Positions 1 to 40,700 of a stretch of DNA of 40,700 nt are shown here, piece by piece. The stretch is taken from IMG/VR virus record IMGVR_UViG_3300040801_002330, positions 1 through 40,700 of that record; one strand, written 5' to 3'. Origin of the DNA: a virus. The stretch's first letter is position 1. Every line of letters starts with the position of its first letter. Made by a program: the position numbers and the translations under genes. The notes under the pieces are model-generated. The model was not told the origin of the DNA, ran no database searches, and saw only the letters and a program-made list of their open reading frames with translations.

Positions 1-53
1 CACCTCCAGCCACGGCAAATAAGGAGGGAGGAATAAGCAATACATCGTTCACC
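1..53 (+). other. Left edge: possible end of an upstream gene and an orphan Shine-Dalgarno
   Basis: One plus frame closes with TAA at 20-22, which would fit the last codons of an upstream gene (…SSHGK). A perfect Shine-Dalgarno sequence, TAAGGAGG, lies at 20-27, but no ATG, GTG or TTG follows at a usable distance; the nearest ATG is at 54, inside the palindromic element. The frame of the next gene is also open back to base 1, so the window alone cannot show whether that gene starts further upstream. The stretch is too short to decide. Confidence 0.3.
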
Positions 54-71
54 ATGAACGATGTCAATACA
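35..71 (+). promoter_or_regulatory. Palindromic element, copy 1 (upstream of the replication operon)
   Basis: The inner arms ACATCGTTCA (42-51) and TGAACGATGT (55-64) are perfect inverted repeats around CCA. The outer right ATACA (67-71) is conserved; the outer left position (35-39) is AAGCA instead of TGTAT. The element ends 15 nt before the ATG of the first replication gene and contains an ATG at 54 in frame with that gene. Bases 41-72 are identical to copy 2. The role as promoter, operator or RNA hairpin is inferred from its repeated placement at gene-block starts. Confidence 0.8.
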
Positions 72-86
72 GCTCTCGGAGGAACA

Positions 87-1175
87 ATGCCCCAAATAGT
101 ATTCATCGGTGAGGCCTATGGCAAGGACGAGGCCCAGTGCTGCAGCCCCTTTGTCGGCACAGCAGGACAAGAGCTAGCGCGCATGTTACACGCTGCTGGC
201 TTCTCCTGCGCCAACCTCCCATACAAGTACACCTCAAAGTGGAAGATGATAGACTACTGGTCCCAGTGCCCAGTAACCCTACTCAACGTCTTCAACGAGC
301 GTCCCAAGGACAACGAGGTCGAGCTATTCTATGCCTCCCAATCAGCCCAGGTATCCATCGACAAATCCCTGCCCTACCGCAAGTTCGGCTCCAGCCACAA
401 ATATGTCCTTCTCGAAAAGGCTCACCACGTCCACGCCCTCCATGCCAAGCTAAGAGAGCTAAAGCCAAACCTCATAGTCCCCCTGGGCAACACCGCTCTA
501 TGGGCCTTGGGCAAACCAGCCTCCATTTCCAAACAGCGCGGAAACGTTGCATTATCTGACTTCGGCAAAATCCTCCCAACCTACCACCCCGCTGCTGTCC
601 TCCGCAACTGGTCGCTGCGTCATATCACAATCGCTGACTTCTTCAAAGCGCGCCGTGAGTCCCGCAGCCCTGACATCAACATTCCAATGCGCCGCATCGC
701 AATCCCTGAGTCCATCTCCGATCTCCACTCCTGGTGGGACAAGCATTCCCCTTCATGTTCCCTGCTTGCAGTAGACATCGAGACAATCCGCAAGCAGCAA
801 ATATCCGAAGTCGGCTTCGCTGTCTCCCCAACCGAAGCCCTGTGGGTTCCCATCGTTACTGAGCAGCGCACCGGGAACAAGCGCCATTATAAAGCTCACT
901 GGTCCCGCGAGGACGAAGCCAAAGTTTGGAGGTTCATTAAGCAAGTATGTGAATCTCCAGTGCCAAAGATAGGCCAAAACCTCAAGTACGATCTTTTCTG
1001 GCTAAGAGAAAAGATGGGCATTTGCATCCGCAACTACGCTGAGGATAGTATGGTCAAAGCCCATTGCTGGAATCCCGAGATGCAGAAATCCCTGGGCTTC
1101 CTCGCATCTCTATTCCTCGATTCCGTATCCTGGAAGAGTATCCGTAAAGACGCAAAGATGGGAGAGCAAGAATGA
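87..1175 (+). CDS. Uracil-DNA glycosylase-like protein fused to the first part of a DnaQ-type 3'-5' exonuclease (DNA polymerase N-terminal partner)
   Basis: The 362-aa product has two regions. Residues about 1-190 resemble family 4/5 uracil-DNA glycosylases: GEAYG at 8-12, then PFVGTAG, a central LIVPLGNTALWAL strand, and TYHPAAVLR with His167, matching the UDG histidine motif. Residues about 225-362 carry a proofreading exonuclease: ExoI DIET (Asp230, Glu232) and ExoII QNLKYD (Asn298, Asp302). ExoIII is missing here and appears at the start of the next gene, so the exonuclease fold is split across two proteins. I chose ATG 87 because GGAGGA lies 4-5 nt upstream; an in-frame ATG at 54 lies inside the palindrome and has no Shine-Dalgarno. 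The UDG part may be structural rather than catalytic. It probably acts with the downstream polymerase in phage DNA replication. Confidence 0.8.
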   Translation: MPQIVFIGEAYGKDEAQCCSPFVGTAGQELARMLHAAGFSCANLPYKYTSKWKMIDYWSQCPVTLLNVFNERPKDNEVELFYASQSAQVSIDKSLPYRKFGSSHKYVLLEKAHHVHALHAKLRELKPNLIVPLGNTALWALGKPASISKQRGNVALSDFGKILPTYHPAAVLRNWSLRHITIADFFKARRESRSPDINIPMRRIAIPESISDLHSWWDKHSPSCSLLAVDIETIRKQQISEVGFAVSPTEALWVPIVTEQRTGNKRHYKAHWSREDEAKVWRFIKQVCESPVPKIGQNLKYDLFWLREKMGICIRNYAEDSMVKAHCWNPEMQKSLGFLASLFLDSVSWKSIRKDAKMGEQE

Positions 1176-3028
1176 AATATCTCACAACTCAAGAGGCCAT
1201 CACCCGCCCTCTATCCCACGACGAGCAACTTGCCTTCTATAGCGGCATGGACAACCTCGCGCTGTTCGAGATCAACGACGCCTTAGACGAGGGCCTCACT
1301 CCCGAGATGAGAGCAACCTACAGGTTCGAGCTAGAACTCCAAGCCGCCCTCTTAGAACTTGAGTTCAATGGCTGCCTCGTAGACCAAACAGCGCGGCAGC
1401 GTCTAGCCCAGGACTACCAGGCCGAGGGTCTTAAATACTCCCGCATCCTCAACCTCTTCATCGAAGCCATAGGATATTTCTCCTATTACCTCGAGCAAGC
1501 CAAACAGCGATTCGCCGCCGAGACAGGCGTTGACCCCTCCCTCCTCCCCTCCTCATGGGACGAGTGGAAAGCCATGCCTCTTCACACCAGAAGAGAGCTG
1601 AAGAAAGACAACGAGCAAGCCCTCACTGACTTCCACAAAGCCCTCAAAGAGTACCCCCTTAAAACCTTCAACGCCAACTCCCCTAGCCAAAAGCTCCGCC
1701 TCTTCTACGACTACCTCGGCCACGAGGGCAACCTTACTCACCAGGAGCTAAGCCCCGACTTCGCCCCAGCCTACAACAAAACCCGAGGCATCTCCGAGGT
1801 AAAAGCCCGCAAGACAAACAACACCTGGGGGCCGTCAACAGATAGAGAAGCCCTGGAGAAAATCTTCGACAAGGCTGACGACCCACGCAACGCAGCATAT
1901 TGGGCACGTCCAATCATAACCTGCTGCCTTAAGCTCAGCGACATATCCAAGACCCTGGGATTCCTGAAATACCCCCTGGACAAAGGCTACTACAAGGCCT
2001 CCTTCGGCGCTGTCACTGAAACAGGCCGGCTTAATTCATCCGAGAATGCGATGGGGTTTGCTGGCAACTTTCAGAACGTAACCCCCAAGCTACGCCACAT
2101 CTTCGTTGCTGAACCCGGATGGAAGCTGTGCGCCGCCGACCTAGAACAAGCAGAGTCCCGCGCTGTTGGTGCCATTTGCTACCGCCTCTTTGGCTCTACC
2201 GCATACCTTAACGCCTGTGAGAGCGGCGACCTGCACACCCTAGTCTGCGCTATGGTATGGGAGGACCAGCCCTGGCCAGAGGAGTTCGGCTTGGGCGCTG
2301 TCGCCAAGTACGGGCGCCTGCCTGACGACATGCGAAAAGCCGCTAAGAAAATAGCATCCAGCATTAAAGTCTACCGTGACTTCTCCATGAGAGACATGGC
2401 AAAGCGCCTGGGCCACGGTTCCAACTACCGAGGTCAACCCCCGCACATGGCGAAGCAGACTCATATCCCCCTTAACCTAGTCCAACATTTTCAGTCCGCC
2501 TATTTTGAGGCCTTCCCCGAGATCCCTCAATGGCATCGCTGGGTTATCGAGCAAGTCCAGCGTGAGGGTTATATCACAACCTTCCTAGGCCGCACTCGGC
2601 ACTTCTTCGGACGCCCCTCTGAAGATTCCACCATCCGAGAGGCCATAGCCTATGAACCTCAGTCTGTAGCCACTGGAGACTACACGAACATCGCCTTATT
2701 AAATCTAGTAAAGGAGTCCTACAAACACTTCGACAACGAGGGCAACAGGGTCTTCAAGCTGCTGCTCCAAAAACACGATGAGCTTGGCGTAGCATACAAC
2801 CCCGAATACGAGGATTTGACATTATTCCAAATCCGTGATAAAATGGAGCATCCTGTCGAGATCTTCAACCCCGCCGGAGAGAAACGAGTATGGGTCATTC
2901 CTACCGAAATAGAAACAGGCTGGAACTTAGGACGCATGTCAGACTCCAACCCCGATGGCCTCAGCCACCCGGACCCATCTCGCAGGCGCAGTCATACCCC
3001 GAACCAATTACTTGACTGGAGCCACTGA
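1172..3028 (+). CDS. Family-A (Pol I-like) DNA polymerase, catalytic part
   Basis: This 618-aa protein is the phage replicative DNA polymerase by motif content. Near the N-terminus YSGMD (Tyr23, Asp27) fits ExoIII, completing the exonuclease begun in the previous gene. Polymerase motif A is DLEQAESR (Asp323, Gln326, Glu328, Arg330). Motif B runs Arg407, Lys411, His415, Gly416, Tyr419. Motif C is KHDEL (His535, Asp536, Glu537). Position 415, Phe or Tyr in nearly all Pol I enzymes (E. coli Phe762), is His here. The start overlaps the previous stop by 4 nt (ATGA) and has GGAG about 8 nt upstream, so the two are probably made in equal amounts and form one complex. About 150 residues (80-230) between the exonuclease end and the palm are rich in charged helices and are less familiar. 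Confidence 0.92.
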   Translation: MKYLTTQEAITRPLSHDEQLAFYSGMDNLALFEINDALDEGLTPEMRATYRFELELQAALLELEFNGCLVDQTARQRLAQDYQAEGLKYSRILNLFIEAIGYFSYYLEQAKQRFAAETGVDPSLLPSSWDEWKAMPLHTRRELKKDNEQALTDFHKALKEYPLKTFNANSPSQKLRLFYDYLGHEGNLTHQELSPDFAPAYNKTRGISEVKARKTNNTWGPSTDREALEKIFDKADDPRNAAYWARPIITCCLKLSDISKTLGFLKYPLDKGYYKASFGAVTETGRLNSSENAMGFAGNFQNVTPKLRHIFVAEPGWKLCAADLEQAESRAVGAICYRLFGSTAYLNACESGDLHTLVCAMVWEDQPWPEEFGLGAVAKYGRLPDDMRKAAKKIASSIKVYRDFSMRDMAKRLGHGSNYRGQPPHMAKQTHIPLNLVQHFQSAYFEAFPEIPQWHRWVIEQVQREGYITTFLGRTRHFFGRPSEDSTIREAIAYEPQSVATGDYTNIALLNLVKESYKHFDNEGNRVFKLLLQKHDELGVAYNPEYEDLTLFQIRDKMEHPVEIFNPAGEKRVWVIPTEIETGWNLGRMSDSNPDGLSHPDPSRRRSHTPNQLLDWSH

Positions 3029-4287
3029 TGTCCTTCTTTAGCGACTGGATGGCTCACACCCAACACCTACCTACATCAGAGATATACCGAACATGGGGGG
3101 CTGTTTTCTGCACCAGCGCTGCACTAACCAGGCGAGTCCATATCCGCACAAACCTTTCAATGCCACCGATCTACCCCAACCTCTATGTCATGTTTGTGTC
3201 GCCCCCTGGCACCGGCAAGGACATGGCGATAGACAGGATCGCTGAGCTACTCAGCTCCGTCAAGTTTGAAGCGCCGCCAGGCTACGGCTTAAACCTAGCG
3301 GAGGAATCCATATCAGCCAAAGGCCTCGTTGATTCCCTCGCTGCCGAGGACTCAGTTCTTAGCATGAGAAAGCAATCAGCAAAGGGGGTGGAGATTGAAA
3401 GTTTCCACTCCCTTATCTTATGCGTTCCTGAACTAGGAACAATGCTGTCTGAGTACAACCCAGCCCTCATCTCTAACCTCAACGAGCTATACAACTGCCG
3501 CGCCAGCTTCCGCGACCGGGTTCGCAGCGGCGCATTAAAAGGGGCAGCAACTGAAATCCGCAAGCCGCATGTAGCCATGATCCTGGGCACCCAGCCTGAG
3601 ACCCTGAACAAAACCTTTCCAGAAGAGGCTTTCAAGATGGGCTTCTTCTCCCGCACAATCCTAGTCGCTGAGAAAACCCTTAACCGCAAGCCGCTATTTG
3701 ACGTAAACCTAACCTCAGACTACAATCGCCTCGGCCCAATGACAGAATACCTACTATCTCTAACCAAGCTAGTAGGTACATTTAAGATAACCCCTGACTG
3801 CGCCAAAGCCGCTGACTACTTTCACATGGAAGAATGCGACGAGACAGCAGTCAGCCACTACAAACTAGAGGACTACAACACCCGCCGCTTTCTCCACCTC
3901 CTCAAACTAAGCATGATCTTCTCAGCCATGGAATCCACTGAGATGGTCGTAACCGAAAACCACTGGCTTCAAGCCAAAGACTTACTCTTCCAAACAGAAA
4001 AACGAATGCCAGCTTTATTCTCCGAGCTTATCTCAAGCCGTGGTTTCTTTGGTTCCCTTGAGGAGCTTGCCATCCTAACAGCCGAGAAAGGAGTTGCTAA
4101 AGAGTCAACCCTAAGAAGATACCTAACTCGACAGCATCCCGTCTACGAAGTACGCCAGATCCTCGACGAGGCATTAGCAACAGGCCATCTTCGTGTAGTA
4201 TCCACTGACAAGAACGGGCAACGAACCTTTGCCCCAGGAGTCCAGCATGACCAACTCAGAGTTATCCCAGGCGGAAAACGCAATTAA
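3028..4287 (+). CDS. DUF3987-like P-loop ATPase, probable replicative helicase
   Basis: This 419-aa protein has a P-loop at residues 59-65, PPGTGKD (Lys64); the usual Ser/Thr after Lys is Asp65. A Walker B-like LILCVPELGTML (Glu135) follows, then a segment typical of DUF3987 phage proteins: ILGTQPETL and GFFSRTILV. The C-terminal third is helical and may form a winged-helix or DNA-binding part. As I recall, P-loops ending GKD or GKE occur in this phage family, so Asp65 alone does not argue against ATPase activity. Its place directly after the polymerase (TGATG overlap, GGAG 7 nt upstream) supports a helicase role at the phage fork. No primase motif was recognised. Confidence 0.75.
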   Translation: MSFFSDWMAHTQHLPTSEIYRTWGAVFCTSAALTRRVHIRTNLSMPPIYPNLYVMFVSPPGTGKDMAIDRIAELLSSVKFEAPPGYGLNLAEESISAKGLVDSLAAEDSVLSMRKQSAKGVEIESFHSLILCVPELGTMLSEYNPALISNLNELYNCRASFRDRVRSGALKGAATEIRKPHVAMILGTQPETLNKTFPEEAFKMGFFSRTILVAEKTLNRKPLFDVNLTSDYNRLGPMTEYLLSLTKLVGTFKITPDCAKAADYFHMEECDETAVSHYKLEDYNTRRFLHLLKLSMIFSAMESTEMVVTENHWLQAKDLLFQTEKRMPALFSELISSRGFFGSLEELAILTAEKGVAKESTLRRYLTRQHPVYEVRQILDEALATGHLRVVSTDKNGQRTFAPGVQHDQLRVIPGGKRN

Positions 4288-4717
4288 CGACTTTCAGCAA
4301 AACGAGGCCGCCCAGCAGTACGTCGCTGAAGCCATCAACCTCCTAGCTGATCTATGCGCCGCTGCCGCTACAGCCAAGGGCTTTACTGAAAACGAGCTAG
4401 TCCTCCGTGACGCGCTGCGCACAGCGTTTATTGCAGACACAATCAAGCAAAAGGATTTAGAATGGTTCGAGTCTTGCGTAGAGCAAGCCGAGATTGCCCG
4501 AATGCAGTCCGAGCTGGGCGAAGCCATCGAGGGTATCCGCAAGCCGCACCCAGATTCCCACTGCCCTCAGTACGACAACAAAGAGGTTGAATATGCTGAC
4601 ACCATCATCCGAGTCGCTGATACCTGTGGTCGCCGCGAAATCCGTATCGGCCAGGTCATCGTAGACAAGCTGCTCGCTAACCTTGCCCGCCCTAAAAAGC
4701 ACGGCAAAAACTCTTAG
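4247..4717 (+). CDS. MazG-like nucleoside triphosphate pyrophosphohydrolase
   Basis: This 156-aa all-alpha protein carries the paired acidic motifs of MazG/dUTPase-type enzymes: SELGEAIEG (Glu89, Glu92, Glu95) and EVEYADTIIRVAD (Glu115, Asp118). It ends with RPKKHGKNS, common in phage MazG-like proteins. The family hydrolyses (d)NTPs to monophosphates and pyrophosphate; in phages it may adjust nucleotide pools or blunt stress signalling. I chose ATG 4247 because AGGAG is 6-7 nt upstream; a TTG at 4229 is in frame but has no Shine-Dalgarno. The gene overlaps the ATPase gene by 41 nt in another frame. The N-terminal 60 residues are an extra helical segment without a recognised match. Confidence 0.8.
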   Translation: MTNSELSQAENAINDFQQNEAAQQYVAEAINLLADLCAAAATAKGFTENELVLRDALRTAFIADTIKQKDLEWFESCVEQAEIARMQSELGEAIEGIRKPHPDSHCPQYDNKEVEYADTIIRVADTCGRREIRIGQVIVDKLLANLARPKKHGKNS

Positions 4718-4726
4718 GAGACCCCA

Positions 4727-5011
4727 ATGCAATTTTCAGAGTTCGCCCAAGCCCTAGACGCTGAGCTAAAAGAAGCATCTCAGACCTTCCCCGTCGCTGC
4801 CCAGTTCGGCCCCATCAGCGATGATACCTGCTTCATCGCCCTGGCATCCCCTCATGAGCAAGAGCAAAAGCTCCACTACGTCCAGGTTAGCCTCCCCCTT
4901 GACTGCGACGTGGCTTCATTCAAAAGCCGCCTCCAAGCTGCCCTTGCTTCCCTCAAAGAGCAGGTAGCCCCGGGCACCAGGCCCAAAGCACAGGTTGTAT
5001 CCCTGCGATGA
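4727..5011 (+). CDS. Small phage protein of unknown function (94 aa)
   Basis: I do not recognise a family. The product is a soluble, mixed alpha/beta protein with no membrane segment or Cys cluster; it has a helical N-terminus, a central beta-like HYVQVSLPL, and a basic C-terminus. The start has a clear TAGGAG 6 nt upstream. It lies 9 nt after the MazG-like gene and overlaps the next by 4 nt (ATGA), so it belongs to the same operon and could have a role in nucleotide or replication control. Confidence 0.7.
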   Translation: MQFSEFAQALDAELKEASQTFPVAAQFGPISDDTCFIALASPHEQEQKLHYVQVSLPLDCDVASFKSRLQAALASLKEQVAPGTRPKAQVVSLR

Positions 5012-5394
5012 CTAACACAGAGTGGCTTCGTGCTAGGCTCCTTTCCCATATCCAGGAGCACAAGACCTTCTCCGCTGCCCAAGCTGAAGCCTCTCTGTCC
5101 GAGGTCTACGGAGAGGACGGCTTCTTAGAAGAGGTGATCAGACATGCCAAAGTCCGCAAGCTCATGGGAGCCTTTCGTTATGAGCAGAAAGAAAGCGACG
5201 GCAAATCATACGATGAAAAGGCCAGAGAGGGTATGGCAAAAACCTATTGCCAAAGAGGCATCGAAAAGTTTCAGCTCTATGAGACCACCGGGAATAAAGA
5301 GTTTCTCGTAGACGCCTTTAACTATGTATTATTAGAGTGGGCCAGACCCACCCATCCAAACCCCCACTTCTCCTCAACCGAGCGGTTTGACTGA
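5008..5394 (+). CDS. Conserved-type phage protein, helical, function unknown (128 aa)
   Basis: This protein is mainly helical. The C-terminal half has the pattern QLYETTGNKEFLVDAFNYVL, then LEWARPTHPNPHF, which resembles a family of small uncharacterised phage proteins that share a TGN-x-E-x-LVD-x-x-NY pattern; I know no function for them. The start overlaps the upstream stop (ATGA) and has little Shine-Dalgarno, which suggests translational coupling. Its neighbours are the MazG-like and DUF1937-like genes, a typical early/middle phage nucleotide-handling cluster. Confidence 0.7.
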   Translation: MTNTEWLRARLLSHIQEHKTFSAAQAEASLSEVYGEDGFLEEVIRHAKVRKLMGAFRYEQKESDGKSYDEKAREGMAKTYCQRGIEKFQLYETTGNKEFLVDAFNYVLLEWARPTHPNPHFSSTERFD

Positions 5395-5885
5395 TGTCTT
5401 ACGTTCCTCTCCAAATCAAACTTCTATCCATCGCTGGCGTCGAAGAGTCCCTCCGCGCTATGCGAAACCCTCTCATGTCTCATGAGAAAGCCAGCCACGA
5501 AGCTGACCTCAAACTAGCAGCAAAGCTAATCAAGGCAGGCGACGAACATGCTAAAGCCATAAGAGGCATCGTCGCGTATGCTGAGCTAGACTTCCAAGTT
5601 GGCTGGATGATTGAGTGGGATACCTACCGCATCGGCGTTGAGGTATTATCCACATCCTCAGCCATGTACCTAGACCACAAAGGAACAAAAGGCCCGGCTT
5701 TGGCTGAGCTAAAACAAATCAACCTCCCTGACAAAATCTACCACCAAACAGCAATGATCTCCTACCAGGCATTGCGACGTATCCACATCCAGCGCAGGCA
5801 CCACAAGCATCCAGACTGGACCCTGTTTTGTGATTGGATACAAACCCTCCCCTACTTCACCACCCTCATCCGCCCGGAGTTCTAA
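5394..5885 (+). CDS. Phage protein of unknown function with AMRNP…DTYRIG pattern (163 aa)
   Basis: This 163-aa soluble protein has AMRNPLMSHEKAS near residue 21 and EWDTYRIGVEVLSTSSAMY around residues 75-95. This reminds me of a group of phage hypothetical proteins with AMRNPM and DTYRIG stretches; I cannot assign a reaction. Conserved His, Asp, Tyr and Arg residues suggest an enzyme or nucleic-acid binding rather than a structural role. It starts in a TGATG overlap with the preceding gene with only a weak Shine-Dalgarno, and its TAA overlaps the next ATG (TAATG). Confidence 0.7.
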   Translation: MSYVPLQIKLLSIAGVEESLRAMRNPLMSHEKASHEADLKLAAKLIKAGDEHAKAIRGIVAYAELDFQVGWMIEWDTYRIGVEVLSTSSAMYLDHKGTKGPALAELKQINLPDKIYHQTAMISYQALRRIHIQRRHHKHPDWTLFCDWIQTLPYFTTLIRPEF

Positions 5886-6268
5886 TGCCTTTGATATACA
5901 TAGCTGGACCTTACTCTCACCCGCAAGAGGAGGTCCGTTTCGTTCGTTACCAGCAGCATACCCAAGCTGCTGCCCTTCTCCTCCAACAGGGCTATCATCC
6001 TTATAGCCCAATTGCCCACTGGCACAATGCAGCGGTTATATACAACCTACCAACGAACGCTGACTTCTGGCACCAGCACAACCGCGCTGTCCTCGCCAAA
6101 TGCAGCTTCTGCGTTGCCCTTCAACTACCTGGCTGGGAGGATTCTATCGGACTAAGATACGAGACAGAGTTCGCAAACCAATGCGGGATTCCTGTGGTCT
6201 ATTCCTCTTTACAGGATCTCGAATCCTTCAACGAGGTTCTACCTTACTACGAAGGTCAAGAGCTATGA
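5885..6268 (+). CDS. DUF1937-like protein (possible nucleoside 2-deoxyribosyltransferase fold)
   Basis: This 127-aa protein begins PLIYIAGPYSHP and continues with YSPIAHWH, then LPGWEDSIGLRYETEFA and GIPVVY. This order matches DUF1937 proteins, which resemble nucleoside 2-deoxyribosyltransferases: a Rossmann-like fold with an early Gly-Pro-Tyr loop and a late Glu-containing helix. Activity on deoxynucleosides or another N-glycosidic substrate is possible but not shown. I chose ATG 5885 (CGGAG upstream, TAATG overlap) over an upstream in-frame start at 5834, which would overlap the preceding gene by 52 nt. It sits among nucleotide-pool candidates. Confidence 0.75.
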   Translation: MPLIYIAGPYSHPQEEVRFVRYQQHTQAAALLLQQGYHPYSPIAHWHNAAVIYNLPTNADFWHQHNRAVLAKCSFCVALQLPGWEDSIGLRYETEFANQCGIPVVYSSLQDLESFNEVLPYYEGQEL

Positions 6269-6714
6269 GCAGCTTTCTTTCACAGCCAATCCAAGAGAAC
6301 AGAGAACTTGACGGAGAGATTGAGATGGAAGATAATGAACCTGTAGAGCAGCAGCGCCCCGGCTATCTATCCCCGCACTTCCGCGAAGCCGAATTTGCCT
6401 GCAACCACTGCGGCGCGCTGCCCGAAGCCGGCATCGACCCTGAGCTGGTCGAGATCCTAGAGCGAGTCCGGGTTTGCTTCGATGCCCCTGTCGTCGTCAA
6501 CAGCGGCTACCGCTGCCCACAGCACAACCGCAATGTCGGAGGCGCCCGTCGCAGTCAGCATCTCCAGGGCACCGCCGCTGACATCCGGGTTGTAGGCTTC
6601 TCTCCAAGTGAGATCTACGACTACCTGAAAAAGATTCGTGGGGGCAAAGGAGGTCTTGGCTTATACAAGACCTTCACCCACGTTGACACTGGCCCTGACG
6701 GCCGCAGATGGTAA
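6265..6714 (+). CDS. M15-family zinc D-Ala-type carboxypeptidase/endopeptidase, probable endolysin
   Basis: This 149-aa protein has a short acidic N-terminal tail (residues 1-33), then an M15_3-type domain. Zinc ligands are visible in SQHLQGTAAD (His99, Asp106) and THVDTG (His139, with Asp141). VNSGYRCPQHN, just before, is typical of the family. Enzymes of this type cut peptidoglycan stem peptides; in phages they serve as endolysins or virion lysins. There is no signal peptide or membrane segment, so it would need a holin, which I could not find here. The start forms an ATGA overlap with the preceding stop. It lies with replication genes rather than beside the virion genes. Confidence 0.88.
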   Translation: MSSFLSQPIQENRELDGEIEMEDNEPVEQQRPGYLSPHFREAEFACNHCGALPEAGIDPELVEILERVRVCFDAPVVVNSGYRCPQHNRNVGGARRSQHLQGTAADIRVVGFSPSEIYDYLKKIRGGKGGLGLYKTFTHVDTGPDGRRW

Positions 6715-6917
6715 CGGGTAAAACCTCCCACGGATGCTGGAGTACAACTCCCCTCCAGCATCCCTGGGTTTCCTCCCTTTCCGACGTAGCCTGTGGCTAT
6801 GACGAGAGGCTAACCTGCCCTTGGTGTCAGGGTTGTATCCGAAGCCGGGCTGAATCTCCCCTCGACCAGCTTCAAGCCCTCGACGCCAGACACTCCGAAG
6901 ACGGGATAAAGAAATAA
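6708..6917 (+). CDS. Small Cys-containing protein (69 aa), function unknown
   Basis: This short protein has five cysteines, including a CPWCQGC cluster around residues 37-43 and single Cys at about 10 and 29, so metal binding or redox activity is possible. It overlaps the end of the M15 gene by 7 nt and has no convincing Shine-Dalgarno, but its stop overlaps the next ATG (TAATG), fitting the compact operon. No membrane segment is visible, so it is not a holin by inspection. It may be a spurious frame, but overlap with both neighbours and lack of an alternative gene in the gap favour it. Confidence 0.55.
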   Translation: MVTGKTSHGCWSTTPLQHPWVSSLSDVACGYDERLTCPWCQGCIRSRAESPLDQLQALDARHSEDGIKK

Positions 6918-7282
6918 TGCCTAAGCTAACCCGAGAAGAATACTACAACAACTCCCTCATCCTTCCGCCAGAGTGTGATGTGCTCTGTGTTTATCGTCCG
7001 TGCTACCAAAAATTCGAGGACAAAGGCTCCTTCAGCCCTGGCCGCGGTTACACCTCCTACGCCAGCACATTCCAGCCAGCGTGCGGCACCAGGTTAAACA
7101 GCGGCTGCCCTGACTGGCGCAACGAAGCCGGCGACGAGGTAGACCTCGTTCGAGCCCTCGACGCTGGCCTGGGGCTGATGGAAAACCACACAGGCGACCG
7201 GACCAAAAGGGGCAAAGCAAAGAGGCAACGTGGCAAGGACATCATCCAGGCTGGCTTACGGCTGCTAAGAAAGAAGCTGTGA
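6917..7282 (+). CDS. Basic, Cys-containing phage protein of unknown function (121 aa)
   Basis: This is the last gene of the plus-strand operon. It contains cysteines at about 19, 23, 29, 56 and 64 in its first half. The C-terminus is strongly basic (TKRGKAKRQRGKD), suggesting nucleic-acid contact. I do not recognise a family. ATG overlaps the preceding TAA (TAATG). Three nucleotides after its TGA begins copy 2 of the palindromic element, and no plus-strand terminator follows. Confidence 0.65.
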   Translation: MPKLTREEYYNNSLILPPECDVLCVYRPCYQKFEDKGSFSPGRGYTSYASTFQPACGTRLNSGCPDWRNEAGDEVDLVRALDAGLGLMENHTGDRTKRGKAKRQRGKDIIQAGLRLLRKKL

Positions 7283-7285
7283 GGT

Positions 7286-7322
7286 TGTATGTACATCGTT
7301 CACCATGAACGATGTCAATACA
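7286..7322. promoter_or_regulatory. Palindromic element, copy 2 (convergent junction; the most symmetric copy)
   Basis: Both outer pieces are present here: TGTAT (7286-7290) and ATACA (7318-7322). The inner arms at 7293-7302 and 7306-7315 are perfect, with centre CCA. Because both halves are intact its direction cannot be read from symmetry, although bases 7292-7323 equal copy 1. It follows the plus operon and precedes the minus-strand terminator. Rightward activity would give a transcript antisense to the giant gene; leftward activity would be antisense to the replication operon. It may instead mark an operon end. Confidence 0.8.
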
Positions 7323-7323
7323 G

Positions 7324-7351
7324 AAAAAAGATCGGGGTTCGTGCCCCGATC
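7324..7351 (-). terminator. Rho-independent terminator for the leftward late transcripts
   Basis: GATCGGGG (7330-7337) and CCCCGATC (7344-7351) form a perfect 8-bp stem with a 6-nt loop. On the minus strand it is followed at once by six T (7329-7324). It begins 12 nt after the stop of the giant gene. On the plus strand no T-run follows, so it acts only on leftward transcripts. Confidence 0.9.
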
Positions 7352-7362
7352 AACTCCCCAAA

Positions 7363-10300
7363 CTATTTACCCACTCTTACCTCATACGACCGATTAAACT
7401 GTTCTTTCAACCTATCAATCCTGCCCCTTAAAACCTCCATTGTCCGCTCATCCCCTCTCCCCTCAGCCCGCTTAACCTTCTTCCGAATTTCCTTAATCTG
7501 CCGCTCGACATCTTGGGCGTACCTATAAATCCGCAGATCCCCCGCCCTCTCCCTTCTCACCTCCATGAGCTTAACCATATCCCGCTCCGGCCCCTCCTTA
7601 TACAGCTTCTCCAGCTTGGCCGCACCATACGCCGCCGCCACTCTCGTATGATACTTCTCCGACCGCATCGGGTTACTTGGGTCAGCGAACAGCCCACCAA
7701 CCAGCGGCAGATCCTTTGGCCCTTCAAGCTCCAGTTCCCCCTGAGCAGCACCCTTAATCCCCAGCGTCGTATCAGTAAGGAACCTGCCTAAAGAACCTGT
7801 CAGGAAATTAACCAGCACCTTGTAATCCGCTGGCCTCAGATCCACTATCCCCGACTCAACAGGGCTTCCACCTGTTGCCTCGTTCACATACTCCGCCAGC
7901 CACTTGTACCCCTCTGGCGTGCTGCCCCAGGCCAGCTCAGCATTCGGCCTCTTCCCTACTCCAGGGTAAGCCTCCGGCGCCAGCGGATTCCCAGCGAAGT
8001 CCTTGTTCTCTAGGATCTGCACAAACGGGTCCATCGCTGTGGGCGATATAGCCTGAGCCAAGCTTGCACTCCCAACAGGGTTAAACGTCGTCATCGTCAT
8101 CGCGCTGAGATCCAACAACATATCCTGCGGCTTCCGCACTCCGGCCAGCGTTTCCCCGAGCATTCCTCCCATCCGCCAGACCACGTTATACACCCACGGC
8201 GCTGGTATCTTAACAAAGTCTCCGCCCACCTTAACCGGCGCTATAATAAACCTCTCTTTATCCCACTCAGGAATCTCATCCCAATCATCAAACATCATCC
8301 TGCCCATGACATCCAGCATCAGGCTAAACCCAATAGTCCCTGCCGTAATCCCCTGCAGCTTTTTACTCCCCAGCAGGTTTCGCACCACTTGATAGTTACC
8401 CTGTACCGTGGCATTAAAGAACAGCCACCATACCCCCAGCGCCTGAGTCTTATACCCCCTCCTCGTAAAGTTGGTTGTAAGGTCTTGTGAGATACGCGCT
8501 GCGCGCTGCTCCGAAACCCCCTTATCAACCAGCACTGAGAAGGTACTCAACCTCATGACATTCTCAAACAGAATGTTCGTGTTCTCAATGCCATCCAGCC
8601 ACTTGTCCTTCATCTCAAACAGCGCCTTAGCCCCTCCTTGCCTCCGAGCAACCTGCGCTTCAAAGCTCCCCCACGAGTCGTCCATCTCCTTCAGCGACTC
8701 AATAAACGAAGTCCGGCCTCCAGCCTTCTCCCACCTTTCCACCATCTGCACATCAGCATCTGCTGGATCTCTAACCCCCTGCACAAACACTTTCTTCAGC
8801 GCCGTAAACGTCTTTCCATAGTTCGCAAATATCTCACTCGTATACTCCTTAGCTTCACTAGCCTGCATGTTATACGCCGCAGTGAACGGATCACGAACAG
8901 CGTTCATCATCAGGAACGCTGGGCTGGCGCTGACATTCACCCATCTGACTATTCCATTCAGCCAGTTCATAACCCGCATCGGCCCGTTCAGCACCTGGGC
9001 GTCCAGGTTATTCACAGCCCTCACAAACCCAAGCGCTCTTTCATTGTGAGCATTGGGCCGAATAATCAGCTTCTTCCCTCCCCGTAACAGAACAATATCC
9101 GACTTGTTCTGCGCCGTGGATTTCTTCTCAACCAGAAAACCATTCTCATCATGAGTCGCATACTTGTCCTTATCCACCACAGCGAACCAAGACTTCCACC
9201 CTTCTCTATCCTGGTTGATAGTCTCGTACAGGTAGTTATTCGCAAAGTTCCTTTCCGCCGCCGCCGCCGCCGCCTCTGCTTTAGCCAGCGCATTCTGCAG
9301 CGCCATCACTGGCTCACTCAGCGTCTCAGTACCTGCCCGAGTAGCAAGCTGCTTCGCGCCACCCGCCCCAGCTTGCTGGAATATCTTTTGAATCTCGTCA
9401 TTCAAATTATACGCCTCTCTCCTTAATGGCGCGTAGGCTGTCTTATCCCCAATCAGCCTAGCCTTCTCATCCTCCGTAATCAGCCCTCCATCTTCCAATA
9501 TATCCAGCGTCATCCTATTCAACGAGTCATACAGGTTCGTGATCTCATCCCACTTTCCCTGATCCGCTGAGACCCTATCCAGCACCTGATCAACCCCCCG
9601 CACAAACGCTGAGCCTACCCCACCATCTGAGAACCCAGAAGCCGCATCCTTAAACACCTCCCAGTCATTCCTTAGAAGCTGCTCGCCCCCTTGCTTAATC
9701 TCATATGGGATGTAATAATTAACCAGGTCAAACATCAGCTTCCGCTTAGTCGAAGCTGACATCGTAATCTGGTTCCCCTGCGCATCCACATAATCCGACC
9801 CATCAGGGTTCTTACCAACCCTCACAAATCCCCTGGCCTTACTCAGCTCCTTAGCCCTAACCTCCGGCAGCACATCTTTCTTCAGCAGCCTTTTCGCATA
9901 CATATCCGATGCACGCTCAGCCAGCTTCCGATTAACCCCATCAACTTTAATATGCCGCGCTGCCAGCATATCGCTGACTTCTTCCGCTGTCCAAGGCGAG
10001 TCAGCAATCTTACTCCTCAGCGGCAGTGCATACTCTTGCTTAATCTGCTCCAACCTTGCTGCCTTCTTATTCCTCACCAGGGAATAAACATCATACACCC
10101 CTGTATCAACCGCTTCCATCTCAGCGAAGTAGTCAATAAAGTCAGCCCGGATTCGTTGCAACAGCCCTGGCTTATTAACCTGGTCCTCCCTCCCATCCGT
10201 CGGGTCTGTCCACAGGTACCCCTTTACTTCTTCCCAGGCCTGAGACTGATACTCGTTCCCATCAAACGCCGCATCCAGCGCCCGGCCTACGCGCCCCGCA

Positions 10301-13300
10301 GCGGACATATAAGCCGCCTCCCTATTAACAGCCATTGACTGTTGGGCTTGGCCCCGCGCCATGTTCAACGCGCCATGCAACCCGCGCTGCGCCCATATCA
10401 CAGCCATCCCTTCTGTCAGCTCAAACCCAATGCCCCGTTCCTTGAGCATTTGCCCCAGCGCTGTACTAGCCCACCAGGCTTTGATTTTATCAACAAGCCT
10501 CCTAAACAGCCCGTTGCCCTGGCCCTCAGCGCCATACTGCACAAAATAAGCCAGATCCTCTTCCGCCAGCAGCCCCGGACTTTTTTGTTCAACCTCCCTT
10601 CTAACCCTATCCAGCTCCCCCCTGCCTGCCCACTCTTCCCGCAGGTAGTGTTCGACTCCTAAAGAGTCCGCTGCTGACAAAGTAGCCTGAGTCATCGCCC
10701 GCCGAGCCAGCTCATTCCCAGCCTCCGCCATTGTATGCAGATCCCCTACATACTGCCCCAAGGAATCCCCCAGGACCTCCTTAAACGTCGCATGTTTCCC
10801 CTCATGCAACAGCACCCCTGCAGGCCCGCCGCTAGCAGGCATACTCCCAGCATACAGCCGAATCCGCTGGCCATCCCAGGAACCCGATTCCCCATTCGGG
10901 CCTGGCTCATTGATAATCTCAACCAGCCCCGCGGCTTCCGCCTGCTCCACCCAGCCTTGCCCCATCTCCTTATCCAGCTGCTGTACCAAATCCTCCCTTT
11001 CCATAGCCATAGTCCTCCCCTCCTTGGAGTAATACTTCTGATCCCCGGTCTTAGGGTCAACGACATAATCCGAAACCCCAGGATGCTCCGGGTACGGCAG
11101 CCCCACCCCATTCACATCATACGCAGCATTCTTCTTCGGGTTCCCTGCAACCTTCTGTCCCTTCTTATAGACAACAGTCAGCCTATCCAGATCCTCTTGT
11201 CGCCAGAACACCCAGTTATAGAACCCGAACCCAGGGTGCTTAACAGTCTCCCCAATCTGCTGCTGCGCTGCCTTCTCGGCAATGTGCTTCCCAGCCTCCT
11301 TCTCCAGCCCCGCTTGGTCAACCGTGGAAACCTTCGTAGAGTGCCCAATTCCCTTCCGCACCTCATACGTCCCATCAGTGTTCTTCCTAACATACACAAC
11401 CCGAGACCCTGCATCCAGCAGCCTAATCCCCGCCAGCCCATATTCAGCCAACTTTCGACTAGCCATCCGCCGCGCCAGGTTCTTTTTCCGCTGCTGCTTC
11501 CCTGTCTCAGGATCATGGATATGCCCGTCCATCCCTCCATATTCCTTGTCCATATAATACTTTGTCAGCTCTGAATAAAACGACGAGCCGGTTCCTTTTA
11601 TATCTAAAGAGGGAGATGTAGGGTATGTTGAGGTTTTATTCTTAGCCTTCAGCGCCAACCTTAGTAACAAATAATCATCCCTTGGATCAAGCAGCGCTCT
11701 TTGAACCTGTGGGCTCTGCTGGTTAAGAGGCCGGTCCCACTCAATCATCTTCGGCACTATATCATCAGGAACGTGCATCCCATAAGTATTCGACCCGACT
11801 CCCTGCTTGTAATAATCCAGCGTTGCCTGAGACTCTAGCGCATAGAAGCCCCAGCCATAACTAATGTTCCCCTCACCCTGTCCTTTGAGCACATATTTTA
11901 ACAAGGGTCTGCCATGCGGAAACTTATTCTCCGATGCCCACTGCGCCCCTGACGTATGAGCAATGTAGGTATTAAACAGCCCATCACTTGTTGCATTCAC
12001 CTGATTCCTCAGCCCCTGCCTCACAAGCGCAACAGCCATCTCATCCGTAAACTCAAACCCAAACCCCTTTTGTTTTAAGCTCCTCCCCAGCGCCGTGCTG
12101 GCCCACCACGCCTTGACAGCATTCACAATCCGTCTAAACAATCCTTCATCCTTCCCCTGAGCAAACTGCACATAGTTAGCCAAGTCCTCTTCCATAAGAA
12201 AGTCAGGGCTAATCTTTCTCAGCTCTTCCCTAACTCGATTTATCTCGCTTGTGTTCTCCGGGCTCAGCGCACTCGCTATACCAAACCTCAGCGCACCTTC
12301 CCACGCCGTCTTGAACCTGGCATCCGCCGCGCTGCCCCCTTGTTTTAAGAAGTCCTCATGGTACTTAACCGCAGACTTCCCAAGAACACTAACCAGCCTA
12401 GCATGACTTCCCTCATGCAGCACCGCCCCTAGCAACTCCCTCGGGCTGCTAACATAATCCAGGTAAACCTTAATGGTATCCGTCGCTGCATCGTACTGTC
12501 CAGCAACTCCATCTGGCCCGCCGCCCTCAACCAGCTCCAGCATTCCACTACTCAACAAGGCATCCGTAATCGGACCCAGATCCTCCCTCAACAGCTCCGT
12601 CGCTGTACTCAAATCAAGAGCATCCCCTAGCTCCCCCTTAGTCTGATACAGCGTCTTGCCAGTGAACCCAACATTTTCTCCTCCCCCAGCAATAACATTC
12701 TCCCCCTTCCACACAACAATCTGCCGCCCTGTAACAGCATCGTGGACCTTATTAAAAAAGACTCCATCATACCCATCGGCTTTTGCTTGCTGGAGAATAT
12801 GGGTAAAGCTGGTGCTTCCATATCCTACCTCATTAGGAATTACCTTGAGGTTCTCAAAAGCAACCAGCACATTCACCTGCCTCGCCCTGGCCCACTTCTT
12901 CGCTGCCTTCCTTGTCGAAGCCAGGAACATACCCTCCTTCGTATCAGCTCCACCAACACCTGACCCGAAGAACTGAGGATCAATTACATCGCCCAGCAGC
13001 GCCTCCCTATCCTTAGACCCATGCCACAGCGACAGCACAATCTTCCCGCCTGTTTGCTGCAGCTTGTTCTGAATTGAAGACAGCGTAGCGCCGCCGCTCA
13101 TGATACCAGAGACCGTCCCAGTTTCCCCAACCCGGCTCTTTACCCAAGCATTCAGCGCTGCATTCCGCTTCTTAAACTCCTGCTTGTACGCCATATCCTT
13201 CATCAGCTTACTAGCGTTCGGAAGCCGCCGCGCAACATACAGCGCCGAAGACAGCTTGATCTTCTGTGTCTCCGTCATGTCCTCAACTTTAGGCTTGTTC

Positions 13301-16300
13301 TCCACAGCCTTGAACACAGCGGGGAAATCTGTAGCCAAATCCCCGTCCCTATACGCCTGCATAGCCTTGGGATTTCCTCTATACCCCAGGTCACTCTTCT
13401 GCATGTTCGAGTCAAACACAGCTTCCAGCGTGCGGGCTATGCGGGCAATCCTGGGCCGATGATACCCATCCCGCTTCATAGACTGACTTGGCCCCAGCGT
13501 TGGCTGAGTAGTCACAAGCCTTCTTGCCTCAGGCAGGCTAGCCCACTGAGTAGCATCTGTCTCCTGATGCGGCCCGCTCAGGTGATCTGTTGATTGCTCC
13601 CCTGTGGGAACCCCAACATAATACAACGAGGCCATCGTCCCATCGCGGCCTGAGTAGAACCCCTTGGCGAGCTGCCCAACAATCTGAACATCATACCCGA
13701 ATTCCTCCTTAGCCTCCCTCTTTGCCGCAACCAGCGGATGCTCCATGTACCTCTTGCTTGGAGTATGATGCCCTGTATCAATCCGATTCGGCCCTGGATC
13801 TGAGAACCTGTCCGCGCCGCCTCTGGCAAAGTCCCAGGTAATCCCCTCATACTGATTACTAACCTTCCTTAACAGCACCTTACCTGTCTTGGGGTTAATA
13901 ATGACAACCCCATACCTCGCCCCAGTTTCCCCGTAAGTCGCTGAGCTAGGGTTGTGATCTGAGTTAACAGGATAATTGGCCCAGACACCCTCAAACGGAT
14001 TCTCCGCCAGCAAATCCTCCTCTGGCCTTAGATCCTCCAGCCACCCGTCCAGGTTCGGGACATCAACAACCTTCTTTGGCGCTGACTTCAGTGCATCCTT
14101 TAATGCCTCATCCCCAAACTTATCCGCAAACAGCCCTGCTTCCTGCATGACATCCTCCAACCCATACTTATCGTGGTTGGATACAATCTCATGCAGCAGC
14201 TTCGTACCCTGGGTTACATCATTAGTCTCCCCAATCGTAACCTTTCTTAACAAATAAGGATGATTGACCTTAAACGATTCCAGCTCCTGCTTACTTTTCG
14301 GCATCTCCTTATAGAGCTGGATCTTCTCTATGGTAGGAATCTTTGCATACTTGAAATAGTTATGGATATGAGCAATCGCTGTTGCATCCTCATTGCTCAG
14401 GAATGAGGTAAAATAAACGTGCATCCCATCCATGGAGGTTATTTTACTAGACTCAATCGTATACCCTGGTGGGGGCTCCTGCGGTGCCCACTCAGTATTC
14501 GCCGCCGCTGCCGCGCTGGCTGTGCTAGCTGTTGCCCCAGCTCCCGTCCCAGCTCCAGCATTATCATACGCTGCTATAGCTTCGTCTATGGAGCCGAAGG
14601 AGAGCTGATACGGAGCAAAAGGAGACCCGCCTAACTGCCCTGAGCCAAACAACTCAGCGACACCTGTCTTGGGGCTGTATAGTATTGCAGCAGAAGGAGA
14701 GTCTGTCTTGAAGATAACCTTATACGGTGAACTTGATTTATCAATCCCCTTATATTCCCATCCAAGATGCACCAGCTCATCCAGCATCCCCGCTGTATCT
14801 GCCACAGTCTTGGGTGAGAATCCCTCATTTACCATGCTCTCAATCCCCTCCTTGTTAATTCCTGAAAGAGTCCCTGTATGCAGCGCGCCGGCTACCCAGC
14901 CCTCATCATAGTTCTCCCACTTCTCGACAGGCACCTTACCCAGCGCCTTAACGTAGGTCTTAGCCTCCGCTGGGTTATCTACAAGAAAAGACGCTGCCTC
15001 CGACCCCCACTTAGCCGCCAGGGCATTCTCCCCATACAGCTCCTTATCCGCTTTAATCTCCTTCATCTTGTTCTTAACATCAGGAACCGCAGAAAGGACA
15101 TTAAACAAACTCTGTACTTCCTCCTCCCCTGTGAACTCAGTAACCTCCGAGAAGCCCAACAGCGTCGTTGGCATTATAGCGGAGTTGTCCTCGGGGGAGT
15201 AATTAACCTTGGTCGCATTCCCAACATGCGTTCCCTGAATGGTCATTTTAAGCGTCGCCCCACCAGGCATCCCCTGCTTAATTTCCCAAGCATCAATGCT
15301 TCCGGCTTCTTGCAGCTTCGACGCAATATCGTAAACAAAATCTGGGTTAGCGCCGTTGTTAAGCAGATCCAACGTCTGCTTACCCCAGCTTTCAGCAAAC
15401 TCCGCTTCCTTCTGCGGGTCCGTAATCGCCATCGCCCACTCACCCTCAAGCATACCTCCCTCTTGAGTTTGAGCTTTCAACCCAGGGAAGTTCCCTGACT
15501 CCACCATCGCAACACCAGCATTCAGCGTGTCTGCGTAATTCGGAGCTTTGTTGGGAGTAAACACAGTCCAAGCATGTTGAACTAAATTGTCAATATCATC
15601 CACGTTCTGTGCTACGATACTCCCATCCTTCATATACATCGGCAAGCCGACAGTATTGAACTCTAAGTCCCACCCTTTATCATGCAGCTCTTTATTATAC
15701 TCCGGCAGCTCCAGCTTACCCGCTACCTCCATCTTCGTAACCGCAGCACTCCCTGATTCCTCAATCTGATTCTCCGCAACCAGATCCTTTATCACCGTCG
15801 CCGCTGTCCCGTTTCCGTAGAAGCCGTCGTAAGCCCCAACCTGCTCTTTGAGAAAAACAGGATCTCCTTTAGCAAAAGCATTGAGCAGCGACTTAGTGTT
15901 GTTGAGCTTATCCGACGCATCCCAGCTAACATCAGCATTTCCCTCCCACCCTTCATCCAGCTTTTGCTTCGCCGTATCACTCAGCCCATCTAGGTCTGTT
16001 GTCTCTTTAATAGGAGCCTTAGGCGCCGGCTCAATCCCAGCTTCCTTAATCGGATTCGTAGCCTCGTACTGCGACGCTGGATTCTCCATCCCAAGCCCAG
16101 CATCCGTGTCTAAGAACCCCTTGTCCTGGGCATAACCCTCCGCCATTTTTTCCTTAATATGACTCTTCGCCGTATACCCTGTCTCCTTAACCACCTCCCC
16201 GACAGCAACATCCTTCGGACTTTTCCCTGTCTCCTGGGTAAACCGTATTTCATCCTCCAGCGTCATATCTTGGATAATACTATCCAGCGACTTATCCTGA

Positions 16301-18045
16301 CTCGAGGACTCCCCTCGGGATAAAGTAACCTCTTCCACAATCCCTTTTTGCTTACCCCATTCCCTTAACAAAGACTCCTCTGTCTTAGGCCCAGCGGATC
16401 TCTCCTGCTCAGCCGCTGCAGCCGCCCACAAATCCTCTACTTGCTGAGTCATCTCCTCATCGTAAGCCTGCTCCTCCTGGGTCGGAGGTGGGGCTGGAGG
16501 GAGTTCTAAGGAGTCCGTAGGCGCAGGCGCAGGTTTCCCCTTAGCCTTAGCCTCCGCCGCTACCTTGGCCTTGGCCTCCGCCATCGCATCCGCCTTAGCC
16601 TCATTAGCGGCTTCGGGGTCAAGCTCAGCTTTCTCACGCAGCTCCGCAAGCCGCTCTTCCTCAAACTTCCTTTTAACCTCCCTATTCTCCATATCCTTAA
16701 TATGCTGTCTAGGGGTATAAGACGGCTCTTCTTCTTGCTCAGTATCTTGTCGGGAATCCGTATCCTGCTGACTCTCAGGAACCCGCTGGACAGTATCCTG
16801 TACAAAGCTTCGGGCCTCATACCCAGCATCCGGCCCTGCTTCCCTCAGCCCAGCCTCAGTATCCCCCAAGCCTCTGCCCTCAACAACCCCCTCCGCTGCC
16901 TTAATCCGTTCCTCGTGCGCAGCCTGTTCCTTCTTAGCCTGAGCCTCTTCCCTCGCAACCGCTTCCTCCTGTCGCTCCTGTGGAGACTTAACCATAGTCT
17001 CCCCGAGCCCTTTGACAGAACCTGTGGCTGAGCCCATACCGCCGCCAACAAGCCCACCAACAGCCATCGCATTCCAGAACGCACTCTTCTCCTCAGCGCT
17101 CAGCGGCGCAAGCAGCTTTTCATCCTTGGTGATCCTAGCCGCTGCCATGGTAACAAGTTCCTGCGTCGCCTCAGTGAGGCCTTCCTGCGCTGCCTGCGAA
17201 CCCGTCCCATATAACGCCTCTTTAGCAATATGCGCTGCCTTCTTTTTCAGCGTAGCATCGCTGCGAATCGCCGCACCCAGCGCCTCCCGGCCAAATCCCG
17301 CCTTAACTCTATTCAGCGCACTAAGAACAGGTACATATTCTAAAGAAGCATTGATAACACCCACTGCCAAGCTGGGCAAAACCGCCTTCTCAGGTGCAAC
17401 CCCCTCACTAACGAGCGAACCATAGCTCCCACCGCCCTCTTTCGCCGCCATTGGCACTGTGCTACCGAGGGTTTGCCCAACCTTCCCTGCTGTCGCAACC
17501 TTCTTAGCCCCAGCCTCTGCTGCCTTTCGCTTCAACTGATCTGTCGCTGCCCCTTTAACAGCCTTCTTAACCCCTTGCCGCGCTGCCGTCTTAGCCACAG
17601 CGCCGCCGATGCCGCCTCCAGCCACCATCGTAGCGACATCCAGTAACCCCTTCGTCCCGTGGTACGAGGCCCAGTCCGTAAACCTGTCGAACCCACCTTT
17701 CTCCCCAAACTTAATGTCCTCAATCTTTTCCACATCCGCTGTCAAGTCCCTTTGAGGGATCAGCGCCATCTGATCCTCGTAAACACCCATGCCCCAGTCT
17801 GCGGCTTTGTCCAAATATGGGTCAACTACATCTGGAGTGACCCCTTTGAGCGCCTCAGCCCCAAGCGCAACGGCGCCGCCGCCCAGCGCCTTGGTTTCCA
17901 GCCCAAAAGCCTTGGCTGCTTTCTTATACTCAGGTTCTTCATAAGCAAAATCATTAAGAACAGTCCGGTCAGGCAGCTCTAATTGCTGGGGCGAGGCGAT
18001 CTTGGGCAATTTGGGGAGAGGAAATGTATTCACATCGTTCACCAT
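7363..18045 (-). CDS. Giant polyvalent virion protein (Nudix, two ADP-ribosyltransferase-like regions, two zincins, LPD38-like C-terminus)
   Basis: This 3560-aa protein is probably packaged and ejected with the DNA. Regions in order: Gly/Ala-rich hydrophobic stretches near residues 140 and 330; a charged Ala/Glu/Lys region (350-620); mixed alpha/beta repeats (about 650-1330); a Nudix-like segment with Glu1435, Arg1443, Glu1444, Glu1447-1448 and Gly1450; an ART-like region from LWHGSK (His1675) to GYDGVFF near 1757; zincin 1 HEGSH (1877-1881); a second ART-like region from GEGNISYGWGFY (about 2060) to YNWVF (about 2280); zincin 2 HEGKH (2414-2418); and, from about 3030, a segment with ASPAFLMMNAVRDP resembling LPD38 of phage polyvalent proteins, ending in a coiled coil. 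The start ATG lies inside palindrome copy 3 and has no Shine-Dalgarno. I saw no N4 virion RNA polymerase motifs. Substrates are unknown; modification of host proteins early in infection is an inference. Confidence 0.88.
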   Translation of the reverse strand: MVNDVNTFPLPKLPKIASPQQLELPDRTVLNDFAYEEPEYKKAAKAFGLETKALGGGAVALGAEALKGVTPDVVDPYLDKAADWGMGVYEDQMALIPQRDLTADVEKIEDIKFGEKGGFDRFTDWASYHGTKGLLDVATMVAGGGIGGAVAKTAARQGVKKAVKGAATDQLKRKAAEAGAKKVATAGKVGQTLGSTVPMAAKEGGGSYGSLVSEGVAPEKAVLPSLAVGVINASLEYVPVLSALNRVKAGFGREALGAAIRSDATLKKKAAHIAKEALYGTGSQAAQEGLTEATQELVTMAAARITKDEKLLAPLSAEEKSAFWNAMAVGGLVGGGMGSATGSVKGLGETMVKSPQERQEEAVAREEAQAKKEQAAHEERIKAAEGVVEGRGLGDTEAGLREAGPDAGYEARSFVQDTVQRVPESQQDTDSRQDTEQEEEPSYTPRQHIKDMENREVKRKFEEERLAELREKAELDPEAANEAKADAMAEAKAKVAAEAKAKGKPAPAPTDSLELPPAPPPTQEEQAYDEEMTQQVEDLWAAAAAEQERSAGPKTEESLLREWGKQKGIVEEVTLSRGESSSQDKSLDSIIQDMTLEDEIRFTQETGKSPKDVAVGEVVKETGYTAKSHIKEKMAEGYAQDKGFLDTDAGLGMENPASQYEATNPIKEAGIEPAPKAPIKETTDLDGLSDTAKQKLDEGWEGNADVSWDASDKLNNTKSLLNAFAKGDPVFLKEQVGAYDGFYGNGTAATVIKDLVAENQIEESGSAAVTKMEVAGKLELPEYNKELHDKGWDLEFNTVGLPMYMKDGSIVAQNVDDIDNLVQHAWTVFTPNKAPNYADTLNAGVAMVESGNFPGLKAQTQEGGMLEGEWAMAITDPQKEAEFAESWGKQTLDLLNNGANPDFVYDIASKLQEAGSIDAWEIKQGMPGGATLKMTIQGTHVGNATKVNYSPEDNSAIMPTTLLGFSEVTEFTGEEEVQSLFNVLSAVPDVKNKMKEIKADKELYGENALAAKWGSEAASFLVDNPAEAKTYVKALGKVPVEKWENYDEGWVAGALHTGTLSGINKEGIESMVNEGFSPKTVADTAGMLDELVHLGWEYKGIDKSSSPYKVIFKTDSPSAAILYSPKTGVAELFGSGQLGGSPFAPYQLSFGSIDEAIAAYDNAGAGTGAGATASTASAAAAANTEWAPQEPPPGYTIESSKITSMDGMHVYFTSFLSNEDATAIAHIHNYFKYAKIPTIEKIQLYKEMPKSKQELESFKVNHPYLLRKVTIGETNDVTQGTKLLHEIVSNHDKYGLEDVMQEAGLFADKFGDEALKDALKSAPKKVVDVPNLDGWLEDLRPEEDLLAENPFEGVWANYPVNSDHNPSSATYGETGARYGVVIINPKTGKVLLRKVSNQYEGITWDFARGGADRFSDPGPNRIDTGHHTPSKRYMEHPLVAAKREAKEEFGYDVQIVGQLAKGFYSGRDGTMASLYYVGVPTGEQSTDHLSGPHQETDATQWASLPEARRLVTTQPTLGPSQSMKRDGYHRPRIARIARTLEAVFDSNMQKSDLGYRGNPKAMQAYRDGDLATDFPAVFKAVENKPKVEDMTETQKIKLSSALYVARRLPNASKLMKDMAYKQEFKKRNAALNAWVKSRVGETGTVSGIMSGGATLSSIQNKLQQTGGKIVLSLWHGSKDREALLGDVIDPQFFGSGVGGADTKEGMFLASTRKAAKKWARARQVNVLVAFENLKVIPNEVGYGSTSFTHILQQAKADGYDGVFFNKVHDAVTGRQIVVWKGENVIAGGGENVGFTGKTLYQTKGELGDALDLSTATELLREDLGPITDALLSSGMLELVEGGGPDGVAGQYDAATDTIKVYLDYVSSPRELLGAVLHEGSHARLVSVLGKSAVKYHEDFLKQGGSAADARFKTAWEGALRFGIASALSPENTSEINRVREELRKISPDFLMEEDLANYVQFAQGKDEGLFRRIVNAVKAWWASTALGRSLKQKGFGFEFTDEMAVALVRQGLRNQVNATSDGLFNTYIAHTSGAQWASENKFPHGRPLLKYVLKGQGEGNISYGWGFYALESQATLDYYKQGVGSNTYGMHVPDDIVPKMIEWDRPLNQQSPQVQRALLDPRDDYLLLRLALKAKNKTSTYPTSPSLDIKGTGSSFYSELTKYYMDKEYGGMDGHIHDPETGKQQRKKNLARRMASRKLAEYGLAGIRLLDAGSRVVYVRKNTDGTYEVRKGIGHSTKVSTVDQAGLEKEAGKHIAEKAAQQQIGETVKHPGFGFYNWVFWRQEDLDRLTVVYKKGQKVAGNPKKNAAYDVNGVGLPYPEHPGVSDYVVDPKTGDQKYYSKEGRTMAMEREDLVQQLDKEMGQGWVEQAEAAGLVEIINEPGPNGESGSWDGQRIRLYAGSMPASGGPAGVLLHEGKHATFKEVLGDSLGQYVGDLHTMAEAGNELARRAMTQATLSAADSLGVEHYLREEWAGRGELDRVRREVEQKSPGLLAEEDLAYFVQYGAEGQGNGLFRRLVDKIKAWWASTALGQMLKERGIGFELTEGMAVIWAQRGLHGALNMARGQAQQSMAVNREAAYMSAAGRVGRALDAAFDGNEYQSQAWEEVKGYLWTDPTDGREDQVNKPGLLQRIRADFIDYFAEMEAVDTGVYDVYSLVRNKKAARLEQIKQEYALPLRSKIADSPWTAEEVSDMLAARHIKVDGVNRKLAERASDMYAKRLLKKDVLPEVRAKELSKARGFVRVGKNPDGSDYVDAQGNQITMSASTKRKLMFDLVNYYIPYEIKQGGEQLLRNDWEVFKDAASGFSDGGVGSAFVRGVDQVLDRVSADQGKWDEITNLYDSLNRMTLDILEDGGLITEDEKARLIGDKTAYAPLRREAYNLNDEIQKIFQQAGAGGAKQLATRAGTETLSEPVMALQNALAKAEAAAAAAERNFANNYLYETINQDREGWKSWFAVVDKDKYATHDENGFLVEKKSTAQNKSDIVLLRGGKKLIIRPNAHNERALGFVRAVNNLDAQVLNGPMRVMNWLNGIVRWVNVSASPAFLMMNAVRDPFTAAYNMQASEAKEYTSEIFANYGKTFTALKKVFVQGVRDPADADVQMVERWEKAGGRTSFIESLKEMDDSWGSFEAQVARRQGGAKALFEMKDKWLDGIENTNILFENVMRLSTFSVLVDKGVSEQRAARISQDLTTNFTRRGYKTQALGVWWLFFNATVQGNYQVVRNLLGSKKLQGITAGTIGFSLMLDVMGRMMFDDWDEIPEWDKERFIIAPVKVGGDFVKIPAPWVYNVVWRMGGMLGETLAGVRKPQDMLLDLSAMTMTTFNPVGSASLAQAISPTAMDPFVQILENKDFAGNPLAPEAYPGVGKRPNAELAWGSTPEGYKWLAEYVNEATGGSPVESGIVDLRPADYKVLVNFLTGSLGRFLTDTTLGIKGAAQGELELEGPKDLPLVGGLFADPSNPMRSEKYHTRVAAAYGAAKLEKLYKEGPERDMVKLMEVRRERAGDLRIYRYAQDVERQIKEIRKKVKRAEGRGDERTMEVLRGRIDRLKEQFNRSYEVRVGK
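10360..10827 (-). repeat. Internal duplication in the giant gene, copy B (zincin 2 module)
   Basis: Residues about 2407-2562 carry HEGKH, then AEEDLAYFVQY, GLFRRLVDKIKAWWASTALG (about 2505-2530) and GIGFELTEGMAV. The same order occurs about 540 residues earlier in copy A. The match is clear at protein level and partial at DNA level, so the duplication is old. Confidence 0.85.
11998..12438 (-). repeat. Internal duplication in the giant gene, copy A (zincin 1 module)
   Basis: Residues about 1870-2016 carry HEGSH, then MEEDLANYVQF, GLFRRIVNAVKAWWASTALG and GFGFEFTDEMAV, matching copy B. One ART-like region lies before copy A and the second lies between the copies, suggesting that an ART-plus-zincin unit was duplicated and then diverged. 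Confidence 0.85.
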
Positions 18046-18061
18046 GCACGTTGTACTTACA
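18025..18061 (-). promoter_or_regulatory. Palindromic element, copy 3 (over the giant gene start)
   Basis: The gene-side half (TGTAT 18025-18029, ACATCGTTCA 18032-18041) is perfect. The far arm is TGCACGTTGT, with two mismatches against the consensus. The giant gene ATG (18045-18043) lies in the centre of the element and the stop of the preceding 58-aa gene (18059-18057) lies in its far end. No Shine-Dalgarno precedes the ATG. Confidence 0.8.
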
Positions 18062-18233
18062 GCCGCTTCGCTTGAGGCTTCTTAGTTGTCAGACTAGCCA
18101 ACCCTTTCGCGTTAGCTGAGGTGTTAATCGCCTCTTCCAGCATCCTTCCATCTCCTCCTGTGGGAAGTTTCGTCCTAGCCTGCAGCTTATTCGCCTGATC
18201 CATGACCTTTTTTAATAGATCATCAGGTTTCAC
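18057..18233 (-). CDS. Small protein (58 aa) just upstream of the giant gene
   Basis: This frame starts with GTG at 18233, overlapping the stop of the preceding gene, with a strong GGAGGAGG just upstream. It ends with TAA at 18057-18059, inside palindrome copy 3. The product is helical and basic (VKPDDLLKKVMDQ at the start, KKPQAKRL at the end) with a central TGGDGR. I do not recognise it. The strong Shine-Dalgarno, tight overlap and exact fill of the gap argue that it is real; a small internal virion or scaffold-like role beside the ejection proteins is possible. Confidence 0.72.
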   Translation of the reverse strand: MKPDDLLKKVMDQANKLQARTKLPTGGDGRMLEEAINTSANAKGLASLTTKKPQAKRL

Positions 18234-19873
18234 TGCCCTCCTCCGTACTGTGCGTCAAACGCCTCAAGAATAGTCTTCCCATTCAGCGGCTTGCCGTCAG
18301 GAGTCTTCCCATCTTTGATGAAATGGTTGAAGTGAGCCTGGGCATCCGCAGCATTCCCCGTCATCCTGTATAACCTGGAGTAAATTTGAGCATACGCCCC
18401 GTCCGGCGCATTCTTCAACGAGTCAAAGCTCCGTGCATACTCCTCATTCTTAAACCCAATCTCAGCAACCTTCTCTTGTTGCTCCAAAACCCGCTCCGGC
18501 TCCGTCGCTGCATACTCATCTAGCTCCTTCGCCGTTTGCATGGCATCTAACTCATACTCCTTTTGATCTTTGTTCCTATTGTACTCATCATTGTTCAGAT
18601 CCCTAGCAAACTTCGCCTGCTCCATCCCCTCGCTAGCAGCATTCGCCCGCTTCTGCTCCTGCGCCTTAGCCACCGCCAGCACCTCCGCCGGCGACGCACC
18701 CTGTTCCCCATGCTTCATTCCTTTTAAGGAGAGGAGAATCATCTTCGCCGCCTTGCTTCCGTTTCGGGCGCTTATATCCAGGTTTCTTAACATGGAATAT
18801 CCCTGCGACCCCACTCGGCCAGAGGCATAATCCACAATAGCCTCTTGCATTGTGATGGGTTTAGGAATAAACACCCCGCCTCCCCTCTCCGCCTGTTGAG
18901 CAGCAACCCCCGCCGCTGGCAGCGCCTCCCTCCGGGGCAGTGCCCCCCTCTCCTGCCCCTCCAGCTCTCCCCTACTTCTCATCAGACCATTAAGAACCCC
19001 CTGGTTCTCTTCCACCTTCTCCGGGCTAACATTAAATGCAGGACTCCCGTCAGTAAACCCCGTCGTGTTACCCTCAGCATCCGCAAGCCGCTTAACCCCC
19101 TGAGGCTGGGTAGAGTCTGTTGCTGCTGCTGCTGCTTCTTCCTCAGCAACCAACCTGTCTAGCTTTTGCTGCGGAGTCTCCCCTCCCGCTGTCCCCCCTC
19201 CTACTGGCTTCGACTGATCTTGCAACAACCCCGGCCTCCTATAATCCGTCGCCTTCGTCTCTTCCCCTGTTACTAGCTCAGTAACAAACCGCTCTACGGG
19301 ATCATATACTGCTGTGGCCGCTGAATTAACCATGTCTTTACTTTTTGCCGCAAACCCTGCTCCTACATCCCTGGCAAAATTAACAGCTTTCCCAACACCA
19401 TCCTCTCGAGGCTTCCTCCACAAGGCAGCTTGCCGAGCATTGTCCATATTAGACATCTTCCTTTTCTCTAGGGGCAGCGGCGTAGGCAGCCCTTTTGGCC
19501 CTTCCATTATATTCAGTGCCTCAGGCTTCTTCGGCGCCTCAAACATCTCCGTGCTTTGCTGGCTCTCCTCAGCCCTAGCATTTTCCATCCAGGTCGGCGT
19601 CTTAGGAATCTCCCTTATTTGCTGGGGAGGATTCGCAGCAGTTGTATCAAAAACATCTCTCGGAACAGCCGCAAACCCAGGCTTGCCAAGGTAATCCGCT
19701 GGGATCTGCTCATTAAGCAGCTTCGCCTGTTGCCCGCCGCTGGGCACAAGCGGAGTCCCTCTTTTACTAATTACATCATCCCCATAAACAGGAGGGGCTA
19801 CTGGATTGTTGCCCTTTGGAGTCTTCTTACCCTGCCCCAGCAGTTCTTCATCACCAACATATCCAGCAGCCAT
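18230..19873 (-). CDS. Probable internal virion / ejection-type protein (547 aa)
   Basis: This soluble protein has a low-complexity, Pro/Gly/Ala/Glu-rich first two thirds (including EEEAAAAA and GGGTAGGE) and a more regular helical C-terminal third with many charged residues (about 390-520). No enzyme motif is visible. Its place next to the giant polyvalent gene, its flexible composition and its size suggest an internal core or ejection protein, but this rests on context alone. I chose ATG 19873 (GAGG 7 nt upstream); a longer frame to 19945 would run through the preceding gene's end and begins with an unlikely Cys/Leu-rich stretch. Confidence 0.72.
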   Translation of the reverse strand: MAAGYVGDEELLGQGKKTPKGNNPVAPPVYGDDVISKRGTPLVPSGGQQAKLLNEQIPADYLGKPGFAAVPRDVFDTTAANPPQQIREIPKTPTWMENARAEESQQSTEMFEAPKKPEALNIMEGPKGLPTPLPLEKRKMSNMDNARQAALWRKPREDGVGKAVNFARDVGAGFAAKSKDMVNSAATAVYDPVERFVTELVTGEETKATDYRRPGLLQDQSKPVGGGTAGGETPQQKLDRLVAEEEAAAAATDSTQPQGVKRLADAEGNTTGFTDGSPAFNVSPEKVEENQGVLNGLMRSRGELEGQERGALPRREALPAAGVAAQQAERGGGVFIPKPITMQEAIVDYASGRVGSQGYSMLRNLDISARNGSKAAKMILLSLKGMKHGEQGASPAEVLAVAKAQEQKRANAASEGMEQAKFARDLNNDEYNRNKDQKEYELDAMQTAKELDEYAATEPERVLEQQEKVAEIGFKNEEYARSFDSLKNAPDGAYAQIYSRLYRMTGNAADAQAHFNHFIKDGKTPDGKPLNGKTILEAFDAQYGGGQ

Positions 19874-19877
19874 CACA

Positions 19878-20297
19878 TCACCTCGCCAGTGTAAACATAT
19901 TAAACAGCAGCCCAGTAAGGGCAAGAGGGTTTCCCTTAAACCCAAAGCTCCACTTCTCCCCTACCTGGCTCCTCCCTGGCACAACCCTATTAACCTCCCC
20001 TGTTGCCAGCGAGTCCACATAAACCCCTGTCTCCTCCAACCCATCCTTCCAGCAACTCACCGCAACTTCCACCCGAGCCGGCTTCGCTCCATGAACCTCA
20101 ACTCCTAAACACCTCTTCCCTTTAAGCGAGCCAAACACCATCAACCCCGTTCGGATCTCCCCCTCAGCAAAATCCTCCCCCAGCTCAAACAACCCACTTA
20201 AACCCCCAAGGAGGAGCTTGTCCCCCTCAGAGGCCACCGAAGCTGCTTCAGCCGTCAGCGTACTAACAGCAAAGCTATTCCGGTTGACTAGATACAT
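19878..20297 (-). CDS. Structural-region protein of unknown function (139 aa)
   Basis: The product is beta-rich and Gly-rich, with no membrane segment or recognised motif. Repeated short beta-like stretches (VEVAVSCWKDG, SFGFKGNPLALTG) would suit a tail or capsid accessory. ATG 20297 overlaps the preceding stop (TGATG); a GTG directly before it at 20300 is the other possible start. It is the third of three small genes between the 1262-aa and 547-aa genes. Confidence 0.68.
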   Translation of the reverse strand: MYLVNRNSFAVSTLTAEAASVASEGDKLLLGGLSGLFELGEDFAEGEIRTGLMVFGSLKGKRCLGVEVHGAKPARVEVAVSCWKDGLEETGVYVDSLATGEVNRVVPGRSQVGEKWSFGFKGNPLALTGLLFNMFTLAR

Positions 20298-20635
20298 CAC
20301 ACAGGCTCGTCAGCGATGTTCGGCAGCGGCAGGTCGGCGTATATAGTAAACCGATATTCAATCCGCCATTTGCCAGTAAAGTCGCCGGTCGTTTGCTGGG
20401 TCTGGGAAACAGAACCTACAACAAACCCACTTGGGCGATCATCCGTCGCCAGCGCCTGCCAGTGATTCGACAGCGTGTGGAAGATAGCCAGCATGATCGC
20501 CCGCCAGTCTCCCGTGCTCGCATTCGCATCCCCTGACTCGAAATTCGCCCCCAGCGCCGCGTGCGGAATCGTCAGCGCGCTGCCATCATCCGTATACCCA
20601 GTGAACAGCGATGTTGGTGCGGGATTAAAAGCCAT
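20297..20635 (-). CDS. Small tail-region protein of unknown function (112 aa)
   Basis: The sequence opens MAFNPAPTSLFTGYTDDG and contains WRAIMLAIFHTLSNHWQAL then a beta-rich WRIEYRFTIYADL. This reads like a small phage virion protein of mixed alpha/beta type, but I cannot name a family. The ATG has GAGG 8 nt upstream. It lies 10 nt after the 66-aa gene and overlaps the next gene by one base. Confidence 0.68.
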   Translation of the reverse strand: MAFNPAPTSLFTGYTDDGSALTIPHAALGANFESGDANASTGDWRAIMLAIFHTLSNHWQALATDDRPSGFVVGSVSQTQQTTGDFTGKWRIEYRFTIYADLPLPNIADEPV

Positions 20636-20645
20636 GTCTCATACC

Positions 20646-20846
20646 TCAGATAACAATGTGAACTCGTCGTTGCTTGTCATGCTCTAAGAGATAAACAAGC
20701 CCGCCTCGGCTTAATTGAAAACACCTGCCAAAGTGCGTAAGCCGCAACCCCTCTTTAAGCTGCCGAAACTGTGTTGAAAGCCGCAGTGCCTCCATCAGCA
20801 CCAGTCGTACTTCCTCCTCATCCCCCTCATACGTCACCTCACTCAT
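20646..20846 (-). CDS. Small charged protein (66 aa), function unknown
   Basis: This short protein is acidic at its start (EGDEEEVRL) and basic towards its end. It has a predicted helix followed by beta strands (GLVYLLEHDKQRRVHIVI). The ATG overlaps the stop of the 1262-aa gene (ATGA) and has GGAGGG upstream. No family is recognised; a chaperone or small tail component is possible from position. Confidence 0.65.
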   Translation of the reverse strand: MSEVTYEGDEEEVRLVLMEALRLSTQFRQLKEGLRLTHFGRCFQLSRGGLVYLLEHDKQRRVHIVI

Positions 20847-23800
20847 GCCGCCCTCCTCACATCAGGCCTGCCGTACTTTTCTGTCTCCGCCGAGAACGGG
20901 TATATCATCCCCTCTCGCCAGAACGAGAAGACCCACGGCGCTGACTCCCACCTTGTTTCCTCTAACAGAGGCCCCTCGTTTATTTGGGGGTACTGAGGAT
21001 CGTGGCTTAGCCTATTCATCTGAAAATGCTGATCAGTGTCAGTGGGCTCAGGAATAACCTCCCTTTCAAAATGCACCATCGGATTATTGTCCCCCCACAA
21101 GAACGTAATCCCCGAATCCGGCACAACCTCTCGATGCTGGTTCTGAATCTCCCAAGCCCCAAACAACAGCCCTGAGACCGAACTTGGGCTTACTGTAATA
21201 TCAAAAGAAACATGCTCTCTCCAAGTATCATGCTCTTCCGAAACCAGCAAATCATCCCCACCCGCAGACCAAACTCTTTGCGTGCGAGGAATTATACCAA
21301 ACCAGCCATAGTTTGTCAAGGTATCCGCGTTGGGTTCCACCTTGTTAATCCCAAGCGACAGCTTTGGCCGCTCTGTTTGTAACTGAGTAGAACCTGTCTC
21401 CTGCCCCTTACATATTCTGTGGAAATGTTCTATCTTAGAGACATAGTTGAAATAATCTGAGCAATACTTCGACGATGTGGGGCTTCCTGTCTCCATATTA
21501 AAAGAGTCACAACTTTCTTCTATAACAAGAAATCTAGGAGATATTACATGCCCAGGGCTTAAATCCTCCAGTGGCCCACACAGCATACAATGAATCTCAG
21601 GGTCTCTTACCCCTCGACAATCATCCGGTGCCCCCGCTGGAGCCACTTCTCTATTCGCGTGAGTTACCATGTGAATAGACCTCTTAAAGAAGTCTATGTG
21701 GTTGTGGTTCTTTATGTTGTTTGCCTGAACGACAGGCTCATCTATCTCTGTAAAAGGAGACCTATCGCTAAAGAAAACCCCTGGGGCTTTTACTTCAGTT
21801 TCCCCAAACTCAGTAAGGGAAGGAAAGTCTAATTCAGGGTAGCCAGGAGGCCAAAGAAACAGCTGCATCAGCCAAGGCGGGGCAAGCAGCTCGTTCCTTA
21901 CATCCAGCATACTTGTTAATAAACAAGGAACCCCTGCCACGGCAACTTTCCTTGTAGAATCCGCAACAGTATTCTTAGCCCCAGCAGTGAAGAAGAAACA
22001 GTCAGGGCTTTCAACCTTTCTAACAAACAAATCAATACTAGGTAACTCTTGCTTGAACAAAGAGACATCCCAAGGAGTAACCTCAAAGTTCCTATTAACA
22101 ACCTTCTTAACTCCACCCTCTATAAACTGATCCGACGGCTTTATCCCCAACTCCGGGACCGGATACCCTTTTACAGTAAACCCTTGTTGTACCCGAGGTT
22201 TGCACTCATCAATGAAAACAAATATCTCTTCTAATCCTATTTGGAAAATCCCATGCTCAAACTCAGATTGCACATTACCCTTAACCTCACAGCTTCGCAG
22301 CCCATGAGTAACCATAGGCTCGCTTGTTTCCCCAAACGGAGGAGACCCTCTGTGGGTAAGAGATCGCTGCCCCCACCAAACAACCGGCTTCCCTGTCTCT
22401 TCTGTATCAACAGACGCTGGGGTAAAGTTCAGCGCAGCGTTTGCTAAAACATGATACGGGCTTGTGGTGAAAGAGGAAATTGCTGGGATGTCGAAATACC
22501 GAACAGCGTCGGCAACCATCAGCTCCCCGGGGGATAGAGTTGACTCCCCAGGAACATGAACCGGATGCCCAGACCTTCCTACTGTATCAAACAAATCCCC
22601 TGTTCTTAGAGAAGGATTCCCCGGAAGCCGGATCTCCCTGTTTACATTTAGAACAAGAACCCGCTCTCCTATCTCATCATACGGCTCGCCAGCATTTCCG
22701 TCTAAATGTAGTAAGTGCTGATCTTGGTTCCATATCTGTGTAATTAAACTGGGCTCAAACATAGAAGCCCAGGTGGGCTGTTTGATATAAAGTAAATGAC
22801 GCCTGACACCATGCCCATCTGTTAATAAAGTATCTACTCCTTTAGTAACAGCGACGTTGCCGAAGCCAGAGGTTATGTCTCCTATTTGAGTATGAGTATG
22901 CCCCTCTGGTGCTATCTCCAGGTGCCGAACGACCCCAGGAGTTTCATACCTGGTCGGAACAAGCCAGGGAACCTCCACATGCTGATCAAAAACCAGCGCA
23001 TGTTCTTCTGACGCAAAATAACCTACTTGCTCACCAAACCCGACAAACCTTCTAAACAGGCTTATCGTTGTAGCAAACTCTATGTCCTCATCCACCTCCT
23101 CCAGACCATGACGAAATAAATCATCATCCCCTACGATCACTGGCTCGGGGAAATAAACCTCAAACTCACCTATTCCCGTAGTCCCTACCCAGGGATTAAC
23201 AAGAACCCTCCGAGTTACATTCTCAACCTCTATATCTTCGCTGGTCTTAAACGTGCTCTTTTGCTCTGCAAAGAACACCAGCGACATAAGAACATCAAGA
23301 CTGTTCTGTACAAAGTGGTCTCCCGGCTCCCAGGTTCTTACATCGAAAGTCGTAGCCTGTTGCGTCTCTGGGAGATTGCCCTCCTCATCAGTAATATAAT
23401 AAACGAAGGAGGGTGCTTCTAAGTAATCCTCGCCACCTATCGGAGGTAGAGTCCTGTTTGTACTATTGTAGAGAGCGGGTTCGCTGCCCTCAAACAAATC
23501 AACTTCTTCTACAAAAATCAGTGCGGGCTTTGCAACTCCAGGTACACTATAGGAAGACGCAAGCAGCCCTTCATCTAAAACAAGCCACCTATCTCCGGGA
23601 TACCCAACAAATGGAGACCCAAACGCTGGGAAGTCTTCTCCATGAAAACTGAATATCTCAATGTTAGTATCATAGGATACTACAATAGGGAGTGGAGGTT
23701 CGTAGCAAGAAAAGTATTCTAATACAATAGGATATGGAGGAGGGTAAATAGTAAACCCCGCCTCCTCACTACCATCCGACACGCAGCTCTTATGCTCTGC

Positions 23801-24631
23801 CGCGAGGAAATCCTCTCCCTCAGGAGTAACATAAACTGAGTTTCCGACCAAAGGCTGGGGCAGCTCAAGCATGGAGCTTGAGCTGCTTGACTCAACAAAT
23901 CTGCTATAAGGGTCTCCGTAATCAACGACTATATTGCTCGCTGGGCCAGGAGGAGCGTAGCAAACATAGTAATCAACAACTATATTCTTTGGAGGATAAT
24001 AAGGCCAATCTGTCTCTTGAGGAATCTCAACGCACAGCTGGGGTCCCTCAAGAGAAGAGTGCTCCTCTACAAATACCTCTTGTAGTAGGGCAGCTTGAAA
24101 CAGCCCAGTCTCAAAAAACTCTAACCCTGTCTGCTGCGCATACCTGTCCGATACTTCTCCGTAAGATACCAGAATAGGGCAAGGGGGTGAGTAACAAGTC
24201 CAATACTCTAAGGTGATATTCGCCGGGGGATAAAGAGGCCACTCTGTCCCCTGGTCATACCCTGCGCAAACTATTGCAGCCTCTAAAGCATCTATACCTT
24301 CTTGGAGTACAGTTTGCGTTACCCCCGCCTCAAAACTCCCAGGAAGAAAAGCGTCTACCCCGTCGTGGGCAGCATATCTATCATTTACCTCATAAGAAAC
24401 AACTACACTAGCTGCTGATCCTGGGGGCGCATAGCATGACCAATATTCTAGAGTAAGGTCTACTGGAGGGTAAACAGACCATTCGAGCCCTGGCTCATAC
24501 GCAATACAAGAAGGGGTTGCTTGAAAAAACAAGTACCCTTCAGGAGTCACATATTGGGTAACCCCTACTTCTGGTTCAGGTACCTCTAGAGTACTGACCT
24601 CATAAGGGATTAAACCTCGCTCGAAAGACAT
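20843..24631 (-). CDS. Large repeat-containing tail-region protein with Cys/YPP modules (1262 aa)
   Basis: I do not recognise the full protein. Residues about 42-320 contain four modules with YPP at 54, 134, 212 and 296, each flanked by a cysteine pair (42/66, 122/146, 200/224, 283/309) and followed by LEY-x-x-CY-x-PP and a beta-rich VVVSY. Further on are beta-rich segments with a loosely recurring NREV-x-P pattern (NVNREI, ANREVAP, QHREVVP, FEREVIP). The layout suggests an elongated, modular surface or tail protein, perhaps an adhesin. The start follows the upstream gene's stop by 2 nt without a Shine-Dalgarno, so translation is likely coupled. Two related modules occur in the 144-aa product at 33922. 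Confidence 0.75.
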   Translation of the reverse strand: MSFERGLIPYEVSTLEVPEPEVGVTQYVTPEGYLFFQATPSCIAYEPGLEWSVYPPVDLTLEYWSCYAPPGSAASVVVSYEVNDRYAAHDGVDAFLPGSFEAGVTQTVLQEGIDALEAAIVCAGYDQGTEWPLYPPANITLEYWTCYSPPCPILVSYGEVSDRYAQQTGLEFFETGLFQAALLQEVFVEEHSSLEGPQLCVEIPQETDWPYYPPKNIVVDYYVCYAPPGPASNIVVDYGDPYSRFVESSSSSSMLELPQPLVGNSVYVTPEGEDFLAAEHKSCVSDGSEEAGFTIYPPPYPIVLEYFSCYEPPLPIVVSYDTNIEIFSFHGEDFPAFGSPFVGYPGDRWLVLDEGLLASSYSVPGVAKPALIFVEEVDLFEGSEPALYNSTNRTLPPIGGEDYLEAPSFVYYITDEEGNLPETQQATTFDVRTWEPGDHFVQNSLDVLMSLVFFAEQKSTFKTSEDIEVENVTRRVLVNPWVGTTGIGEFEVYFPEPVIVGDDDLFRHGLEEVDEDIEFATTISLFRRFVGFGEQVGYFASEEHALVFDQHVEVPWLVPTRYETPGVVRHLEIAPEGHTHTQIGDITSGFGNVAVTKGVDTLLTDGHGVRRHLLYIKQPTWASMFEPSLITQIWNQDQHLLHLDGNAGEPYDEIGERVLVLNVNREIRLPGNPSLRTGDLFDTVGRSGHPVHVPGESTLSPGELMVADAVRYFDIPAISSFTTSPYHVLANAALNFTPASVDTEETGKPVVWWGQRSLTHRGSPPFGETSEPMVTHGLRSCEVKGNVQSEFEHGIFQIGLEEIFVFIDECKPRVQQGFTVKGYPVPELGIKPSDQFIEGGVKKVVNRNFEVTPWDVSLFKQELPSIDLFVRKVESPDCFFFTAGAKNTVADSTRKVAVAGVPCLLTSMLDVRNELLAPPWLMQLFLWPPGYPELDFPSLTEFGETEVKAPGVFFSDRSPFTEIDEPVVQANNIKNHNHIDFFKRSIHMVTHANREVAPAGAPDDCRGVRDPEIHCMLCGPLEDLSPGHVISPRFLVIEESCDSFNMETGSPTSSKYCSDYFNYVSKIEHFHRICKGQETGSTQLQTERPKLSLGINKVEPNADTLTNYGWFGIIPRTQRVWSAGGDDLLVSEEHDTWREHVSFDITVSPSSVSGLLFGAWEIQNQHREVVPDSGITFLWGDNNPMVHFEREVIPEPTDTDQHFQMNRLSHDPQYPQINEGPLLEETRWESAPWVFSFWREGMIYPFSAETEKYGRPDVRRAA
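23672..24508 (-). repeat. Four Cys/YPP protein modules
   Basis: Each unit of 78-84 residues contains C-x(23 to 25)-C with W-x-x-YPP between the cysteines and LEY or a near form just before the second one. DNA identity between units is low, so this is an old protein-level repeat. A disulfide or metal site per unit is possible. Confidence 0.85.
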
Positions 24632-24634
24632 TGG

Positions 24635-25603
24635 TTATACCGGCGCGACTGGGTTATACCACTTGAGCCAATGCCCTTTCATCCCGTCTGGAGGATTGAT
24701 TAGTATTCCGTACCTGTACCCAAAGTCAATAAAATTAAACTGCCATGTCCCATCTGCCGCTGGAGTCGTGTTTTTTATTGGCCCTTGAGGGTAGTTAGGG
24801 TTTGTCGGGTCTTCTCTGAAGAGAAGTACCTTGAAGTCATTTACGTCTATCTCCGCTGGAATGTTTTGAATCTGCCCAGAAACAGACCAAAACTGCCCCC
24901 CCGCGAGAGTAGTCGCAACAGAGTCACTATAGAAGCCTGCGGCTGATGAGCCAACTCCATAATCAAGAGTCGAAGTGTTTCTGGCTTCATCTATACCATA
25001 ACTTATATTTCCAGGGTCGGTGGGATAGTAGGGTGCTGAGCTTATCCTAACACTCTTTTCCACTGTAAAGTAGGAACCTGTGTGTTGCCCCAAAGTTAAA
25101 GTTCTATTGCTGAACTTATCAAAGACAGAGTTTTTAACAAGAAAGTTAAAGTTGGTTAAGTAGTTTGTACTCTGAGGACAATATACTAACTCTCCAGAAG
25201 TACCTACATAAGTACGAAGGCATCTATTGAAAATAAAATCCACCGAGTGAGTTCTATTAGTGGCGTTAGCATTCAGTTCCAAGATCCCGCAGCCATACTG
25301 ACTCGTGATCTTAATCCCCTCAAAGACCACAGGAAAGTTGTCATAAGGGGCTTGGGCTAAATTATTGGTAGTTATGAGAAACCCATGATCAACACTGGTC
25401 CCAAAAACGGGCATTGCATCAAACCCATCGTAAGAATTACTATAGTAATCTGAGTCAACAATAATGTTCACCAGCTTAGTAATAGTTAGGCCACTACCAA
25501 AATCAACAAAATCTGATATTAAAATTGTATCTCCATAAGGGGCGGCAGCAGTATGTGCTGCTGCAAGCGTTGAGTATTGGGAAGGAACTCGTAATACAGC
25601 CAT
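24635..25603 (-). CDS. Right-handed beta-helix-like protein, candidate tailspike or receptor-binding protein (322 aa)
   Basis: The N-terminus VPSQYSTLAAAHTAAAPYGDTILI has the shape of the entry to a pectate-lyase-like beta-helix, followed by many short beta strands rich in Asn, Thr and Ser. I see no catalytic acid pair I could trust. The C-terminal 90 residues contain YGILINPPDGMKGHWLKWY and look like a separate domain. I chose ATG 25603 (GGAG 7 nt upstream) over an in-frame start at 25624. The gene is AT-rich compared with most of the window (about one third G+C in lines at 25081 and 25441), which fits exchange of receptor-binding genes. Confidence 0.68.
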   Translation of the reverse strand: MAVLRVPSQYSTLAAAHTAAAPYGDTILISDFVDFGSGLTITKLVNIIVDSDYYSNSYDGFDAMPVFGTSVDHGFLITTNNLAQAPYDNFPVVFEGIKITSQYGCGILELNANATNRTHSVDFIFNRCLRTYVGTSGELVYCPQSTNYLTNFNFLVKNSVFDKFSNRTLTLGQHTGSYFTVEKSVRISSAPYYPTDPGNISYGIDEARNTSTLDYGVGSSAAGFYSDSVATTLAGGQFWSVSGQIQNIPAEIDVNDFKVLLFREDPTNPNYPQGPIKNTTPAADGTWQFNFIDFGYRYGILINPPDGMKGHWLKWYNPVAPV

Positions 25604-25632
25604 CTCTATTCTCCAAGTCGGCACGCTACAGG

Positions 25633-25659
25633 AAAAGGGAGAGGTCTAAAAACCCTCCC
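25633..25659 (-). terminator. Possible intra-operon terminator or attenuator
   Basis: On the minus strand GGGAGGG (25659-25653) pairs with CTCTCCC (25643-25637) as a 7-bp stem with one G-T pair and a 9-nt loop, followed by TTTT. It lies in a 76-nt gap between two minus-strand genes, the longest uncommitted gap in the late region. The short T-run makes partial termination more likely than a full stop. Confidence 0.5.
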
Positions 25660-25679
25660 TCTGAAGAGTAACCAGCAAA

Positions 25680-26108
25680 TTAAACCCGAAAAATCTTATT
25701 TGTGCCGTTGTTCCAGGTGATAATAATGTCGCCTCCGTTTGGAGTTATCGGCAAACCCGTCGCTGTGTCAGCCCAGTAGATAAGAGGGCTGTTTGCCTCT
25801 ACACCTCCCACATCCATATACACGCAGATAGCCTCAATCGTATCCCCACTTACAGCCACAAACCGAACATCGTCAGCGTCCACAGCGCCATTCGCATCGA
25901 CTACAGTATTCTCCATCAGCACTCCTCCTACGCCGCTGGAGCCATAATCCCGCGCGCTGGAACCAATGTCACTCAGGTGCTGATGCGTTTCGAAGTTAGG
26001 AGCATACGAACCCGTGTTAATAAGCAAACACTTAAACGTATCGTTCTCCCAGTCAATTCCCTTAGTCACAAACAGCTTCCGCGCGTTGCTATACAGTGTA
26101 TTCGCCAT
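25680..26108 (-). CDS. Tail-associated phage structural protein (142 aa)
   Basis: The N-terminus has NARKLFVTKGIDWENDTFKC, followed by HQHLSDI and then SPLIYWADTATGLPITPNGG near the C-terminus. I recognise this pattern from small virion proteins often found next to tail-fibre genes in phages; their exact role is unknown to me. It is beta-rich with no signal peptide. ATG 26108 overlaps the upstream stop (TGATG); an adjacent ATG at 26111 is equally possible. GGAG lies 4-7 nt before them. The gene is followed by the possible terminator and the beta-helix gene. Confidence 0.75.
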   Translation of the reverse strand: MANTLYSNARKLFVTKGIDWENDTFKCLLINTGSYAPNFETHQHLSDIGSSARDYGSSGVGGVLMENTVVDANGAVDADDVRFVAVSGDTIEAICVYMDVGGVEANSPLIYWADTATGLPITPNGGDIIITWNNGTNKIFRV

Positions 26109-29026
26109 CATTCATCTCCAGGTGTTTTGTTAGAAACGTAGCCTACAAAAGTAGACTTCGGGCTAGAGTACAGAGACTCTGGTTCGCCAGAATGATCTGC
26201 CCGCATTGGATCAATCTGTTCGTCATAATTGATAAGAGGGGTGCCCCACCTGTTCACCCCAACCTCTACTCTTGTTCCAATGTTACAGGAATTAAGAGAG
26301 GTCATAAACCACCATAGGCTCATCGTAGTATCGAAGATTACAGCCCCTTCCTCTTCAATCCGCTCATACGCTATTTTCTTCCCTCCAATGTGCGTATCTC
26401 CATGCAGTCTAACCTCCCAGTCAAACACATTTACCTCCTTGGTGGTCTCGCTAAACGCCCTTCTCCCCTGGACATTTATATTAAAAGGCATTGAAAAGAG
26501 ACAGATTCCTCCATCATGTCCCCACTTATCACCCTCGAGGCAGGGCTTGTAATAAGGAAAACCTGGAGGACCATAGCTCTCGAAACATGAGGGAGCGTAC
26601 TGCATCTCCAACAGTTCCCCCATCACACAATCCTCATCACTTTCCATAAGCCTGTTTACTCTAGGAGGAACCGGGCACCCTGCCCAATGGCATATAAAAT
26701 GGTAAACTTTCCCATACCTCACATATCCTGACGTGCCCCCTTGATAGATACCTGAGCAGCTTATGTTGTGCCTAACCCCTTGTTGCTCGGTTAGCTTGAC
26801 TGAATAATAAACAGACCTGTCGTTGAAGGGGATAGCAATAGCGGATCTGAATCTTTCGCTAGCAACACCATCCTCTTCCCTGAGATAATCAAAGAAAACT
26901 TGTCTTCTGATGCTACAGCATCTGGCAAAAATATCTATAAACCTCATAAAATCCGTAGTACCCGCATCCTGACCTGAGTACTTGATTGTTGCCTTAGTCC
27001 CTCCCTCAACCTGCTTTCTTAAATCAATATCTGTCGCATAGAAGTTACCCTGAATATTCCCTGGGAAGCCACTATATCTCGTCTCCACCCATTCCCCTGT
27101 AAACTGACACTCTTCCCTTGTTGTTTTATTGTAGTCCTCTCGCAGAGCTGTTTGGTCCTCCCACCAGTAATTGATTTGTATCTTTTGATCTCCAAAAAAA
27201 CCAACCCACACTGGAGCATCACATAAGGTCGGCTTAGGGTCTTTCGCGTCTTCCGTACATTGAAAGTTGAAGGTAATTAGGAAAATGCCAAGCAACGGCT
27301 CAGGAAACTTTATTTGAGGATGATTGTGGTGATAATAACTCATGCAATATGGTGGGGGAGGGTTGTATCGCGCAGGAGAGTAAACAACCCCTGTTTGCTG
27401 CTCTGTTAAAGAACCTGAGTAAGCAAACTTCGGCGTAACCTTAATTGCGTGGAACTCTTCTAATAAATCCTCCCTCTCTTCGTCAGTAACATCCCCAAAC
27501 TGATCATCGTATAATGCGCTCATCAAGTTCATATAAAGATTGCGTGTGGGCTCATATTCTGCAACACCCCACTCACTTTCTATCCTTAACAGTTTCCTCT
27601 CATACCAGGGTTCCTTTAATATCCCCAGTTGTTTCATTGCATTCCTTATAGCAACAACCCTAGAAGTCTCCTCCTCAAACAACTCATTCTTGCTCCCCGC
27701 AATGCTCCAGTGGAAAGCATACGCTGAAGTTACCTTATACCCCTGAGCATTCGTATACCACACTGTGTTAACAGCTTCCCTAGCTGTCTGCGCGAAAGCC
27801 CAGCCTTGGGAGCTGGAGAAGAAGGACTTGGAATAGAAATCAGATAAGTCATCACAAAGTTCTAATATCTCCCCAGCGTTTATTAGATGCTGCCTTTCCT
27901 CTCTATCTTTAGGAAACTGTTTACCTGACGGGAAGCCGCCGAAATAGTCAAACAGCATTTGTCCCGTAGAATCAATTTCAAAGAACTCAGGATATAGAAG
28001 CTCACACCTCCTTCTTCCTGCTGGCGTCTTGCTCAAAGGATCTATTTCCAGCGGCCACGCATACGCGCCATCCATCCCAATCTCTATAATATAGCACTGC
28101 CCATCATCTGCCTTGGTCAGCCCATGTGTCTTACCAAACTGATAATCAAACTTGACCTCAACTTTCGGGGCTACCCCATCCTTTCTCGCGGAGTACAATT
28201 TATAGAAACTACTATACAACCCCCACTTCTTAGCTATTTCCTTTATAGGGGCATATCCATCTGGGGCAATTACCTTAAAGTCTCCTAGCTTAATCCTCCT
28301 TTTCTCATACGTCTTAGTTTGTATGTTACCTAGCCCCAGCATTAGTTGAACAAGCACCCTCATATAGCCTGTGTACAGGCCTGACTTTACCCTGTGATGA
28401 ATGCTGTATCTACGTTCGCTGTCATAATCCGCCAGCGTCGCAAAGTCATGAGGAAGGTCAACGGCCAGCTTTTCTTGAGAGTCTTCGTAAAAAACCCGAT
28501 AGTGCCCCTCTTCCGAAAGCCGCACTCCATTGATAATATCAATGTCCTTTACCGCCTCTGGGTCCTCTTCCGTAGGAGCTGGTACTGTTATAGTTTTTAT
28601 AGTGGGAGAGATTACTAACCCACAAGCATAATCAGGGAACCCGAATCTGTGGACTGCTGTTTGAGTGAGGGGCTTGAACTCCTCTTCTTCTTGTGGAGCC
28701 TCTTTCTCCGGCTCCTTCGGCAGAAGGGGGGCTGGAATCTCAATCCGCCTAACCGTATCCGTGCCTGACTTATCAATAACCATCCTGGCTACTCTTCCAT
28801 CAGGCAATACCCACTTTCTCCACCCAAACTCTGACTTGCTGTTTGTGACCTGCTTGTCGAGTAGGGCAAACGCTGAGGCTAAAGCCTTCTCGTCCCCTAG
28901 CTGTGGGGTTTGGCTTCTTGAATTAAAATGCCGTGCTTGGCCCTCGAACGGAGGCGCAGCAAGGGAAGAGGGCTGGTCGGCATTAACCCGCCCTCTTCTT
29001 TGCTTAAATAACGCTGGCTGTTTCAT
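26108..29026 (-). CDS. Large virion protein of unknown function (972 aa)
   Basis: I do not recognise this protein. The first 110 residues are polar and Pro/Glu-rich (APQEEEEFKPL). The rest is a mixed, aromatic- and Cys-rich protein with segments such as YNPPPPYCMSYYHHNHP and CFESYGPPGFPYYKPC, suggesting beta-rich tail structure with possible metal or disulfide sites. It sits between the helical-repeat protein and the receptor-binding candidates, where a baseplate-like hub or tail appendage would be expected. The ATG is only 2 nt past palindrome copy 4 and has no Shine-Dalgarno. Its G+C looks lower than that of the head genes. Confidence 0.72.
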   Translation of the reverse strand: MKQPALFKQRRGRVNADQPSSLAAPPFEGQARHFNSRSQTPQLGDEKALASAFALLDKQVTNSKSEFGWRKWVLPDGRVARMVIDKSGTDTVRRIEIPAPLLPKEPEKEAPQEEEEFKPLTQTAVHRFGFPDYACGLVISPTIKTITVPAPTEEDPEAVKDIDIINGVRLSEEGHYRVFYEDSQEKLAVDLPHDFATLADYDSERRYSIHHRVKSGLYTGYMRVLVQLMLGLGNIQTKTYEKRRIKLGDFKVIAPDGYAPIKEIAKKWGLYSSFYKLYSARKDGVAPKVEVKFDYQFGKTHGLTKADDGQCYIIEIGMDGAYAWPLEIDPLSKTPAGRRRCELLYPEFFEIDSTGQMLFDYFGGFPSGKQFPKDREERQHLINAGEILELCDDLSDFYSKSFFSSSQGWAFAQTAREAVNTVWYTNAQGYKVTSAYAFHWSIAGSKNELFEEETSRVVAIRNAMKQLGILKEPWYERKLLRIESEWGVAEYEPTRNLYMNLMSALYDDQFGDVTDEEREDLLEEFHAIKVTPKFAYSGSLTEQQTGVVYSPARYNPPPPYCMSYYHHNHPQIKFPEPLLGIFLITFNFQCTEDAKDPKPTLCDAPVWVGFFGDQKIQINYWWEDQTALREDYNKTTREECQFTGEWVETRYSGFPGNIQGNFYATDIDLRKQVEGGTKATIKYSGQDAGTTDFMRFIDIFARCCSIRRQVFFDYLREEDGVASERFRSAIAIPFNDRSVYYSVKLTEQQGVRHNISCSGIYQGGTSGYVRYGKVYHFICHWAGCPVPPRVNRLMESDEDCVMGELLEMQYAPSCFESYGPPGFPYYKPCLEGDKWGHDGGICLFSMPFNINVQGRRAFSETTKEVNVFDWEVRLHGDTHIGGKKIAYERIEEEGAVIFDTTMSLWWFMTSLNSCNIGTRVEVGVNRWGTPLINYDEQIDPMRADHSGEPESLYSSPKSTFVGYVSNKTPGDE

Positions 29027-29028
29027 TC

Positions 29029-29065
29029 TGTATGTACATCGTTCACGATGAACGATGTAATTACA
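29029..29065 (-). promoter_or_regulatory. Palindromic element, copy 4 (before the 972-aa gene)
   Basis: Inner arms at 29036-29045 and 29049-29058 are perfect, around centre CGA. The gene-side TGTAT (29029-29033) is intact and the far outer piece is TTACA. The gene's ATG is at 29026, 2 nt beyond the element, and the preceding gene's stop is 3 nt before it, so the 42-nt gap is almost wholly the element. Confidence 0.82.
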
Positions 29066-29068
29066 ACC

Positions 29069-32000
29069 TCACCATTCACTATCATCATAACTATAATTAT
29101 GGTTTGTATTCTCGCTTGTAATATTCTGAGTACTGTGGGTTGTTGAGTAACTCGTAGACTCGCTTTCACTAATCTGCGTATTATCCGACGCGCTGTAACT
29201 AGCACTACCACTTAAATTGTAGCTCGCCGCACTCAACCAGGCCTGCAGCATGTTAGTGTAAAGCTGGGCTATGGAAAAAACGGCTTCCTGAGACACCCTT
29301 GCGATCTGCGCCTGAATATCCGCAACAACCTTAGTCTCCGCAACCTTAGCATCAAGCTCCAGCTTCTTAGGGGTAAAGACCCACTCTCTTCTTTCTGCCT
29401 CTTGAGCCAACTGCGTCTTCAACCTCTCAATATCAGCAACAAACCTTTCTGTTTCTGCTTGATACCTGCTAGCTGTGATCTTCGCCGCCACTTCGGCTTC
29501 GCTGATCTTCGCCCCTGTCTCCGCCCGATACCTCTCAACCTCAGCGCTCACATACGCCGAAAATGCTGTAGCCTGCGCCCGTTGAAACTCCCCCAGATAC
29601 CCTCTTTTCGACCTGGCATCCTCAACCTTAATCCCATATTGCTTTGCCAGCGAATCTACCTCAGCCGAGTACAAGTCAATGTTGATCTTATTCTCGGAAC
29701 TCCAGGTCTCCGCCGCCTGTTGCCGAGCCTTAACTGAGCTATCCCGCTGCGCCGCTGCCCCCCTTGTTTCAACATCAAACCGCTGGGTCGCTGCGTCTGT
29801 CTCAACCTTAAACCCTTCTTGCTCAGCGCCTACCTTAGCCTCCCAGACCTTTGTCAATAAATCCCTATACTTAACCTCACCATCAATCCCCGCAGCCTTC
29901 CCTTGGACCTCCGACCCATACTTGTCCATCACAGCCTTTGTCACAGCGCTGAACGTATCCGCCTCAACCTTCGCCCCGGTGGACCACGCCTCAAGAAGAA
30001 GCTTCCGCGTCCCCAGCTCCGTCTCATTCACCGAAGCCGACACAGCCCCATCAGCCCGATACTTCTCAACCAGCGCCGACACCCCTGCTTTATAGCTGTC
30101 AATTGACAGCCCCTCCTCCTTAGCCCACTTATCCACAAGAAGAGACTGGATTCTCGTTTCCGTCTCCAGCCTAGTCGCCTCATTCCGGCTCTTGTTCTCG
30201 AACTCTTTTATTAGAGTCTCCGAGATTGCTTTATATCTATCCAGATCAATCCCTCCTGCTTTCGCCCACGCATCCACTGCCATCTTCCGCTCTTCCACCC
30301 TAGCGCCAATTTCGGACGACTTAGCCTGGGTTTCTGTAGAGTATTGCTGGAGTAAAGCATCAGAGAGCGTCTTGAACGACTCGAACTTGATTGTTTCTTC
30401 CTTACTCCATGAGTCCACAAGCAGCTTCCGCAGCTCAACTTCCCCGCTAATCCTACTTGCCTCCGCCCGAACCCGCTCGGAGTAAATGGTTGATAGCGTC
30501 TGGGCTGTCTTGGAGTACCGCTCAACCTTCAGCCCCTCTTCCTTAGCCCACGCATCTAGGAGAATTTGCCGGAACGACAGCTCCGCCTCGAGCCGACTCT
30601 TCTCCGCTGTGACCTCCGCCTGATAGATACTAACAAGGGTCTCGGAAGCCGTCTTGAACGACTCAAGATTAACTTGCTGCTCCCTTGCCCAAGACTCGAA
30701 CACAAGCTGCTTGACCTGGGTCTCGGCTTGTAGCCTCTTAGCCTCACCCTCTGTCGTTGCCGAGAACAACCTGGCTTTGCCCTCGCTTTCTACCTGAAAA
30801 CCTTGGAGAGCAATAGAGTTCTCACGCTGCCAACTATCCATCAGCATCTTTCGTAACTCAATCTCCCCTGTGACTCTCTTACTTTCCGCGTCAATATCTG
30901 ATTGATATACGGAAGACAGAACCTGGGATAGGGTTTTATAGCTGTCCAGCGCTAGGGTACTTTGCTGCTGCCATGCTTGTAGCTGTAGCGTAACCACCCC
31001 GATTTCACTCTGAAGCCGCTTAGCCTCAGCATCGGACGCTGTGGAGAACTCTTTGAGAATCCCCTCTATTTTAGTAGAGTATGCTTGTAACGTGACGCTG
31101 GCCTTATCAGCCCATCCCTTTAACTTAACCGTCGCCTCTTCCCGCCATCTGTTTAACACAAGCTCTTCGTAGCGGAAGAAGTTATCCTGATTTAGCTTAA
31201 GAAGAAACTGCTTGTCCTCTCTTCTATCCTTCGCTTCCTGGGTCGCCTGAGCCAACGCAACCTCATTGAGAAGCTCCTGCTTAGTCTGCTGCGCCTTTCT
31301 TAACGCACTATTCAGTGCCGGCAGCGGCATCCCAAGACCAAGGGATGCTGACATATTAACAGCATCCCATTCCTGGGCCAGCGCCTGCTTCGTGATCTTT
31401 TGGGACTCTTTCTGATAAATTAAATCATACGTCGAGGCATCTAGGATCGACTCAGTAGGATATGTCTCTTTCGATGGCAGCGGATTTATATCTGCAACCA
31501 CTGGCGCTGTTCCCACATCAGGGCTGTCGGGCAACGTCGGCCTGCCTGGGAAGTTGGCTATTAGCTCAGCAATGGTAGGAGGATCAATAAAGGTCGGAGG
31601 CGTTGGAAGGGTCGGAGACTCCGGGAAGTTGAAACTTAGTTCTGCGAGTGTGGGGGTGTCCGTGATCCCTGGAGCATTCTCCATCGCCGGCGCTGTTGGG
31701 AAGTTGGAGGTAATCCCACCAACCTCTGGCGCGCTGACCAGCGTCGGAGCCTCGGGAAGAGTCGGCTTCGTAGGGAAGTCTGGAGTAACCTCCTCGAAAG
31801 AAGGCGCTGTAACGACTTCCGGCGCATCAGGAATGTTAGGATCGTCAGGGAATCCTGATACTACATCAGTAACCTCAGGTGCTTCCTCAAACCCAGGCTG
31901 AGTAGGCAGCGTCGGGACCGAGGGAAAGGATACGTTAACTGTCGTATCTGGGCTGTCAGGAAGACTCGGAGCCGTAGGAATACTGGGGTCAGCCGGGAAT

Positions 32001-32650
32001 GCTGGAGTAACATCCCCTACTGTGAGATCCCCTGGAGTCGGCGCTGTGGTTATGGTAATAGCCCCAGGAACCTGCGGGGTGTATGCAGTATTCGGCGCAG
32101 CATCCAGCGTCGGAACAGCTGGAGTCGGCGGCGGCGCCGGCATCCCTGTATCGACAGGGGCCAGCGTTAAATCCGCTGGCGTCGGCGCTGTTCCTACATC
32201 CCCGATAGTGGGAAACACGCCCTCGAGCGCAGGCAGGGTGCCGAGGGATGTAGGAGTGGGAGGCGTCGCTGTCCATTCTCCAGCTCCTAAGACATCCCCT
32301 ACTTCGCTGCTTAGACTTGAAATAGGATTACTAGGAATATCAGGGCCAGTGACCCCGTCAATGTCTGGGTGATGAGTACGGAAACTAGCATCAAAGTTCC
32401 CAGCCGCTGGCAGCTCTTCAGGCGGCGTGAAGTCTCCCAGCGCCTCAAAATCAATCTCAATCTTAGCCACTTCCTGCATCGCAGTAAGGGCTTCAATAAC
32501 AGCAGCCACTGCATCCCCAACACTCTCCCCTGCTGTCTCGCTGGCCTGCTCAGCCTTGCTGACAAAAGTCTCGAGCTGCACTCGAATGTCAGACATCGTA
32601 GTGTCAAGGTCTTGACGATCCTGCCCGTTATAGCCAGTAAGAATGCCCAT
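29069..32650 (-). CDS. Repetitive tail protein: proline repeats, then an 11-unit 47-residue helical rod (1193 aa)
   Basis: The N-terminus (1-60) contains an amphipathic helix (QVLETF-like region and DAVAAVIEAL). Residues 60-215 are Pro/Thr-rich. Residues 218-391 hold seven repeats of 24-25 residues beginning FPxxP. Residues 513-1029 hold eleven repeats of exactly 47 residues, each starting with Trp and rich in Glu, Lys and Ala (W-x-KEE…Y/F-K-x-x-S-E-T-L). The last 50 residues are Ser/Thr/Asn-rich. The gene has GGAG 8 nt upstream. A long fibrous rod or sheath around the tail is the likeliest role; N4-type phages have a large sheath/appendage protein in a similar setting, but I saw no sequence match. 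It follows the nozzle-like gene directly. Confidence 0.8.
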   Translation of the reverse strand: MGILTGYNGQDRQDLDTTMSDIRVQLETFVSKAEQASETAGESVGDAVAAVIEALTAMQEVAKIEIDFEALGDFTPPEELPAAGNFDASFRTHHPDIDGVTGPDIPSNPISSLSSEVGDVLGAGEWTATPPTPTSLGTLPALEGVFPTIGDVGTAPTPADLTLAPVDTGMPAPPPTPAVPTLDAAPNTAYTPQVPGAITITTAPTPGDLTVGDVTPAFPADPSIPTAPSLPDSPDTTVNVSFPSVPTLPTQPGFEEAPEVTDVVSGFPDDPNIPDAPEVVTAPSFEEVTPDFPTKPTLPEAPTLVSAPEVGGITSNFPTAPAMENAPGITDTPTLAELSFNFPESPTLPTPPTFIDPPTIAELIANFPGRPTLPDSPDVGTAPVVADINPLPSKETYPTESILDASTYDLIYQKESQKITKQALAQEWDAVNMSASLGLGMPLPALNSALRKAQQTKQELLNEVALAQATQEAKDRREDKQFLLKLNQDNFFRYEELVLNRWREEATVKLKGWADKASVTLQAYSTKIEGILKEFSTASDAEAKRLQSEIGVVTLQLQAWQQQSTLALDSYKTLSQVLSSVYQSDIDAESKRVTGEIELRKMLMDSWQRENSIALQGFQVESEGKARLFSATTEGEAKRLQAETQVKQLVFESWAREQQVNLESFKTASETLVSIYQAEVTAEKSRLEAELSFRQILLDAWAKEEGLKVERYSKTAQTLSTIYSERVRAEASRISGEVELRKLLVDSWSKEETIKFESFKTLSDALLQQYSTETQAKSSEIGARVEERKMAVDAWAKAGGIDLDRYKAISETLIKEFENKSRNEATRLETETRIQSLLVDKWAKEEGLSIDSYKAGVSALVEKYRADGAVSASVNETELGTRKLLLEAWSTGAKVEADTFSAVTKAVMDKYGSEVQGKAAGIDGEVKYRDLLTKVWEAKVGAEQEGFKVETDAATQRFDVETRGAAAQRDSSVKARQQAAETWSSENKINIDLYSAEVDSLAKQYGIKVEDARSKRGYLGEFQRAQATAFSAYVSAEVERYRAETGAKISEAEVAAKITASRYQAETERFVADIERLKTQLAQEAERREWVFTPKKLELDAKVAETKVVADIQAQIARVSQEAVFSIAQLYTNMLQAWLSAASYNLSGSASYSASDNTQISESESTSYSTTHSTQNITSENTNHNYSYDDSEW
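29564..31114 (-). repeat. Eleven exact 47-residue helical repeats (141-bp period)
   Basis: Units start at Trp513, 560, 607, 654, 701, 748, 795, 842, 889, 936 and 983; the next position (1030) is Phe. No insertion or deletion occurs over 517 residues. Unit sequences differ strongly, so the length rather than the sequence is held constant. Confidence 0.93.
31478..31999 (-). repeat. Seven proline-rich repeats of 24-25 residues
   Basis: Units begin at Phe218, 242, 267, 292, 317, 342 and 367. The first is 24 residues and the others are 25. The consensus is FPxxPTLPxAP, then a less fixed stretch ending near the next FP. The proline spacing suggests an extended or beta-solenoid-like shaft. Confidence 0.9.
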
Positions 32651-33874
32651 TTAACTCTCCAGCGAGAATGCGAGTAGCGGGGTGCCCTGCTCGGAGAAGA
32701 AGGCAAACGCTGCCTCCTTTCCCTCGACATCCAGCTCTAAAATCTGTTGCTGTGGTAAAGCGACGTTGCCATCTCCAGCGCCTATTGCCAACCCAGCCTC
32801 TGACACGAACACAGCGACCTTATCAGGGGACTGGAGCTTCGGAAACATCAGCCCTGAAACACTAACCCCATTCTTAGCATACTTTAACGAGTTCTTCTTC
32901 TCAACAACCGCTGACTCTAAGTCAGGGCTGCTAGAATTATGCAGCTTCCCAATGAAGTACAGCCCGCCCTCCGTTGCTACAAACAACCCGCCGCTTGTCT
33001 CTGCCATCCCAACTATCGTCTCAGGAAACACAAACAGATTCTTCTCAATGTCTGTGAGATGAGACACAGGACCAAGGGAGTACCAAATATAATTTCCCAC
33101 TGCCGAGAACAAATAACCCCTATACGGCACCATAATTCTGTCTACAGGAAGGTTGTCCTTGTTCTGGGTTCTTAATGGGATGTCTGCTGTTGGGAGGTTT
33201 GTTATTGTGTACGGGAACTCGTCTATTGAGATTTGATCCACAAGCATCGGCACGCTGCCGTTAGGCAGGGTGATCCAAACCCGCGCTGCTGCTGTGGTGG
33301 AGGAGTTCGCACTTATACTAACCTCAATCCCACCTGTTGTGAGAGCAAGAAACGCTGACGGCCCACAAGCCCCCTCTCTCCCATCCTTGTCAAGAAACGT
33401 GACTGAGATTAGGTACGCACCTTCGGGCAAGCTGCCTGTTGTCGCTGCCACTGAGGGCGCGTTGGCGTATTCCACGAACCAGGGCTTGTTTACTAGATCG
33501 CTGTTTACTCTTCCCGCGTTCAACCCATCTGTCCAATAAACCAGCCCTTGATGATATACAAACCTAGCTTTGTCTATGAGGCTTGAGAACAGCGTGACGT
33601 GGTTGCCCTGGGGATTGAAAACTAAATCCTGTCCTTGCTGGGCAAACACTCCCAGGGGGCAAGAGAACAGCGACGTTGTGGGGGATGTTGAGATAGCGGA
33701 GGGGGCTGGGAAAGCCGCTGCTTCCCCTAAATCAGTAAAGAAGACTCCTTCCGCCTTAGAGAGAAAAATCCCTGACTCTCCAATTTGGAAAGCCAAGGAA
33801 TCCTCATTTGCCCTATTGTTCAGCCCGTTGAATGAGCTGACAGGAATAATGCTGTTTTCAGAAGGAGGTATCAT
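32651..33874 (-). CDS. Tail nozzle-like beta-propeller protein (407 aa)
   Basis: The protein opens with SFNGLNNRA and has repeated beta-rich blades: LVYWTDGLNAGRV, GAYLISVTFLDKDGREG, DRIMVPYRGYLFSAVGNYIWYSLG and SGGLFVATEGGLYFIG. These resemble blades of the beta-propeller platform in podovirus nozzle proteins (T7 gp12-like) and of related phage tail proteins. The assignment rests on shape and on location after the adaptor block. The start ATG (33874) is 4 nt past palindrome copy 5, with only a weak GAG before it, and overlaps the stop of a possible 13-aa leader (ATGA), so it may be translated by coupling. Confidence 0.72.
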   Translation of the reverse strand: MIPPSENSIIPVSSFNGLNNRANEDSLAFQIGESGIFLSKAEGVFFTDLGEAAAFPAPSAISTSPTTSLFSCPLGVFAQQGQDLVFNPQGNHVTLFSSLIDKARFVYHQGLVYWTDGLNAGRVNSDLVNKPWFVEYANAPSVAATTGSLPEGAYLISVTFLDKDGREGACGPSAFLALTTGGIEVSISANSSTTAAARVWITLPNGSVPMLVDQISIDEFPYTITNLPTADIPLRTQNKDNLPVDRIMVPYRGYLFSAVGNYIWYSLGPVSHLTDIEKNLFVFPETIVGMAETSGGLFVATEGGLYFIGKLHNSSSPDLESAVVEKKNSLKYAKNGVSVSGLMFPKLQSPDKVAVFVSEAGLAIGAGDGNVALPQQQILELDVEGKEAAFAFFSEQGTPLLAFSLES

Positions 33875-33912
33875 GCTCTGTATTCACATCGTTCATGATG
33901 AACATCGTACAT
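33871..33912 (-). CDS. Possible 13-residue leader peptide overlapping palindrome copy 5
   Basis: ATG at 33912 follows a perfect TAAGGAGG (33924-33917) by 4 nt. It encodes MYDVHHERCEYRA and ends with TGA at 33873-33871, which overlaps the ATG of the nozzle-like gene (ATGA). The reading frame passes through the palindrome. A strong Shine-Dalgarno in a gap where the main gene has almost none suggests translational coupling. It could be a by-product of the palindrome. Confidence 0.45.
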   Translation of the reverse strand: MYDVHHERCEYRA

Positions 33913-33915
33913 ACA
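33879..33915 (-). promoter_or_regulatory. Palindromic element, copy 5 (before the nozzle-like gene)
   Basis: The gene-side half (TGTAT 33879-33883, ACATCGTTCA 33886-33895) is perfect, and the far outer ATACA is present. The far inner arm reads TGAACATCGT on the plus strand, which differs from TGAACGATGT by an apparent swap of a central block. The element fills most of the 47-nt gap between the 144-aa gene and the nozzle-like gene. Confidence 0.8.
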
Positions 33916-33921
33916 CCCTCC

Positions 33922-34356
33922 TTAGTAACTAACATTTATCGCTGCTGAGTCCTTATTGAAGCTACAACCAGTTGTGTATGGAATAACTATCGGAGAATCT
34001 GGAGGATAAGGGTCCCAGTTTATGTTTGCATCTAAGGAGACACAAAAATCGCCTGTGTCTGCAATCAAAAAGCCATCATCCCCAATCTCAGGATACTGCG
34101 TTGGTCCCGCTATCCACTCCCCAAAAATCGTTTGCTCCGCCTCAGAGGTGGTGTAGGCCTCTCTTGGCCCACCGTCACTTCCACTTGTCTTGATAGAGGC
34201 CGCTGATCCTGGGGGCTTATAACAATCTTGATACTCAAGTGTTATTGGAAGGGGAGGAGGATAAATTAACCAGACTTCCTCAGAACAGCTGCCCCCAGCA
34301 AAAAAGAGCTGGCTGCCCAGCGCAAAAGGAGTAAGCGGGCTGAAAGCGGCAAGCAT
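33922..34356 (-). CDS. Small protein made of two Cys/YPP modules (144 aa)
   Basis: The product contains two copies of the module seen in the 1262-aa protein: YPP at 32 and 117, with cysteine pairs 24/45 and 105/131. The first unit, IYPPPLPITLEYQDCYKPP, is followed by GSAAS, also present in the first module of the large protein. I chose ATG 34356 (GAGGGG 8 nt upstream); the open frame extends to a TTG at 34374. It lies between a small beta-rich gene and palindrome copy 5, about 10 kb from its relative. A minor capsid or tail surface role is possible. Confidence 0.72.
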   Translation of the reverse strand: MLAAFSPLTPFALGSQLFFAGGSCSEEVWLIYPPPLPITLEYQDCYKPPGSAASIKTSGSDGGPREAYTTSEAEQTIFGEWIAGPTQYPEIGDDGFLIADTGDFCVSLDANINWDPYPPDSPIVIPYTTGCSFNKDSAAINVSY

Positions 34357-34360
34357 CGTC

Positions 34361-34660
34361 TTACCCCTCAACAACTTTCACATTCACCTTTATATCTGGG
34401 TTCCCTGAGACAACAACCTTTCCATACAGCACACCTGAGTCGGAAAGGTCAGCAAGCAGCGACGCATTCGCTGTTTCTCCGCTTAACAGCGTAATGCCTA
34501 CATCACTTGCTGCTGGGGCTGCGGAAAAAGCCATTATATCAATCAGCGGGCGCTGGGTTCTTCCGTCGTGCCCAACCTGCAGCAACTTTACTGTGCTCAC
34601 TTCCGCTGAGAGCTGCGTCCACTCCTTCCCAACACTCACCACAGAGCAAGAAAAAGCCAT
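34361..34660 (-). CDS. Small beta-rich virion protein of unknown function (99 aa)
   Basis: The sequence is beta-rich, small and Ser/Val-rich, with no Cys/YPP module. Its last 40 residues (GVLYGKVVVSGNPDIKVNVKVVEG) look like a beta sandwich edge. It may be a head or tail decoration protein. The ATG has AGGAGG 5 nt upstream and overlaps the preceding stop (TGATG). A GTG directly before the ATG is less likely. Confidence 0.7.
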   Translation of the reverse strand: MAFSCSVVSVGKEWTQLSAEVSTVKLLQVGHDGRTQRPLIDIMAFSAAPAASDVGITLLSGETANASLLADLSDSGVLYGKVVVSGNPDIKVNVKVVEG

Positions 34661-35364
34661 CACGGCCTCCTGTTATTGGATAAAGTTCTCGACGCTGGAA
34701 GGTACTTAGCCCTAAACTCCAGCCACAGCGGCTTCGTGATATGCCCCGCCCTTTTGACTATAGAGACCCCAGCTTCACTATTCTCCTGAAAGAAGTCGTA
34801 GGATAAGTCTCGGATTGATTCCCAGATGAGCAGGTCGGAGAAGTCGTCACCCCACATTGGAACGTCGTCAGAATCCTCTAAAGACTCCGGCTTACTCAGC
34901 CACTCCCCATGAACGGCCCCAGAAACCACTGGCTCTGGGTTCACAATCCACAGCCCATTAGCCCCTTTTGCCAGAGTATTAGGGATGCCTTTAGTCAGCA
35001 ACGTCGTCCGTCCCAGCGACACACAGGAGTAATCCATAACATACATCGCTGTTCCCAGCGACTTGCCCTGCGCTACAAACGTGAGCTTGTCTTGGAGAAT
35101 GTTATCAACCAGCGGAAGGGAGTATGCAATCTCCCCCTCTGAGATGTTGAAAATAAACCCTGACTTGTAAAGAAAATCCCAGTGCCTAGACGCTGCACAA
35201 ATGCTGTCGTGAGTCCTTCTCACCGCCCGAATGACTTTTCGCTGGAAGGGATCTTTTACACACAACTCCCCGCCAGTAATCCGGCCCAAGTTGGTTGACG
35301 GGAAGCCGAGTGCCCTCCCGTCAACCTCCTCAAACACAGCTTCGCACAGCTCTAAGAAGTTCAC
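34660..35364 (-). CDS. Head-tail adaptor-like protein (234 aa)
   Basis: The protein begins NFLELCEAVFEEV with helices, then SRHWDFLYKSGFIF, a Trp-x-Phe-Leu feature typical of phage adaptors (T7 gp11-like tail tube A and related proteins), then EIAYSLP and later DDFSDLLIWESIRDLSYDF. This order, length and position between capsid genes and the nozzle-like gene support an adaptor joining portal and tail. The start is GTG at 35364, sharing its first base with the last base of the preceding TAG; the upstream GAGAG is a weak Shine-Dalgarno. Confidence 0.72.
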   Translation of the reverse strand: MNFLELCEAVFEEVDGRALGFPSTNLGRITGGELCVKDPFQRKVIRAVRRTHDSICAASRHWDFLYKSGFIFNISEGEIAYSLPLVDNILQDKLTFVAQGKSLGTAMYVMDYSCVSLGRTTLLTKGIPNTLAKGANGLWIVNPEPVVSGAVHGEWLSKPESLEDSDDVPMWGDDFSDLLIWESIRDLSYDFFQENSEAGVSIVKRAGHITKPLWLEFRAKYLPASRTLSNNRRP

Positions 35365-35807
35365 TAGATTCTCTCTTGCTGTTTAGCTTGAAGCCACGCC
35401 GCTCCTTTAGGGTTCTGATCCCTGACGCCAGACAGCGGAAACCGGGCGTTTTGAATCGCCGCCTGCGTGTCGCGGGTCTGGCCGTCAGGGGTTCTCTTAT
35501 ACCCAAACGTCCACGACTCCTGCCGGGCGCGTAACAGCGCCCCCAGGAACTTCCTTTTGCACTTAACCCACTCTCCCCGGATAAAATACTGCCCAATCCC
35601 GTTGACCGAAACTGGCCCCACGAGCCGGGTAGTATCATCCTGGCCAGGCGACGGAGCAACCATCACCTCTACGAACTCCTCCATAAACGCCAGGTCTTCC
35701 GCATACTTAGTCGAGCCTGCGCCGGAAACAGGCTGAACATCCAGCGGTCCTTCGCTGTCATGCGTCTTCTCAGGGTCTTGGCGAACAGCCGTCTCTTTTA
35801 CAGGCAT
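35364..35807 (-). CDS. Head-region protein of unknown function (147 aa)
   Basis: The product has a polar N-terminus, an acidic helix (LAFMEEFVEVMVAPS), then a beta-rich part with NGIGQYFIRGEWVKCKRKFLGALL, and a basic end. I do not recognise it; a head completion or connector role is suggested by position between capsid and adaptor. The ATG lies 4 nt after the previous stop with GGGGGT upstream. Confidence 0.7.
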   Translation of the reverse strand: MPVKETAVRQDPEKTHDSEGPLDVQPVSGAGSTKYAEDLAFMEEFVEVMVAPSPGQDDTTRLVGPVSVNGIGQYFIRGEWVKCKRKFLGALLRARQESWTFGYKRTPDGQTRDTQAAIQNARFPLSGVRDQNPKGAAWLQAKQQERI

Positions 35808-35811
35808 TGTC

Positions 35812-36138
35812 TTACCCCCACGCCTCGATCAGCACGTCGTCGTCGTCGGTTTCCAGATTCGCCACCGACACATCGACGTTGACCTGGCGTTTGCTGCACG
35901 AGATCCCAGCATCCGCATAGGTCGTGGTACCTGCTGCAACTTCGACAAACTGCTTGTCGTCTCCTACGCCAGCAAACCACGTTGCCCGCACTCGGTCCGT
36001 GAGGTTAGTCACAGCCACCTTGCGGGGATCGAAGCCGAGGTCCACAGTGAAATCCGCAGCAGTCCGAGTGCCGCTGCGGAGGATCATGGAATAACGCCCA
36101 TGCGAATCTGCGTCGTTCCGGGTTGTCTCAAGAGCCAT
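35812..36138 (-). CDS. Small beta-rich head protein, candidate decoration protein (108 aa)
   Basis: After a short N-terminal helix the sequence is beta-rich (DFTVDLGFDPRKVAVTNLTDRV, then VNVDVSVANLETDDDDVL). There is a DDDD run near the end. No family is recognised; a capsid cement or fibre role is plausible because it follows the major capsid gene by two genes. The ATG has CGGAG 7 nt upstream. Confidence 0.7.
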   Translation of the reverse strand: MALETTRNDADSHGRYSMILRSGTRTAADFTVDLGFDPRKVAVTNLTDRVRATWFAGVGDDKQFVEVAAGTTTYADAGISCSKRQVNVDVSVANLETDDDDVLIEAWG

Positions 36139-36174
36139 AGTTTACTCCGTCTGTTGTTACGCTGTTAGCTTCAA

Positions 36175-36375
36175 TTACGCCGGATCAAGCGTATTGTAGT
36201 CTTCGTCAGTCACCCCAGCATCCAAGTCCAGCTTGGTGGTGAGGGCTGCAAAAGCCGTTTCCAGGGCAGCTGTGCGGGCCTCTTGCGCTTTCAAGTAAGC
36301 CCACACGATGTCCTGGCCCTGCTGGCCGAGGCCTTTCAGCTCTCGGCCAACGTCGTCAACTGTAACATCAGCCAT
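36175..36375 (-). CDS. Small helical head protein (66 aa)
   Basis: This short acidic protein is mostly helical (ELKGLGQQGQDIVWAYLKAQEA then ALETAFAALTTKLD). It starts in a TAATG overlap with the capsid gene, with GAGG 8 nt upstream. Its coupling to the capsid gene suggests a related role in head assembly. I do not recognise a family. Confidence 0.7.
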   Translation of the reverse strand: MADVTVDDVGRELKGLGQQGQDIVWAYLKAQEARTAALETAFAALTTKLDLDAGVTDEDYNTLDPA

Positions 36376-37457
36376 TAGAGCGCCTCAGTAGCAACGAATG
36401 CAACAGCCATCCAGGCGTCGTTAAGCACCTTCTGTGCGCGCCAGGTCATGCCGCCGACATACCCACGCTGGCCCAGTGGGTCAGCGCCGCTGGCCTGCCC
36501 GACAGGTACATGGGTCATCTTGACAGCTTCACGCCCGCGTAGTGCCACCTGGCCGAACGAGTCCTCGTTATGGCCCTTACCCTGCCCCATGATAATGAGC
36601 GGGTAAACGTCGATGTTGGTGCTGTCATCAGCCTTAGGAGTAAACCCACTGATCGCTGACCCAACCACAGCACCGCCAGCCGGGTAGTAGGTTAGGAGGG
36701 GGTTGACGATAATGCGGAACCGGCCAATGCTGCCGATCTCCTGCTCGTCAATGACGTTGTTCGGATCGCCGTAATCCTTCCGCTCCGTAAACCCAGGCAT
36801 GTTCTGGAACGTCGCTTCCATGTCTGTGTGGCAGTAAACCGGCCACCCAGCATTGATCGCCTGCGAGCCGAACAGAGCACCGGCCTTCAGCATCTTCTTC
36901 GGCATTCCACCGTGATAACGCTGGATAGTACGGCTGATGCTCTGGAACATGCTGCGAGACGGCGGGCCATTGACAGTTTCAATAGAGGTGCCGGTGCCGC
37001 CGAAGAACTGATTAGTACAGCCTTTCAGCTCACCATACACCATCATCTCAGCACAGATCATCATGCGGGTTGCAAGCTGATCTTCCATCTCCCGAGGGAT
37101 AACGTCGCCCTGCTCATGCAGGATACGCATCTTATCGGTGTAGGAGTACAGCGCACTGATTTGCTGCAGCTTCGCGCTGACCGTGGTGCTGGAGATGCTG
37201 TCGGCCTGCGGCGTAACGCCTTCTTGGGTTAGGTGCTTTGTGATAAAGTCGCTGTCGCCACCTGCGGCAAGCCAGACATTATCGACGCCGCCGTATGGCA
37301 GATACCGATTCCACTCAATCGTCTCTGACTTGTTTTGGGGAATCTGCTCCTGCCCGCCGAGCTTAGTCAGCATCTCGCTGACCTGCGCCTTCTTCAGAGT
37401 GCGGCCAAGATGCTTTTCTAGCCGCCCTGGATCTGTACTGTAAGTTTGACCTGCCAT
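36375..37457 (-). CDS. Major capsid protein, N4-gp56 family
   Basis: This 360-aa protein has the order typical of the N4-gp56 major capsid family: NKSETIEWNRYLPY, TTVSAKLQQISALYSYTDK, LKAGALFGSQAINAGWPVYCH, EQEIGSIGRFRIIVNP, YPLIIMGQGKGHN and GGMTWRAQKVLNDAWMA. The length fits. These capsids have the HK97 fold. The ATG has GAGG 9 nt upstream and lies 4 nt after the scaffold gene. It is the clearest taxonomic marker in the window and points to a podovirus-like phage related in its head genes to N4-type phages. Confidence 0.92.
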   Translation of the reverse strand: MAGQTYSTDPGRLEKHLGRTLKKAQVSEMLTKLGGQEQIPQNKSETIEWNRYLPYGGVDNVWLAAGGDSDFITKHLTQEGVTPQADSISSTTVSAKLQQISALYSYTDKMRILHEQGDVIPREMEDQLATRMMICAEMMVYGELKGCTNQFFGGTGTSIETVNGPPSRSMFQSISRTIQRYHGGMPKKMLKAGALFGSQAINAGWPVYCHTDMEATFQNMPGFTERKDYGDPNNVIDEQEIGSIGRFRIIVNPLLTYYPAGGAVVGSAISGFTPKADDSTNIDVYPLIIMGQGKGHNEDSFGQVALRGREAVKMTHVPVGQASGADPLGQRGYVGGMTWRAQKVLNDAWMAVAFVATEAL

Positions 37458-37461
37458 CTAC

Positions 37462-38355
37462 TTAAACCTCGTTAAAGCCTTCCAGAAAAAGATCGTCAGG
37501 GGTTTTAGTCGTAGCCTGGCCCCTGGTTCTGTTTGCCGACGGCTGAGTGCCCCCGGCAAGTCGAGAGGATCTTTCCCCTGCGACTTTACTCCTGTCTTGT
37601 GTTCGTCCCTGCTCCCAACTCTCGAACTTCTTCAGCGCCCTCACATACCCTGGGCCAAACGTGCTGAGCGACGATTGGGTGGTATGCGGCTGCAGCTCGA
37701 ACCACTCAAGGAAATCCTTATGCCGCTGTGTTTGAGGCTGCGGAGTCCCATCATCGGCCATAGGAGGCACAATCGCTTTTACATCGTCAGCGTCGTAATG
37801 CGACAAAACGATCTGGTTGCCGATTGGCAAATCCCCTAGTTGCTGCTGTAGGGGCTGAAGAAGAGGGTTGAGGGTTTCCTGAGAAACCGGCGTGAACTTG
37901 ATAGCATCAGCCAGCACCTCAGCCAAGCCACTGCTGGCGAGTCCTGGGTCGTACTTCTCAAGAACCTGCTTGATCTTATCAACGTCAATGCTGGGCTCTG
38001 TCGGGGAGCCTTGCATCTTTTGAACTTGTTGTTGGAGCTGGGAGATCGTCTTCGCCGTTTCCCCTCGATACGCCTCGAACCTGTCAGGGAAATTTTGGGC
38101 CTGAACCAGCGCCTTGTACGCCTGGTCCTCGGTGAGGTCTTTGATCCATGGAGCAGGAGCCCCTTCCTCGCCCTCATCCCCCGGCACTCCATCTGTAGCT
38201 TCAGCAGGAGTCCCCGTATCCTCCATCATTTGCTGGAACGGGTCAACCTCCCCTTCGCCCCCGTCCTCAGGAACCTGTTGGGCCTGTTGGGCTTGCTGTT
38301 GCTGGGCGAGTTGCTGAAACAACGGCTCTTCTGTAGGAATTGGGTTAAGAGGCAT
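37462..38355 (-). CDS. Probable capsid scaffold protein (297 aa)
   Basis: The N-terminal region is Gln/Glu-rich (PLFQQLAQQQQAQQAQQ, then long acidic GEGEVD-like runs), followed by helices, and a basic Arg/Lys-rich C-terminus (RTQDRSKVAGERSSR). Acidic, helical proteins placed between portal and major capsid genes are usually scaffolds. I chose ATG 38355 because GGAG is about 7 nt upstream; an in-frame ATG at 38370 would overlap the 71-aa gene further and lacks correct Shine-Dalgarno spacing. It is expected to fill the procapsid and then leave. Confidence 0.82.
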   Translation of the reverse strand: MPLNPIPTEEPLFQQLAQQQQAQQAQQVPEDGGEGEVDPFQQMMEDTGTPAEATDGVPGDEGEEGAPAPWIKDLTEDQAYKALVQAQNFPDRFEAYRGETAKTISQLQQQVQKMQGSPTEPSIDVDKIKQVLEKYDPGLASSGLAEVLADAIKFTPVSQETLNPLLQPLQQQLGDLPIGNQIVLSHYDADDVKAIVPPMADDGTPQPQTQRHKDFLEWFELQPHTTQSSLSTFGPGYVRALKKFESWEQGRTQDRSKVAGERSSRLAGGTQPSANRTRGQATTKTPDDLFLEGFNEV

Positions 38356-38560
38356 CTTGGACTCCAGCATCTTCTAAGGATTTGATGAGGGACTTTAGCT
38401 CTGAGTAGACCCCTCGGTTGAAGTCAGCCTGAGCTTGCGTATTGCCCTGTTGCATAGTTTTCTCTGTTATCAGCTTAGCTCGTGCGCGAGCGATTGTCAA
38501 CAATTTGGGAGCAATACCATTTGATTTATCCCACTCTGTGAACTCCAGTTTGTACTCCAT
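38345..38560 (-). CDS. Small helical protein between portal and scaffold (71 aa)
   Basis: The product is charged and helical (KLLTIARARAKLITEKTM, then SELKSLIKSLEDAG). I do not recognise it. ATG 38560 overlaps the portal stop (TGATG), and the gene overlaps the scaffold gene by about 11 nt. A role in portal or procapsid assembly is suggested by position only. Confidence 0.7.
   Translation of the reverse strand: MEYKLEFTEWDKSNGIAPKLLTIARARAKLITEKTMQQGNTQAQADFNRGVYSELKSLIKSLEDAGVQDAS

Positions 38561-40700: not shown

Follow-up and report, generated by a model that had tools for sequence, protein, structure and literature searches.

A cysteine-free giant polyvalent protein of a podovirus-like phage, a probable ejection protein with conserved ends around an exchangeable middle

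Introduction

Polyvalent proteins of the LPD38 type, as described by Iyer et al. (2017, PMC5512222), combine unrelated domains, zincin and ART domains among them, in a single chain that ends in LPD38 and is encoded by a late virion gene, a build that the protein analysed here shares. Virion proteomics is available for one such giant, the 4,515-aa gp69 of JC1, which is 79% identical to its Bcep22 counterpart; it was identified in CsCl-purified virions by 51 unique peptides, with a score second only to that of the capsid protein, and gp68, its upstream neighbour, was found in virions as well (PMC9144972). The polymerase of N4 is an ejected protein whose N-terminal domain is described as binding lipid (PMC12633501). 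The lack of cysteine in N4-like polymerases has been published and explained by the need for the chain to cross both the tail and the oxidising periplasm (PMC3715699; PMC5795418).

Here, we analyse a 3560-residue protein encoded in a stretch of viral DNA of 40,700 nucleotides (the window; positions 1 to 40,700 of IMG/VR record IMGVR_UViG_3300040801_002330). The degree to which the polyvalent class is uniform in build has been little described so far and, to our knowledge, entry into cells ahead of gene expression has been demonstrated for few large phage effectors.

Results

Gene, record and neighbourhood

A preliminary description, made from the letters of the window, had proposed one uninterrupted gene of 3560 codons that takes up more than a quarter of it. 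This holds in full: a single minus-strand frame stays open from an ATG at 18045 to a stop at 7363 and covers 10,683 of the 40,700 bases, or 26% of the record. The plus-strand reading of 7363-18045 is full of stops and was rejected. The features of the giant and of its upstream neighbour, all on the minus strand, are as follows.

7363..18045, minus strand: giant ORF, 3560 aa, without cysteine
17017..17940, minus strand: N-terminal module, residues 36-343, hydrophobic and Gly-Ala rich (profile search)
17593..17649, minus strand: hydrophobic segment, residues 133-151
17314..17370, minus strand: hydrophobic segment, residues 226-244
14026..17013, minus strand: residues 345-1340, cargo plus linker, no homologue detected among the fetched relatives
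13525..13914, minus strand: Nudix domain, residues 1378-1507, with the box ending in REAKEEFG at 1443 (Pfam NUDIX)
12661..13035, minus strand: ART-like region 1, residues 1671-1795, of the ART-PolyVal type (profile from relatives)
11986..12576, minus strand: zincin-like domain 1, residues 1824-2020, HEGSH at 1877 and EED at 1952 (profile and motif)
11380..11964, minus strand: ART-like region 2, residues 2028-2222, YGWGFY at 2063 (profile from relatives)
10354..10977, minus strand: zincin-like domain 2, residues 2357-2564, HEGKH at 2414 and EED at 2495 (profile and motif)
7366..10335, minus strand: C-terminal module, residues 2571-3560, conserved in relatives at the very end of the chain
7705..8289, minus strand: LPD38 core, residues 3253-3447 (Pfam)
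18230..19873, minus strand: upstream gene, 547 aa from the ATG at 19873, without cysteine, in the position of JC1 gp68

The giant ORF ends a minus-strand gene block that also holds a portal or head-tail adaptor gene (38560-40644) and the gene of the major head protein (36375-37457), and it thus stands among late virion genes, as polyvalent proteins do. A plus-strand block converges on it and carries DNA polymerase-type genes, others, and an M15 peptidase frame (6100-6714), which is a probable endolysin and whose true start probably lies downstream of the listed one; a DUF1937 or nucleoside deoxyribosyltransferase-like frame (5834-6268, plus strand) overlaps that listed start. The window probably represents only part of a genome, as its record is classed as 'linear' in IMG/VR, no terminase gene was identified in the 40,700 bases, and relatives of the giant sit on records of 54-63 kb; the giant's share of the whole genome is therefore likely below 26%. 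The closest three relatives found, L012-L014, come from records with converging polymerase genes as in the window. Near-identical DNA was not found among phage records, and exact peptide patterns retrieved no close relatives of the giant.

The 547-aa upstream protein is a probable partner virion or ejection protein. Among genes lying closely adjacent upstream of giants, 45 of 53 encode proteins without cysteine; compared with the proteins encoded upstream of the giants in relatives, the 547-aa protein showed no detected homology in most cases and a weak one to the L015 neighbour. Three further minus-strand frames may be recorded. By eye, a possible GTG-started frame of 58 aa (18057-18233) follows the upstream gene, whose stop it overlaps, and precedes the giant. 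Between portal and major head protein lies a frame (37462-38370) for 302 aa without cysteine, in a position that suggests a scaffold. The third (29069-32650) encodes 1193 aa, also without cysteine, in which a Pro-rich start is followed by a long body of helical, repeat-like character; this product may be a further virion protein of the internal or ejected kind.

A conserved C-terminal module

The end of the chain, previously called LPD38-like, scores far above the gathering cut-off of that Pfam family (PF18857, 115.7 bits against 27, E=3.6e-33). When the protein was compared with phage records by tblastn, only the C-terminal ~570 residues were widely matched, in phages of Vibrio, Burkholderia, Bacteroides, Synechococcus, Pelagibacter and Bacillus, in Stx-type E. 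coli phages and in Methanosarcina virus MetMV. In the giants from nine matched records and in that of ctsTn925, the shared part was C-terminal in every case, and each of the eight fetched giants that were scanned carried LPD38. A profile built from three C-terminal sequences and searched in IMG/VR and in GTDB genomes matched at least 368 IMG/VR loci, 80 of which were kept, and a further 51 loci in GTDB genomes; in the 127 ORFs that are not cut at their end, the match stops a median of 15 residues ahead of the stop codon. The recurring stretch amounts to the last ~950 residues of the chain. The module is predicted to be mostly helical (pLDDT 86, pTM 0.83), and its model matches other LPD38-type viral proteins in BFVD, with no credible match in the PDB by sequence or by fold.

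A few LPD38 giants are associated with archaea, in contrast with the description of polyvalent proteins above 1000 aa as almost all bacterial. MetMV (L002) encodes one of 3002 aa, and the contigs of L102 and L103 (the latter 2957 aa) were binned as Methanoperedens and Nitrosotalea, respectively. The zincin regions of L102 and MetMV are nearly identical; the archaeal binning of L103 may be an error.

The N-terminal module and the N4 polymerase

The hydrophobic N-terminal stretches noticed earlier are confirmed as the segments at residues 133-151 and 226-244, both within the N-terminal module. A profile grown from window residues 1-360 and tested on 72 complete giants detected this module in 49 of them; the shuffled and reversed sequences and the mid-protein segments used as controls all stayed below its threshold. 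The same profile matched residues 265-441 of N4 gp50 with E=1.9e-10, and neither 100 shuffles nor the reversed sequence gave a match in that test; with the window and its nearest relatives omitted from the profile, the match held at 3e-9. In the opposite direction, a single N4 query retrieved the giants L117, L039, L026 and that of BcepIL02 with E-values from 1.5e-10 (L117) to 1.4e-4. An N4-seeded profile found the N-terminal 700 residues of the window protein at 6.9e-5 and in the correct place, controls reaching 0.066 or worse; against the full-length protein the value was only 0.1. A stricter profile of seven members did not match N4 gp50, and a PDB-wide search with the module alignment returned no N4 chain. 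Distant homology to the N-terminus of the N4 virion RNA polymerase is likely, and we hold it short of settled because the N-terminal region is compositionally biased.

Enzyme-like domains of the middle

Between these ends, the preliminary description had read Nudix-like, ART-like and zincin motifs, and had made its case depend on profile searches not failing for all catalytic regions; these were run and returned matches. The Nudix domain exceeds its Pfam gathering cut-off (PF00293, 29.6 bits against 21.1, E=7.8e-07), which bears out that call. Of the Nudix box Gx5Ex7REUxEExGU, the part Ex7REAKEEFGY is retained and the first Gly is a Pro; a search of the region against the PDB gave no match.

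For the ART and zincin regions, only relatives and not the window itself went into the profiles, and 200 block-shuffled copies of the window served as control. These profiles matched ART-like region 1 at E=1.2e-8, zincin 1 at 7.6e-30, ART-like region 2 at 1.6e-29 and zincin 2 at 1e-46, over residues 1671-1794, 1824-2020, 2042-2221 and 2358-2564, respectively, the best value in the shuffled copies being about 0.2. We read the four regions as real homologies, not chance motifs; the two pairs proposed earlier stand, and HExxH with its downstream Glu is intact in both zincins.

ART-like region 1 stays below the cut-off of Pfam ART-PolyVal itself (PF18760, 17.5 bits, E=0.0075, cut-off 31.2), members of its family reaching up to 102.8 bits with that model, and region 2 alone matched no Pfam family. 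The first region keeps the active-site His and carries Phe at a position occupied by Tyr in many relatives; the second keeps the active-site Tyr, its His alignment being ambiguous. The idea that both lack the catalytic Asp was dropped, as this column varies within the family. An alignment of 32 zincin sequences that contains both window copies has only four invariant columns, namely the H, E and H of HExxH and the Glu further downstream. The predicted model of zincin 2 (pLDDT 82) has among its best PDB matches the anthrax lethal factor chain (Z 5.0), MATCAP (3.7), PprI (3.5) and ArdC (2.4), the zincin matches all being weak and mixed with unrelated folds. A comparison of the zincin profile with the PDB, in which the best row was the N4 polymerase at only E=0.029 and off its HExxH, was not used.

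Residues 345-1340 had no homologue in any fetched relative, and no internal repeats were found in residues 601-1340. An NCBIfam scan of the giant gave no match; neither a T7-like RNA polymerase domain (Pfam and NCBIfam scans, E up to 1) nor DNA methylase and helicase domains as in P1 DarB (Pfam scan) were detected. With Nudix, ART-like, zincin-like and LPD38 domains, the chain joins at least two unrelated functional domains, a defining property of polyvalent proteins, and by its sequence it is a phage polyvalent protein.

Exchange of the middle among relatives

L012, the nearest relative, shows 64% identity over 997 C-terminal residues and 33% over residues 38-319, and has a zincin in common with the window protein. 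It contains nothing matching window residues 345-1790, the Nudix region included, except for the general ART family; its middle holds instead three ART-PolyVal domains and LPD23. The shorter giants of L013 (1,948 aa) and L014 (2,151 aa) carry different cargo again. When 15 giants were scanned together, LPD38 occurred in all 15, ART-PolyVal in five, InPase in three and a strawberry-notch-type helicase in two, with ddrB-ParB, GNAT and several LPDs found once each; a zincin match was seen in about a third of the compared giants (49 proteins). The middle of these proteins is thus exchangeable cargo between conserved ends, and the window's order of unassigned region, Nudix, ART, zincin, ART and zincin was not found in any fetched relative.

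Absence of cysteine

The giant has no cysteine in its 3,560 residues. Among relatives of at least 1,500 residues, 77 of 106 have none either, and the 106 giants together contain 104 cysteines in 313,521 residues (0.03%), against 1.0% and 1.3% in comparison ORFs of at least 500 and at least 150 aa from the IMG/VR loci. The depletion ran in the same direction in 62 of 62 paired comparisons, and no other amino acid is depleted beyond about half (His, 0.55). The most Cys-rich giants (0.15-0.36%) are mostly those of Bacteroidota hosts or their phages (L119, L125, L127, L128 and Bacteroides phage BKO1-TP3).

Proven ejected podovirus proteins of N4 (gp50, gp51, gp52), T7 (gp15, gp16) and P22 (gp7, gp16, gp20) are free of cysteine, and T7 gp14 has one; DarB of the contractile-tailed phage P1 has nine in 2,255 residues. 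Capsid proteins can also be poor in cysteine (none in N4 gp56, one in P22 gp5), so that its absence supports ejection and does not alone prove it. Within the giant's own block, large proteins hold 19 cysteines in 1262 aa and 18 in 972 aa. As an observation in itself the absence is not new, given the published N4-like polymerases; a limited search of open papers found no report that extends it to LPD38 giants.

Discussion

Packaging, ejection and the alternatives

We put a probability of roughly 0.78 on the giant being packaged in the head of a short-tailed phage and ejected from there, with conserved ends around exchangeable cargo that refolds in the host. The strongest experimental anchor is the detection of JC1 gp69 in virions, which concerns a relative from a family that, as tested on the gp69 homologue BcepIL02 gp70, has the C- and N-terminal modules in common with the window protein, not the cargo. 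Ejection is very likely because homologues are proven virion components, the gene lies in the virion block, the N-terminal module is probably N4-like and cysteine is completely lacking. The earlier proposal of an ejected multi-enzyme effector thus stands in its domain calls, by profile, and gains support for ejection from these four lines; that the domains would be active enzymes in the host cell we only infer, and action ahead of phage gene expression is plausible.

In the mechanism that we propose, the hydrophobic module at the N-terminus probably attaches to the host envelope or to a channel made by partner ejection proteins, as has been proposed for the N4 polymerase, and the C-terminal LPD38 module probably serves packaging, the ejection complex or both. 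The cargo (a stretch of ~1000 residues without assigned domains, followed by Nudix, ART, zincin, ART and zincin) would be threaded through the tail largely unfolded and free of cysteine, and would refold inside the host. Possible tasks there are, for the zincins, cleavage of the chain and, for the remaining domains, modification of host proteins or hydrolysis of a nucleotide.

Cutting could also come sooner, the giant being cleaved by its own zincins before or during packaging so that only fragments reach the virion or the host. Two intact zincin-like active sites would permit this, and processing by such domains is a published proposal for polyvalent proteins, P1 DdrB among them; the N4 polymerase, however, has such a domain too and is packaged uncut (PMC5512222), and the restriction of the zincin match to about a third of the compared giants speaks against a general need, which leaves self-cutting rather unlikely. 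Another reading takes the protein mainly for a translocation device like T7 gp16, serving as a channel and in DNA entry, with cargo domains that are decayed or marginal. It would account for conserved ends around a poorly conserved middle, for the Phe substitution in ART-like region 1 and for the long region without detectable homologue, but both zincins retain their triads, the Nudix box is mostly preserved and varied enzymatic cargo recurs at the same place in relatives, and we regard it as doubtful.

A permanent part of the head or tail that is never ejected could likewise be Cys-poor, as the capsid proteins N4 gp56 and P22 gp5 are. Against this stand the Cys-rich large proteins of the same block and the probable N-terminal similarity to an ejected protein, and we consider a fixed structural role improbable; we know of no structural precedent for a multi-enzyme chain of 3560 aa. 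Least credible is a late protein kept in the producing cell, for instance against superinfection, and never packaged, given that the JC1 homologue was detected in virions, that the absence of cysteine is common to the giant and to proven ejected proteins, and that the gene closes the block of virion genes; we judge it very improbable.

The part worth following, beyond the ejection protein proposed for this locus, is the set of class-wide regularities, namely two conserved ends, an exchanged middle, the absence of cysteine and a possible N-terminal module in common with N4. We would give even odds to the broader proposition that short-tailed phages use one delivery chassis, composed of an N-terminal envelope module that LPD38 giants share with the N4 virion RNA polymerase, of a C-terminal module that is conserved, and of swappable Cys-free cargo, and that the absence of cysteine together with these ends identifies ejected effectors. 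If so, such effectors could be listed from sequence, and work aimed at bringing large proteins into laboratory bacteria by phage would find a natural template in the chassis.

Comparison with known systems

In the earlier description of LPD38 polyvalent proteins, Nudix is mentioned once, beside InPase domains (PMC5512222). The 'DarB-like' giants of Bcep22, BcepIL02 and JC1 (4,515-4,667 aa) resemble the window protein in their C-terminal module, LPD38, N-terminal module and a gene of ~500 aa just upstream, and BcepIL02 gp70 also lacks cysteine; their cargo consists of transglycosylase, methylase and helicase, whereas the window protein has none of the three. In the Stx-type podophages of E. coli, the large proteins (PHROG 616) share C-terminal homology over ~570 aa at ~26% identity.

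N4 gp50 (3,500 aa) is alike in size, in the absence of cysteine, in a probably and distantly similar N-terminal module, in a zincin-like HExxH region and in a three-part build of membrane-binding N-terminus, enzyme and large C-terminus. It differs in its RNA polymerase domain, which is absent from the window protein, and shows no significant match to the C-terminal module. The giant of this podovirus-like phage is, thus, ordinary as to its class and uncommon in its set of cargo.
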